DNA of 45,725 nucleotides from a virus. The DNA is taken from the IMG/VR virus record IMGVR_UViG_3300034094_000190, positions 1 to 45,725 of that record; one strand, 5' to 3'. A program made the position numbers and the translations under genes. Shown one piece after another: positions 1 through 45,725 of this stretch (position 1 is the stretch's first letter; each line of letters begins with the position of its first letter). Below the pieces are notes generated by a model. It was not told the DNA's origin. It saw only the letters and a program-made list of their open reading frames with translations, and searched no databases.

Positions 1-4
1 TCAA

Positions 5-256
5 GTGTTGGTTAACGCTAAACCCTTACCACCGCTAACAGGGTTGGCAGTTGATAGTTATAAACCAACAGAAGATAACTTAAATCTAATGGATGGTGTT
101 TATAAATCATTAGATGTTGGTGATATGTTGATAGACAATCAAGGTAGTAAGTTTTATATCATTGGAAAAGGTGATGGTTATTTTGAGACTAACAAAGGTA
201 ATCGCGTTACTCAAGCTGATATCAGAAATCGAGTTTATAAGTTGATTTTTGATTAG
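5..256 (+). CDS. hypothetical protein, possibly 5'-truncated by the window edge
   Basis: The frame is still open at the left edge (codon 2-4 is CAA), so the real start may lie outside; the first internal candidates are GTG at 5 and TTG at 8, with no visible ribosome site. About 83 residues, soluble, without membrane segments. The C-terminal half begins with VGDMLIDNQGSKFYIIGKG and reads like a small beta-rich domain. I do not recognise a family. It is followed by 176 bases without a gene in which I see nothing definite. Confidence 0.6.
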   Translation: MLVNAKPLPPLTGLAVDSYKPTEDNLNLMDGVYKSLDVGDMLIDNQGSKFYIIGKGDGYFETNKGNRVTQADIRNRVYKLIFD

Positions 257-432
257 ATATATTGTCAACTTATCGTTTTATATTGAATATATTTACAATT
301 TATATGGGTTTTAATATTCATATTTTTTGTAGATATATTTAATGTTTAATTATTAGTGCGAGGCAATGCAGATTCAACTTTAGATGATTAATATTTCTGA
401 TACAATAAAACAAACCACAAAACAGAGTAATT

Positions 433-984
433 ATGCTTTCAAATAAAATGGTCATCCGAGATTGTTATTTCAACCTAATACCTGAAGGGGCTGATTATAA
501 ATTCCCTGTCAGATTAAGTAAAAAAATCCCTGTGTCTCAAAAATTAATGTTTTGCGTTTGGTTTAACAAACAAAATGAATATTTCTCAAAAATAAAAAAT
601 ATTGTCACAATGATAAAGACTCCTGGTGAACCATATTGTTTAATTTCACCAACAAGAGAATATTGCCCCACAAACGTTATTGATGATGATTTGTTTATAA
701 TCCCAACCCATGATTCAAATGTCGCCACAAAAGGACAATGGTTAGTATTTGATGAGGGTGATGTGAGTAAAAAATTAGATATTTATATCGTTCTATCTAA
801 GAGCGATAAAATATTAACCTTACCCAAAATTGTAAAAAGGATGGGTGATTTTTTGAATGATAATGAATTTAGCGATATCATCGATTGTGGAGAGAGAGTA
901 TTTTATACATCTTTTTTATTGACTGAGAGACATGATATCGAGTATAATTTTAAAAACAATGATTATTTTTTAGGTTTGACATAA
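433..984 (+). CDS. hypothetical protein, 183 aa
   Basis: Complete ORF starting ATG with a weak A-rich leader. The product is soluble, mixed alpha/beta and rich in aromatic residues, with no signal peptide, membrane segment or recognisable motif. Its stop TAA at 982-984 overlaps the proposed ATA start of the next gene (ATAA), an arrangement parallel to the ATGA overlaps elsewhere here, which suggests co-translation. Function unknown. Confidence 0.7.
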   Translation: MLSNKMVIRDCYFNLIPEGADYKFPVRLSKKIPVSQKLMFCVWFNKQNEYFSKIKNIVTMIKTPGEPYCLISPTREYCPTNVIDDDLFIIPTHDSNVATKGQWLVFDEGDVSKKLDIYIVLSKSDKILTLPKIVKRMGDFLNDNEFSDIIDCGERVFYTSFLLTERHDIEYNFKNNDYFLGLT

Positions 985-1301
985 AACCAAACGATTTAGA
1001 TGCAATCCAAAATGATATTATCAGTGTTCATCAGCATAAAAGCTTGTGTTGGAATTGTTTATATTTATCAAAATCAGTTAAATCTGATTTCTTTTTAACT
1101 TGCAAACATCCGTTTAATAATAAATTGAATGGTAGGAGTGTTGACGGATTAATACTTGATTATATTAAAAGTCACGGTTTATATGATGAAAATGTTAGTG
1201 ATTTTAATATAGGAAAACATTGTAATTTATATAAATATTTACCTGTTGAAACTGAACTTGATGATGCGAAAATTGATGATGCTGAAATTAATGTTTTTTA
1301 G
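981..1301 (+). CDS. small Cys-rich protein, paralogue A (apparent ATA start)
   Basis: First of three paralogues (others at 1512 and 2448). All begin with a K-x-N-D-L-D segment, then a C-W-x-C pair, a C-x-H-P motif, a VDxLxxxY(I/L) stretch and a late C-x-x-Y, so four Cys and a His could bind a metal. In the two intact copies the first residue is Met (ATG). Here the equivalent codon is ATA at 981-983, and there is no ATG, GTG or TTG before TTG 1044, which already lies inside the Cys domain. Either ATA is used, coupled to the upstream stop (ATAA), or the start was lost and only a truncated product is made. Confidence 0.6.
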   Translation: MKPNDLDAIQNDIISVHQHKSLCWNCLYLSKSVKSDFFLTCKHPFNNKLNGRSVDGLILDYIKSHGLYDENVSDFNIGKHCNLYKYLPVETELDDAKIDDAEINVF

Positions 1302-1377
1302 TAAAATATTTTGCTAAAACTATTTCTATTTGTTTGTAATTATGTTATAGTTTTATTAGTAAAAAAGAGGTATTCAT

Positions 1378-1464
1378 ATCATCAAAATTAAATCAGTCTT
1401 TAGTAATACGGATTGTGAATTAAAACTTAGTTATCAAAAATATCTTGAAAAAGAATGTCAGTAA
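1378..1464 (+). CDS. possible 28-aa small ORF without canonical start
   Basis: A good ribosome site (AAGAGG at about 1365-1370) precedes an open frame that starts ATC-ATC-AAA and encodes a plausible short basic/acidic peptide ending in YQKYLEKECQ. No ATG, GTG or TTG is available in frame. This may be a gene remnant or a non-AUG start; it may also be chance. A heptamer-type TCAGTTATCAGTT sequence follows at about 1474. Confidence 0.2.
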   Translation: MIKIKSVFSNTDCELKLSYQKYLEKECQ

Positions 1465-1511
1465 ATCGGTTTTCAGTTATCAGTTGTCAAAAACAAGCAA
1501 AAGGTTAAAAA

Positions 1512-1835
1512 ATGAAACTTAACGATTTAGACAGCATCCAAAGCCAATTAATTTCACTCCATCAACATGACGGTTTTTGTTGGAACTGTAAACACTTGGC
1601 TGATGATGTTAATGCTACGGGCGAATTTACCTGTAATCATCCAGTTAGTAATTTGATTAAACATGGTGAGACAGTTGATAATTTAGTTTGGAGATATTTA
1701 GCTGCTAATAATTTAGAGGATGAAGATATCTCTGATTTTGGTGTTGGCAACTATTGTTCATTATATAAATATGATGAGATAAACATAATCGATGAAGATA
1801 AAACTGTTTTATGTAAAAAATTGGAGTTAGTGTAA
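1512..1835 (+). CDS. small Cys-rich protein, paralogue B
   Basis: Intact member of the three-copy family (see 981 and 2448). It starts MKLNDLDSIQ, carries CWNC near residue 25, a CNHP motif near residue 43 and a late CSLYKY. The Cys/His spacing suggests a small zinc-stabilised domain, but this is inference. An AAAAGG ribosome site lies just upstream. The stop overlaps the MazG gene start (TAATG at 1833-1837), so the two are probably co-translated. Confidence 0.8.
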   Translation: MKLNDLDSIQSQLISLHQHDGFCWNCKHLADDVNATGEFTCNHPVSNLIKHGETVDNLVWRYLAANNLEDEDISDFGVGNYCSLYKYDEINIIDEDKTVLCKKLELV

Positions 1836-2185
1836 TGAGTTATCCTGTTATTTGTGGTATTACGCCTAAAGATTATCAAGACCAATTGGTTAAGGTTAGT
1901 AAAACTTTTTCTGTTTACGATACTCCAAACAGACTTCCTGCATATTGTCTTGGTTTATCAGGGGAAGTTGGGGAAGTGATGGAGATTTTAAAACGATTTT
2001 TTAGAGAGGGTGTAGAACCTAATAAACAAGAATTGACTAAAGAATTAGGTGATGTTATAGCTTATGCAACTTTATTAGCGCATCACTATAATATTGACTT
2101 AGAAACAGTGATGTTAACTAATATTAAAAAGTTAGAAGAACGTCAAAAAAATGGGAGTTTAGAGGGACGTGGTAATGACAGATAA
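1835..2185 (+). CDS. MazG-like nucleoside triphosphate pyrophosphohydrolase
   Basis: 116-residue all-alpha protein with the MazG/dUTPase-superfamily signature: LSGEVGEVMEILKR around residues 41-54 and KELGDVIAYATLLAH around 68-82, matching the paired E-x-x-E and E-x-x-D metal-binding helices. The family hydrolyses (d)NTPs to monophosphates and pyrophosphate; phages often carry it to adjust nucleotide or alarmone pools. It overlaps both neighbours (TAATG upstream; the next start lies within its last codons), so it is part of a coupled operon. It complements dUTPase and ThyX encoded at 35-37 kb. Confidence 0.9.
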   Translation: MSYPVICGITPKDYQDQLVKVSKTFSVYDTPNRLPAYCLGLSGEVGEVMEILKRFFREGVEPNKQELTKELGDVIAYATLLAHHYNIDLETVMLTNIKKLEERQKNGSLEGRGNDR

Positions 2186-2438
2186 AATTACAATACATGA
2201 ACTAAAAACAATTAATCCACATTTTGAAAATTTAAGGTGTGGGGTTAAAAAGTTTGAAGTTAGATTAAATGACCGTAACTTTAAAGTTGGTGACATCTTA
2301 ACCCTTAGAGAGTGGGAAAACAATAAATATACTGAAAGATTTATAAGATTTAAAGTAATTCTTGTTTTGACTCATGAAGACTTTCCTGAAGGGATAAAAG
2401 AGGGTTATTGTGTAATGTCTTTACGAAATTGTCATTAA
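2175..2438 (+). CDS. DUF3850 (ASCH/PUA-like) protein
   Basis: 87 residues from ATG 2175; GTG 2169 is a less likely start. The sequence follows the DUF3850 pattern: HELKTINPHFENLRCG near the N terminus, KFEVRLNDRNFKVGD in the middle, LTLREW, and a closing GYCVMSL strand. These small beta-barrel domains belong to the ASCH/PUA-like group and are suspected RNA or modified-nucleotide binders; the exact role is unknown. Overlaps the end of the MazG gene by 11 bases. Confidence 0.85.
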   Translation: MTDKITIHELKTINPHFENLRCGVKKFEVRLNDRNFKVGDILTLREWENNKYTERFIRFKVILVLTHEDFPEGIKEGYCVMSLRNCH

Positions 2439-2447
2439 AGGTAAAAT

Positions 2448-2762
2448 ATGAAATTAAATGATTTAGATGAGCAACAAAACAGGCTAATTTCAACACAGCT
2501 AAAAATGCGATATTGTTGGAGTTGTTATCACCTAAAAGGTTTAAATAATGGTATTTTTCAATGCCAACATCCAATTAATGATGACTTAAAAAATGAATCT
2601 GTTGATGGTTTAGTTTGGAAATATATAGTTTCAAATAAACTTGAAAACTATGATTCATCTGATTTTGGTATAGGTTCATATTGTTCATGTTATGAAATAA
2701 ATATGGACACTGCTAAAAAAAATCTGAAAAAGATTAAAAGTTTACTAGCAACATCGAGATGA
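2448..2762 (+). CDS. small Cys-rich protein, paralogue C
   Basis: Third copy of the family at 981 and 1512: MKLNDLDEQQ start, CWSC pair near residue 25, CQHP near residue 41, SVDGLVWKYI and a terminal CSCYE. The C-terminal tail differs and is Lys-rich. A GGTAAAAT leader precedes the ATG. The three copies interleaved with MazG and DUF3850 look like tandem duplication and drift; function unknown. Confidence 0.8.
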   Translation: MKLNDLDEQQNRLISTQLKMRYCWSCYHLKGLNNGIFQCQHPINDDLKNESVDGLVWKYIVSNKLENYDSSDFGIGSYCSCYEINMDTAKKNLKKIKSLLATSR

Positions 2763-2769
2763 TAAAATA

Positions 2770-3000
2770 ATGTCAAAAATTTACAAAAGTTTTGGTTTAG
2801 TAAAAGGTGTTTTAGAGTGTCATAAAACTAAAAGTAGTTCATTTTTTAGCATTTATGATGCTTTGAGAGATGAAAAAGTTAAATGTATTTTTAGGTTTGA
2901 TGATGTTAAATTTGAAGATATGATAAATCTTTTAGAGCAAAGAATATCATTAAATGATATGATTAAATCGACAAAATGTGGAAAAAATTGTATATCATAG
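2770..3000 (+). CDS. OB-fold-like small protein, N-terminal part of an apparently split gene
   Basis: 76 residues. The segment from about residue 10 to 55 (LVKGVLECHK ... VKCIFRFDD ... LLEQRISLNDMI) resembles cyanobacterial small beta-barrel proteins of antitoxin-like operons, which normally continue with a VxxFxV...ELPSxxEIxGxL tail. Here the frame ends early after an unrelated tail, and the expected tail appears in the +2 frame in the next ORF (2976-3074). One missing base near 2970-2977 would fuse the two. Intact in its own frame, but probably truncated; the alternative is two coupled proteins. Confidence 0.6.
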   Translation: MSKIYKSFGLVKGVLECHKTKSSSFFSIYDALRDEKVKCIFRFDDVKFEDMINLLEQRISLNDMIKSTKCGKNCIS

Positions 3001-3074
3001 TTGATAGTTTTGATGTTTTTTTGTCAGAAAATAAACTACCAAGTGTTGATGAAATTATAGGAGTTTTAAAATGA
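2976..3074 (+). CDS. C-terminal part of split gene, or 32-aa small protein
   Basis: ATG 2976 overlaps the end of the previous ORF by 25 bases and encodes a 32-residue product containing VDSFDVFLSENKLPSVDEII, the tail expected for the family of the upstream ORF. Its stop overlaps the next start (ATGA at 3071-3074), so translation is probably coupled onward. It could be a separately translated subunit or the remains of a frameshift. Confidence 0.5.
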   Translation: MWKKLYIIVDSFDVFLSENKLPSVDEIIGVLK

Positions 3075-3325
3075 ATAAACTAACACGACAATTAAAACCT
3101 TTTCAAAAAAATTTATTAAAACATTTTAATATTAGTGATTTTGAAAAAGTTTATTGTCCTTTACTATCTTTTATTAGAATGAAACCAACAATAGATGACA
3201 TTAAATTTGATGATTTGTTACATAAAAGGCATGGTAACTATGAAGATGATGATTTGAGTATGTCAGATGTGATATTAAAATATTATGGTGCTGATGCTCA
3301 TAGATGGTTTGTAAAAAATTTATAG
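3071..3325 (+). CDS. hypothetical protein, 84 aa
   Basis: Starts in an ATGA overlap with the previous ORF. Basic N terminus (MNKLTRQLKPFQKNLLKHF), then an acidic, mostly helical remainder. No family recognised. It ends 13 bases before the DUF488 gene, so it belongs to the same transcription unit. Confidence 0.7.
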   Translation: MNKLTRQLKPFQKNLLKHFNISDFEKVYCPLLSFIRMKPTIDDIKFDDLLHKRHGNYEDDDLSMSDVILKYYGADAHRWFVKNL

Positions 3326-3338
3326 GAATTAATTTAAA

Positions 3339-3734
3339 ATGACAATTTTTACTTTTGGCTACGGAAATCGGACAAGTCACAATCAGTTGATTAAATACTT
3401 TCAGAGTCGAGAGATAAAGTATTTAATTGATGTTAGATTTACCCCTTATGGATGGTCATCTTTATGGCATTGTACTGAGTTGGAAAAGGTTTGTAAAAAC
3501 AATGGTGTCCAATATATCTCAAAAAAAGATTTAGGTAACACATCGGGTAAATCTGAATGGGTTCCACCTGATAAAAAAAGAGCATCTATAGCATTACAAG
3601 ATGTTGCCAAGTTATGCAAAGATTATAATATAATATTGATGTGCAGTGAATTAGATGTCAAACGATGCCATAGAAAAGAAATTGCAGAGAGGTTAGAAAA
3701 AATGGTAGATAAAATTGTAATACACTTATCTTAA
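3339..3734 (+). CDS. DUF488 family protein
   Basis: 131 residues with the DUF488 signature: FTFGYGNR at the N terminus, YLIDVRFTPYG near residue 28, and the C-terminal MCSELDVKRCHRKEIAERL with paired Cys and the CHR motif. The family is widespread in bacteria and phages; biochemical function is not firmly established. Complete, with no lesion. Confidence 0.9.
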   Translation: MTIFTFGYGNRTSHNQLIKYFQSREIKYLIDVRFTPYGWSSLWHCTELEKVCKNNGVQYISKKDLGNTSGKSEWVPPDKKRASIALQDVAKLCKDYNIILMCSELDVKRCHRKEIAERLEKMVDKIVIHLS

Positions 3735-3747
3735 AAGGGGTTTTTTA

Positions 3748-4155
3748 ATGTTAGTTAATTCTCAAAAAACTGGATTAAGTCTTTTTTTAAAGATGATTGG
3801 TGTTGATTTTGAAACCAATCTTTTTACAAAAAATTCAAATGAGTTTTTCCAATTTTTAAATATTTGGCTTTGTTGGGGGTTGGTGCGATTTGATTTATAT
3901 CTAATTGGTAAAAAGTTTTCAGCTTTTCATTTTGAACATCGTGCGCCATTTTATAAAGGGTTTCAATTAAATTCCCCACATATAATAAAGTTGAGTGTAA
4001 TCAAAATTTTTAATTTGGACAATGATAACATATCACTAGAATTAAAATTTGAAACACTTGATGAAATCGTTAAATTCCCTGAATATGATATTTATAGCGT
4101 CGCAAAATATAAATGTTTTGTTAAAAAATTTGATATAATCAATTTAAACAAATAA
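3748..4155 (+). CDS. hypothetical protein, 135 aa
   Basis: AAAAGGGG ribosome site, ATG start. The product is unusually rich in Phe, Leu and Asn, with a hydrophobic aromatic stretch near residues 33-60 that is not clearly membrane-spanning. No family recognised. Followed directly by the FinO-like gene at 4165. Confidence 0.65.
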   Translation: MLVNSQKTGLSLFLKMIGVDFETNLFTKNSNEFFQFLNIWLCWGLVRFDLYLIGKKFSAFHFEHRAPFYKGFQLNSPHIIKLSVIKIFNLDNDNISLELKFETLDEIVKFPEYDIYSVAKYKCFVKKFDIINLNK

Positions 4156-4164
4156 AAAAACATC

Positions 4165-4830
4165 ATGCTAAACAAAACAGATGCGCTCAAAAGACCGGAA
4201 ATTAAAAAAATTGTTTCAGTCAAAAACAATAAAATAATTTCAGATGTAAAAAATAAAAAATCAACATTTAAAAAAAATAATGTTGATGAAGTTTTACCTG
4301 GCAATGGTCATCATAGAGCCGTAGGATTAATCAAAGGCGTTTTAGTTCCATCTGTAAAGATTGTCAAAAATAAAGCAGGGGAGACAATAAAAGTAAATAA
4401 ATATAAATTAGTCGTAAATAGTGAAATATCAATAAATGCTAATCTTATATTTGGTGCAAGATGTAAAATAAAAAACAAACCTGGTGATTTTGTTAATATT
4501 GAACATACTTTTATCACTTACCCAAAATACAACAAAAAGGGTGAATTTAGTGTTGACATAATAGCTTATGACGATAATGGGATTTCTGATATCTCAGGTT
4601 CATGTCAAAACCTTGAATTTATTTTTGTTGGATTATGGAAAAAAGGTAAGTTTTTTGTTCAACAAAACAAAGACAAAAAGAAAAATATTTACAATAAAAT
4701 AAAAAAATCTTTTTATAAATTTGATGATGATAGTATTTTTGAGGAAAACACTTTATATCATATAAAAAGTTTTTTATGTTTAAAGACAATGAAACTTAAA
4801 ATATTAAATTATTCATTATATGATATATAA
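4165..4830 (+). CDS. possible FinO-like / cyanobacterial conserved hypothetical protein
   Basis: 221 residues with a very basic N terminus (residues 1-45). The middle resembles a cyanobacterial family sometimes annotated as fertility-inhibition FinO-like: AVGLIKGVLVPS near residue 53, a central segment ending in a TYPKY motif, and LEFIFVGLWKKGKFFV near 152-167. That family often shows RG-Y-P-S, W-x-Y-P-R and IVGxW elements in this order. RNA binding is a guess. The gene ends just before a strong bidirectional terminator. Confidence 0.5.
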   Translation: MLNKTDALKRPEIKKIVSVKNNKIISDVKNKKSTFKKNNVDEVLPGNGHHRAVGLIKGVLVPSVKIVKNKAGETIKVNKYKLVVNSEISINANLIFGARCKIKNKPGDFVNIEHTFITYPKYNKKGEFSVDIIAYDDNGISDISGSCQNLEFIFVGLWKKGKFFVQQNKDKKKNIYNKIKKSFYKFDDDSIFEENTLYHIKSFLCLKTMKLKILNYSLYDI

Positions 4831-4843
4831 TTGATAAAATCTG

Positions 4844-4893
4844 ATATATGTAAAAAAACAGCATCTTTTACGAGGCTGTTTTTTTACATATAT
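4844..4893. terminator. bidirectional rho-independent terminator
   Basis: Perfect 19-bp inverted repeat (arms 4844-4862 and 4875-4893) with a 12-base loop. The arms contain a 7-A run on the left and a 7-T run on the right, so either transcript would form a hairpin with a U-rich 3' side. It closes the left-end operon. Confidence 0.85.
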
Positions 4894-4947
4894 TGAAAAA
4901 TATCTTAAAATGGAATAATATTAAATCATCAACATATTTTAAAACCC

Positions 4948-5346
4948 ATGATTTTCAAAAATGATGATATTGTAAAAGTAATCATGCGATTGGGGCTTTC
5001 TAAAAATGATTTTGATATGGTATCAAAAAAACTTGATGTTATATCGGTAAGTTCATTAGCTCTCTGCGAAAAAGTTCTTAATGATATAGAGCGATTGGAT
5101 GAATTGGAAAAATCGTTGACTGAAACCGCAGGGTCACAAAACTACGCAATTATAAAGGCTGATGTTTTACAATACGGTGAAAAGCAAAAAACTTATGGTA
5201 TCCTGTCAGAGATGCTACGGATAAGTCAACGATTGTCTTTGCTATTAGACATCAAAGGGGATTTTAGCCAGTTGAATGAACAACTATCACTATCAGGGGC
5301 AACACCACTTTTTTCTGGTGTGATAGGCAGAACATCTCGGTCATGA
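4948..5346 (+). CDS. hypothetical helical protein, 132 aa
   Basis: Complete soluble, mainly helical protein with heptad-like patterns around residues 30-65 and 85-115 and a Ser/Gly-rich C terminus. Its codon use is somewhat less AT-rich than its neighbours. No family recognised. Flanked by a terminator upstream and a small hairpin downstream, so it is probably monocistronic. Confidence 0.65.
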   Translation: MIFKNDDIVKVIMRLGLSKNDFDMVSKKLDVISVSSLALCEKVLNDIERLDELEKSLTETAGSQNYAIIKADVLQYGEKQKTYGILSEMLRISQRLSLLLDIKGDFSQLNEQLSLSGATPLFSGVIGRTSRS

Positions 5347-5365
5347 TACAATTGAAAAAAATATG

Positions 5366-5389
5366 AACCTGTATTGGGAGATACAGGTT
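5366..5389. terminator. hairpin downstream of the 4948 gene
   Basis: Perfect 9-bp stem (AACCTGTAT / ATACAGGTT) with loop TGGGAG. The following T-tract is poor, so termination is likely but weak. Confidence 0.5.
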
Positions 5390-5423
5390 TATCACTAACA
5401 AAAAAAATTATTCTTACTTATTT

Positions 5424-6071
5424 ATGATAAACAGAAAAAGTTCTGAAAATGTTATTAATATAAATAGTGAAATACCAGATAACACTCATCTTTGGATTCT
5501 TTATATTCAAGATAAATCTATAGAAAAAAGAAATATTTTAGTTGAGATGAATTTAGGTTTAGCTAGAAAATTAGCACACCAAAGCCACAAAAAACATCCT
5601 GAAATTTGTTATGATGATATTGAGCAGCAATCATTTATTGCATTAATTCAATGTGTTGAAACATTTGATGTTTCAAAAGGATATAAATTTTCAACTTTTG
5701 CTTATCCAGTCATTAACGGTAGATTATTAAACTTTATTAGAGATAAGAACTCTTTAATAAAAATTCCAAGAAAAGTTACTAATATAAAAACGGCGTATAA
5801 TAAAAATTTAGCAACAGTTGATGAATATAAAAACGCTCAAAACGATATAAAGTTTTGTAAATATCACAAAGAATTGACTGATAACGATAATATACCGTAT
5901 AAAAACAGTCAAGAAATAGATGATTTTATTATTAAAACAAATATTTCAATTGCAGATGATAGTCTTGAACCTATAAATATGATATTTAAAAAAAATAAAA
6001 TTCTCCCTATGGATTTTTTATCCATCAGGAAGTTTTGTATGAAAACAAATATTGAAATTAAAAATCTTTAA
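5424..6071 (+). CDS. RNA polymerase sigma factor, region 2 type, lacking region 4
   Basis: 215 residues. Region 2 is clear: the core-binding helix around residues 35-55 (NLGLARKLAHQSHKKHP), DDIEQQSFIALIQCVETFD, and the -10-recognition helix GYKFSTFAYPVINGRLLNF around 90-108, followed by IKIPRKV as in region 3 starts. The last ~80 residues show no recognisable region 4 helix-turn-helix, so -35 contact would have to come from elsewhere. The 3' end overlaps a convergent minus-strand ORF. It may redirect host polymerase to -10-only promoters such as those before primase, dUTPase and the tRNA (inference). Confidence 0.8.
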   Translation: MINRKSSENVININSEIPDNTHLWILYIQDKSIEKRNILVEMNLGLARKLAHQSHKKHPEICYDDIEQQSFIALIQCVETFDVSKGYKFSTFAYPVINGRLLNFIRDKNSLIKIPRKVTNIKTAYNKNLATVDEYKNAQNDIKFCKYHKELTDNDNIPYKNSQEIDDFIIKTNISIADDSLEPINMIFKKNKILPMDFLSIRKFCMKTNIEIKNL

Positions 6072-6285
6072 TCAACGATTTAAACCATTTTTTGTCATCA
6101 ACATCTAAAAATCTTTTAGTTTTCATCCAGATATTTTTGATTTTATTTTCACTCATTTTAGTTAAAAATGGTAATAATTTCATCATATTGATTGTGTCTT
6201 TTTTTATTATTGTAATCAATAGAATTATACAAAAATCATCGTTATCAACATTTTCAATATTGTCAACATCTAAATTTATCAACAT
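6058..6285 (-). CDS. hypothetical protein, 75 aa (minus strand)
   Basis: Composition (acidic N terminus with repeated D/N, a short hydrophobic stretch near residues 18-30, basic C terminus) fits a real protein better than the Ile/Phe-only plus-strand frame over the same DNA. It converges with the sigma factor gene and overlaps its last 14 bases. No family recognised. Confidence 0.5.
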   Translation of the reverse strand: MLINLDVDNIENVDNDDFCIILLITIIKKDTINMMKLLPFLTKMSENKIKNIWMKTKRFLDVDDKKWFKSLIKDF

Positions 6286-6304
6286 GATATTTTTTTATAA
6301 TCAA

Positions 6305-6346
6305 TTATCTCATATATTATAAACATCATATATGAGATAATTTTTT
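6305..6346 (+). terminator. rho-independent terminator
   Basis: 13-bp perfect stem (arms 6305-6317 and 6328-6340) followed by six Ts. It separates the sigma factor region from the primase gene. Confidence 0.8.
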
Positions 6347-6352
6347 GATGTT

Positions 6353-6358
6353 ACGATA
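6353..6358 (+). promoter_or_regulatory. -10-like element upstream of primase gene
   Basis: A TATAAT hexamer preceded by TTACGA lies 32 bases before the ATG at 6390. No convincing -35 hexamer is found at 16-18 bases. A similar isolated GATATAAT box precedes dUTPase (36571). Possibly recognised by the element's own sigma factor; unproven. Confidence 0.4.
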
Positions 6359-6389
6359 TAATAGTTTTATTAAATGATATAAAAAGATT

Positions 6390-8255
6390 ATGATTTTTTC
6401 GGATGAGACATACAAAGCAGTTAAAAATTTAAAAATATATGACATTGTTTCAACTTATGTATCTTTAGGAAAAAGAGGGAGTGAGTATATTGGTAAATGC
6501 CCGTTTCATGAAGATAAAAGTCCTAGCTTCACAGTCAATCCTGAGAGCAATCTTTACTATTGTTTTGGTTGTGGAGTTGGTGGGGATGGAATTAATTTTA
6601 TTCAAAAATATAACAAAGTTAATTTTGTGGATGCGGTTTTAGATTTAGCTAAATCTAATGGTATCCAAATTGATTTTTTTGATAAGCAAAAACAAAATGA
6701 ATATGATAAATCAAAAAAAGAAAAAGATGTTTTGTATAAAATATTAAATGTCACCAAAGATTTTTATTTTATGAATCTAAAAAATAATTATGATAAGGTT
6801 AAAGATTTTTTAGATTCTAAAAATATAAATAATCAATCAATAGAATCTTTTGGTATTGGATATGCGGGTGAACATCGTGATGAACTATATCAACATCTAA
6901 TTAATAAATTTAGTGATTATGAAAAATATTTTGTTAGTTCTGGAGTTTTAAAAGAATCAAATAGTGGATGCTTTGATTTTTTTAGAAATAGAATTATAAT
7001 ACCAATCAAAGATATACAAGGAAAAGTTGTTGGTTTTGGTGGTAGGAGTATCCAAGATGATAATTCATCACCTAAATATCTAAATACTCCAGAGAGTTTA
7101 ATATTTAAAAAAAGTGATTTGTTGTTTGGTCTTGATGTTGCAAAAAATACGGTAAAAAATATAAAATCGATAAGTCATATTATCTTGACCGAGGGATATT
7201 TTGATGTAATCGCTTCACATCAAATAGGATTCACTAACACAGTTGCTTGTTTGGGAACTGCTGTTAGTGTTACGCAATTAAACCAGATTTTTAAATATAG
7301 TAATACTCTCATGTTAAATCTTGATTCTGATTTAGCTGGATGTGAGGCAACTAAAAAAATCATAAACAAACTAGATTTTGAAATGAAAAATAGTTTGATT
7401 GATTTGAGAATTATAGAAATGCCTAAAAAAGATGTTTCTGATTTATTAAAAGTTAATGGTAAAAATAGCTATTATGTTTATAAAAATTATATTGAAAAAT
7501 CAAAAAATTGGATTGATTGGTTATCTTGTGATGTATTAAAAGATAAAGATGTTTCTGATAATTTAGTTTTAAAAACCGTTTTTAATGATTTGCTAAAAAT
7601 AGTTGAAAAGTTGGATGGTATTGAAAGAATTAAATATATCCAACATTTTTCTGAGATACTCGGTGGTGGTAACATTGAGTCACAATCAAACATATATGAA
7701 TTATTTATCAACAAAACTTCTGGTGGTCAAGTTTTAGACAACCATAAAATTGTTGATATCAATAGTAGTAAAAATAAAAAAATAGATTTTCAATCCTCTA
7801 AAAATATTGCAGAGGAGACAATATTAAAAATTTATATAAATTTTATTGAATATAGAAAATTTATAAGAATGCAACTTGAGGTTAGAAATATATATTTTTG
7901 TATAAAAACTAATAGAGATGTTTGGATAAAAATCGTTGAAATTGAAGGCGAAAGTTTAGATGGTAATTATAGCAATTTCTCTTTTTGTGAAACTTTAAAC
8001 GATGATTTACTTATGGTTGACGGTTTAGATTTTCAATTTGATTTGTCGGATGATGAGATATCTAATATTAAAAATTATACAATTGATATATTGATTGCAG
8101 CATTTAATAATATTGAAAAAAACATTTTAGAAGAAAAATTAAAGATATATTTCAATAATATTGAAAAAGATGCAGATGATGATATATTTAATTTATATAT
8201 AAGTTGCTATCAACAACTTAAAAAGATAAATGAAGAATTGAGAATAGAATACTGA
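6390..8255 (+). CDS. dnaG: DNA primase (DnaG type)
   Basis: 621 residues, near bacterial primase length. N-terminal CHC2 zinc finger: C37-P-F-H40 and C58-x-x-C61 in YYCFGCGVGGDG. Primase core about 115-240. TOPRIM domain has LTEGYFDVI (E268) and LNLDSDLAG (D312, D314), the metal-binding acidic residues. The C-terminal ~200 residues are divergent and presumably contact the DnaB helicase encoded at 30367. It synthesises RNA primers for element replication. The next gene begins 5 bases after the stop. Confidence 0.95.
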   Translation: MIFSDETYKAVKNLKIYDIVSTYVSLGKRGSEYIGKCPFHEDKSPSFTVNPESNLYYCFGCGVGGDGINFIQKYNKVNFVDAVLDLAKSNGIQIDFFDKQKQNEYDKSKKEKDVLYKILNVTKDFYFMNLKNNYDKVKDFLDSKNINNQSIESFGIGYAGEHRDELYQHLINKFSDYEKYFVSSGVLKESNSGCFDFFRNRIIIPIKDIQGKVVGFGGRSIQDDNSSPKYLNTPESLIFKKSDLLFGLDVAKNTVKNIKSISHIILTEGYFDVIASHQIGFTNTVACLGTAVSVTQLNQIFKYSNTLMLNLDSDLAGCEATKKIINKLDFEMKNSLIDLRIIEMPKKDVSDLLKVNGKNSYYVYKNYIEKSKNWIDWLSCDVLKDKDVSDNLVLKTVFNDLLKIVEKLDGIERIKYIQHFSEILGGGNIESQSNIYELFINKTSGGQVLDNHKIVDINSSKNKKIDFQSSKNIAEETILKIYINFIEYRKFIRMQLEVRNIYFCIKTNRDVWIKIVEIEGESLDGNYSNFSFCETLNDDLLMVDGLDFQFDLSDDEISNIKNYTIDILIAAFNNIEKNILEEKLKIYFNNIEKDADDDIFNLYISCYQQLKKINEELRIEY

Positions 8256-8259
8256 AATC

Positions 8260-8625
8260 ATGATTAGATTTCTTTTGTCTGATAATGAATTAAAGATATT
8301 TTCAGTGATTGTATATAATCAAAGTTGTACTGTTGCTGAGATGCTTGATAGTTTAGGTGAAAACTTTGGTTTTTATCCTTGTGATAGTTATTGTAATAAA
8401 TTGTTAGATAATTTAGTTTCTAAAAACGCTATAAAAATAGATGTTTTTAAAAATAAAGAAAAGACCGAAAAAAGAAAGAGTTATGCTAGAAATAGGCGTT
8501 ATTTATTTTTAAATGATGAAAATATAAAAATGATTAATATAATAGAAGCTAATAAAAAAGCAAAAACACCATATCATTTCTTTATCAATGTGAAAGATTA
8601 TCCTGAATATAAAGTATGTGCTTAA
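8260..8625 (+). CDS. probable winged-helix DNA-binding protein
   Basis: 121 residues. Residues ~8-65 (LSDNELKIFSVIVYNQSCTV ... LLDNLVSKNAIKID) read as a winged helix: three helices with a recognition helix and a following basic wing (KNKEKTEKRKSYARNRR, ~66-85). It follows the primase gene closely and is probably cotranscribed. Could be a replication accessory or regulator; no named family recognised. Confidence 0.6.
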   Translation: MIRFLLSDNELKIFSVIVYNQSCTVAEMLDSLGENFGFYPCDSYCNKLLDNLVSKNAIKIDVFKNKEKTEKRKSYARNRRYLFLNDENIKMINIIEANKKAKTPYHFFINVKDYPEYKVCA

Positions 8626-8696
8626 AGATGGAAATACTCTAAAACCCTTGATTTTAAAGGGTTACAGGTTTTCATAAAAGATTTTTGTTAAAACGC

Positions 8697-8725
8697 TTGA
8701 CTTTTTTTTTTAAACGACTTATATT
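8697..8725 (+). promoter_or_regulatory. sigma-70-type promoter
   Basis: TTGACT (8697-8702), 17-base T-rich spacer, TATATT (8720-8725). The leader then holds GACAACAAACAGAGC and an AAAAGGAAAA ribosome site before the ATG at 8782; a very similar leader precedes the gene at 12580. A G/C-rich hairpin (AACCCTT / AAGGGTT) lies upstream at about 8643-8662. Confidence 0.8.
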
Positions 8726-8781
8726 GTTTACATGACAGGATAAATCTGTAGACAACAAACAGAGCGAACAAAAGGAAAATC

Positions 8782-9879
8782 ATGACAAGTATAGTTAAAT
8801 CAGAAAACAATATATCACAGTTAGTTGTTGATATCGACAAAGAGCGCGAGTTTTTAGCTTCTGAAGAAGCTCGTAGCATCATGTCCAAGGATAATTACAA
8901 TCTATATCAAAAATACGTTGAACATGGGTGCGACCCCTCAGATTATACAGCTAACCCTGATTATGATTCAAACAATGGATTAAATCATGAAAATGTATAT
9001 AACCGAATTACACAACGAGAAAAAGAATCTTGTGTAAATTATTATCTAAATAGTGTTGAACTAAATCATCTTTATCAATGTGCTATTGATGATTATGGGA
9101 CACCTAAAGAGTTTTGGTTACAGTCAGAAGAGGGGATAGGATATAACAAAAAACTTATTGAGCAACGTCTGGCTGTTGCTCAAATGTACACCTTAGAGCA
9201 AGTAGTCCAACTTCAAAAAAACGGTCTGCAAGTAACAAGTCTTAAAAAATTAGCTGCACCTCGTACACCAAAAGAAGTTGTTCCAGCATTACTTGAAGAG
9301 GCTAATGAAAATGGGACTACCTTGACAACGGCAGTTGTCGATGAATTTATTGATGCTACCAAAAATGGTACATCGTCACTTTACGATGATGTCATGAGTG
9401 ACAATGAACCTGAGCCTAAAACTAAATATCCTGTTGAAGTTGTTGATTATGATAAAAACCCAGATGAGTTACAAGATGCTGATAATGAAATAATTGAAAT
9501 CATTGATGTTGATGCTGAAACATTAAAACAACGTCAAACGTTTAATAAAAATTTTCAAGCTGAAAAAGAAAAAATCTTAGCTGAGGTTGAAAACATTGAA
9601 ATCGAAAATTGTGAAATTGTTTTACCAGAGGGTTCTCTTTATCTTGAACCTAAAGTAGCTCAAAAATTACATGACTTGATTCGAGAATGGGCTTTTCGAC
9701 ATGGTTCTGAGACTGTCAGAGGTGACACTATCACAACAATGATTGCGGACATTGCTAAATTTATACCATTAGCTTTTGATGTTCCTGAAAGTCTATCTTT
9801 AAAAAATGCTCGATTAAAAAAAGAAGCCGAAGCTAGTGGTAAAAAATCTAGCGGTAAAGGAAGACCGAAAAAAAATTAA
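8782..9879 (+). CDS. hypothetical protein, 365 aa, basic tail
   Basis: Large soluble protein with a strong promoter and ribosome site, so probably abundant. Residues ~20-150 are helical with many aromatics; the middle (200-270) is very acidic with repeated D/E; the end has a Lys/Gly-rich tail (SGKKSSGKGRPKKN) with a GRP-type AT-hook-like core. Acidic centre plus basic tail would fit a DNA- or RNA-associated protein, but no family is recognised. It lies among replication genes. Confidence 0.75.
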   Translation: MTSIVKSENNISQLVVDIDKEREFLASEEARSIMSKDNYNLYQKYVEHGCDPSDYTANPDYDSNNGLNHENVYNRITQREKESCVNYYLNSVELNHLYQCAIDDYGTPKEFWLQSEEGIGYNKKLIEQRLAVAQMYTLEQVVQLQKNGLQVTSLKKLAAPRTPKEVVPALLEEANENGTTLTTAVVDEFIDATKNGTSSLYDDVMSDNEPEPKTKYPVEVVDYDKNPDELQDADNEIIEIIDVDAETLKQRQTFNKNFQAEKEKILAEVENIEIENCEIVLPEGSLYLEPKVAQKLHDLIREWAFRHGSETVRGDTITTMIADIAKFIPLAFDVPESLSLKNARLKKEAEASGKKSSGKGRPKKN

Positions 9880-9884
9880 GTTAG

Positions 9885-9923
9885 GTTAGATTCAGTTATC
9901 AGTTATCATTCAAAACAAACAAA
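9885..9923 (+). repeat. intergenic repeat with TCAGTTA heptamers, copy 1
   Basis: A segment from GTTAGATTCAG to CAAAACAAACAAA, containing TCAGTTATCAGTTATCA, sits before the gene at 9942. An almost identical segment is at 10274-10320. The TCAGTTA heptamers match the STRR type of filamentous cyanobacteria. It doubles as the untranslated leader of the next gene. Confidence 0.75.
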
Positions 9924-9941
9924 GAAAAAGGATTTAATAAT

Positions 9942-10265
9942 ATGATGTTTCAAGTAAAAACTGGTTCAGAATGGCACACAACTGAAAAACGAGGTGCTAT
10001 GGTTAAAGTAAACGGGAAACCGATTTACGAAGTTTTAAAGCCCACCAGCAAACCAGAATGGGAGTTAGTAGGAAACAAAGGTAAGCACGGAAAGTGGTGC
10101 ATTGCCGAGTATGAAATCCCTGCGGGGTCAAAAGTTGAATTTAAAGCCACAGCCAATGAAAAAGAACCTATTATTTCATCTTTTATTGTTGGTGAGGTTA
10201 AAAGTGTTGATGTTGAAGGTTATGTCTATGGTGGTGATATTTGTGGATGGATTGTCTCTATTTAA
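9942..10265 (+). CDS. hypothetical beta-rich protein, 107 aa
   Basis: Start ATG 9942 (or the adjacent ATG 9945) with an AAAAAGGA ribosome site. Short beta-strand-rich protein with many Lys, Gly and Trp; no Cys pairs except isolated residues. No family recognised. It sits between two copies of the same intergenic repeat, so the cassette may have been gained or duplicated as a unit. Confidence 0.7.
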   Translation: MMFQVKTGSEWHTTEKRGAMVKVNGKPIYEVLKPTSKPEWELVGNKGKHGKWCIAEYEIPAGSKVEFKATANEKEPIISSFIVGEVKSVDVEGYVYGGDICGWIVSI

Positions 10266-10273
10266 TTAAGTCA

Positions 10274-10320
10274 GTTAGATTCAGTTATCAGTTTATCAGT
10301 TATCATTCAAAACAAACAAA
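10274..10320 (+). repeat. intergenic repeat with TCAGTTA heptamers, copy 2
   Basis: Second copy of the 9885 repeat, differing by a short expansion of the heptamer part (an extra TTATCAG). It forms the leader of the gene at 10327. Confidence 0.75.
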
Positions 10321-10326
10321 AAAATC

Positions 10327-10887
10327 ATGGAAATTGAAAAGTTAGAGCTATCAAACAAATTATTTTTTAGGCTAGAGAGTCTAAGAAAAACTGGGTATTA
10401 TCAGAGTTTTGTAAATAGCATTCTTGAAGCAAATAGAGATATCCGTGCTATTGGTTCACGGATGTTAAATATCCCTTGTAAGGTAATCTACTATAAACCA
10501 GAAATCAAGGTAAAATCTGCAATCTTAAAAAAGATTAATGATTACCCAAGCAATAAAGTTCTTCTACATCTAAAAAAAAATAATTTAGATGTAGAAACAA
10601 GACAAATATTACATTTTGTTGTTGATAAATTAACAACCGATTATTCAACAATCATAACTAATAATGGTGAAGTTAGAGATGGTTTTGGTTGTTACGATAG
10701 CCAAAATATCGGATTCTTTATCATGCCTTATAGTTATAATTTTAGTATTTCTGACTTAGAAAAAAGTCCTGAAAATATAGAGTTGGAGGCAATAAAAAAT
10801 CAATTAAGTTTGACAAATCCGATTGATTATGATATGATTGAGAGTATAGCATCGATGTTGATGAAGTATGTTTCAAACAACATCTAA
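10327..10887 (+). CDS. hypothetical protein, 186 aa
   Basis: Complete soluble protein, mainly helical at both ends with a central Gly/Tyr/Phe-rich segment (residues ~110-140). No recognised motif. Its leader is the second copy of the heptamer repeat. Followed by the small coupled ORF at 10917. Confidence 0.7.
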   Translation: MEIEKLELSNKLFFRLESLRKTGYYQSFVNSILEANRDIRAIGSRMLNIPCKVIYYKPEIKVKSAILKKINDYPSNKVLLHLKKNNLDVETRQILHFVVDKLTTDYSTIITNNGEVRDGFGCYDSQNIGFFIMPYSYNFSISDLEKSPENIELEAIKNQLSLTNPIDYDMIESIASMLMKYVSNNI

Positions 10888-10916
10888 AACAACAAAACAA
10901 AACCTATCAATTCTCG

Positions 10917-11060
10917 ATGACGATTAATTGCTTTCCCCTTACGCTATATTGTGCGATAGTAGAGCGTTGGGGTGATGTGATTAAGCACCCAACAATCCTC
11001 AGTAATGAAGATTACAAATTGGAACAACGTAAAAAAAAACAACGTAGGATAAACGTATGA
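10917..11060 (+). CDS. small ORF, 47 aa, coupled to SSB-like gene
   Basis: ATG 10917 to a stop that overlaps the next start (ATGA at 11057-11060). The N-terminal half is hydrophobic with a short NCFPLTLYCAIVERWGD stretch; the C terminus is strongly basic (QRKKKQRR). The ATGA overlap supports a real, translationally coupled gene, but the ribosome site is weak. Confidence 0.45.
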   Translation: MTINCFPLTLYCAIVERWGDVIKHPTILSNEDYKLEQRKKKQRRINV

Positions 11061-12049
11061 ACACACAAAAAACAACAACGACCAAGATTAAATTTGATGA
11101 TTTACATTTTTCTTGTCTAAAAATGTTTAAGTGGAATCCTGGTTATAGTAATGTTGGACTTCAATTTTTAAAGTCTGAAATCTATAATTATGATGATTCA
11201 AAATATTTAACAATGTTTTTGGATTATTGTGGAGATTTTGATAATCCAAATAACGATAACCCTCTAAATGAGGATAATGTTCTTTCTGTAAAAGCTACTG
11301 ATAGTGGGGCTTTTGATAAAGTCTACGGCCCAATTGTTTTATCATCAGAAGATGAACAAAGCTTAGTGTTACGATGCGGGGCTAATATTTTCCCTGTTAC
11401 TCAAGAAAAAGGAAAGTTTTATCTGGGTTCTTTAGTTGGCGACATTGAAACCTCAGAACTAGAGATTACTGATAAAGTAAGTCAAAAAAAGGTGATGATA
11501 TCAATTCCTCGAATTGATTTTAAACTTCTTACTGACAAAAGCATAATATATCAGATAAATTTGTTTACAAAGCCTGATATTGATGGTGAAATCATCAAAG
11601 ATAAAGGTCGTGATGGAGAATCTATTGCAGAATTTTTACGTCCGATGAAGTCGGGCGGTGGAAATATTGTAAAAATGAAAGAAATGCAGTCAGGTGAGTA
11701 CGAAGTTATTAACATTGACAAAGAATTGAAAACCAACGAAAAAGGTGCATGGGCAAGTTACACACTTCATCTTAAAAATGGAATTTCTTGTTGGGTAAAT
11801 GAAAATTTGCGAAGTTTACTTGATAGCAAATATGATGTTTATAAAAAAATCATAGCAGCAGGAACTTCTGTCACTCTTGTGATTGAAAAAACAGCTAAAA
11901 AGAACGCTCCCGGTGAGTTTTATGTAAATGCAAGTTTACCCGTCAAAGAACCCTTGAGACTTCCTCAGTCTGTTGCAGTCAAATCCCTGACTTCTGCTAA
12001 TGTTATTGATGTAAAAGTTGGTGAAAATGGCGACCCCATCCCATTTTAA
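11057..12049 (+). CDS. putative single-stranded DNA-binding protein (SSB-like tail)
   Basis: 330 residues, beta-rich over most of its length. The last residues are GENGDPIPF, resembling the acidic, Pro-Phe-ended tip of bacterial SSB (DDDIPF type) through which SSB recruits partners. A conserved OB fold is not obvious by eye, and the protein is about twice the usual SSB length, so it would be a divergent or phage-type SSB. Its position after primase and before a terminator supports a replication role. This assignment is inference from tail and context. Confidence 0.45.
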   Translation: MNTQKTTTTKIKFDDLHFSCLKMFKWNPGYSNVGLQFLKSEIYNYDDSKYLTMFLDYCGDFDNPNNDNPLNEDNVLSVKATDSGAFDKVYGPIVLSSEDEQSLVLRCGANIFPVTQEKGKFYLGSLVGDIETSELEITDKVSQKKVMISIPRIDFKLLTDKSIIYQINLFTKPDIDGEIIKDKGRDGESIAEFLRPMKSGGGNIVKMKEMQSGEYEVINIDKELKTNEKGAWASYTLHLKNGISCWVNENLRSLLDSKYDVYKKIIAAGTSVTLVIEKTAKKNAPGEFYVNASLPVKEPLRLPQSVAVKSLTSANVIDVKVGENGDPIPF

Positions 12050-12074
12050 ATACTCAACTTGATTAAACCTTTTA

Positions 12075-12101
12075 CCCCCTCTATATGAGGGGGTTTAATT
12101 T
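12075..12101 (+). terminator. rho-independent terminator
   Basis: 7-bp G/C-rich stem CCCCCTC (12075-12081) / GAGGGGG (12087-12093) with loop TATAT, followed by TTTAATTT. It ends the SSB-like transcript; the next gene starts immediately after, so some readthrough or overlapping initiation is likely. Confidence 0.8.
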
Positions 12102-12105
12102 AAAA

Positions 12106-12501
12106 ATGGAAACTTTTGATTTTGAACAAGAATTAAATGATATTGATAATCAAATCAATTCTTTAATCCTTAAAAGAAAGATGATTGAAGTTAAGATGAT
12201 TAAAATAGTAAAAGGAGTTGGTGATATTTTGAAAAAGAAAAAAATAGATAATAAGCCCAAATCTCCTAATATTTGGGATAATTGGCGTTCTGTCACTGAT
12301 GCTGTAAATTGGGCATTGACAATTTTACCTGGTGAAAATCCAGAGAGGTTGAGAGATATGTTACTAAGCATTAATGGTGACTTTGTAGACATTGAAAGGG
12401 ACACAAAAGGTCAGATTTGGGTAAATCTGATTTTGGCAATGTCAAAGCACAAAGGCAATGAACAAAAATATTTGTTTCAAGATGAATCTAAGGATAAATA
12501 A
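12106..12501 (+). CDS. hypothetical protein with N-terminal coiled coil, 131 aa
   Basis: Start taken at ATG 12106, just after the terminator; an in-frame start at 12085 would lie in the hairpin. Residues ~5-45 form a coiled coil (FEQELNDIDNQINSLILKRK ...), then a basic KKKK linker and a C-terminal domain starting WDNWRSVTDAVNWAL. It is the first gene before the MoxR/VWA cluster and may be a partner. No family recognised. Confidence 0.65.
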   Translation: METFDFEQELNDIDNQINSLILKRKMIEVKMIKIVKGVGDILKKKKIDNKPKSPNIWDNWRSVTDAVNWALTILPGENPERLRDMLLSINGDFVDIERDTKGQIWVNLILAMSKHKGNEQKYLFQDESKDK

Positions 12502-12515
12502 AAATAAAATAACAC

Positions 12516-12544
12516 TTGTTTTATTTTTTGATATGTGTTATATT
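12516..12544 (+). promoter_or_regulatory. sigma-70-type promoter
   Basis: TTGTTT (12516-12521), 17-base spacer, TATATT (12539-12544). The leader GTAGACAACAAACAAAGCAA and AAAAGGA closely match that of the 8782 gene, suggesting coordinated expression. An A/T-only hairpin (AAATAAAA / TTTTATTT type) lies over the upstream end. Confidence 0.75.
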
Positions 12545-12579
12545 GTAGACAACAAACAAAGCAAAAGGATTTAAAGATT

Positions 12580-13635
12580 ATGTCAGATTTAACAGTCAAC
12601 AACATTGAAAACACCCAACAGTTAATTGATAACCTCCCTAAAGCGGGTGAATTTCTTGGTAGTGTGTTTGGATGGACTATTGCTAACAATGATACTTTTT
12701 CAATCCCTTATCATGAGTTAGTTGAAAAAGCTGTAAATTGCAATGTCCCATTGATGTTTTTACCCGCTAACGTTACGGTAAAAAAAGCGTTTACAAAAGC
12801 GTTAACTGCCACAAAATCAGAATACTCTAAAAAGTTTAATTTAGAGTATATTGTCAAGCCTACGGGTGCTGATGACCGTTATGTCATCGGTGTGGTAAAA
12901 AAACGGGTTGATGAAAACGAAGATTTGGATTATGAACAAAAATCTAAAATCTATTTTCACACTGATAGCGATATTTGGTATTGTGATGAGCCAGAATATC
13001 AAATGGTTGTAGAAAGTTTAAAGTCTAAGTTTGAGTTTAATCAGAATATTGTAAGTGAAGACATCCGAGTTATCCTACGCTTGTTTGTTCGTAAGTATGG
13101 AATCCGATTAAATCCTGAAGGTGGTTCATATTTTCTCCCTGCCGCTTATCAAACTTTGGCTAAAAATATTCGGAGTCTAATTAAGGAGTTGAATCCAAAC
13201 AACGAGGTAATCCACATTAATTTGTTTTCTGAATCAGAGAGCAATAAAACTTTAGCCAATGCAACACTCATCAACTTAGAGGGTGAGTTAGAGGATTTAG
13301 AAACCGAGATTATATCTTTTATGTCAGATTTCAAATCTGGTAATGGGATGTTGCAAAAAGGTCTTGATTCTCGTAAACAAAAAATTGAGGAAATCAAAAC
13401 TAAGATTGATGTTTTTAGTACAGTATTAAATTTTCAGACCGACAAACTTGAGGATGAACTGGGACGATTGAGATTTTTGATTGATGACAGTATTGATGTC
13501 ATCCCAGTGAAAAATAAAAAAACATCAAAAAATAAATCATCAAAACTGTTGACAACAGACAATGATAGTGATATTATTGATATTGTAGTTGAGGATTTGA
13601 TTAACGTTACTGATAGTGATGATGTCGGTTTTTAG
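12580..13635 (+). CDS. hypothetical protein of the MoxR/VWA cluster, 351 aa
   Basis: Start taken at ATG 12580 after AAAAGGA; the in-frame ATG 12535 falls inside the promoter. N-terminal globular part (residues ~1-215), then a long coiled coil (~220-300) and an acidic tail. I recall similar proteins beside phage-encoded MoxR ATPases but cannot name the family with certainty. Likely an adaptor or substrate of the downstream ATPase (inference). Ends before a short hairpin. Confidence 0.7.
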   Translation: MSDLTVNNIENTQQLIDNLPKAGEFLGSVFGWTIANNDTFSIPYHELVEKAVNCNVPLMFLPANVTVKKAFTKALTATKSEYSKKFNLEYIVKPTGADDRYVIGVVKKRVDENEDLDYEQKSKIYFHTDSDIWYCDEPEYQMVVESLKSKFEFNQNIVSEDIRVILRLFVRKYGIRLNPEGGSYFLPAAYQTLAKNIRSLIKELNPNNEVIHINLFSESESNKTLANATLINLEGELEDLETEIISFMSDFKSGNGMLQKGLDSRKQKIEEIKTKIDVFSTVLNFQTDKLEDELGRLRFLIDDSIDVIPVKNKKTSKNKSSKLLTTDNDSDIIDIVVEDLINVTDSDDVGF

Positions 13636-13655
13636 TTAATCATTTCAACTAGCTA

Positions 13656-13679
13656 ACAGACCTCATTTAAGAGGTCTGT
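13656..13679 (+). terminator. hairpin, possible attenuator
   Basis: Perfect 9-bp stem ACAGACCTC / GAGGTCTGT with loop ATTTAA; only a short A/T tract follows. It may partly terminate or set the ratio between the 12580 gene and the ATPase. Confidence 0.55.
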
Positions 13680-13713
13680 AAATTAAAACAAAACAAACAA
13701 CAAACAGAAAATC

Positions 13714-14907
13714 ATGAAAACATTACTACAATCAAAGATTGAAAAATTAAAATTAGAATTAAACACTTTGTTTCTTGAAAGAGAAACATTGGTTGATTTG
13801 CTATTAGCTTGCACTGTTTCAGGTTACGCCATATTTATCGGCGGCAGTCCAGGTACGGGCAAGACAGCATTGGCAAAAGCTATTACAAAACAGTTTTCAG
13901 GAAACTCAGTTTATCGTTTGGTAAACGGAACGTCTACAGTTGAAGAAATTGTGGGGGCTATAGACCTTGTTAGTTTGGATAAGGGTTTATTTTGTCGCAA
14001 CCTTGAAAAAGGTGCTGTGATGGCACATACCTTAATCCTTGATGAAGGTTTTAAAGGTAACTCTACAGTTCTTAATGCTTTACTCGGTTTGATACTCGAT
14101 AAACAGTATGAAAATGGTGACAAGGGTACGATACAGTCACCTCTCAATATGACTGTAGTTTGTAGCAATGAACTCCCTGCTGATGACTTGGGGGCGTTTT
14201 GGGACAGGTTTACAGTACGTTACTGGGTTCAAGAACTCAGTCAAGTAAACCGAGTATGTTTAATGCGCCGCCGTGCAGGGAGTATTAAAACTCCTAAACT
14301 ATCAACATTTTTTACTGAAAACGAATTAGCGGATATCAAGGAGGAATCTAAAAAAGTTGTAATTCCTGATGATGTAATTGTTTCAATTGTTGAAATAACT
14401 AATTATCTCAAAAACGAATGCAACATTGTTGTTTCTGACCGCAAACATGAACAACTAATTGATTTGCTTAAAGCATATTCTTACGTCAACGGTAAAGATG
14501 AAGCTGATGATGAATCTCTTGAGTTGTTAAAACATTGCTGTTGGGATGAGCCTAGCCAAATTGAGAAAATCAATATTGCGTTATCGAGATTTGGTAACGT
14601 TCTTACAAATCTCGCCAAACAAACATATCAAAACATCCAATCAATGATGAGTGGTATTGATATGGATGATGACAATATCACGGCTGTAGTTGATAGTGGT
14701 AAGTCGGATGAATTTATCCTTAAAATCCAACAAATCAAAAACTCAATCAACGAAAGAAAAGATATTCTGTTAAACGAAATGAAAAAACACCCAGATAAAA
14801 AAAGAAAAGCATCTAAAGCGATTGTTGCAAAAATAGAAGGTTTAACATCGTCAATAGACGAAAGTTTTGTTAAAATCGTCAACGCTAGAAGTCTTGTAAG
14901 AAAGTAA
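13714..14907 (+). CDS. MoxR/CobS-like AAA+ ATPase
   Basis: 397 residues. Walker A GGSPGTGKT at 43-51, Walker B LILDEG at 107-112, sensor-1 Asn in CSNELP (~152), and arginine-finger candidate R165 in FWDRF. This layout is typical of the MoxR branch (CobS, NorQ, RavA), which remodels or loads partners together with a VWA protein. The C-terminal ~130 residues are a helical extension with a basic segment. The VWA protein partner is the next gene. In this setting it may act as a chaperone for a replication or host protein; target unknown. Confidence 0.9.
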   Translation: MKTLLQSKIEKLKLELNTLFLERETLVDLLLACTVSGYAIFIGGSPGTGKTALAKAITKQFSGNSVYRLVNGTSTVEEIVGAIDLVSLDKGLFCRNLEKGAVMAHTLILDEGFKGNSTVLNALLGLILDKQYENGDKGTIQSPLNMTVVCSNELPADDLGAFWDRFTVRYWVQELSQVNRVCLMRRRAGSIKTPKLSTFFTENELADIKEESKKVVIPDDVIVSIVEITNYLKNECNIVVSDRKHEQLIDLLKAYSYVNGKDEADDESLELLKHCCWDEPSQIEKINIALSRFGNVLTNLAKQTYQNIQSMMSGIDMDDDNITAVVDSGKSDEFILKIQQIKNSINERKDILLNEMKKHPDKKRKASKAIVAKIEGLTSSIDESFVKIVNARSLVRK

Positions 14908-14920
14908 TTGTTTTCAAAAT

Positions 14921-14963
14921 AAACTCTTAGGTAAATACCCAAAATAAACCTAAGAGTTTTTAT
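14921..14963 (+). terminator. rho-independent terminator / attenuator
   Basis: Perfect 12-bp stem (arms 14921-14932 and 14948-14959), 15-base loop, then TTATCC after three Ts in the arm. It lies between the ATPase and its VWA partner, so it probably lowers VWA expression relative to the ATPase. Confidence 0.7.
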
Positions 14964-14991
14964 CCATTAACTAAGGTCTACAACTATAACC

Positions 14992-16626
14992 ATGCAAAAC
15001 TATAACGCAAAAAAAGAAAACAGTCTATGCTATAAAATCCCCCACTGGGATTATGAGCAATGGATTTCATATATTAACACAACAGAGGAATATCAAACAA
15101 TTGAACAAAAAGTAAAAAATAAAAACGAGATGTTTCCTCAATTTATGGCTGAGGTTTTTCAAAGACTATTACGCTCTGATAATGTTGATTTAGCTTATGA
15201 CACAAAAGAGTCATATCAAGAAAAGGTCGAAAAATGGGTTTTGGATAATCTTAAATATCAAGAGGATTTAGATAGTAGTTTACTTTCTGAAAGTGATTAC
15301 TCTAGTATTTTTGGTAATCGCCCAGAAAAACCTACACAAGTAAAACCAAAAAATGAGATTGGGTGGGCGTTAAAACTTCACCAGGAGTTATCTGAGAGTA
15401 AAGAATTTTCTGAGTTAATGTTTAAAATTAATTCTGAGTTTAGCCACGTTAAAAAATGGATTCTCTCAGGTACAGGTGCTTTAAAATTTGGTGAAGTTTT
15501 GGCTAATCAATTACCAACACCAAATCAAAAATTAAATGACCCTGAAAAAACAAGAGAAAAAATCAGGGAGTTAAAAAAAGAATTAGAGCAAGCGTTAGAT
15601 AGTGATGATAAAAAAGTTAATGAGCTAAAAGAGAAAATTGATGAATTGACAATCAAAGGTAAAAAAGATGTTTTTGATTGTGACCAATACAGCAAAAAAC
15701 TAACACCCAAAGTTGTAGAAAATGCCATAAAATCAGCTTGTGTTGCTGCAACACAAGAGGTTCAGACTATGCAGGATGCAATGGAGTTTCAATCAGGATG
15801 GGGTGCTGGTGAGGGGAGCATCCATGAGTCAGGGGGGGTCACTGAAAAAATCAAAAACGCAAAACGATTAATCGGCTCAAAAAACTTTAAAAAAATTGTT
15901 GAAAAAGCAGGACGTTTAAAGTTTTTAGCTGAAAAAAAACGTAAATCAAAAACACCTGTACAAGCCAAAATTTCAGGTGTTAAGACTGGTAACAATCTAA
16001 ATAATTTGTTGCCATCAGAATATGGTAAATTTACTCACCCTAAAACCCGTAAACTTTTTATCAAAGATTTTTCTGAAAACTCATTGCTTGAGTATGATAA
16101 AAATAATGATGAATCCTCTAAAAAGGGGCCAGTTATTGTTTTAATTGATAATTCTGGTTCTATGGACGGTGAACCTGAAATCTGGAGTAAAGCTGTTGCA
16201 TTAGCTTATTTGTTTATCTGTAAAAAAGATAAACGTGATTTTTATGCAATCCATTTTGATGAACGCACAAGAGCAACCTACGATTTTCCTAAAGGAAAGT
16301 TTGATGATGTAAAAATTGGCAATTTTGTTAATTTCTTTTCTGGTGGTGGCACTGACTGGATGAAACCGCTCAACGATGCTGTTAGTGTTATTGAAAAATC
16401 AAAAATCTACAAAAATGCTGACATCATTCTTATAACCGATGGTGATTGTCGTGTTTCTGATGATTGGCGCAAAACATTTAATCAGAAAAAAAATGATTTA
16501 AAATTCACATCTTACGGTATTTTGTTAGGTCGATACTGTAAAAAAGATTCATTAGATAATTTCATTGATAACGTTATTGTCATCCCTAATCTTTCTGATG
16601 ATAGTGATGTTTTAGAAATATTTTAA
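14992..16626 (+). CDS. VWA (MIDAS) domain protein, CobT/NorD/ViaA-like partner of the ATPase
   Basis: 544 residues. Long helical N-terminal region with a coiled coil at ~185-220 and a basic stretch ~300-325. The C-terminal von Willebrand A domain begins at ~380: IDNSGSMDG gives D386-x-S388-x-S390, GGGTDW gives T454, and LITDGD gives D483, a complete MIDAS metal site. MoxR ATPases and VWA proteins work in pairs to mature or remodel protein complexes. Its closeness to the ATPase makes functional pairing very likely. Confidence 0.9.
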   Translation: MQNYNAKKENSLCYKIPHWDYEQWISYINTTEEYQTIEQKVKNKNEMFPQFMAEVFQRLLRSDNVDLAYDTKESYQEKVEKWVLDNLKYQEDLDSSLLSESDYSSIFGNRPEKPTQVKPKNEIGWALKLHQELSESKEFSELMFKINSEFSHVKKWILSGTGALKFGEVLANQLPTPNQKLNDPEKTREKIRELKKELEQALDSDDKKVNELKEKIDELTIKGKKDVFDCDQYSKKLTPKVVENAIKSACVAATQEVQTMQDAMEFQSGWGAGEGSIHESGGVTEKIKNAKRLIGSKNFKKIVEKAGRLKFLAEKKRKSKTPVQAKISGVKTGNNLNNLLPSEYGKFTHPKTRKLFIKDFSENSLLEYDKNNDESSKKGPVIVLIDNSGSMDGEPEIWSKAVALAYLFICKKDKRDFYAIHFDERTRATYDFPKGKFDDVKIGNFVNFFSGGGTDWMKPLNDAVSVIEKSKIYKNADIILITDGDCRVSDDWRKTFNQKKNDLKFTSYGILLGRYCKKDSLDNFIDNVIVIPNLSDDSDVLEIF

Positions 16627-16704
16627 ACACATAAAACATGATATTTATATTTTTTTAGGTGTCATGTTTTATGTGTTGACAATCATCCGTTTTTGTACTA
16701 TAAT
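16626..16704 (+). promoter_or_regulatory. consensus promoter preceded by a 16-bp inverted repeat
   Basis: Near-ideal promoter: TTGACA (16676-16681), 17-base spacer, TATAAT (16699-16704). An inverted repeat (16626-16641 / 16662-16677, 16 bp per arm) starts at the upstream stop codon and ends within the -35 box. It has no T-run on the plus strand, so it may act as an operator as well as a transcript end. It drives the ASCH gene. Confidence 0.85.
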
Positions 16705-16741
16705 TTAATGACAATCAAACAATCATAATAGAAGTAAAAAA

Positions 16742-17191
16742 ATGAAAGCATTAACAATTATCGAGCCTTGGGCAACACTTTTGGTGATGGGTAAAAAAAG
16801 ATATGAAACCCGTGATTGGCAAATTGTTTATCGTGGTTTGATAGCGATACACTCAGGTAAAAAAGTTTTGACTGAATGTGATTACAATTTAGGTGTTGCT
16901 GAATGTATGATAAATTCTGAGATAACACCTGAGATTTTAAAAAATAATCGAGGTAAAATAATAGCTGTTGGATATCTCAAAGATATTATTTTAATGTCTG
17001 AAGATTTTATGAAAGAAATATCAGAGACAGAAAAAGATTTAGGACTTTGGAAAGTTGGACGTTATGCTTGGGATATAATTGACATCAAACCTTTATTAAA
17101 ACCGATTCCAGTGCGAGGTATGCTTGGATTATGGGATGTTTCTGATGAAATTGAACAACAAATAAATCAACAATTAAAATTAAAACTATAA
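16742..17191 (+). CDS. ASCH domain protein
   Basis: 149 residues starting MKALTIIEPWATLLVMGKK, followed by YETRDW and YRGLIAIHSGKK (residues ~20-40), the classical ASCH opening; later GKIIAVGYLKDI and WKVGRYAWDI complete the PUA-like barrel. ASCH proteins are thought to bind RNA or hydrolyse modified nucleosides. Strong upstream promoter. The stop overlaps the proposed ATA start of the next ORF. Confidence 0.9.
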   Translation: MKALTIIEPWATLLVMGKKRYETRDWQIVYRGLIAIHSGKKVLTECDYNLGVAECMINSEITPEILKNNRGKIIAVGYLKDIILMSEDFMKEISETEKDLGLWKVGRYAWDIIDIKPLLKPIPVRGMLGLWDVSDEIEQQINQQLKLKL

Positions 17192-17340
17192 AACAACTAT
17201 CTTTTGAATTTGTTGCTCAAGATTTAATAAAATTATCTGAGGATTTTAAATTAAGATATTATCAAGATAAAATAAAAAAAGGGATTTATCAAGCTATCAA
17301 AGATTGTCATAAAAAGATTTTGGTTTATTATAATAGTTAA
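17188..17340 (+). CDS. small ORF, 50 aa, apparent ATA start
   Basis: Open frame whose first codon ATA overlaps the ASCH stop (ATAA at 17188-17191), exactly as at 981. No ATG, GTG or TTG is available until near its end. The product looks protein-like: amphipathic, Lys/Gln/Tyr-rich helices. Either it uses ATA by translational coupling or it is a gene that has lost its start. Confidence 0.4.
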   Translation: MKQLSFEFVAQDLIKLSEDFKLRYYQDKIKKGIYQAIKDCHKKILVYYNS

Positions 17341-17359
17341 AAACAAACATAGGTGGTTT

Positions 17360-17587
17360 ATGCAAATTCAAAGTAAAAGCGGTGAGAGTTTTAAACAAAT
17401 GCTTGCATATAAAAGACTAAAAAAAGTCTGTGTATATATAGCTCAAAAATTAGATTATGATGATTATGCTGATGAATTTTATCAAAAATCTAAAGGTTAT
17501 TATAATTTGATAAATATGTCAGAAGATGACATGATAAATCATTTTTCTGATGATTTTAAATCTTTTGTAAAAAATTACAACCTTTAA
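17360..17587 (+). CDS. hypothetical protein, 75 aa
   Basis: ATG start with a TAGGTGG ribosome site. Small helical soluble protein with a basic N-terminal half and an acidic, Asp-rich C-terminal half. No family recognised. Confidence 0.65.
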   Translation: MQIQSKSGESFKQMLAYKRLKKVCVYIAQKLDYDDYADEFYQKSKGYYNLINMSEDDMINHFSDDFKSFVKNYNL

Positions 17588-17598
17588 TCTTGATAAAA

Positions 17599-17736
17599 AT
17601 GAAAGCAACACAATGTAAAACTTGTCCTTAAAAAAAAGTGACTAAATGCAAAAACATTTCAAATTATAATTTGGAATATCATCAAAGTTTAGCTAATACC
17701 ATTGCGGGTAAGGATAAAAAATCATGGATGTTTTAG
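17599..17736 (+). pseudogene. Cys-rich small gene interrupted by an in-frame TAA
   Basis: ATG 17599 opens a frame with two Cys two residues apart (QCKTCP). The frame hits TAA at 17629-17631, immediately before an A-run, then stays open for 34 more codons with two further protein-like features (TKCKNISNYNLEYHQSLAN), and stops at 17734-17736, overlapping the next gene. The continuous Cys pattern across the stop suggests one original protein. Point mutation or sequencing error is the simplest explanation. Confidence 0.45.
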
Positions 17737-18113
17737 AAAAAGCAATGCAATGGGCATCGACTAACAAGCCCAATTCAAGTTTGCAAAACAAATCAGCTTT
17801 TGCAAACAGTGTTCAATATTTAGTGACTGGTTATTCTGGTGGGTTTGGGGGGCCGTCAATCCGTGAACATTTAGTAAGTTGGTCTTTAGCAGTGATTAAC
17901 AGTCGGAATGATACGAGTTTAAGATTAACAATGCAATATCCTGATGGTACTATCCCAACCCCAGGTGGTTGGGATTATGAAAAAGCTATTGTTTTTTGTG
18001 AACCATTTTGCTTTGACGATATTACAAACTTTCCTTTAGCTCTACAAATATTAAAAGCTGAACACTGCTTTGATAATGACCCCGATGATGAAAAAGTGTT
18101 GTTGGGAAAGTAG
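17724..18113 (+). CDS. hypothetical protein, 129 aa
   Basis: AAGGATAAAAAATC leader and ATG 17724. Soluble protein with a Gly-rich central segment (TGYSGGFGGPSIREH, ~35-50) and an acidic C terminus. No family recognised. Its stop overlaps the next start (TAGTG). Confidence 0.65.
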   Translation: MDVLEKAMQWASTNKPNSSLQNKSAFANSVQYLVTGYSGGFGGPSIREHLVSWSLAVINSRNDTSLRLTMQYPDGTIPTPGGWDYEKAIVFCEPFCFDDITNFPLALQILKAEHCFDNDPDDEKVLLGK

Positions 18114-18373
18114 TGCAGTGTGATGACGGATGGAAATTAGACCCTGCAAAAAAATTAAACAATAGTTTAATTAATTTTATTTTAAAAACTATCCGTTATC
18201 ACGAAGCAACTTCAAAAGTTTGTATTGGTATGGTTAATGCTTACACAATTTGCGGTAAACCTTTGGCTAAACAAGCTAAGGGGTGTTATTGCAAAAGACA
18301 TCGCCACCAGTCAGAGATTCAAAAACAAAGAGTAAAATTTTCAAAACAAAACAAAGGAGTTAAAAATGATTAA
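18113..18373 (+). CDS. Cys/His-rich small protein, 86 aa
   Basis: GTG start overlapping the upstream TAG (TAGTG). The C-terminal half has several possible zinc ligands: CIGMVNAYTICGKPLAK (~42-58) and GCYCKRHRHQ (~63-72), then a basic tail. It may be a small zinc-binding nucleic-acid protein. No named family. Confidence 0.6.
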   Translation: MQCDDGWKLDPAKKLNNSLINFILKTIRYHEATSKVCIGMVNAYTICGKPLAKQAKGCYCKRHRHQSEIQKQRVKFSKQNKGVKND

Positions 18374-18407
18374 AATAAAAGTGGGTGATAAAATCAAGGT
18401 TAACTAA
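18366..18407 (+). pseudogene. 13-codon gene fragment at a module boundary
   Basis: ATG 18366 overlaps the end of the previous gene and encodes MIKIKVGDKIKVN before a stop. This is the usual beginning of small beta-barrel proteins; compare the start of the 26063 product (KIKIGTSVKW). It breaks off just before a terminator and the GC-richer module, so it is probably a remnant cut by insertion or deletion. Confidence 0.35.
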
Positions 18408-18420
18408 AATATAATTTTTT

Positions 18421-18448
18421 AACTCTCTAAATATTTAGAGAGTTTTTT
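18421..18448. terminator. bidirectional terminator between convergent genes
   Basis: 24-base perfect palindrome at 18421-18444, flanked by six Ts upstream (18415-18420, As on the other strand) and four or more Ts downstream. It serves both the 18113 gene and the minus-strand gene at 18447. Confidence 0.85.
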
Positions 18449-18686
18449 ATTGTTCATCTACATCTTCATTGATTATTTTTTTTATAAATTCTTCAACTGT
18501 CAAACCTTCATCTTCTGCTCTTGATTTGAGCATGGTCACAATTTGGTCATGGTTAGCCTCTATTCTTGCTTGTAAAATATTTCCTGCCAAAGTTGTAGGT
18601 GCTGTTCCCTTGAGAGCAGCCCACTCATCCAATATTTTTTTGTGCCAAGCTGGAATTTTAAGGGTTATTCGGTATCTTTTGTCCAT
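18447..18686 (-). CDS. small DNA-binding protein, ribbon-helix-helix/CopG-like
   Basis: 79 residues beginning MDKRYRITLKIPAWHKKIL, a basic beta-strand plus helix as in ribbon-helix-helix proteins, followed by a helical, acidic C terminus. Such proteins often control copy number or plasmid regulons in cyanobacteria. Divergent from the 18750 gene, so the 64-base gap may hold shared operators. Noticeably higher GC than the left region. Confidence 0.7.
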   Translation of the reverse strand: MDKRYRITLKIPAWHKKILDEWAALKGTAPTTLAGNILQARIEANHDQIVTMLKSRAEDEGLTVEEFIKKIINEDVDEQ

Positions 18687-18749
18687 TGTTGTGTTTTTGT
18701 GCTATCTGACATATAATTAGCATAATCCTAGCATAAAATAAGAAGTGAG

Positions 18750-19034
18750 ATGACTCGCAATCACCCCACCTCTTTGACCCACACACTGCCTAACCTTAGT
18801 AAGAGTGCTAATACAATGATACAGTCAAAAGCTGATGCAGATGTTTTTGTTGATGGTTTTATTCACCCCGCAGAATATATTAAAAAAAATTATCTAACAT
18901 ACCAAGAAGCTGCAGATTTGTTTAATGTCGAACTCTCCACTATCTATCGGTGGTTATCTGGTCAAGTCGTACCCAGTAAAAAGTATTTTAGAGATGCTAC
19001 CAGATACCATAAAGAAGGAAAAAAATCAGCCTAA
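18750..19034 (+). CDS. helix-turn-helix DNA-binding protein, 94 aa
   Basis: An HTH is visible at ~48-73: LTYQEAADLFNVELSTIYRWLSG, the pattern of excisionase/MerR/Xre-type domains, followed by a basic C terminus. N-terminal ~40 residues are Thr/Asn-rich. First gene of the plus-strand membrane module; probably a regulator. A rho-independent terminator follows. Confidence 0.75.
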   Translation: MTRNHPTSLTHTLPNLSKSANTMIQSKADADVFVDGFIHPAEYIKKNYLTYQEAADLFNVELSTIYRWLSGQVVPSKKYFRDATRYHKEGKKSA

Positions 19035-19056
19035 ATATCAAACATATATAAACCTT

Positions 19057-19079
19057 AACCGTTTTAACAACGGTTTTTT
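19057..19079 (+). terminator. rho-independent terminator
   Basis: AACCGTT / AACGGTT stem (19057-19063, 19069-19075) with loop TTAAC and a T-run. It isolates the 18750 gene. Confidence 0.85.
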
Positions 19080-19167
19080 AATGTCTAAAATTATTACTGC
19101 ATTTGCAGTTAAGATGCAGTTTTACTCATATAGCAAAAGAGTTATATTGTATTCAGTTAAACGAAAT

Positions 19168-19189
19168 GTTTCGAGAAATTTCTCGAAAC
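19168..19189. promoter_or_regulatory. 22-base perfect palindrome, likely operator
   Basis: A self-complementary sequence centred at 19178/19179 with the core TTTCGAGAAATTTCTCGAAA lies 44 bases before the HTH gene at 19233 and 21 bases after a TATATT box at 19143. No T-run follows, so an operator for a dimeric regulator (18750 or 19233 product) is more likely than a terminator. Confidence 0.6.
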
Positions 19190-19232
19190 AAAAATAAAAA
19201 CAAAGCGAAAATCAAACGAGTACAAAACAAAT

Positions 19233-19493
19233 ATGAGGAGCGCAAACACAGAACAGATATTGTTTTTTACCAGAGAGCAAGTTGCCAGTCAGTTAGGGAT
19301 TACGGTTGAATATCTCCGTCTCCTAGCAGGTGAATTAAGAAATGCTCTTGACCCACAAGAATTTGATTTCCGTCCCTATGATGGGCAGATATCCTGGGAT
19401 TCGGTTCAAAAAATCATCAGCTATCGAGAGTTAGCAAATCAAAAAACTCGCAAGACGGCATTAGAACAAATCAGAAAAAAAGGACTTGAATAA
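19233..19493 (+). CDS. helix-turn-helix regulator, 86 aa
   Basis: Residues ~12-35 (FTREQVASQLGITVEYLRLLAGEL) form a MerR/excisionase-like HTH, followed by YDGQISWDSVQKII and a basic C terminus. ATG 19233 follows an A-rich leader. Its stop overlaps the next start (TAATG), so the two proteins are co-translated. Confidence 0.75.
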   Translation: MRSANTEQILFFTREQVASQLGITVEYLRLLAGELRNALDPQEFDFRPYDGQISWDSVQKIISYRELANQKTRKTALEQIRKKGLE

Positions 19494-20044
19494 TGACAGC
19501 ACAACAAACAAATGAAACAAATTATGATTTGGATGAGATTTCTAAATCATTAAAAATTGCACCTAGTCGAGTAAGATTAATCATTTCAACATTGGTAGAA
19601 AAGTTTAATCTGGATGCTACAAAAACACCGACAAATGGTTTGGTAGCAATGCTTTCTGCTATTGTTGGAATCCAAGAAACACATACGCTTTCTGTCACTC
19701 AAGCTGTTGAAAAATACGTCACAGACCTTCAACAAAACCAAAAACAATCAACAGGAAAATCAAAGCACGCTGCCGGAACAATGGCAGAAAGTGTTGACAA
19801 TCTTGCCACCAATCTTGCTAAACAAATGGCTCCAAAGGTTGTTGAGTTGACAGTAAAAAAACTTGAGGATGAAGTTATCAAAGAGTTGTCAAAAGGTTTT
19901 GAAATGTTCACCATCAATGATTGCTTTAACCAACTTGGAATCATTATTGATGCTGAAATTCGAGAGGTTGAAAAAACTGATAACTTTCAAATCTCTGGAG
20001 GAGAAAACATTCTCGGTTACTTTGCATTGCCGGAGGGCAAATAA
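19493..20044 (+). CDS. hypothetical helical protein, 183 aa, HTH-like N terminus
   Basis: Start overlaps the previous stop. Residues ~10-40 (YDLDEISKSLKIAPSRVRLI) again look like a DNA-binding helix pair. The rest is helical with an amphipathic stretch at ~105-140, possibly for self-association or membrane contact. Together with the preceding gene it may form a partition- or replication-type DNA-binding pair, but no family is recognised. Confidence 0.65.
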   Translation: MTAQQTNETNYDLDEISKSLKIAPSRVRLIISTLVEKFNLDATKTPTNGLVAMLSAIVGIQETHTLSVTQAVEKYVTDLQQNQKQSTGKSKHAAGTMAESVDNLATNLAKQMAPKVVELTVKKLEDEVIKELSKGFEMFTINDCFNQLGIIIDAEIREVEKTDNFQISGGENILGYFALPEGK

Positions 20045-20124
20045 ACCAATTAAAAAACAATATCCCGAAGTAGTTTTTCTTATGCACGGAGGGATTTGTT
20101 AAGCAAAAAAACCAGGTATAAATT

Positions 20125-20319
20125 ATGGTGTCATCTATCGTAAAAACAGCAAACAACATCAAGAAATCAATGATAAATACAATCATACTCTTGATAATTG
20201 GAACAGGTATCGGTGGAGGTTTAACCCTCTGGATGATTCAAGCAAATGCTAACGGGATTTGCAGTCTACTCTCTGCAAAAAACCAGTTTATTAACATAGT
20301 GCAAAAAAACTCAAAATGA
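20125..20319 (+). CDS. small membrane protein, 64 aa
   Basis: One transmembrane segment at ~18-38 (INTIILLIIGTGIGGGLTLW) with Gly-zipper character (GTGIGGG), short basic N terminus, about 25 residues after the membrane. The stop overlaps the next start (ATGA). First of the series of small membrane proteins. Confidence 0.65.
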   Translation: MVSSIVKTANNIKKSMINTIILLIIGTGIGGGLTLWMIQANANGICSLLSAKNQFINIVQKNSK

Positions 20320-20705
20320 TGGATACAATTTTTTTCCCATTGGTTCACGATAACCTGTCATGTGACACATTGGTTCCTCCAAAAAACATGGCACAACTTG
20401 GCACAAGCCTTGTCACGTGCCTGGTCACATCCATGACAGGTCAAGCTATGGCATCTGAATTACCCCAAGGGTATGCCTACCAAGATGCGTATTTGCAAAC
20501 AGAAATTATGCCACAAAGTCCATGCCAAAATCGGAAAACTGTAACCCAAGAATACGAGTACACATTACCTCAAGAAACTCAAGAATATGAGCCACATCAG
20601 TATCAACAGAATCCAGATGCAAAACGCGGATACGGTGATTCAGGATTATCGGGTTACAGATTCAACATTGGAAGTCAAAACACCATTATCATTGACTTAT
20701 TCTGA
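20316..20705 (+). CDS. possible secreted Gln/Tyr-rich protein, 129 aa
   Basis: ATGA overlap with the upstream gene. After 24 residues an internal Met starts a signal-like segment (LGTSLVTCLVTSMTGQAMAS) with an AMA-type cleavage site; the remainder is rich in Gln, Tyr, Glu and Pro and looks unstructured. If the internal Met (ATG 20388) is used, this would be an ordinary short signal peptide. The last 119 bases overlap the next gene in another frame, which casts some doubt on one of the two. Confidence 0.5.
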   Translation: MMDTIFFPLVHDNLSCDTLVPPKNMAQLGTSLVTCLVTSMTGQAMASELPQGYAYQDAYLQTEIMPQSPCQNRKTVTQEYEYTLPQETQEYEPHQYQQNPDAKRGYGDSGLSGYRFNIGSQNTIIIDLF

Positions 20706-20970
20706 ACTTGAAGAAATGCGGAACAAAATCTTAGCCAAAGAGAAATGTTCTGATGTTGACCTTGAAAAACTAGCATTGATTAACGAAAAACTAGGAGATT
20801 TACCGATGAAGGACAAGTTTAAAAGTATCAATTATTTTGCTTTAGGTCTGGGTGTTGTAGCGGGTTTGCTATTATCAATAATCATGAAACCTCAGCAAAT
20901 GCAACCCAACACATTTTCCGTCCCTGCTAACAGTGGAGCGCCAGTAATCTACAATATCGACAACAATTAG
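20587..20970 (+). CDS. membrane protein, 127 aa, single C-terminal anchor
   Basis: Internal ATG 20617 may be the true start, which would shorten the overlap with the previous gene. Residues ~35-80 form a helical, charged domain (YSELEEMRNKILAKEK ...); one transmembrane segment at ~88-108 (ALGLGVVAGLLLSIIMKP), then a short Gln/Pro-rich tail. Unknown family. The second half is the more convincing coding part. Confidence 0.6.
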   Translation: MSHISINRIQMQNADTVIQDYRVTDSTLEVKTPLSLTYSELEEMRNKILAKEKCSDVDLEKLALINEKLGDLPMKDKFKSINYFALGLGVVAGLLLSIIMKPQQMQPNTFSVPANSGAPVIYNIDNN

Positions 20971-20972
20971 CA

Positions 20973-21113
20973 ATGCACCAAATTAAACAATTAGAAAGTT
21001 TAATACCGTTGATGATTTTAGGTATTTTCCTAATAATCCTACCCGTTATTTGTGCGGTTATTAGTCCATCAACTCCCGATTATAAACCGATTATTTCAAA
21101 GCCCGAAAATTGA
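20973..21113 (+). CDS. small membrane protein, 46 aa
   Basis: ATG 20973 lies two bases after the previous stop. A single hydrophobic segment at ~11-31 (IPLMILGIFLIILPVICAVI) followed by a Pro-rich tail. Fits the tightly packed series of small membrane proteins. Confidence 0.55.
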   Translation: MHQIKQLESLIPLMILGIFLIILPVICAVISPSTPDYKPIISKPEN

Positions 21114-21128
21114 AACAAGGAAAAAATC

Positions 21129-21371
21129 ATGAGTAAGACAAAAATTGAAGTCAACTATTATGAAGCACCTGGTCAAAACTACCAGCAACAACCTTCTAAT
21201 AATTGCCAACAGCAACCCAATCAAAACGTGACATCAGATTGGTCTTTAAATGTAATGCTTGTTCCTCTAGGTTTTCTGTTTTTGCTGTTTTTCTGGCCTA
21301 TTCTCTTGGGAGGCACAAGACAGATTAATTATGTGCCACCAAGTAATCCCGTAATTATCAATAACCGATAG
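21129..21371 (+). CDS. small membrane protein with Gln-rich N terminus, 80 aa
   Basis: AAGGAAAAAATC ribosome site before ATG 21129. Residues 15-36 are Gln/Asn/Pro-rich (a YQQQPS-type run); a transmembrane segment at ~41-62 (MLVPLGFLFLLFFWPILL) and a short tail with VPPSNP. The next gene starts on the base after its stop. Confidence 0.65.
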   Translation: MSKTKIEVNYYEAPGQNYQQQPSNNCQQQPNQNVTSDWSLNVMLVPLGFLFLLFFWPILLGGTRQINYVPPSNPVIINNR

Positions 21372-21536
21372 ATGGATAGCATTTATACAAAAAAGGAAAT
21401 GATGTTTTGGATAGTAGTTTGGTTCTTAACTTATTTCCTTTGCTTACAAAGAGGGGGTGCAGATATTACCGATAATCGCACCCCAGAAAATACCGGAGCC
21501 TTTTGTCGAGCTTATGTCCAGGGGGATTTATGGTAA
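21372..21536 (+). CDS. small membrane protein, 54 aa
   Basis: Starts directly after the previous stop. One transmembrane segment at ~11-26 (MFWIVVWFLTYFLCLQ), then a polar tail with two acidic residues and a Cys. The stop is overlapped by the next start (ATGGTAA at 21530-21536). Short, but position and overlap support it. Confidence 0.5.
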   Translation: MDSIYTKKEMMFWIVVWFLTYFLCLQRGGADITDNRTPENTGAFCRAYVQGDLW

Positions 21537-21667
21537 TCGGCAAAAGATTTATTGTACAGTGGATGATTTTTGGAATCTTTATGTACCTGGCAATCCCCCC
21601 GCTAGTCGTGATTCACAACAATATTGTTTGCTACAGGTATTTTGAACAAATCAGAGCTAACAAATAA
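21530..21667 (+). CDS. small membrane protein, 45 aa
   Basis: ATG 21530 overlaps the last two codons of the upstream gene. A hydrophobic segment at ~8-30 (IVQWMIFGIFMYLAIPPLVV), then a short basic tail. Chosen over an alternative frame (21457-21645) that lacks a membrane segment and a ribosome site. Confidence 0.5.
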   Translation: MVIGKRFIVQWMIFGIFMYLAIPPLVVIHNNIVCYRYFEQIRANK

Positions 21668-21685
21668 AAAAAACAAAGGAGACAA

Positions 21686-21844
21686 ATGGATTTTTTTAAA
21701 AACAAACAAAATTTAATTTGGGGCGGTATCGCGTTAGTCGCATTGGCTTTTTCCCTCTACTCTGGAAAATTAAGTTTACCGGGTCAGCATCAATCACAGT
21801 CACCGCAACATCAAACACCAGGCTCAATAAATTTAGACTGGTAA
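21686..21844 (+). CDS. small membrane protein with Gln/Pro/His-rich tail, 52 aa
   Basis: Strong ribosome site (AAAGGAGA) seven bases before ATG 21686. Transmembrane segment at ~9-26 (NLIWGGIALVALAFSLYSG), then a GQHQSQSPQHQTPGS-type flexible tail. Similar topology to the 21129 product in reverse order. Next gene follows after 4 bases. Confidence 0.6.
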   Translation: MDFFKNKQNLIWGGIALVALAFSLYSGKLSLPGQHQSQSPQHQTPGSINLDW

Positions 21845-21848
21845 TCTC

Positions 21849-22403
21849 ATGCTCAAAGATTTTAAATGGGCAGCTACCTATCTGGGAATAATGTGGGCTT
21901 TAGAAATGTTTTTCCCAATAGGTGACTATTTTGGAATCAGACCAGGTGTAGAAGGAATAGGACTGATGGGTATAATTGCTGCACCCTTTTTGCATGGCAA
22001 TCCAGAGCATCTAATCGGAAATACTATCGGGTTTATCCCATTAGCAACCCTGACCATTCTCAAAGCACCTGGACAGTTTAATAAAAACTTCTGGATAATC
22101 TCAGTCCTAACTGGTTTAGGTGTTTGGGTGATGGGTCAACCTGGTTCAACTCATATTGGGGCAAGCGGTACAATCTATGGTTTTTTTGGTTTCTGTTTGT
22201 TATCAGCAATCTTTAGGTCAGACTTCCCAAACATAGTTTGCGCTGTAATCACTTGGGTCATGTTTCAAAAACTCATGGGCGGAATGTCGCCCGCACTGGC
22301 AAGTCAAGGTATTAGTTGGGAAGGTCATTTACTCGGTTTTGTTGCTGGTGTAGTTGCGGGGTATTTAGATGCAAACAGTCAGAGAAAATTGGGGACAAAC
22401 TAA
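21849..22403 (+). CDS. rhomboid family intramembrane serine protease
   Basis: 184 residues, six or so hydrophobic helices. HGNPEHLIGNTIGF at ~49-62 is the conserved H-x(4)-H-x(3)-N helix; GASGTIYGF at 104-112 carries the catalytic Ser106; SWEGHLLGFVAGVVAGY at ~156-172 carries the catalytic His160. The Ser/His dyad is complete. Rhomboids cleave transmembrane segments of substrates. Neighbouring single-pass proteins of the same operon are obvious candidate substrates (inference). Confidence 0.92.
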   Translation: MLKDFKWAATYLGIMWALEMFFPIGDYFGIRPGVEGIGLMGIIAAPFLHGNPEHLIGNTIGFIPLATLTILKAPGQFNKNFWIISVLTGLGVWVMGQPGSTHIGASGTIYGFFGFCLLSAIFRSDFPNIVCAVITWVMFQKLMGGMSPALASQGISWEGHLLGFVAGVVAGYLDANSQRKLGTN

Positions 22404-22670
22404 ATGTATTTACAACAATCTGAAACCCAGACCTCCCCCCAGATAACAGGCGTGATGGTATTCAATTGGTCAATGGGGTTGTTATCTTTGGTTTTAGTTG
22501 GTTTGATAGCTTTTGAAGTTGTCAGATTGACAAATAAACCAACTGAGGAGTTTCAAAAGTTTGTAGCCGTTGCCAATCTTTCAGGATATGAAAAATGTCT
22601 AAAAGCTAAAGGTGGTGACGGTTGCAAAATAAAATTAATTACAGAATGGGAGAAAATTAATGGCAAGTAA
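22404..22670 (+). CDS. membrane protein, 88 aa, single anchor
   Basis: ATG directly follows the rhomboid stop. N-terminal ~17 polar residues, one transmembrane segment at ~20-43 (MGLLSLVLVGLIAFEVV), then a soluble domain with two Cys (YEKCLKAKGGDGCKIKL) that could form a disulfide on the outer side. The 3' end overlaps the next gene by 11 bases. Confidence 0.65.
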   Translation: MYLQQSETQTSPQITGVMVFNWSMGLLSLVLVGLIAFEVVRLTNKPTEEFQKFVAVANLSGYEKCLKAKGGDGCKIKLITEWEKINGK

Positions 22671-23175
22671 ACTTGAAAACTTACGCAATAAATTTTCTGT
22701 AAGTGGGATTATCAAAGAAAAAGGGACGGGCGCAAACTTTGGTAAAGTTATGACACCCACTGGTAAAGGTGACATCAATCCATACAATCGGGAACGTTCT
22801 TATAATGGAACTGATGAATTTGATGCACATTTTACTATCCCTGACCGTGTAAACCCTTCAAAAAATGAAGTTGAGGGTGCTAAAGCTATTGCTAAAAATG
22901 CAACAGAAGCGGCTATTAATAAATCTGAAATTGTTGAATCACAATTAAAGGTTGACAAAGCTCGAACTGATTGGTATGAAGCCGACCAAAAACTTGTGAG
23001 AGGTATTTCTGAAGGTTCCTTAAAACGTTTTGGTGAAAAACTAGAAACACAAGAAAAACTTGATGCACAAGCACCCAAATATATGCAAATGGTTGGACAT
23101 TTTGCTAACGAAAATATGGGTGCTGTAAATGTGATGCAGCAACTTGACAAAATTGAAACTGGAATGAAATTGTAA
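22660..23175 (+). CDS. soluble coiled-coil protein, 171 aa
   Basis: Overlaps the previous gene. Helical from ~70 onward with long charged heptads (ATEAAINKSEIVESQLKVDK ...), N-terminal ~65 residues Gly/Asn-rich and probably flexible. Only clearly soluble protein in the middle of the membrane series; may link membrane parts or the ATPase. No family recognised. Confidence 0.7.
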   Translation: MASKLENLRNKFSVSGIIKEKGTGANFGKVMTPTGKGDINPYNRERSYNGTDEFDAHFTIPDRVNPSKNEVEGAKAIAKNATEAAINKSEIVESQLKVDKARTDWYEADQKLVRGISEGSLKRFGEKLETQEKLDAQAPKYMQMVGHFANENMGAVNVMQQLDKIETGMKL

Positions 23176-23212
23176 ATTTATTTGGGGGTGAAATATTCCC
23201 CCAATCAAATCA

Positions 23213-23458
23213 ATGAAATGGACTAAAAGCAATATTCTTGATTATGAGTCAGATAGAGTAAAAGTTGAATATATTCATGACTATTCTGACAGGAGACATT
23301 TATGGCATAAGCAAGTTATAAAGATTGATGATGTTATCGTCAATACTGTTAAAGAATACGAGGATGATGATTGGTCTTCTTATGGTAATTCTTTTGGTGA
23401 TAGCATACCTAGTCATAGAGGACAATGGGACAACTGGGTAGCAAGTTTAGAGGATTAA
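23213..23458 (+). CDS. hypothetical acidic protein, 81 aa
   Basis: A small beta-rich protein with many Asp, Tyr and Trp. Codon use returns here to the AT-rich style of the rest of the window. No family recognised. The next gene starts three bases after its stop. Confidence 0.6.
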   Translation: MKWTKSNILDYESDRVKVEYIHDYSDRRHLWHKQVIKIDDVIVNTVKEYEDDDWSSYGNSFGDSIPSHRGQWDNWVASLED

Positions 23459-23461
23459 GTT

Positions 23462-23815
23462 ATGAAACTATGGAGGGCTAAAAGATTTTCAATTTTTGGA
23501 ACAGGTTTATCTTGTTCTTTTTTACTATCACATTTTGCACTGTCTTATCCTGAAGCTAGAGTTTTATTAATTTGTCTTTATCTTGGTTTGATTGTTGGAA
23601 GTATTGCAATTTATTTATTTTCGGATAATCAACAATCAATAGAATCTACAGAGTTAATATTTTGTGCGATATCTTTATTGATTGGTGTTTTTTACGCTTT
23701 AGGTATTGGACAATCTTGGATTGTTTTAAGATTATTATTATGGATTTTATTATTAATAGTTACAGTGTCATGTTGGATATTTTTTTCACTACCACAAACT
23801 GAAGGCAATGAATGA
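23462..23815 (+). CDS. four-helix membrane protein, 117 aa
   Basis: About four hydrophobic segments: ~10-28, ~33-52, ~64-82 and ~86-110; short loops; no signal peptide beyond the first helix. Overlaps the ATPase gene by 8 bases (ATGAATGA), so it is likely made with it and may be its membrane partner. No family recognised. Confidence 0.7.
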   Translation: MKLWRAKRFSIFGTGLSCSFLLSHFALSYPEARVLLICLYLGLIVGSIAIYLFSDNQQSIESTELIFCAISLLIGVFYALGIGQSWIVLRLLLWILLLIVTVSCWIFFSLPQTEGNE

Positions 23816-25841
23816 AACACCTGAACATTTAAAAAATCCACATTTATCAGCATGGTCAATCGGATTAACTATTGCTGGCTGTAGCCTTGCATTATTTTCA
23901 CCTTTAGTGATAAATAAAAATCCACAGTTAGGGATAGTTGGTACTGCCTCTGGTGCTGTATTGTCTATTGCAGGATGGGTAATGGGTAGCCAATCAGAAA
24001 AATCTATAAAATTACAAGCAAAATTAGAGGAAAAAACTGAGGAGATTTTTTTGCGTCGTTTGGGTATGGAGTATGAATTAGAAAAAATAAAAGATGGTGT
24101 TTATTTGAATGAAAGTCAGCAAATGATTTTACAACAAAAAAATTATAATCAAATAACAACAAAATCACAAAATGATAATCAAATACAATCACAAAAAATT
24201 ATTCAAAACAATGTAGAGGATATTGAGTATAATAATGATGGTAGTAATATAGTTTTGCTTGATAGACAGTATAATAATAATAATGATGATGATGATGTTG
24301 CTATAACAACTCAAGTAGTCAGTGATGTTTTTTATGAAAATATTGAAGATGATACTGTAAAAGATTTACAATTAAATAATGTTAAATCTATTGATAAAAT
24401 CATAAAAGATTTGGCTATTTGTAGGACTTCTATATTGCTATGTTCGCAACCTGGAACGGGTAAAACAACATTTACTCTTGCTTGGTTGTGGGAAACTGTT
24501 GCTAATAATCCAACAGTCAAATTTTATATTATTGGTCAAAAACGAGATAATTGGTTAGGTTTGAGTAATATTGATGGTATTTTGACCGTAGTTAGTACCG
24601 ATATTGATGAATTGGTAGAAAAAGTTTCAAAAGTTTGTGAAATTTTAAAAACTCGTTGCCAAACACCTGAAGAAGATAGGGATTTTGAAAATAAACCTGT
24701 TAGATTAATTTTTGATGACTATACTGCCACATATAGTGCTATTAGTTCTGTAGGGGGAAAAACATTAAAAGAATTTATAGCTAATATTTCTTTTTTAGTC
24801 ACAGTCGGACGTGAATTTAATGTTACTCTGTACATATCTGCACACTCTTTTAATCTAAAACAATTAGGTTTAGAAGGTGCTGATATTAGAAATTGTTTAG
24901 TTTTAATGGGACTTGGGTTTAAATCTTATACTGAAAAAGGTGAGTCAGGAGGATTTGATTCTGTTGATAGTATTCTCAATAATCAGTATATTGTCAAACC
25001 TGGTAATGATACTAGGGATACTCTTATGCGTGAGTATAAGAAATTAAAAATTATATCAATTGAAAAAAGTAAACAGTTATTATTTTGTACTTTAGGGGGA
25101 GCATCATTAAAATTGTTGAGTGATTTGAGATGGGTCAGAAATGAAAGTTTGTTGCCTAAAGTTGAAACTGAAAAAAATGATTCTGTTATTAAATCAAAAG
25201 TACCAAAAAAAATAGAGATTGATTTAAAAAAAAATGATATCCCTGATAGACTGCAATCGGAAAACCCTTTGGATTGTAGCACTTGGCTATCAGTAGATTA
25301 TCCTAATGGTTTACAAAGAATGCCACAACATCAAGCAGGGGTTTATGCTGTATTTATTGAAGGGTATCAAAACCCTTTGTATATTGGCGAGTCTAAAGAC
25401 CTGTGGCGACGTTGGAATAATACGGGTAGTTGGGAACATCACGTCAAAAAACATCTTAAAGATATTGGTGATTTAAAGGTAAACATTGCATTTTACATCA
25501 CAAAGGGATGGGATGACCAAAAACGTTTATCTCTTGAATCTGAATTACAGATAAAATATCAGACACCTTGGAATGGCACAAGTGATAAAACATTACCAGA
25601 TAAAACTCTTTCACCATCGGCACAAGCTGTATTTGATTATATTAAAGATAAATTTACAGTTACAGGTAAACCCATATCAACTCGTGATTGTTATAGAAAT
25701 TCACCACTCAGAACTAAGTTTGGTGTAAATGCTGAAAATACTGAGTTGATATTTGATGAACTTCAATCTTTTGGACTTGGTAAAAAAATTGTTGAAGAAA
25801 TTAACGGTTTTATAAGTGTTAAATTTATGCCAAATTTGTAG
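23808..25841 (+). CDS. membrane-anchored ATPase fused to a GIY-YIG nuclease and winged helix
   Basis: 677 residues. Two transmembrane segments at ~15-34 and ~40-60, a coiled coil and a low-complexity Asn/Asp/Gln linker (~65-165), then a P-loop ATPase: SQPGTGKTT at 213-221 and Walker B RLIFDDYT at ~299-306. Residues 510-590 are a GIY-YIG nuclease: GVYAVF, PLYIGESKDLWRRW (YIG 525-527, catalytic Arg candidates 534/535) and a later Glu in LSLESELQIKY. The last ~75 residues look like a winged helix. The topology recalls DNA-pumping ATPases of the FtsK/VirD4 type, but the similarity is not close, and the nuclease fusion is unusual. Confidence 0.8.
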   Translation: MNETPEHLKNPHLSAWSIGLTIAGCSLALFSPLVINKNPQLGIVGTASGAVLSIAGWVMGSQSEKSIKLQAKLEEKTEEIFLRRLGMEYELEKIKDGVYLNESQQMILQQKNYNQITTKSQNDNQIQSQKIIQNNVEDIEYNNDGSNIVLLDRQYNNNNDDDDVAITTQVVSDVFYENIEDDTVKDLQLNNVKSIDKIIKDLAICRTSILLCSQPGTGKTTFTLAWLWETVANNPTVKFYIIGQKRDNWLGLSNIDGILTVVSTDIDELVEKVSKVCEILKTRCQTPEEDRDFENKPVRLIFDDYTATYSAISSVGGKTLKEFIANISFLVTVGREFNVTLYISAHSFNLKQLGLEGADIRNCLVLMGLGFKSYTEKGESGGFDSVDSILNNQYIVKPGNDTRDTLMREYKKLKIISIEKSKQLLFCTLGGASLKLLSDLRWVRNESLLPKVETEKNDSVIKSKVPKKIEIDLKKNDIPDRLQSENPLDCSTWLSVDYPNGLQRMPQHQAGVYAVFIEGYQNPLYIGESKDLWRRWNNTGSWEHHVKKHLKDIGDLKVNIAFYITKGWDDQKRLSLESELQIKYQTPWNGTSDKTLPDKTLSPSAQAVFDYIKDKFTVTGKPISTRDCYRNSPLRTKFGVNAENTELIFDELQSFGLGKKIVEEINGFISVKFMPNL

Positions 25842-25871
25842 TAAAATAGTTTTATACCAATAAGGTAAATT

Positions 25872-26045
25872 ATGAAAAAAATACTGATTTTTTTGATGAT
25901 AGTTTTTTCTACATATTTATATTCAATTAAATTTTTATCGGATTTAATTTTATATTCTGAAAAAACAAAAACTGAGGATGCCCCTGTTAAACCGGGTGAC
26001 GGTAGACGAGATAATAACTCGATTGTTAAAACAAAAAACATTTAA
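25872..26045 (+). CDS. small exported or membrane-anchored protein, 57 aa
   Basis: ATG 25872 after AAGGTAAATT. Basic N terminus then a hydrophobic stretch at ~4-27 (ILIFLMIVFSTYLYSI), acting as signal or anchor. The tail contains a DAPVKPGDGRRDNN segment. Ends 17 bases before the ATA-start ORF. Confidence 0.55.
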   Translation: MKKILIFLMIVFSTYLYSIKFLSDLILYSEKTKTEDAPVKPGDGRRDNNSIVKTKNI

Positions 26046-26062
26046 AAAAGGATTAATTAAAA

Positions 26063-26338
26063 ATAGAAACTAAAGAATTAGATTGGAAAATTAAAATAGG
26101 TACATCTGTAAAATGGATAACTCATGCCCCTGGCGGACACAAAGAAACAGTTGGAACTGTTATTGATTATTGTCCTGCTAATATTCAATTATCATCTTTG
26201 GTTGGTTTTGATGTTCCTAAAACTATAAAAGATGTATCTATGTTTGATAGATATGTGGTTGAAATAAAAAAAGCCAAAAAATCTACATCCACAAAATTAA
26301 AATTTCCTTTGAAATCAGTTTTAGAAAAATGTAATTAA
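26063..26338 (+). CDS. small beta-barrel-like protein, 91 aa, apparent ATA start
   Basis: A ribosome site AAAAAAGGA (26045-26052) is followed 10 bases later by ATA-GAA-ACT. The frame is fully protein-like: IKIGTSVKW ... HAPGGHKETVGTVIDY, a pattern of small phage/cyanobacterial barrel proteins. No ATG, GTG or TTG exists in frame before residue ~43 (TTG), and a stop precedes at 26054-26056. The only ATG comes even later. Stop-to-next-start distance is 2 bases, so it belongs to the RusA operon. Either ATA initiates or the start codon is mutated. Confidence 0.6.
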   Translation: METKELDWKIKIGTSVKWITHAPGGHKETVGTVIDYCPANIQLSSLVGFDVPKTIKDVSMFDRYVVEIKKAKKSTSTKLKFPLKSVLEKCN

Positions 26339-26340
26339 TA

Positions 26341-26790
26341 ATGCAAGCAGAAGAAGCTGTTAAAATCATTAAATCTATCCCTGAAGGTGTTGAAAGATTT
26401 AGGTTTGATATATGCTCCGATATGACTCTTAATCGAGTCACAAGGATGCACCACTACGTTATAGCAAAGCATAAAAAAGATTTTACATTGTTGGCACAGC
26501 TTGACTGTCAAAACAGACATAAGTTTAATGGTAAAGTTTGGATTGAAATATTTTATTTTCTCAAGAAAAATATTGACCCTATTGATAACTTGCCAGCAGC
26601 ATTAAAACCTATTCTTGATGGTATGGTAAAAGCTGGTGTAATCAAAGGTGATGACATTGGAATAATCCAATCACCTTTAGTTTCATGGCATATCAAAATC
26701 GCCCCAAAAAAAAATCAAAAGATTTGTGATTTTGTGGTAATATTAGTGTCAGAAAAACCGATTTTTAAAGGTTGTTACATAAACATTTAG
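26341..26790 (+). CDS. rusA: RusA-like Holliday junction resolvase
   Basis: 149 residues. The typical RusA core is visible: IEIFYFLKK, then DPIDNLPAALKPILDGMVKAGVIKGDDI (about residues 79-106), with the Asp residues that bind metal in the family. RusA cuts four-way junctions and resolves replication or recombination intermediates; common in phages. Context: replication genes on both sides. Confidence 0.85.
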   Translation: MQAEEAVKIIKSIPEGVERFRFDICSDMTLNRVTRMHHYVIAKHKKDFTLLAQLDCQNRHKFNGKVWIEIFYFLKKNIDPIDNLPAALKPILDGMVKAGVIKGDDIGIIQSPLVSWHIKIAPKKNQKICDFVVILVSEKPIFKGCYINI

Positions 26791-26796
26791 GAGCAA

Positions 26797-26979
26797 ATGA
26801 TAAAAACATCAAACAATAAAAAAACAAAAACGATTAAAGATATTGTGATTGAAGTTTTTCTTTTTGGTTATAAATATCTGCAAAATACACCTTTTATGTG
26901 TTTTTTTGATTTATTTTTAAATAAAATAAAAGAGTTAAATTTAGGAGATAATAGATTTATCTTTTTAAAAAATGGATAA
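26797..26979 (+). CDS. hypothetical protein, 60 aa
   Basis: ATG 26797 with GGAGCAA ribosome site. Basic N terminus, aromatic-rich centre (FLFGYKYL ... FMCFFDLFL). No family recognised. Its stop overlaps the start of the next small ORF by 8 bases. Confidence 0.5.
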   Translation: MIKTSNNKKTKTIKDIVIEVFLFGYKYLQNTPFMCFFDLFLNKIKELNLGDNRFIFLKNG

Positions 26980-27127
26980 AAATGTTTTAATTGATAAAAT
27001 CATGATAGGAATAAGAGAGATTGATAAACATATATCAGCTATTAAAAATTTTATGATATCATCAATCTTTAAAATTGAATATAATATTACTTTAAAATTG
27101 AATATAATATTAAACGAGTTAGTATGA
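26972..27127 (+). CDS. small ORF, 51 aa, with internal tandem repeat
   Basis: ATG 26972 overlaps the previous gene. Helical, Ile/Lys-rich. Its last third is coded by a 23-bp tandem repeat (27067-27112), so the second copy is read in another frame and the C terminus may be recent. Ends in an ATGA overlap with the next ORF. Confidence 0.45.
   Translation: MDKNVLIDKIMIGIREIDKHISAIKNFMISSIFKIEYNITLKLNIILNELV
27067..27112 (+). repeat. 23-bp perfect tandem duplication
   Basis: Two adjacent copies (27067-27089 and 27090-27112) of a unit containing CTTTAAAATTG and AATATAATATTA. Each copy contains a TATAAT box, so the duplication may also double a promoter element for the following genes. Confidence 0.85.
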
Positions 27128-27216
27128 TTGAAAATCAACTACTACTTGAAAACCTGAATGGTCAAAAAATGGCTTATATTGATTGCCTCAAAAAGATTAA
27201 AGAATTAAAGGATTGA
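27124..27216 (+). CDS. small ORF, 30 aa
   Basis: Starts in an ATGA overlap with the previous stop and ends 3 bases before the next gene. Short amphipathic helix with Leu, Lys and Gln. Its tight placement is the main support. Confidence 0.45.
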   Translation: MIENQLLLENLNGQKMAYIDCLKKIKELKD

Positions 27217-27219
27217 ATA

Positions 27220-27432
27220 ATGATAATTGATAAAACAAATAGATTAGATATTTTGTTAAACTCAAAACGGTTTGTTAGTGATGAGCAACCGGGTATTACA
27301 CTAATAATTCATAATGACTCCCGTGACGATTCAACTATAATAATTGAAAACCCTGTCAATTTTTCGTCATTGGAAGATATTGAAAGATTTGAAATTGCAA
27401 TAAATGAATTAAAAACTTTAGTTTTGGAGTAA
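27220..27432 (+). CDS. hypothetical protein, 70 aa
   Basis: AAAGGATTGAATA leader, ATG 27220. Compact mixed alpha/beta protein with acidic C terminus. No family recognised. Followed after 7 bases by the 27440 gene. Confidence 0.6.
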   Translation: MIIDKTNRLDILLNSKRFVSDEQPGITLIIHNDSRDDSTIIIENPVNFSSLEDIERFEIAINELKTLVLE

Positions 27433-27439
27433 AAATCAA

Positions 27440-28117
27440 ATGAAAAATGAATTGTTAAAAATATTATTAGATTTAAACATCCAAAAAAATAGTTTATCTT
27501 GGATGTTTATGGAAAAATCAAAACAAATTGATATTAACGATTATATCAAAAATAAAAAAGATAAAATACCTAATGTTCCAGGTATTTATGTTATTAGAAC
27601 AAACACTAATATAGTATTTGTTTCTTTTTGTGGAACAACACTGCGAGAAAAGATAGGTAGACAAGGAAAAATGAGAAAAAAAATAGAACTATTTAACAGT
27701 GATGATGATTATGATTTAAGTATTCACTATAATACTTTTGAGCCTGATAGTGTTATCGGTAAAGTTTTTTCTTACCATGCAGAAAAAGAAACTAGAAATT
27801 ATCACGAACAGGTTTTGATATCTGACTTTAAACCTTTTATGATTCCTAATGATATAGTTAGAGTAAATATTTTAAATATTTATGAAGAGAGGTTTTATAG
27901 GGAGGTTTTGCTAGAAAAAAATAATCCAGAGGATTTTTCTATTTTTTTATTAAAAGAGATATTGATAAGTGATGCTTTGATTGAAAAAAGGTTTTACGAA
28001 AAAGATAAATTGTTTCAAAAAAATAGAGTAGATAAATCTTTTGTCGATGATAGCAATAGGGTAATATTTGAATATCTAAAAAATAATGGCTTTTATGATA
28101 AAAAATCTAAACTTTAA
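27440..28117 (+). CDS. hypothetical protein with a possible GIY-YIG-like domain, 225 aa
   Basis: Around residues 45-70 the sequence reads VPGIYVIRTN ... FVSFCGTTLREKIGRQG, resembling GIY...(Y)IG...R of GIY-YIG nucleases but with the YIG part changed to SFCG. The rest is helical and charged. If it belongs to the superfamily it is divergent and may be inactive. Converges with the Xre gene and overlaps it by 11 bases. Confidence 0.4.
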   Translation: MKNELLKILLDLNIQKNSLSWMFMEKSKQIDINDYIKNKKDKIPNVPGIYVIRTNTNIVFVSFCGTTLREKIGRQGKMRKKIELFNSDDDYDLSIHYNTFEPDSVIGKVFSYHAEKETRNYHEQVLISDFKPFMIPNDIVRVNILNIYEERFYREVLLEKNNPEDFSIFLLKEILISDALIEKRFYEKDKLFQKNRVDKSFVDDSNRVIFEYLKNNGFYDKKSKL

Positions 28118-28421
28118 AAATAATATCAAGTATCTTGTCTGAAGATATCCCAGAGTATCTTGAAATTGCATATAGTGTATCAATATTTGGTAGCGTCTTA
28201 CAATTTTCGTAGGATGCTATTGATGTTTGTTTTATCTCTCTATTTGATGGTGTATATTTTGATAAAGCTGTAGCTAGTTCTTGTTGTGTAAGTTCACCTC
28301 TAATTTTTAAAACAAAATTTGAAAAGTTTTGTTGATAATGAAAAAATATTTTATCTTTATCAGTTATCACAATACGGTTTAAAAATTTTTTATTTTTTCT
28401 ATCTTTTCGCATAATATACAC
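28107..28421 (-). CDS. Xre-family helix-turn-helix repressor
   Basis: 104 residues. After a basic N-terminal arm (~1-35) an HTH_3 domain is clear: LTQQELATALSKYTPSNRE ... TSIASYENCKTLPNIDTLYAISRYSG (~44-92). The IASYE / LPNIDTL pattern is typical of phage repressors. Divergent from the 28539 gene; the 117-base gap with AT-rich inverted segments probably contains its operators. Only regulatory gene on the minus strand in this part. Confidence 0.85.
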   Translation of the reverse strand: MYIMRKDRKNKKFLNRIVITDKDKIFFHYQQNFSNFVLKIRGELTQQELATALSKYTPSNREIKQTSIASYENCKTLPNIDTLYAISRYSGISSDKILDIIFKV

Positions 28422-28538
28422 TCAATCAAATGACAAATATATTATAACATCATTATTTATAATAATATATAAATTTATAACTCTTTTGCTATTTGATATA
28501 TTTTATTGTATAATAGATGTGTTGTTAAAAATAAAAAT

Positions 28539-29027
28539 ATGTACAACAAATATCAAGATAGTTATGATTTTGATGAGCAAAAAAGACAAGGTGACATTGC
28601 GGAAAAGTTGATAGATGATTATTTTAGTGAGTGGTATTTTATAAAAAACATAACTGTTAAACAGCAATTAATAGACCATTATGATAGGATATTTGTCGAT
28701 TTAGATAGCGGTAATCAGTATAAAGTTGAATATAAAAATGATTTAGTTGCAATCAGGACGGGTAATTTTTATATAGAGACTGAGATATCAAACGGTAGAA
28801 AAGGATGGTTTTTTAAATCTAAAGCTGATTGGTTAGCTGTGTTGATAGGTAAAGAGATATATCTGGCAAGTTTTTGTTATCTCAGGCTTTTATTTGCTGA
28901 AAAATCTAAATGTTATAAGATTAAAAAATCAGGGGTGACTATAACACCAAATGGTAGTTTTAATTCGGTTGGATATTTAATGCCGATTAAAGATTTGATG
29001 GAAATAAGTAATATTTACCAAATTTAG
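28539..29027 (+). CDS. putative PD-(D/E)XK nuclease, 162 aa
   Basis: Start at ATG 28539; TTG 28506 is less likely since a TATAAT box (28509-28514) would lie inside the gene. Motif pattern: GDIAEKLIDDYF near residue 18, DRIFVDLDSG with a candidate Asp, and YKVEYKND with E-x-K (~62-70), matching the D...E-x-K core. Possibly a Holliday or recombination nuclease, or a host-DNA degrading enzyme. Fold is inferred only from spacing. Confidence 0.55.
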   Translation: MYNKYQDSYDFDEQKRQGDIAEKLIDDYFSEWYFIKNITVKQQLIDHYDRIFVDLDSGNQYKVEYKNDLVAIRTGNFYIETEISNGRKGWFFKSKADWLAVLIGKEIYLASFCYLRLLFAEKSKCYKIKKSGVTITPNGSFNSVGYLMPIKDLMEISNIYQI

Positions 29028-29045
29028 TAATTAAAAAGGATATAA

Positions 29046-30272
29046 ATGATTTACTCAACAGATTATATTGAATTATTTCCAGATGTTTTAAGAGGTAAAA
29101 AAACTTTAACGATTGATGATTTTAAAATTCATGTTTGGGGTAAGGTTAATCAACAACCAAATTTTAATTACACTGGGATAGATTGGGAGTCAGAAAAATA
29201 TAATTCTATTGCTTTATTAGAATATAAATATGATAAAATGGTAGAAATAGAATATAAAAAATGGATTTTAGATGTTTATGATTTTTTAAATCAAGAAACA
29301 ATTGACAAAAAATTAGCTAAAGATATTCAAGATAAAGAAATCAGAAAAAAACAATCAGTGATAAATATTAAATCTATTTTTCCAGAGATAGATTTTGATA
29401 ATATCGATTTATCTGAAGTGCAGATAACCAAAAAGGATAATCCAATATTTGTAAAAAAGACTGTTGATGTAATTATTAAAAAAGATGTTGTTGCAGAAAG
29501 CTTACCAAAAGAAAAAACTAGATTTAAAAAAGTATATTTTAGTAGTGATGACGAAAAAAGATTTATAGAAATTTATAATAACAATAAACGTTCAAACTGG
29601 ATTGAGTTAAAACGAGTACAATCATTTTATAGAAGACAGTTAGATTATGCTTTTAAAAACAACTATCTTGAAGAAGGGATAGACCAGATGTTTTTAGATA
29701 TAGAATTAGCCCTAAAATGGACAAACATTGATAAATATTGGGATAAAAACGATGGTGGTATCCACAGCTTGCTGCATAACGAAAATTTTATGGCTTGGAG
29801 TGATAAATACATACATCATACGCAACAAGCCTTGTGCAACAAGCTAGAGGTGTCTAATCAAGCTATTCTTGACTTGATACCTTTTGACTTATCTGTAAAA
29901 TCTCCACAAACAATCGAAGAGGCTTTTAAGCAAAAAGAAGTATTGGAATATTATGACTCTTTAGTTGAAAGTAATAATGTTGATTTGCCAGAAAAAGTTA
30001 TCCTCACAAACGAGCAAAGAGATAGTTTAAAAATAATGGCTAAAGAAATAAAAGAACGTCAAAAACAAAAGATTAAAAATGCTATAGCTAGAGAAAGAGA
30101 GTCTAAAAAAGATAAATTAAATATGTCAAAAATTATTGATAAAAAATATGAAGAAGTCTTATCAAACACCACACCAATACCTTGTTTTGATGGTGAAATT
30201 ATTGATAATAATGCAAATTTAACACAAGAATATATAGAATATTGTAGATTTTATAACTTCAATTTACAATAA
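29046..30272 (+). CDS. hypothetical protein, 408 aa, upstream of dnaB
   Basis: Helical protein with a basic middle (~140-200), a Trp-rich segment around 225-255 (LALKWTNIDKYWDKNDGG) and a Lys/Arg-rich coiled coil at ~325-365. AAAAGGATATAA leader. Position before DnaB and after a nuclease suggests a replication or recombination role, perhaps a helicase loader, but no loader ATPase motif is present. Confidence 0.6.
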   Translation: MIYSTDYIELFPDVLRGKKTLTIDDFKIHVWGKVNQQPNFNYTGIDWESEKYNSIALLEYKYDKMVEIEYKKWILDVYDFLNQETIDKKLAKDIQDKEIRKKQSVINIKSIFPEIDFDNIDLSEVQITKKDNPIFVKKTVDVIIKKDVVAESLPKEKTRFKKVYFSSDDEKRFIEIYNNNKRSNWIELKRVQSFYRRQLDYAFKNNYLEEGIDQMFLDIELALKWTNIDKYWDKNDGGIHSLLHNENFMAWSDKYIHHTQQALCNKLEVSNQAILDLIPFDLSVKSPQTIEEAFKQKEVLEYYDSLVESNNVDLPEKVILTNEQRDSLKIMAKEIKERQKQKIKNAIARERESKKDKLNMSKIIDKKYEEVLSNTTPIPCFDGEIIDNNANLTQEYIEYCRFYNFNLQ

Positions 30273-30366
30273 TATATGTTTTGAATGTTTTATCTTTACA
30301 TATTAATATTTGCATTTATACAATTTGATGCTATGATAGATTGTATAAAATCTCCTCAGATTAGCT

Positions 30367-31857
30367 ATGAATATTTCAACAGAAAATCACCTCAAAGTTG
30401 TATCAAACCCTAAAAATAATAGCAATCAAAATTATTATTTTGGTTCACCAACACAGCATAATTTTATTATTGAAACTGAAGAAAAAATATTATGTTCTCT
30501 AATAGTTGATGGTGAAAAAAGTTATATTCCAATAACAAATATATTAAATGAAGATTGTTTTTTTAGTAGCTCTAATAAAAAAATATTTAAAGCCTGTGTT
30601 GCCATAAAGGAATCTGGAGAAAGGTTAAATTATCAAAATATTAGAGAATATTTAATCAACGATTCAAGTTTTTCCTCTGTTGGTGGCAATGAAAAAATAA
30701 AAAGTCTATTAAGTCATATCCCAAACATCACAAATATAGAAAGTATTGCTAATATTTTATTAAAAAAACACGCTAGAAGGTTGCTAGAACAAGAGGGTAA
30801 TGATATTGTTAAACAATCAAGAATGGATTTTAATAAAGATGTTGATGATATTATTTTTGAAGCAGAGGGGAGATTGTTAGAAATTAAAGAGTTGGTAAAA
30901 AAAGCAAAAGAGCAAGAAAAATCTTGTCTATGGAAAGATATAGCTTTAGAGTTTACGATTGAAGCTGGTGATGAAATTGATAATATTGCTTCAGGCAATA
31001 AGATTTTAGGTTATCACTCTGGATTGTATGATTTAGATGATGCAGTAGGAAGTTTTCAACCAGGTGATTTTATAATATTTGGTGGCCCCTCTGGTATAGG
31101 AAAAACCGCTTTTGGTTGTAGTCTATTATATAAATTTGGTAAGCAAGAAATACCAACTCTGTTTTTATCAGGTGAAATGCCAGAAAAACAAATAGCAGGA
31201 AGGATTTTTGCAACAGATAATAGTATAAATTCTCGATTACTTACCCGTGAAAGACATAAATTGACATATCAAAATCTTGAAACTTTATATAAGTCATCGA
31301 GCGACACTGAAGATTACACTATAGCCATAAAAGGTTGTAATCCTGGTATCTCAGAAATTAAAAATAATATAATTAATGCAGAAAAACAAGCAACAGAAAG
31401 TAGGATGAAAAATTTTGATGGTAAGTTTAAAATAATATTTCTTGACTATCTTCAGTTGTTAGCAGAGAGTAATTCTAAATCTGATAATCGTTCTTCAGAA
31501 ATTGACAAATTGGCTCAGTGGTGTAAACAATATGCTCGTGATAATAATTGTGTGATGATTGCGTTGGCACAAGTCAGTGATGAATGTTTAACGCGGTCAA
31601 CTGATAAAGTACCTGGGTTGAGTGATATCGGTTGGTGCAAAACAGCTAAAAATCATGCTGATTACCTGGCAATGTTATGGACTGATTATTTTAATAGTGT
31701 GAATACTCCCAATAAATTAGATGATTTACCAGACCAAGAAATTTTACAAATATATTTTCGTAAATCTCGACATACTGGTTTTTTAGGTATGGTTCCATTA
31801 TTGTTAACTCGTTCTATTTGCCAAGTGAAATCGGTTGTTAAACCTAAAAATTATTAA
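30367..31857 (+). CDS. dnaB: replicative DNA helicase (DnaB family)
   Basis: 496 residues. N-terminal helical domain ~35-130 (EEKILCSLIVDGEKSYIP ...). RecA-like C-terminal domain: Walker A GGPSGIGKT at 239-247, LFLSGEMPEKQIAGRI following, Walker B in IIFLDYLQLL, and a later ALAQVSDE segment. All core motifs are intact. It unwinds the fork and binds the primase encoded at 6390. The leader contains a TATAAA-like box with no good -35. Confidence 0.95.
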   Translation: MNISTENHLKVVSNPKNNSNQNYYFGSPTQHNFIIETEEKILCSLIVDGEKSYIPITNILNEDCFFSSSNKKIFKACVAIKESGERLNYQNIREYLINDSSFSSVGGNEKIKSLLSHIPNITNIESIANILLKKHARRLLEQEGNDIVKQSRMDFNKDVDDIIFEAEGRLLEIKELVKKAKEQEKSCLWKDIALEFTIEAGDEIDNIASGNKILGYHSGLYDLDDAVGSFQPGDFIIFGGPSGIGKTAFGCSLLYKFGKQEIPTLFLSGEMPEKQIAGRIFATDNSINSRLLTRERHKLTYQNLETLYKSSSDTEDYTIAIKGCNPGISEIKNNIINAEKQATESRMKNFDGKFKIIFLDYLQLLAESNSKSDNRSSEIDKLAQWCKQYARDNNCVMIALAQVSDECLTRSTDKVPGLSDIGWCKTAKNHADYLAMLWTDYFNSVNTPNKLDDLPDQEILQIYFRKSRHTGFLGMVPLLLTRSICQVKSVVKPKNY

Positions 31858-31869
31858 TTTTAGATATGC

Positions 31870-31898
31870 TTGTTAATTGTTGACAACTGTGTTATAAT
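31870..31898 (+). promoter_or_regulatory. sigma-70-type promoter for the polymerase gene
   Basis: TTGTTA (31870-31875), 17-base spacer containing TTGACA, TATAAT (31893-31898). Located between dnaB and the polymerase gene at 31935. Confidence 0.75.
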
Positions 31899-31934
31899 TA
31901 AGATTGACAAGCAAAACAAATAGTATTTAAAACA

Positions 31935-33998
31935 ATGAAAACAAAACAAAAAGCTAAAGTTATAGTCCCATTGTCTGATGATAAATATAATGTCATCCAA
32001 AACTTTTTAGTTTTAGATAAAAATGAAAATAGTTATAAATTAATACATGAGGATTTATTAGGTATTGATAATGTTGAACAATGGGTAGATAAGTCAAAGG
32101 TTATAATTCAACCTATTGATGGTGATGTCAAAGCTGATGATAATAGAAAAGTGTGTAAGATTGTTGATGGTAATGTGATTGTTGATGAAAATAAATTAAA
32201 AATATTTGACAGAACATCAAAACTAATCCCTGATTGGAAGCCAACAAAAACATTAAAACCGTTTAAAGATGTTTATAAAACATATATTGATATTGAAACA
32301 TTAGGACTTGACCCTGAAAAAGATAGGATTATTTATATTGGTTTAAAATGTTCTATCACTGGTAAATATTTTTTAATAACTGATAAAGATGAAAAAAAAT
32401 TATTAGAAAAATTTGTTAAATGGTTAAAAAATAATAAACCTGAAATTTTATCAGGTTACAACTCTCTACAATTTGATATTCCATTTATAATCAAAAGGTG
32501 TGAAATATTGGGTGTAAAGCAACCATTTAAAACTTCTGATTATCGGATTACAGTAAAAACAGCGCAAGTCTTTGGTGAAGCAATATCTTTTCAATCATGT
32601 TACCTATATGGTGTTGACTTGATTGACATTTACCATCAAGTATTGATTTTAGATAATGTTAAACGAGTTTTAACTTCACACACTCTTAAACAATCAGTAA
32701 TCCAAATGGGGTTACGAAAAGAGCAAAGATTAGAATTAGATTACAAAGAGATTCAGGAGTGTTGGAAAAATGGTGATTTAGAGAAAATTGAGGAGTATTT
32801 AAAATATGATTTAGATGATACTGAGTTATTGACTGATTTCTTATTACCTTCTGTTTACTATCAGCAATTGTTTGTACCGGGTATGAATGTCCAAAAACTT
32901 GCCACAACTGGAAATGGTACTAAATGGCAGGCTGTGTTAGAAGATTTATATCCTGAGATTGGTAAAGGTGTAATTGAATCAGACCCTAAATGTAAATATG
33001 TTGGTGGTTATACCGTAGGTTATTCAGGGTTACATCGCAACACTTCAAAAGTTGACGTTAGCTCCCTCTACCCTTCAATAATGTTAGTTTATGGCATAAC
33101 ATCATATAAAGATAAAGATTATAAATTACTAGGAATAATTAAATATTTACTAGAGGAAAGATTGAGATTAAAAGGTATTGCAAAAACCGACCCTGAAGCA
33201 AATCAAATGCAAGGAGCATTAAAAGTATTACTCAACAGTGCCTATGGTTCACTGTCTACAAATGGTATAGCTTTTAATGATTATATTGCTGCTGCGTTGG
33301 TAACAGCTTATGGTAGAAGGATTGCAAAATTGATGGTTGATTGTATTGAAAAAGAGGATGGTAAAATTGTTGAAGTTGATACTGACGGTGTGATGTTTAG
33401 TTGTTTGTCAGGTAAAAATCAAAAAATATTTGAATTTGTGCGTGACAATTTACCTACGGGTATTGGAATGGAACATGAGTGGCAAGCAAAAGCATTGTAC
33501 ATTCCATCTGTCGATAATGATTTGGAAATAGGACTTCGTAAAAATTATATAATTTTTCATCAAAACGGAAAAGTTAAAGCTACGGGTAAATTTAGAAAAA
33601 GAGATATTTGTAAATTAGAACAAAACTTTGTGATTGATTATCTAAAAAATTATCTTGAATCTCCAGATGATGCTGAAAAATATTTTAAAGATAATTTAGA
33701 TTTGATAATCTCTGGTAATTATGACATTGAAAAATTGACAATTAGAAGAAAAATAAGAAAACGTGAGATTGAACTTTTAAAATTGGGTAAAACCGGAGAT
33801 GTTATCAGTTTTTATGAGACTGATAAGGGTAAGGGTGTTGAGGGAGAGTATTCAATATCTTACTATCAAGATAAGATTAAAGAGTTGCGAAATGAAATTT
33901 TGACTGTTATTGACACTGATTTATTGTCAAAAAGTCAATCAATCGTTGATGATTCATTTATCGATAACAACACTGTCCAATTATCTTTATTTTCATAA
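31935..33998 (+). CDS. polB: family B DNA polymerase with 3'-5' exonuclease
   Basis: 687 residues. Exonuclease motifs: Exo I YIDIET (D119, E121), Exo II GYNSLQFD (N176, D181), Exo III YLKYDLDDTELL (Y288, D292). Polymerase motifs: A KVDVSSLYPSIM (D374), B KVLLNSAYGSL (K430-Y437), C VDTDGVM (D482, D484). All catalytic residues are present. Shorter than most cellular PolB. It is the likely replicative enzyme; a family B polymerase differs from the family A enzymes of many cyanophages. Confidence 0.95.
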   Translation: MKTKQKAKVIVPLSDDKYNVIQNFLVLDKNENSYKLIHEDLLGIDNVEQWVDKSKVIIQPIDGDVKADDNRKVCKIVDGNVIVDENKLKIFDRTSKLIPDWKPTKTLKPFKDVYKTYIDIETLGLDPEKDRIIYIGLKCSITGKYFLITDKDEKKLLEKFVKWLKNNKPEILSGYNSLQFDIPFIIKRCEILGVKQPFKTSDYRITVKTAQVFGEAISFQSCYLYGVDLIDIYHQVLILDNVKRVLTSHTLKQSVIQMGLRKEQRLELDYKEIQECWKNGDLEKIEEYLKYDLDDTELLTDFLLPSVYYQQLFVPGMNVQKLATTGNGTKWQAVLEDLYPEIGKGVIESDPKCKYVGGYTVGYSGLHRNTSKVDVSSLYPSIMLVYGITSYKDKDYKLLGIIKYLLEERLRLKGIAKTDPEANQMQGALKVLLNSAYGSLSTNGIAFNDYIAAALVTAYGRRIAKLMVDCIEKEDGKIVEVDTDGVMFSCLSGKNQKIFEFVRDNLPTGIGMEHEWQAKALYIPSVDNDLEIGLRKNYIIFHQNGKVKATGKFRKRDICKLEQNFVIDYLKNYLESPDDAEKYFKDNLDLIISGNYDIEKLTIRRKIRKREIELLKLGKTGDVISFYETDKGKGVEGEYSISYYQDKIKELRNEILTVIDTDLLSKSQSIVDDSFIDNNTVQLSLFS

Positions 33999-34011
33999 AA
34001 AGGTTAAAATA

Positions 34012-34215
34012 ATGATTGAACCACATACAGGATTAAGTTTAAGAGTTTTAGCTGAACTCAAAATAGATGACCCTGTGGTTGTCCCAAATTTGCCACATCT
34101 GATGATTGTCGCAACTAAAAATGTTGATAAATACAAAAATCATAATGATGTGGGTTATGCTATTGAATTGTCACAAATCCCTGATAGGTTTTTCATTATT
34201 TATAAAAAAGATTGA
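34012..34215 (+). CDS. hypothetical protein, 67 aa
   Basis: Start at ATG 34012 after AAAAGG; a longer frame reaching into the polymerase gene is not needed. Small soluble protein, central VVVPNLPHLMIVATKN strand-rich segment. No family recognised. Its last codons overlap the next promoter. Confidence 0.6.
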   Translation: MIEPHTGLSLRVLAELKIDDPVVVPNLPHLMIVATKNVDKYKNHNDVGYAIELSQIPDRFFIIYKKD

Positions 34216-34239
34216 CAATTATAATACTTATGTTAAAAT
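34212..34239 (+). promoter_or_regulatory. sigma-70-type promoter
   Basis: TTGACA (34212-34217), 16-base spacer, TAAAAT (34234-34239). It overlaps the end of the 34012 gene and drives the small genes leading to thyX. Confidence 0.7.
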
Positions 34240-34251
34240 CAAGAAAATGAT

Positions 34252-34434
34252 TTGGTATCGATTGTGAATAAAACAAGTGAGTTAAATCTTACCCTTGAGC
34301 AAAGATTAAAACTTAGATTGTTGACTGATGATGTCATGAAATTGACGTTACCAGAAGCACAAGACTATTTGATTCAGTTGATGACACAAAACATGGTAAA
34401 AGATAACCTTTTAAAACAATGGATTAAAAATTAA
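34252..34434 (+). CDS. hypothetical helical protein, 60 aa (non-ATG start)
   Basis: Start is TTG 34252 or GTG 34264; both follow the promoter by a short leader with AAGAAAA. Helical, containing LTLEQRLKLRLLTDDVMKL and LPEAQDYLIQLMTQNM. Related in pattern (LT-EQ-R-L...L...A-Q-YL-QLL) to the next product, so the two may be old duplicates. The next start overlaps its stop (TAATG). Confidence 0.6.
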   Translation: MVSIVNKTSELNLTLEQRLKLRLLTDDVMKLTLPEAQDYLIQLMTQNMVKDNLLKQWIKN

Positions 34435-34637
34435 TGGATGATATTCAAGAATTTCAAGATATTGATGAATGTTTGACTCTGACAACAGAACAAGAGTTTA
34501 GATTGGCTGTTGCCAAAGAAGAAATCAAAGGATATCCCTCTAAGGATTTACAAGAACAATATTTATTATTATATAGATTGTTCTTAATGAAATCAAATAT
34601 TTTAGAATGTTTATTAGGTAACAAAAATGTTAAATAA
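34434..34637 (+). CDS. hypothetical helical protein, 67 aa
   Basis: ATG in a TAATG overlap. Sequence LTLTTEQEFRLAVAKEEIKG ... LQEQYLLLYRLFLMKSNIL parallels the upstream product, suggesting a duplicated small helical family. Overlaps the next gene by 11 bases. Confidence 0.65.
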   Translation: MDDIQEFQDIDECLTLTTEQEFRLAVAKEEIKGYPSKDLQEQYLLLYRLFLMKSNILECLLGNKNVK

Positions 34638-35040
34638 AGATGAAAAAGATAGAGAGTTTTTTGAATCTGTTAAAAAACTTGAAGCAAAAGAGGATTTGTT
34701 GTTAAAAGTTAAAAATCCAAATAGCGATGATGAATATGCTGATTACATCAAATCGTTAGATTCAATCAAATTAATTACACCGCTTGATGAAAGTGTAATA
34801 AAAAACATCAAACCTAATTACTATAAATTAGATGGTTGTAAAGAGGTTTGGGATATTGAAGAAAAAATCTTAGAGCATTCTGAGATTTTTCAAAATCATC
34901 CGATGATTTTTAAACTTTGGTCTTCTGCTTTTGAATATTTTTTCAGATGCGGAGTCAAAGGTGATATCATAAAAGATATCAAAAAAGCTATCACATATTT
35001 AGAAAAAATGCTTGAGTTATTAGAGAAAGATAATGGATAA
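34627..35040 (+). CDS. hypothetical protein, 137 aa
   Basis: Start ATG 34627 within the end of the previous gene. Charged helical protein; a Trp-containing segment at ~75-110 (CKEVWDIEEKILEHSEIF). No family recognised. Overlaps thyX by 8 bases, so co-translated with it. Confidence 0.65.
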   Translation: MLNKDEKDREFFESVKKLEAKEDLLLKVKNPNSDDEYADYIKSLDSIKLITPLDESVIKNIKPNYYKLDGCKEVWDIEEKILEHSEIFQNHPMIFKLWSSAFEYFFRCGVKGDIIKDIKKAITYLEKMLELLEKDNG

Positions 35041-35752
35041 ATTTAGAGTTGATGTAATCAGATGTACACCAAATCCTCAGCAAGTTATTTATCTTGCATT
35101 ACACCAATGTTATAGCGAAAACTATGTGTTTGAAAACATTGGAAAAACACCGTCAGAAAAAGAGTGTGGTGAGATAGCAGTAAAAAGATTGTTAGCTGGC
35201 GATAGAGGTCATTGGAGTTGTACAGAAACAGCTTACATAGTATTTAACGTTGGCTATTTTCCTCACAGTGTAATGCAGCAAGCAACACGACATAGATTAA
35301 TTTCTTTTAGCGTAGAGTCGATGCGTTATTCAGGTCAAAGGATAATTGATGTTATTGAAGGTAAACGTGATTTAGAGGATGTGTTTTACTTGCGTCCTAT
35401 TGGAGAATACTCTGACCGCCAAGGGGATAAATATTACTATTCACCTGAGCAAAGACGATTACACTGGGATTACTGTTTAGAAGCCTGTGAACTTTACAAA
35501 GATAACATTGAATCAGGAATGTCAGAGGAACACGCTAGAGGGATGATTCCGTTTGATTTTAGACAACATTTTGTTATGAGTTGTAACCTACGTTCACTGT
35601 TACATTTTTTAGATATGCGATTTAAAAAAGATGCTCAGATTGAAATACAAAAACTTGCTGATTTGATGTGGAATCACACTCAAGAGTGGGTTCCAGAGAT
35701 TGCAGCTTGGTATGAAAAAAATCGTCTAGGTAAAGCCAGACTTGCACCTTAA
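35033..35752 (+). CDS. thyX: flavin-dependent thymidylate synthase ThyX
   Basis: 239 residues with the ThyX motif RHR-x7-S: R86-H-R88 ... S96 followed by RY, in ATRHRLISFSVESMRYS. EHARGMIPFDFRQHF further on fits the C-terminal active-site part. Uses FAD and NADPH to make dTMP from dUMP; with the dUTPase encoded at 36661 it forms a thymidylate supply line for element replication. Confidence 0.95.
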   Translation: MDKFRVDVIRCTPNPQQVIYLALHQCYSENYVFENIGKTPSEKECGEIAVKRLLAGDRGHWSCTETAYIVFNVGYFPHSVMQQATRHRLISFSVESMRYSGQRIIDVIEGKRDLEDVFYLRPIGEYSDRQGDKYYYSPEQRRLHWDYCLEACELYKDNIESGMSEEHARGMIPFDFRQHFVMSCNLRSLLHFLDMRFKKDAQIEIQKLADLMWNHTQEWVPEIAAWYEKNRLGKARLAP

Positions 35753-35781
35753 TAATATTAATGTTATTATTAATAAATAAT

Positions 35782-35826
35782 GCACTCTTGGCTGATTGGG
35801 GAAGCGGCAAACTCATAATTTGTTGA
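35782..35826 (+). pseudogene. 5' half of a tRNA(CAU), 3' half missing at this site
   Basis: GCACTCT acceptor strand, TG, a D-arm GCT...AGC with GG in the loop, then anticodon stem GCAAA / TTTGT enclosing CTCATAA (anticodon CAT at 35815-35817). After it no T-arm or acceptor 3' strand follows; instead there is a promoter and inverted repeat. A tRNA 3'-half-like segment is found 760 bases downstream (36598-36622). The intact tRNA at 36476 shares ACTCATAATTTG. Confidence 0.6.
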
Positions 35827-35832
35827 TAAAAA

Positions 35833-35877
35833 TATAATCGAACCCTTATTGACATAATAGAGAGGTTCGATTATAAT
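35833..35877 (+). promoter_or_regulatory. consensus promoter inside a 12-bp inverted repeat
   Basis: TTGACA (35849-35854), 17-base spacer, TATAAT (35872-35877). A perfect inverted repeat (TATAATCGAACC 35833-35844 / GGTTCGATTATA 35864-35875) encloses the -35 box and overlaps the -10 box, so it is a good operator candidate. It would drive the HNH gene and possibly the tRNA. Confidence 0.75.
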
Positions 35878-35928
35878 ACTGTTAACACTTAAATAGTAAT
35901 AACAGTATATATCATAAAATCAAAAAGA

Positions 35929-36445
35929 ATATCAAATGATTACATTTTAATATATAAACCAGAGCATCCAAATTCGATGAAAAGCGATAATTGGATTGGT
36001 TATATATATGAACATATTGTTATAGCGGAAAGTGTCATAGGAAGGTATTTAAAAAATAATGAAGTTGTTCATCATCTAAATGGTATTAGAGATGATAATA
36101 AAATTGAAAATTTAATTGTTTTAGAAAGAGGTCAACATATAAAACTACATTTATGGATAAATAGTGGTGCGCCATATAAAGGGATTAATTTAACAACATC
36201 AAATAAGAAACCAAAAAAAAATAAATCATTGTTTGATATGCAATAATATTACACCTTACAACAATGTTAAATATTGTTCAAAAGAATGCAACAATATAAG
36301 CATAAAAAGTAAAATCATGCCAACAAAAGAACAATTAACTTTAGATTTAAAAAACCTAAAAACGTGGGTTTTTGTAGATAAAAAATATAATGTTTCAGAT
36401 AACGCTGTTAGAAAATGGGCTAAAAAATATGGTTTGTCAATCTAA
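35929..36445 (+). pseudogene. HNH endonuclease, frameshifted and without canonical upstream start
   Basis: The N-terminal part ISNDYILIYKPEHPNSMKS is typical for HNH_3-type free-standing endonucleases, but its first codon is ATA (35929); the first ATG (35977) would remove the YKPEHPN strand. The HNH core is intact: EHIVIAES, EVVHHLNGIRDDNKIENL, RGQHIKLH. After a run of nine As (36213-36221) the frame ends at 36246, while the expected zinc-ribbon and HTH tail (CLICNN ... YCSKEC, then NVSDNAVRKWAKKYG) continues in the +1 frame to 36445. One surplus A explains this. Such enzymes are usually selfish homing nucleases; tRNA sequences flank it. Confidence 0.65.
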
Positions 36446-36475
36446 AGAAATTAATGTTATGATATAAAGATTAAT

Positions 36476-36548
36476 GCACCTTTAGCAATCTGGTGAATGC
36501 TCCAAACTCATAATTTGGCTTAGGGGAGTCCGATTCTCCCAAGGTGCA
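36476..36548 (+). tRNA. tRNA with CAU anticodon (Met or, if lysidine-modified, Ile)
   Basis: Full cloverleaf: acceptor GCACCTT / AAGGTGC with discriminator A36548, D-stem GCA / TGC with GG in the loop, anticodon stem CCAAA / TTTGG with loop CTCATAA (anticodon 36509-36511), variable CTTAG, T-stem GGGAG / CTCCC with loop TCCGATT. G1-C72 pairing argues against initiator tRNA. A TATAAA box (36462-36467) lies just upstream. CCA is not encoded. Confidence 0.9.
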
Positions 36549-36570
36549 TCTTTATTTATTGATAACATGA

Positions 36571-36576
36571 TATAAT
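36571..36576 (+). promoter_or_regulatory. -10-like element upstream of dUTPase
   Basis: TATAAT in the context ACATGATATAATG, without a convincing -35 at normal distance. Transcription from it would start close to the tRNA-like hairpin at 36585. Same style as the box before primase. Confidence 0.4.
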
Positions 36577-36584
36577 GTTTTTGT

Positions 36585-36622
36585 TGTACGCATTTAGACT
36601 GGTTTGATTCCAGTAGTGTGCA
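36585..36622 (+). other. tRNA-like acceptor/T-arm segment
   Basis: A T-arm (ACTGG / CCAGT with loop TTTGATT, 36598-36614) is followed by AGTGTGCA. Two readings are possible: TGTACGC (36585-36591) pairs with GTGTGCA (two G-T pairs), giving a minihelix without D and anticodon arms; or AGTGTGC is the 3' acceptor strand of the tRNA half at 35782 (GCACTCT, six of seven pairs). Likely a tRNA remnant; it would be the 5' leader of dUTPase mRNA. Confidence 0.45.
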
Positions 36623-36660
36623 TTGCAAATAAAAACACATTTTTATTTTTGATAAAAACC

Positions 36661-37122
36661 ATGATTTTTGATTTTTCCAACTTAAAATTACAACGTTTAC
36701 ATCCTGATGCAATCATCCCTGAGTATGCAAACTATGGTGATGTAGGGTTAGACCTAACAACTGTTGACAGTGGTGTTTTAAAGCCTGGTGAAAGAGGTTT
36801 ATTTAAGTCTGGATGGGCTATGGAATTAACAAACGATGATTATTGTCTGCAAGTGTTTCCACGTTCAGGTTTAGCTCTTAAACATGGTGTGACCGTTTTA
36901 AATTCACCTGGATTAATTGATTTTAACTATCGAGGTGATATTGGTGTGATTTTAATTAATCACGGTCAGGATGATTTTATAGTTTTTAAAGGAATGCGAG
37001 TGGCACAATTAGTGATATCCAAGGTTTTGAAATTAAACAATATTGGTGATATTGTGGTAGTAGAGGAATTGTCGTCTCCTAGCAGTAGAGGTGAAAATGG
37101 TTTTGGTTCAACAGGAGTTTAA
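36661..37122 (+). CDS. dut: dUTP diphosphatase (trimeric dUTPase)
   Basis: 153 residues from ATG 36661; an upstream in-frame extension to 36604 would run into the tRNA-like sequence. All five motifs are present: YGDVGLDL (1), PRSGLA at 67-72 (2), GLIDFNYRGDIGV with D87 and Y90 (3), RVAQLVI (4), and the C-terminal SSRGENGFGSTG (5). Converts dUTP to dUMP, feeding ThyX and keeping uracil out of DNA. Confidence 0.95.
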   Translation: MIFDFSNLKLQRLHPDAIIPEYANYGDVGLDLTTVDSGVLKPGERGLFKSGWAMELTNDDYCLQVFPRSGLALKHGVTVLNSPGLIDFNYRGDIGVILINHGQDDFIVFKGMRVAQLVISKVLKLNNIGDIVVVEELSSPSSRGENGFGSTGV

Positions 37123-37124
37123 AA

Positions 37125-37274
37125 ATGTCACCAATAAAAACAATATTGATGTGTTTATTTTTTTTATGTTTTTTATATGCAATCCTTGACTGGTTTGCTA
37201 TACCAAAAATTTTAATATCTTGCATCCTAGCTTTTGTTTTTCCTGTTTCCATAGTTATAACTTCTAAAAGTTAA
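37125..37274 (+). CDS. small membrane protein, 49 aa
   Basis: ATG 37125 follows an AGGAG ribosome site inside the end of dut. Two hydrophobic segments (~6-24 LMCLFFLCFLYAILDWF and ~28-46 ILISCILAFVFPVSIVI) with a short turn. Could be a holin-sized protein, but there is no other evidence for lysis genes nearby. Confidence 0.55.
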   Translation: MSPIKTILMCLFFLCFLYAILDWFAIPKILISCILAFVFPVSIVITSKS

Positions 37275-37309
37275 AAACATTTTAAATCAAAAAGGAGAGA
37301 GTTTAGATT

Positions 37310-37843
37310 ATGAAATTTAAAGAAATTCAAGTTGTCAATATTGAGGATATCAAACCATATCCAAAAAATACCAAAAAACATCCACAAACACAAATTGACA
37401 AATTGATTAAACAACTAGCTCAGGGTTTTGACCAACCAATTGTAGTTGATAAAAACTTTGTGATTATCAAAGGTCATGCTAGACATACAGCATCATTACA
37501 GATGGGGCTTAAAGAGGTTCCTGTTATTATTCGTGATGATTTGACTGATGAGCAAGTTAAAGCTGTTAGGATTGCTGATAACAAAATTGCTGAATCTGAA
37601 TGGGAGATTGATATTTTAGTTGAAGAATTAAAAGAGTTACAAGAAAATATCAATCTTCAGGATTTGGGTTTTGATAGTGATGAACTTGAAAAACTTTTAG
37701 GTGATATAACAGATGATGATTATGATATCAGTGACGATTTTGATGATGATGGTAATGTAAAATCATCGTCAACCAAAGAAATTGACACTGATGGTTTTGA
37801 GTTTGAACATACTTGTCCTAAATGTGGGTTTTCTTTTAACTAA
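37310..37843 (+). CDS. ParB/sulfiredoxin-like domain protein, methyltransferase-associated type
   Basis: 177 residues. Residues ~8-100 follow the ParB N-terminal fold: VEDIKPYPKN-like opening (NIEDIKPYPKNTKKHP), QPIVVDKNFVIIKGHARHTAS with G-H-x-R, then VPVIIRDDLTDEQVKAVRIADNK. A central acidic helix region and a C-terminal CPKCGFSF half zinc knuckle follow. In phages such proteins often precede DNA methyltransferases, as here (gap of 2 bases). Strong AAAAGGAGAG ribosome site. Confidence 0.85.
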   Translation: MKFKEIQVVNIEDIKPYPKNTKKHPQTQIDKLIKQLAQGFDQPIVVDKNFVIIKGHARHTASLQMGLKEVPVIIRDDLTDEQVKAVRIADNKIAESEWEIDILVEELKELQENINLQDLGFDSDELEKLLGDITDDDYDISDDFDDDGNVKSSSTKEIDTDGFEFEHTCPKCGFSFN

Positions 37844-37845
37844 TT

Positions 37846-38880
37846 ATGGTTAATCCTCACGCTTGGTTATTGTCAGATTTAAAAAACATATCCAAAAACG
37901 GTTTAAAAGTTTTTTCAACATTTTCTTGCGGAGGGGGGTCAAGTTTAGGATATAAATTAGCAGGGTGTGATGTTATTGCAGCCAATGACATTGACCCTGA
38001 GATGGCTTATCATTACAAGTTAAATCTAAAACCAAAGTATTATTATTTGTGTCCAGTTAAAGAATTGATAAATAAAAAATTACCTGATGAATTATTTAAT
38101 CTTGATATTTTGGATGCTTCGCCACCCTGTTCAAATTTTTCAACAGCAGGAAATAGAGAAAAAGATTGGGGTAAGAAAAAACATTTTAGAGAAGGGCAAT
38201 CAGAGCAAATATTAGATGATTTATTTTTTGATTATTTAGATTTAGTTGAATATTTAAAGCCTAAAGTTTGCATTGCTGAAAATGTTAAAGGATTGATTCA
38301 TGGGAATGCTAAGGGTTATGTAAAAATGATTATGGATAGATTTAAAAAAATAGGTTATCGTTGTCAGTTATTTTTGGTAAACGCTGCTGACTGTGGAGTG
38401 CCACAAAAACGTGAAAGGGTATTCTTTTGTGCTTTAAGAAATGATATTGATAAACCTAAATTAATCCTAAATCCCACTCATAGATGGATTAGTGCGGGTG
38501 AGGCTTTGATTGATTTACAGACATTAACTGATGATGAAATTAGAGATAATATTTTAACTGAAAAGCAATCAAAATTTTGGAACAATGCTATACCTGGCGA
38601 TATTGTAAATTCAAAAACTGATGATGGTAAATGGGGTGTTTATTACGGTGTTAGGTTGAGTGATAAAAAACCATCAAACACAGTTTTAGCTGGTGTGGTT
38701 CTTACTCACTGGAATAAATGTAGGAGTTTAACTTATCGTGAATGGAAACGTCTTGGTTCATTTCCTGATGATTATATTGCTAAAACTGATAAGATAGGAA
38801 AATACATGATAGGTATGAGCGTACCACCTAAAATGACTGAGCAAGTTGCAAAAGCAGTTATTGAACAATGGTTAAGTTGA
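37846..38880 (+). CDS. DNA (cytosine-5) methyltransferase, copy 1
   Basis: 344 residues. Motif I TFSCGGGSSLGYKLAG (~25-40), motif IV SPPCSNFS with catalytic Cys95, motif VI ENVKG (145-149), motif VIII QKRERVFF (187-194), closing motifs RSLTYREWKRLGSFPDDY and MIGMSVPP. Target-recognition region ~215-295. Copies host-type 5mC chemistry using S-adenosylmethionine. The stop overlaps the start of copy 2 (TGATG). Confidence 0.93.
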   Translation: MVNPHAWLLSDLKNISKNGLKVFSTFSCGGGSSLGYKLAGCDVIAANDIDPEMAYHYKLNLKPKYYYLCPVKELINKKLPDELFNLDILDASPPCSNFSTAGNREKDWGKKKHFREGQSEQILDDLFFDYLDLVEYLKPKVCIAENVKGLIHGNAKGYVKMIMDRFKKIGYRCQLFLVNAADCGVPQKRERVFFCALRNDIDKPKLILNPTHRWISAGEALIDLQTLTDDEIRDNILTEKQSKFWNNAIPGDIVNSKTDDGKWGVYYGVRLSDKKPSNTVLAGVVLTHWNKCRSLTYREWKRLGSFPDDYIAKTDKIGKYMIGMSVPPKMTEQVAKAVIEQWLS

Positions 38881-39929
38881 TGGTAATTAAAAATCCGCAT
38901 TCATGGCTAATATCTGATTTAGATGATGTTCCTAAAAATAATATAAATGTTTTTGAAACATTTGCTTGTGGAGGAGGGTCAAGTTTAGGATATAAATTGG
39001 CTGGCTGTAATGTAATTGGTGGTAATGATATTGATGCTGAAATGGCTTATCACTATAAATTAAATTTAAAACCAAAGTATTACTATCTTTGCCCAGTTAA
39101 GCAATTAGTAAATAATAAAAGTTTACCTGATGATTTTTTTAATTTAGATATATTATCGGGTTCACCCCCGTGTTCTTCTTTTTCAATGGCGGGTAATCGT
39201 GAAAAAGATTGGGGTAAAAAAAAGCATTTTAGAGAAGGGCAATCAGAGCAAATATTAGATGATTTATTTTTTGATTATTTAGATTTAGTTGATTATCTAA
39301 AACCTAAAGTTTGTATTGCTGAAAACGTTAAGGGTTTGATTCAAGGTAATGCTAAAGGTTATGTTAAATTGATAATGGAGAGGTTTAGAGAGGTTGGATA
39401 TCGTTGTCAATTATTTTTAGTTAATGCGGCAGATTGTGGCGTACCTCAAAGACGTGAGAGAGTATTTTTTATAGCTTTGCGTAACGATATAGACAAGCCT
39501 AAATTGATATTAGCACCTCAACATAGGTGGGTCAGTGCGGGTGAGGCCACAAGCGATTTACAGGTGCTTACTGATGATGAGATTAAAGAGACTGCACCAG
39601 CACCTTGCGATTTAAAATGGTGGCATTTAACAAATTCAGGAGAGGATTACTGTTCTGCTGTAAAAAAAAAAGAAGGTAAAGAACGTCTTTGGGCGCATAA
39701 AAAACTTGATGGTAAAATGTTATCCAATTCACTCACCGTTTCAGACACTTTTACTCACTGGGATGTTTGTAGAAGGTTAACATACAGAGAGTGGAAACGT
39801 TTAGGTTCATTTCCTGATGACTACCAAGCTAAAAATGACAAAATTGGTAAGTATATGATTGGGATGAGCGTACCACCAAAAATGACTAAAACAATAGCCA
39901 CTGTCGTAATCGAGCAATGGCTATCTTGA
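38880..39929 (+). CDS. DNA (cytosine-5) methyltransferase, copy 2
   Basis: Start chosen at ATG 38880 (TGATG overlap), which aligns with the start of copy 1; ATG 38868 adds four residues. All catalytic motifs match copy 1 (GGGSSLGYKLAG, SPPCSSFS, ENVKG, QRRERVFF, YREWKRLGSFPDDY), often identical over long blocks. The region between motif VIII and IX is quite different and longer (LKWWHLTNSGEDYC ...), so the DNA target is probably different. Clear tandem duplication. Confidence 0.93.
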   Translation: MVIKNPHSWLISDLDDVPKNNINVFETFACGGGSSLGYKLAGCNVIGGNDIDAEMAYHYKLNLKPKYYYLCPVKQLVNNKSLPDDFFNLDILSGSPPCSSFSMAGNREKDWGKKKHFREGQSEQILDDLFFDYLDLVDYLKPKVCIAENVKGLIQGNAKGYVKLIMERFREVGYRCQLFLVNAADCGVPQRRERVFFIALRNDIDKPKLILAPQHRWVSAGEATSDLQVLTDDEIKETAPAPCDLKWWHLTNSGEDYCSAVKKKEGKERLWAHKKLDGKMLSNSLTVSDTFTHWDVCRRLTYREWKRLGSFPDDYQAKNDKIGKYMIGMSVPPKMTKTIATVVIEQWLS

Positions 39930-39980
39930 TTTTTTAAAATGACTAAAACAATAAACAATGCCGTGATTGGTTTTAATTTT

Positions 39981-40014
39981 CAATCACTAAATATATTTAG
40001 TGATTGTTGTTTTT
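39981..40014 (+). terminator. rho-independent terminator after methyltransferases
   Basis: 26-base perfect palindrome (39981-40006) followed by TTGTTTTTA. Ends the long plus-strand block. Confidence 0.85.
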
Positions 40015-40061
40015 ATCTTTATGACTAAAAACAACATATCCCTGCTTCAAATTTCAATTTA

Positions 40062-40086
40062 CAATCCCTATCTTTAATAGGGATTG
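40062..40086. terminator. hairpin between convergent genes
   Basis: Perfect 10-bp stem CAATCCCTAT / ATAGGGATTG with loop CTTTA. Lies 20 bases beyond the end of the minus-strand gene at 40107 and probably terminates it; T-tract is weak on both strands. Confidence 0.6.
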
Positions 40087-40106
40087 ATAGTTTAAAAAAT
40101 TAATTG

Positions 40107-40610
40107 TTATTGAAAACAATACTTTTTCTCTTTGTAAGTAAATATTGTGTATCCCTGTTTTAGAACAGTAATCATGTTGTCATCCACATTTTTATCATCT
40201 TCATCATCTTTATCCTCGTCATCATCTTTATCAGGAAATGGGTAATCAAAAACTTGAGTCTTGTTATCATCCCAAGTGAAATTGTTGTAAATTCCATCGC
40301 TTGTAAGTTTGATATGACCCGCTTTGAGTTTTGATTCAACATCTTCGGCTTTGGTTTTGTTTACTTCGATTAACGCTTGTTCCCACACCTCTTTGGGTGC
40401 TGAAATTGTTACAGCAAAACCACCGTCAATTGTCTGACCAAATTCATTTTTGTTTGTCATCTTAACGTTGACATCAGTAAATCCAGATTTACCTGCATTG
40501 TTGTGGAGGTACTTTAAAACTTCTAAACTGTAACCGTAAGAGTTATTACACATCTTATCAGTAGCGTTTCTGTCACCGATATATTTCCAGTATTTAGCCG
40601 TGTGTTTCAT
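40107..40610 (-). CDS. hypothetical protein, 167 aa, with Asp-rich segment
   Basis: Complete minus-strand ORF. N-terminal ~100 residues form a mixed domain; residues ~128-148 are nearly all Asp, Glu and Lys (DKDDDEDKDDEDDKNVDD), followed by a beta hairpin at the C terminus. Such acidic linkers recur in the small acidic proteins at 43.7-44.3 kb. No family recognised. Confidence 0.7.
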   Translation of the reverse strand: MKHTAKYWKYIGDRNATDKMCNNSYGYSLEVLKYLHNNAGKSGFTDVNVKMTNKNEFGQTIDGGFAVTISAPKEVWEQALIEVNKTKAEDVESKLKAGHIKLTSDGIYNNFTWDDNKTQVFDYPFPDKDDDEDKDDEDDKNVDDNMITVLKQGYTIFTYKEKKYCFQ

Positions 40611-40706
40611 TTGCTATTTTTACCTCTTGATTCAACTTTACAATAAATTAATTATAACATCTAACTTAATCATTTACAATTATTTTGCTATTTATAATTT
40701 TTATTT

Positions 40707-40748
40707 TTTACACTGTAGTATAATGTTTTAATCATACTACAGTGTAAA
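40707..40748. promoter_or_regulatory. 14-bp inverted repeat with a -10-like box
   Basis: Perfect arms 40707-40720 and 40735-40748 (core ACACTGTAGTA / TACTACAGTGT), 14-base loop. A TATAAT (40719-40724) sits at the end of the left arm on the plus strand; no -35 is visible. Located between the 40107 gene and the small minus-strand ORFs; operator or RNA hairpin. Confidence 0.5.
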
Positions 40749-40763
40749 TGTCGATTGAGATTT

Positions 40764-40838
40764 TTATTTTTTGTATTTGCCTACATCCTTTAATGCTTTA
40801 CGATTTATATTGGAGAATTGTTTTGAAAGGTTATCCAT
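40764..40838 (-). CDS. small ORF, 24 aa, probably 3' part of a frameshifted gene
   Basis: Reads MDNLSKQFSNINRKALKDVG and a short Lys-rich end. It overlaps the end of the 40805 ORF in another frame. Its upstream frame (SKKNIY) is continuous with that ORF if one A is added to an 8-A run near 40849-40856. So both are probably one original ~66-aa protein. Confidence 0.35.
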   Translation of the reverse strand: MDNLSKQFSNINRKALKDVGKYKK

Positions 40839-40936
40839 GTAAATATTTTTTTTGAGTTAGAGTGTTTAATATTCCAATGATAATCCCACAAAACCTCTTT
40901 GATGCTTTTTTTTAACCCTTTAGTTAATTCAGTCAT
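40805..40936 (-). CDS. small ORF, 43 aa, probably 5' part of a frameshifted gene
   Basis: ATG with an AAAAGGATAAAAACAAA leader, the standard style of this region. Begins MTELTKGLKKSIKEVLWDYH. After the 8-A run the frame becomes less protein-like, while the alternative frame continues well (see 40764). Function unknown. Confidence 0.4.
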   Translation of the reverse strand: MTELTKGLKKSIKEVLWDYHWNIKHSNSKKIFTWITFQNNSPI

Positions 40937-40975
40937 TTTGTTTTTATCCTTTTTTTTGATTTTTGATATTTGTTT

Positions 40976-41095
40976 TTAAATTCCTAAACTTTTTCTGGCA
41001 TCTAATGATTTTTTATCTTGCGCTTGAGTGGTTTTTATCTCAATAGGTTGAGGTAATTTTACGTCTTTAGTTTCAACAACTTTTTTGTTTTTCAT
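40976..41095 (-). CDS. small ORF, 39 aa
   Basis: Minus-strand ATG at 41095 with leader ACAAAACACG. Lys/Gln/Thr-rich, contains LPQPIEIKTTQAQD; probably unstructured. Weak ribosome site; coding status moderate. Confidence 0.4.
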   Translation of the reverse strand: MKNKKVVETKDVKLPQPIEIKTTQAQDKKSLDARKSLGI

Positions 41096-41264
41096 CGTGT
41101 TTTGTTTTAAGTTTATGTGATAAAATTATCATTTTATATCACACTTGTCAAGCACTTTTAAATATTATATAAGGGTGTAAATTTTATATAGTTATATTAA
41201 AAAATCAGACGTTTTTAAAAATGCACTTAGATAAAAAAAGTCAATAAATTAATCGGACAAAACT

Positions 41265-41434
41265 GAAAATAAGCTCGATAAAATCAATGACGATTTAAAG
41301 ATTTAAAATAAGTCGAATAAAAAAATTGGACACTTTTGAAAATTAACTCAGATAAAATCAATGACGATTTAAAGATTTAAAATAAGTCAAATAAAAAAAT
41401 TGGACACTTTTGAAAATTAACTCAGATAAAATCG
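41265..41434. repeat. tandem 73/74-bp repeats, two copies plus partial third
   Basis: Unit starts GAAAATTAACTCAGATAAAATC at 41265 (variant), 41338 and 41412 (partial). Inside each full unit are AATGACGATTTAAAGATTT and AAAAAAATTGGACACTTTTG. The first copy differs at a few bases. A more decayed related stretch lies at 41218-41264. Candidate iterons or recombination remnants. Confidence 0.85.
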
Positions 41435-41452
41435 GTCATACGTCGCACCGGG

Positions 41453-41473
41453 AAAAACCCCCATTTCAGGGGG
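41453..41473 (-). terminator. rho-independent terminator of the 41489 gene
   Basis: On the minus strand CCCCC TGAAAT GGGGG is followed by TTTTT, 16 bases past the stop codon. A long G-run (plus strand 41475-41483) lies between stop and hairpin. Confidence 0.85.
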
Positions 41474-41488
41474 TGGGGGGGGGTGAAC

Positions 41489-42124
41489 TTATTTCACTTT
41501 TTTAGCGGAAGATTTTTTGGCTTCAGCTTCAATCCGAATCCGTTTATCAACTGCGGCTATTTCAGCATCAGTGACTTTAGGAGGAGGGGAAATTTCAAAA
41601 ATCGGAGCAGGCGTTGGTTCAATCGGTTCAGACTCGACAACGGGGGGAACAGGGGAAGCGGTTGCAATCTGTTGAGCCTTACGCCAATTGCTAAGATGCC
41701 AAATAACATTCTGAATAGAGTCATTGGGCATTAACACCGCCGCCCGTGACTTAACTTCGCCCGTTTGTACTTCGCCCAGTTCAGACGAGATGTCGTCAAA
41801 CATTTTCCAGGCGCGCCCACCTTGGGTGTCTGCACCCGGACGGTTCAATTTTGTATTAACTCCACTTGTTGAGGTAGCACGGGCCGAACGGTAAGTAACG
41901 GTTGCTGGAGTAACTAAGGCAGCGAGGTCTTTTAACAAATTCCGGCTATCAAGACCGGCGGCATTCATCAAATCCATAGTGCGTTTGACGTGTTCAATAG
42001 TTGCCGTATACTCGCTTTCTAAATCTAAAACAGCTTGTTTTTTGGCTTGTAATTGTGCAAGTTGAGCGAGTAACGCTGCTTCTTGTTCGTCAATAGCTTT
42101 AGTTTGGTTGTTTAATGCGGACAT
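41489..42124 (-). CDS. coiled-coil protein, 211 aa
   Basis: N-terminal coiled coil (~5-45; QLAQLQAKKQAVLDLESEY) then a helical region, a basic/Ser/Thr linker (~75-105), a compact domain ~105-155 (AWKMFDDISSELGEVQTGEV ... VIWHLSNWRK), a Pro-rich linker and a Lys-rich tail (KKSSAKKVK). GC higher than most of the window. Strong promoter with operator-like repeat. Probably abundant, nucleic-acid or structural role; family unknown. Confidence 0.7.
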   Translation of the reverse strand: MSALNNQTKAIDEQEAALLAQLAQLQAKKQAVLDLESEYTATIEHVKRTMDLMNAAGLDSRNLLKDLAALVTPATVTYRSARATSTSGVNTKLNRPGADTQGGRAWKMFDDISSELGEVQTGEVKSRAAVLMPNDSIQNVIWHLSNWRKAQQIATASPVPPVVESEPIEPTPAPIFEISPPPKVTDAEIAAVDKRIRIEAEAKKSSAKKVK

Positions 42125-42165
42125 AATTTTTGGCTCCGTTTGTTGTGTTTTGTTCGATTAATACT

Positions 42166-42227
42166 AATGTAGCAAGTTTTGAGTCAGTTGTCAACAGATT
42201 TTGAGTGTTATTTTAAAATCTGTTGAC
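42166..42227 (-). promoter_or_regulatory. promoter with inverted repeat at -35 (for 41489 gene)
   Basis: Minus strand: TTGACA (42189-42194), 17-base spacer, TACATT (42166-42171). A 13-bp inverted repeat (42190-42202 / 42215-42227) ends in the -35 box; its arms read AAAATCTGTTGAC. Same architecture as 42720 and 45055. Confidence 0.8.
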
Positions 42228-42244
42228 CGTAAGGGGTTGGGCGG

Positions 42245-42685
42245 TTATGCCGCGAGTAGTTTAACTAGCTCTAACTTTTTGAGAGGTTTACCGTTTGAAT
42301 CTTTCCATTTTAAGTTCCGACTTTGTGCTAATTTCCGCAGTTCCTTTACAGTCCAGTTAGTCGGGGTATCGTTTGGGGTTGGCTCCGATGTTGGCTCCGG
42401 TGTGGGTTCCGGTGTGGGTTCCGGTGTGGGTTCCGGTGTGGGTTCCGGGGTTGGCTCCGGTGTGGGTTCCGGGGTTGGTTCCGGGGTTGGTTCCGGGGTT
42501 GGCTCCGGTGTGGGTTCCGGGGTTGGCTCCGGGGTTGGCTCAGGGGTTGGCTCAGGTGTAGCGTAAGAGCGATTTTGTTGGTTCCGTTTAGCGATTGCCA
42601 CTTCCTTGTCCCATTGTTTCTGTGGTGCAAATATCCAAAGGGTAATAGCGTAGGCTGTGGCTGCAACGGCTGTTAATGCGTTCAT
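42245..42685 (-). CDS. membrane-anchored PTPE-repeat protein with SAP-like C terminus
   Basis: 146 residues. N-terminal hydrophobic segment ~4-20 ([17 protein letters not shown]), charged linker, then roughly 15 tandem P-T-P-E units (~43-102), then a C-terminal domain [20 protein letters not shown] ... KLELVKLLA that resembles SAP/Rho-N-type helix-extended-helix motifs, which bind nucleic acids. A rigid Pro-rich rod would hold that domain away from the membrane. The repeat DNA is GC-rich and built from 12-base units. Confidence 0.75.
42374..42557. repeat. 12-base tandem repeat coding PTPE
   Basis: Variants of GGTTCCGGTGTG and GGCTCCGGGGTT repeated about 15 times on the plus strand, coding Pro-Thr-Pro-Glu on the minus strand. 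Synonymous variation between units (GGTGTG versus GGGGTT) argues for selection on the protein rather than for very recent expansion. Length is likely variable between strains. Confidence 0.85.
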
Positions 42686-42719
42686 TTTTCAAGGTTCCTT
42701 TCGTTTTGTTTGTACTACT

Positions 42720-42779
42720 AATCTACCGAAAATCGTTTTGGTTGTCAACAGCTTTGATAGACATTTCAAAGCTGTTGAC
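42720..42779 (-). promoter_or_regulatory. promoter with inverted repeat at -35 (for 42245 gene)
   Basis: Minus strand: TTGACA (42743-42748), 17-base spacer, TAGATT (42720-42725). A 14-bp inverted repeat (42744-42757 / 42766-42779), arms TCAAAGCTGTTGAC, ends in the -35 box and starts 9 bases after the stop of the upstream gene. Confidence 0.8.
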
Positions 42780-42787
42780 TATATCGA

Positions 42788-42976
42788 CTAAACTTTATTT
42801 TTGAAGTAGTAACTTTGACCGGTTTTGATGTTCACAGTTAACTTAGCTTTCGGGAGAAGGTCAATAATATGTCCTGCTGCTCCGATAGTGTTACCCGCCA
42901 CAAATTGTGCAGCGTCACCGACTACTCCGATAATAGCTGAGGGGTCGATAGTGATAGAGATTTTAAAGTTAAACAT
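42788..42976 (-). CDS. small hydrophobic protein, 62 aa
   Basis: Start taken at 42976 after a GGAGC ribosome site; a longer frame would run into the promoter. Begins MFNFKISITIDPSAIIG, then a Gly/Ala-rich hydrophobic stretch (VVGDAAQFVAGNTIGAAGHI) and a basic end. It may be a membrane-associated or self-assembling peptide. No family recognised. Confidence 0.65.
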   Translation of the reverse strand: MFNFKISITIDPSAIIGVVGDAAQFVAGNTIGAAGHIIDLLPKAKLTVNIKTGQSYYFKNKV

Positions 42977-43013
42977 TTTTTTGCTCCGTTGCGTTGTTTT
43001 GTTTGATGTACCT

Positions 43014-43042
43014 AATCTAACGAAACCCGGTGCTATTGTCAA
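43014..43042 (-). promoter_or_regulatory. promoter for the 42788 gene
   Basis: Minus strand: TTGACA (43037-43042), 17-base spacer, TAGATT (43014-43019). Preceded by ACTG as in the sister promoters, but without a clear inverted repeat. Confidence 0.8.
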
Positions 43043-43244
43043 CAGTTTTTGAAATTAGTTTTTACGCGCGCGTATCTATCTATATATAAGCAATTTTTTA
43101 TAGTTTCACCCTATATACAGATGGAAGGTTTCAGGTGTGAAGTGTATGGTGAACGGTGTATGTAAAATAAAAAAAAATTAAAAAAAAATATTTTTGTTTT
43201 TAAAGTTTATTTATTAGGTGAATATGCTAGGATTTATGTATATC

Positions 43245-43297
43245 AATAGTTTGGGGTTTTAACACTTAGTTATTTGAACCCCAAACTATTTATTTTT
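43245..43297 (+). terminator. strong hairpin, terminator-like
   Basis: 14-bp perfect stem (43245-43258 / 43277-43290; core TAGTTTGGGGTT) with an 18-base loop, followed by TATTTTT. No plus-strand gene precedes it closely, so it could also end an untranslated RNA. Confidence 0.6.
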
Positions 43298-43390
43298 AAT
43301 AATATTAAAAATTGAATTAATACTATTAAAAATAGTTCAATCATAGTTGATAGTTCAATTGTAGAGCTATCAGCTTTCAGGTATGTGGTG

Positions 43391-43575
43391 TACGGTGTAT
43401 GGTGTATGAATAAAAAAATAATTATTTTAAAAATAAAAAAAATATTTTAAAATTTCAGGTATCAGGTAAGCGGTGTATGGTGTATGAATAAAAAAATAAT
43501 TATTTTAAAAATAAAAAAAATATTTTAAAATTTCAGGTATCAGGTAAGCGGTGTATGGTGTATGAAAATAAAATA
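43391..43575. repeat. GGTGTAT heptamers and 78-bp tandem repeat
   Basis: Heptamer series GGTGTAC-GGTGTAT-GGTGTAT followed by two perfect-looking 78-bp units (43403-43480, 43481-43558) and the start of a third at 43559. Each unit has an A/T-only part and a TTTCAGGTATCAGGTAAGCGG part ending in heptamers. A lone related stretch is at 43127-43167. STRR-type heptamers are a known trait of heterocystous cyanobacteria. Confidence 0.85.
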
Positions 43576-43581
43576 AAAAAA

Positions 43582-43626
43582 AACAGTCAAGAGATGGAAG
43601 GTTTTGTTTCCTATCTCTTGACTGTT
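43582..43626 (-). terminator. strong terminator of the minus-strand operon
   Basis: 14-bp perfect stem (43582-43595 / 43613-43626) with a GGAA/TTCC inner pairing; on the minus strand followed by a long T-rich run (43570-43583 read as Ts). It ends transcription from the 44-kb genes. Confidence 0.85.
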
Positions 43627-43652
43627 AAATTAAAAGAGTTTCAGATTGTTAT

Positions 43653-43681
43653 GGAAGTTTAGCTAACTTCCTGTTATTTTT
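43653..43681 (+). terminator. hairpin with T-run on plus strand
   Basis: GGAAGTT / AACTTCC stem (43653-43659, 43665-43671), then TGTTATTTTTTTTT. Oriented for plus-strand RNA, which has no obvious gene here; it may shield the minus-strand operon from antisense transcription. Confidence 0.6.
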
Positions 43682-43704
43682 TTTTGCCGAGGGAAAATGT
43701 TTAG

Positions 43705-43875
43705 TTATTTTTCATCATCATCTTCCTCTAGGAAGATTTCGTTATCATAGCAGATATCTGATATCTGCGATTCAGTCAAACCCTTGACAAAAGCCATGAT
43801 GACCACATCTTTGTCAATTAAGCCATCTTCAATGGCTTTTAAAAGTTGCTCTGAACTGATTTGTTTATTTTTCAT
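43705..43875 (-). CDS. small acidic protein, 56 aa (family member 1)
   Basis: Start at 43875 after AAAAGGAAAAAACA; a longer in-frame start would invade the next gene. Sequence LLKAIEDGLIDKDVVIMAFVKGLTESQISDICYDN ends in a run EEDDDEK. Same plan as the 44099 product: a helical core with (V)VIxA...(L/M)(T/S)E..I.D...DN, then an acidic tail. Confidence 0.75.
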   Translation of the reverse strand: MKNKQISSEQLLKAIEDGLIDKDVVIMAFVKGLTESQISDICYDNEIFLEEDDDEK

Positions 43876-43903
43876 TGTTTTTTCCTTTTGTTTGAAAGTT
43901 TGA

Positions 43904-44053
43904 TTATTTGGCATCTGCTTCATTGTCATCATCATCAAAATCGAATTTTTCCATTTTATCCATCGTCTCTATGAGTGATTTTAACCACTGTTCCTGAGTT
44001 ATTTCACCATCAGCGATAGATTTTTTCACTTGGTCAAGAATTTCGTTTGCCAT
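43904..44053 (-). CDS. small acidic protein, 49 aa (family member 2)
   Basis: ATG at 44053 with an AAAGGTGAATC ribosome site; easily overlooked because a longer frame of the neighbour covers part of it. ILDQVKKSIADGEITQEQWL parallels the openings of its neighbours (AIEDGLIDKDVV, SIKEGSLSSEQVI), and it ends with DFDDDDNEADAK. Confidence 0.65.
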   Translation of the reverse strand: MANEILDQVKKSIADGEITQEQWLKSLIETMDKMEKFDFDDDDNEADAK

Positions 44054-44098
44054 GATTCACCTTTATATTTTATATTTTTGAACGTTTACTGATAGCGG

Positions 44099-44293
44099 TT
44101 ATTCATCATCATCATTTTCATCATCACTATCTTCATCATTTTCATCATCAAACCATTTGTTATCGGAAGCCATATCTGCGATTGACGCTTCAGACATATA
44201 ATTCATGCAAGCAATGATTACCTGTTCACTACTTAATGAACCTTCTTTAATAGAATCGAGAATTTTGTTAGTCACTTTTCTTACGTTGGACAT
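44099..44293 (-). CDS. small acidic protein, 64 aa (family member 3)
   Basis: Start at 44293 after AAAAGGAAAATC. Core ILDSIKEGSLSSEQVIIACMNYMSEASIADMASDN, then about 20 residues of nearly pure Asp, Glu, Asn and Ser. Closest relative of the 43705 product. DNA-mimic or host-protein inhibitor function is conceivable for such acidic phage proteins, but unproven. Confidence 0.75.
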   Translation of the reverse strand: MSNVRKVTNKILDSIKEGSLSSEQVIIACMNYMSEASIADMASDNKWFDDENDEDSDDENDDDE

Positions 44294-44354
44294 GGTTGAT
44301 TTTCCTTTTGAATTGTTTGTCATCATCAGTGTGGGAGTAACAAACTTCCCACAG

Positions 44355-44377
44355 ACACCCCTATTTTAATGGGGTGT
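44355..44377. terminator. G/C-rich hairpin between small acidic genes
   Basis: 7-bp stem ACACCCC / GGGGTGT. On the minus strand there is no T-run after it, so it is more likely an attenuator or mRNA-stability element between the 44387 and 44099 genes. Confidence 0.5.
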
Positions 44378-44386
44378 TTCGACATA

Positions 44387-44587
44387 TTAATCCCAGTGGT
44401 AGATAGCTAAAGTTTTCAAAGTTGCCAATTCTTCATGGTATGGATGACCCATAGCAAATAATTTCATAACTTGAATCGGTGTGAGTTTTTCAATCTGTTT
44501 TTTAGCTTCGGAAATGTTACCGTTTTTCATATTTTCGAGAATCGAAATTGTTAATTCCAACATTTCTTGATGTGTCATCGTTTTCAT
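44387..44587 (-). CDS. small helical protein, 66 aa (distant family member)
   Basis: ATG at 44587 after AAAAGGAAAC. ISILENMKNGNISEAKKQIEKLTPIQVMKLFAMG has the same opening plan (helix, G-x-I/L-S, helix) as members 1-3 but lacks the acidic tail. Strong promoter upstream at 44636. Confidence 0.7.
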   Translation of the reverse strand: MKTMTHQEMLELTISILENMKNGNISEAKKQIEKLTPIQVMKLFAMGHPYHEELATLKTLAIYHWD

Positions 44588-44635
44588 CTTGATTGTTTCC
44601 TTTTGTTTGAACGTTTTATTTTTTAACCTATTAAT

Positions 44636-44664
44636 ATAGTAGCATTATATCAATAGGTTGTCAA
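44636..44664 (-). promoter_or_regulatory. promoter for the small acidic gene operon
   Basis: Minus strand: TTGACA (44659-44664), 17-base spacer, TACTAT (44636-44641). An imperfect inverted repeat (CCTATTGATATA / TATATTAATAGG) overlaps the spacer and -10 box. Confidence 0.8.
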
Positions 44665-44684
44665 CACATTAACAGATTGAATTT

Positions 44685-45017
44685 TTAACTGAATTTAGCT
44701 ATCATGACTTTATATTCAGCATCACCAACAATGAATGTTTTTTGTTCACCGTTTTGTTGAATGATTTTAACCGATTTTCCTTTGAATACGGGACGGTCAA
44801 GAAATTCAATACAGATGGGATATGAAGCAAAATCGCACATATAAACTTTTCCATTTAAACAATATGCTTTTAAAGTGCAATCATTTGGAGGGTTTATAGA
44901 ATCAATTTCTCGCGTCACCTCTAATGCTTCAACGGTGTACCAGTTTTTTAACAACCATCCAAGATTTTTGATTGGTTTTTCAATTCCAGTATTGTTGTCG
45001 ATTAATTTAGCAGGCAT
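44685..45017 (-). CDS. hypothetical protein, 110 aa
   Basis: Start taken at 45017 after AAGGGAAATAAAACC, since an upstream in-frame extension overlaps the promoter. Begins MPAKLIDNNTGIEKPIKNLG; beta-rich with three Cys. Resembles small phage proteins in plan only. No family recognised. Confidence 0.7.
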   Translation of the reverse strand: MPAKLIDNNTGIEKPIKNLGWLLKNWYTVEALEVTREIDSINPPNDCTLKAYCLNGKVYMCDFASYPICIEFLDRPVFKGKSVKIIQQNGEQKTFIVGDAEYKVMIAKFS

Positions 45018-45054
45018 GGTTTTATTTCCCTTGATTGATTTGTTTACTATCTTA

Positions 45055-45103
45055 ATTAAAACATAAAATAGTTTGATTGTCAACAGTTTAATCAAACTAT
45101 TTT
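45055..45103 (-). promoter_or_regulatory. promoter with 14-bp inverted repeat around -35
   Basis: Minus strand: TTGACA (45078-45083), 17-base spacer, TTTAAT (45055-45060). Inverted repeat arms 45065-45078 and 45090-45103 (AAAATAGTTTGATT / AATCAAACTATTTT) flank the -35 box. It starts 12 bases after the upstream stop. Confidence 0.8.
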
Positions 45104-45114
45104 ATTTGAACACT

Positions 45115-45345
45115 TTAGTTAAGCGGAATTAAAAACCCACACTCGACTAAAGATTGAACAAAGCTATCAGGTGAATCGGTGTATATCACACTACCTGAGT
45201 AAGATTTTTCAATCTTTTTTCTGAAGCTCATATACTCTTGAACAGATTTATGTTTCCGTTTACACCGCTTCCACAATACGGTGGTGATTTGTTCAGCATC
45301 ACCTTTTAATATGACGCTACAATCAAACATGATGTATATTTTCAT
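45115..45345 (-). CDS. hypothetical protein, 76 aa
   Basis: Begins immediately after the amidoligase stop (TAAATG), so translated from the same message. Starts MKIYIMFDCSVILKGDAEQI, then a basic helix (WKRCKRKHKS) and an acidic end. No family recognised; may assist the amidoligase. Confidence 0.65.
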   Translation of the reverse strand: MKIYIMFDCSVILKGDAEQITTVLWKRCKRKHKSVQEYMSFRKKIEKSYSGSVIYTDSPDSFVQSLVECGFLIPLN

Positions 45346-45725
45346 TTACTGCCAACTCCCTTCATAGGTGTAGCCGTGTGAACATAACTTATCTTCCCGT
45401 GACGCTAAACCATCTCGCTTGACTGTGTAATATTTCCGAACATCATCACTATGAAATAATTTATCCCACCCTAAATCTTGAACGTTATCAGAATTTGTAT
45501 ACTTCACAAACTCTTGCAGGAAACGAACCCACATAATAATACGTTTTGAAGATAACGTGCCACCATGTTGCCGGAACTCAATAGTCCCATGAGTTCTATA
45601 AGAATGAAGATTTACCTTACAATATCTTGAACCTTGGTGTTTCACTAAATCGGAAACATATATAAATTTATCAGGGTGAAATTCCCTTGATAAAAACTGA
45701 TAGCCAAAAGAATCATAAATTGATT
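45346..45725 (-). CDS. putative amidoligase enzyme, 3' part (runs off the window)
   Basis: The minus-strand frame is open to the right edge, so the N terminus is missing; the GTG at 45645 is internal. The segment RYCKVNLHSYRTHGTIEFRQHGGTL matches the family Amidoligase_2 (R-Y-x-x-V-N-L ... G-T-(I/V)-E-F-R-x-H-x-G-T), whose E and R belong to the ATP-dependent, glutamine-synthetase-like active site. These enzymes form amide bonds on peptides or cell-wall components and are common in phages and plasmids. Confidence 0.75.
   Translation of the reverse strand, partial: SIYDSFGYQFLSREFHPDKFIYVSDLVKHQGSRYCKVNLHSYRTHGTIEFRQHGGTLSSKRIIMWVRFLQEFVKYTNSDNVQDLGWDKLFHSDDVRKYYTVKRDGLASREDKLCSHGYTYEGSWQ

Follow-up and report, generated by a model that had tools for sequence, protein, structure and literature searches.

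Architecture and integrity of the fusion protein

A gene encoding a 677-aa fusion of a membrane anchor, an FtsK/TraB-like ATPase, a GIY-YIG nuclease and a winged helix (23808..25841, plus strand) was revealed in a 45.7-kb IMG/VR contig of a cyanobacterial virus, the whole 45,725-nucleotide stretch of which is hereafter called the window. The best reading of this protein, to which we give a probability of roughly 0.4, is a relaxase-free inner-membrane DNA pump of the FtsK/TraB/TcpA type, equipped with a site-directed nuclease of its own and serving DNA transfer or spread. The pump class and the intactness of the nuclease are supported by the present data; the direction, substrate and purpose of the pump are inferred.

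The reading frame is intact, with no internal stops, and the domain make-up of the ORF is far above chance expectation. The preliminary description had placed two membrane helices, both Walker motifs, a GIY-YIG domain and a winged-helix end in this ORF, and each of them was recovered. Hydropathy peaks at residues 17–35 and 41–59 predict two transmembrane (TM) helices (23856..23984, plus strand, as are all parts of the fusion). They are followed by the P-loop ATPase core at residues 183–447 (24354..25148), with Walker A QPGTGKTT at residues 214–221 (24447..24470) and Walker B LIFDD at residues 300–304 (24705..24719). Residues G216, K219 and T220 of the former and D303 of the latter are invariant, even in comparison with relatives possessing a different core, and D304 is kept across the plasmid relatives. 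The nuclease domain with a complete catalytic set occupies approximately residues 507–592 (25326..25583), and the winged helix approximately residues 603–675 (25614..25832). The dN/dS values among the diverged relatives were 0.04–0.11 for the core, 0.04–0.07 for the GIY-YIG domain and 0.06–0.07 for the winged helix, which indicates strong purifying selection on the functional domains. The structure of the full-length protein, predicted from a shallow alignment, had a pLDDT of 44 with an uninterpretable core, and the winged helix was its sole match in Foldseek. The separately modeled C-terminal part reached a mean pLDDT of 75.

Motor class of the ATPase core

The single sequence of the window's own core scored under the cut-off with the Pfam FtsK model (E 0.09), and its putative family membership rests on profiles of relatives. 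Two core types are distinguished below, that of the window and a sister (L003) type; they are remote homologues (hhalign E 2e-13). Both could be aligned over the core with Tra of the Streptomyces plasmid pIJ101 (E 2e-6 and 9e-4), and the window-type profile aligned with the ‘FtsK’ proteins of A-1(L)-type phages over 171 columns (E 1.3e-6). In general, the core profiles A4 (sister type) and A5 matched pIJ101 Tra and the phage FtsK-like proteins over 139–190 columns, except for A4 with A-1(L), where the alignment covered just 35–42 columns. Among the families compared, core-wide alignment (at least 139 columns) was obtained only with pIJ101 Tra and the ‘FtsK’ proteins of Anabaena/Nostoc phages, while VirD4 (TrwB), VirB4, VirB11, DnaB, MoxR and TrwC aligned over 17–54 columns around the P-loop only. 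Shuffled controls for these comparisons scored 25 or less. As the E-values come from single comparisons, in which some P-loop-only matches went down to 1e-5, the alignment length is a stronger argument for the motor class than the E-values, and it is on the core-wide lengths that we assign the putative pump to the FtsK/TraB/TcpA group of the pump superfamily. Searches against PDB gave mainly generic P-loop matches, e.g., dynein, for the window-type core, and for the sister-type profile A4 the TcpA coupling protein (6o1w, E 3e-4) followed by FtsK (E 0.2).

A VirD4-type coupling protein was ruled out in spite of the naming of the plasmid relatives, as TrwB aligned over 19–38 columns. The enzyme was not assigned to TraB proper either, since clt-like repeats were not found: no array of overrepresented 9–13-mers was present within 17500–27500, although the record is a fragment and the site may lie elsewhere in the element. 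Neither the window nor nine related records contained relaxases of the two families searched, PF03432 and TrwC (PF08751). The earlier proposal that DNA could be cut and moved at the membrane in the absence of a relaxase is supported in part: the motor class, the intact nuclease and the lack of these relaxases agree with it, and a repeat array resembling the TraB target was not found.

The GIY-YIG nuclease and the winged helix

The Pfam model PF01541 matched ten of ten relatives slightly under its curated cut-off (E 5e-4 to 4e-3). In the fold search, the nuclease that the C-terminal model resembled most was R.Eco29kI (3mx4/3nic; Foldseek probability 0.89–0.99, E about 0.01–0.08). In all six sequences compared, the motif residues G511-V-Y513 and Y525-I-G527 (the latter being the YIG noted previously) are conserved, with the exception of I526, which is Val in two of them, and so are R534/R535, H544/H545, E577/E579 and N589. 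The alignment proposed earlier as a check on the catalytic Tyr, Arg and Glu therefore found all of them kept. Considering this unchanged catalytic set together with the low dN/dS, the fused nuclease is not degenerate and is apparently intact. The winged helix was predicted with a pLDDT of 85–92 and gave VIA Z-scores of 8.5–10 against many winged helices. Residues 559–677 of the fusion share 51% identity with the C-terminal end of the GIY-YIG protein that Planktothrix plasmids encode separately.

Outside the fusion gene, a 225-aa ORF (27440–28117) contains PGIYVI near its start and, further on, E and N spaced as in GIY-YIG proteins. Its second motif is degenerate (VFVSFCG), and it is possibly a decayed GIY-YIG protein.

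Operon and genome setting

The fusion gene is the last one in a module located at 18447–25841. The upstream edge of the module is formed by a divergent ribbon-helix-helix-like regulator (18447..18686, minus strand; a weak match to RHH_4), which is kept in 13 related contigs. All the following genes lie on the plus strand: two small HTH-like regulators (18750..19493), a conserved 183-aa protein (19493..20044), three small genes for proteins of 64, 129 and 127 aa, two of which have one TM helix (20125..20970), and an 80-aa single-TM protein (21129..21371) with the C-terminus NPVIINNR, resembled, as judged by eye, by ends found in the Annamia and Oscillatoria operons. Further downstream, a 184-aa membrane protein of the rhomboid family (21849..22403; PF01694, E 6e-16), also kept in related contigs, is followed by an 88-aa single-TM protein predicted by hydropathy (22404..22670) and a 171-aa protein lacking TM helices (22660..23175). 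The position of the latter corresponds to that of the non-membrane genes preceding the ATPase in plasmids and phages; homology with A1L_48 of phage A-1(L) was not detected, and the comparison concerns the layout only. Between it and the fusion are encoded a small 81-aa protein, assigned to the operon by position (23213..23458), and a 117-aa protein with at least three predicted TM helices (23462..23815), which is 69–84% identical in the related contigs and the gene of which overlaps that of the fusion by 8 bases.

Within 18000–23000, the G+C content of the module is 0.33–0.39 versus approximately 0.25–0.31 in much of the flanks, which suggests a different recent history. Its recent insertion into the phage is less likely, as a version of the module precedes PolB in A-1(L) too. 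PolB of the window (31935–33998), downstream of the module, is 44–47% identical to PolB of the Anabaena/Nostoc phages A-1(L), N-1 and YongM. Neither the plasmid replication protein CyRepA1 nor T4SS-like machinery of the kind used by TcpA was found in the window, and the proteins scanned included no recognisable virion protein. Other genes of the window include a MoxR-like ATPase adjoining a VWA protein (phrog_24053; 13714–16626), a tandem duplication of a C5 cytosine methyltransferase gene, the two closely related copies following a ParB-like protein (37846–39929), and a minus-strand gene, the product of which contains a long TPEP repeat and has a SAP-like C-terminal end (42245–42685).

Distribution of the pump and of its nuclease

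Relatives of the fusion are encoded on about 27 IMG/VR contigs, and the module is conserved in about 20, the remaining genes of which differ from those of the window. A fused copy was not found in phage, plasmid and GTDB collections; scans of GTDB contigs with the full protein or its C-terminus, the reach of which is restricted by pattern seeding, gave no relative. Two large contigs carry entirely different sets of virion genes on a common backbone: one of 98 kb (G001, L047–L051) encodes CyRepA1 along with a portal and a major head protein, and another of 85 kb (G002, L052–L056) possesses terminase, tape measure and head genes, CyRepA1 being not found in it. This suggests that they are cyanobacterial phages or phage-plasmids sharing a plasmid-like backbone.

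An operon of the same order, i.e., regulators, small membrane proteins, a TM-less protein, a multi-TM protein and a TM-anchored ATPase, is present on plasmids of Nostoc, Tolypothrix, Oscillatoria, Leptolyngbya, Planktothrix, Pseudanabaena and Annamia, in some of which CyRepA1 is annotated. Operon-bearing CyRepA1 plasmids include ones typed as non-mobilizable, the smallest being of 12.5 kb. Several plasmid ATPases end in a winged-helix-like or zinc-ribbon-like C-terminus. The plasmids retrieved by the ATPase searches belong mostly to filamentous genera, and CyRepA1 plasmids occur also in Synechococcus, Synechocystis, Acaryochloris and Geminocystis; a bias of the operon to filamentous hosts is suggestive only, similarity cut-offs being confounded with phylogeny. 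ATPase relatives were also detected in the cultured A-1(L)-type phages, seven of seven. In A-1(L) itself the genes upstream are similarly ordered, and the TM-anchored FtsK-like ATPase closes an operon of small membrane proteins (L025, 20975–26714). This phage operon is apparently undescribed in the literature examined.

The fused nuclease is absent from these plasmid operons and A-1(L)-type phages. In three Planktothrix plasmids, a separate GIY-YIG gene directly follows that of the ATPase, and its product, of a different subtype (T5orf172/MUG113), is joined to a related winged helix. Hence the combination of pump, GIY-YIG and winged helix exists in two forms, fused in the window and with a separate nuclease gene in Planktothrix. 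The architecture had been called unusual at the outset. The fusion is indeed neither common nor described in the literature searched (no description of it or of the operon was found in open-access sources), but the pump itself is widespread in a nuclease-free form. As such pumps are numerous in plasmids and occur in seven cultured phages, the novelty resides in the fusion of the nuclease and in the modularity.

GIY-YIG nucleases commonly occur as mobile domains, and that of the fusion could be a recent selfish or incidental insertion, similar to a homing nuclease, into an ordinary pump. The lack of GIY-YIG in most relatives, several of which, as judged by eye, have a winged-helix-like end right after the core, would agree with this. 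Nevertheless, we consider such an origin quite improbable, given the low dN/dS and the active site invariant over many contigs, as well as the pairing of two GIY-YIG subtypes with a related winged helix beside the same pump family.

Exchange of ATPase cores between conserved ends

Comparison of the N-terminal part, the core and the C-terminal part of related proteins gave sharply uneven identities: 72/21/72% for the window and L003, 93/25/85% for two plasmids of one Annamia strain, 89/35/24% for the Nostoc proteins L026 and L073, and 26/91/88% for L073 and L080. The L003 and Planktothrix cores are 75% identical and their ends are unrelated; in two Oscillatoria plasmids, the N-terminal parts and cores are 74 and 29% identical, respectively, and the C-terminal parts have no similarity. 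Exchange of the core region (24354–25148 in the window) between conserved ends concerns the window and its relatives L003, L026, L068, L073, L074 and L079. Judging from these alignments, the family is modular, its parts having been exchanged as cassettes in several apparently separate cases. Recombination was also seen inside the fusion gene. The assumption that the cores mark plasmid incompatibility groups is contradicted by co-resident Planktothrix and Annamia plasmids with 87–97% similar proteins. The repeated swapping of cores, with the ends remaining fixed, stands out as a pattern of its own that needs explanation.

Core swaps and intragenic recombination resemble diversifying specificity, as might be expected if the membrane pump-nuclease gripped and cut DNA of competing phages or plasmids on entry. 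The presence of the module on phage or phage-plasmid genomes with differing virion genes and the match of the Planktothrix GIY-YIG protein to the candidate defence model PDC-S57 (E 2e-7) are consistent with such an exclusion role. It seems unlikely to us, however, since the PADLOC matches of the window protein are weak (best E 8e-4), the nuclease is missing in most relatives, and the operon neighbors replication genes rather than a defence island.

Proposed function

For the transfer reading, the following sequence of events can be proposed. The two N-terminal helices would hold the pump beside the small membrane proteins of the operon, as its gene order implies; the ATPase core, by analogy with its family, would form a ring that pumps double-stranded DNA. 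A site on the DNA of the element would be picked out by the winged helix, and the GIY-YIG domain, having an intact active site, may nick or cut at this site, after which the motor would drive the DNA across the membrane or septum into a neighboring cell. Both the cutting and the moving of the element's DNA could thereby be performed by the fusion at the membrane. The parallels for such relaxase-free spread would be Streptomyces TraB acting with Spd proteins and Thermus TdtA acting with NurA. In favor of this reading, linkage of nuclease and pump is seen in two forms, by fusion here and by gene adjacency in Planktothrix, and the small membrane proteins of the operon may be likened to the Spd arrangement (PMC12857230, PMC5365140).

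Against it stand the lack of a clt-like repeat array near the module and the weak FtsK match of the window's own core. In addition, the operon is found on conjugative plasmids with, according to typing, an MPF_T machinery of their own and beside ParM genes, which suggests maintenance, i.e., a septal pump that segregates or resolves copies of the extrachromosomal replicon in the manner of FtsK, with the nuclease resolving multimers or trapped DNA. In Nostoc plasmids the operon follows ParM partition genes, once together with ParG, and it belongs to the backbone, lying near CyRepA1 and, in A-1(L) and the window, upstream of PolB. At the same time, the ATPase is kept in all seven A-1(L)-type phages, and two of these, A-1 and N-1, being reported as lytic, should not need septal partition; several operon-bearing plasmids have separate ParA genes; and a nuclease is not obviously required by a partition motor. 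With these arguments weighed, a maintenance role appears somewhat unlikely.

If the pump-nuclease does move the DNA of its own element, a single protein would stand in for both the relaxase and the coupling protein of conjugation, and this could explain the spread of cyanobacterial plasmids typed as non-mobilizable. In a broader version, which is doubtful, phages, phage-plasmids and CyRepA1 plasmids of cyanobacteria would share a hitherto undescribed relaxase-free transfer machine for cell-to-cell spread, perhaps along a filament, with GIY-YIG opening the DNA in place of the relaxase. The idea is directly testable, as both culturable Anabaena PCC 7120 phages and sequenced plasmids carry the operon.

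Comparison with known systems

Pumps of this class, GIY-YIG nucleases and partnerships of pumps with nucleases are all known already; what is new, judging from the literature searched, is the fusion of a membrane pump with GIY-YIG and a winged helix, combined with cassette-swapped cores.

To our knowledge, TraB has no nuclease. Tra of pIJ101, which is of the TraB type, shares with the fusion the membrane-anchored P-loop pump alignable over the core, and the TraB/Spd system likewise has a DNA-binding (helix-turn-helix) domain at the C-terminus, an operon with small membrane proteins and no relaxase. TraB and Spd proteins provide for double-stranded DNA transfer in the absence of other T4SS parts and for plasmid spread over septa (PMC12857230, PMC5365140). 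TraB binds 8-bp clt repeats (PMC12857230), none of which were found near the fusion module, and the gene order of the TraB/Spd operon differs from ours, the likeness to Spd being one of arrangement. Clostridial TcpA of pCW3, to which the sister core was closest in PDB, operates together with a T4SS-like machine (PMC5365140).

TdtA of Thermus transjugation is a membrane-associated ATPase of the FtsK-HerA family, and DNA donation falls by 3–5 orders of magnitude when its associated nucleases, NurA and Tth111II, are missing (PMC5365140). Like the fusion, it is a membrane ATPase partnered with nucleases, but it is HerA-like, its nucleases are encoded by separate genes and belong to other families, and a DNA-binding domain was not detected in it.

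The ‘DNA translocase FtsK’ (A1L_45) of the Anabaena phages A-1(L), N-1, YongM and Elbi has two TM helices, a related core, a similar operon layout and the same position upstream of PolB, but lacks GIY-YIG and ends in a short, probably helical segment. In Planktothrix, the ATPase BBD57097, with a core 79% identical to the sister type and an N-terminus different from that of the fusion, and the GIY-YIG protein BBD57098, with a winged helix related to that of the fusion, are two proteins. R.Eco29kI, in turn, is a stand-alone GIY-YIG restriction endonuclease, which is neither membrane-bound nor linked to a motor. The known plasmid pumps do without such a fusion to a nuclease and a DNA-reading domain.
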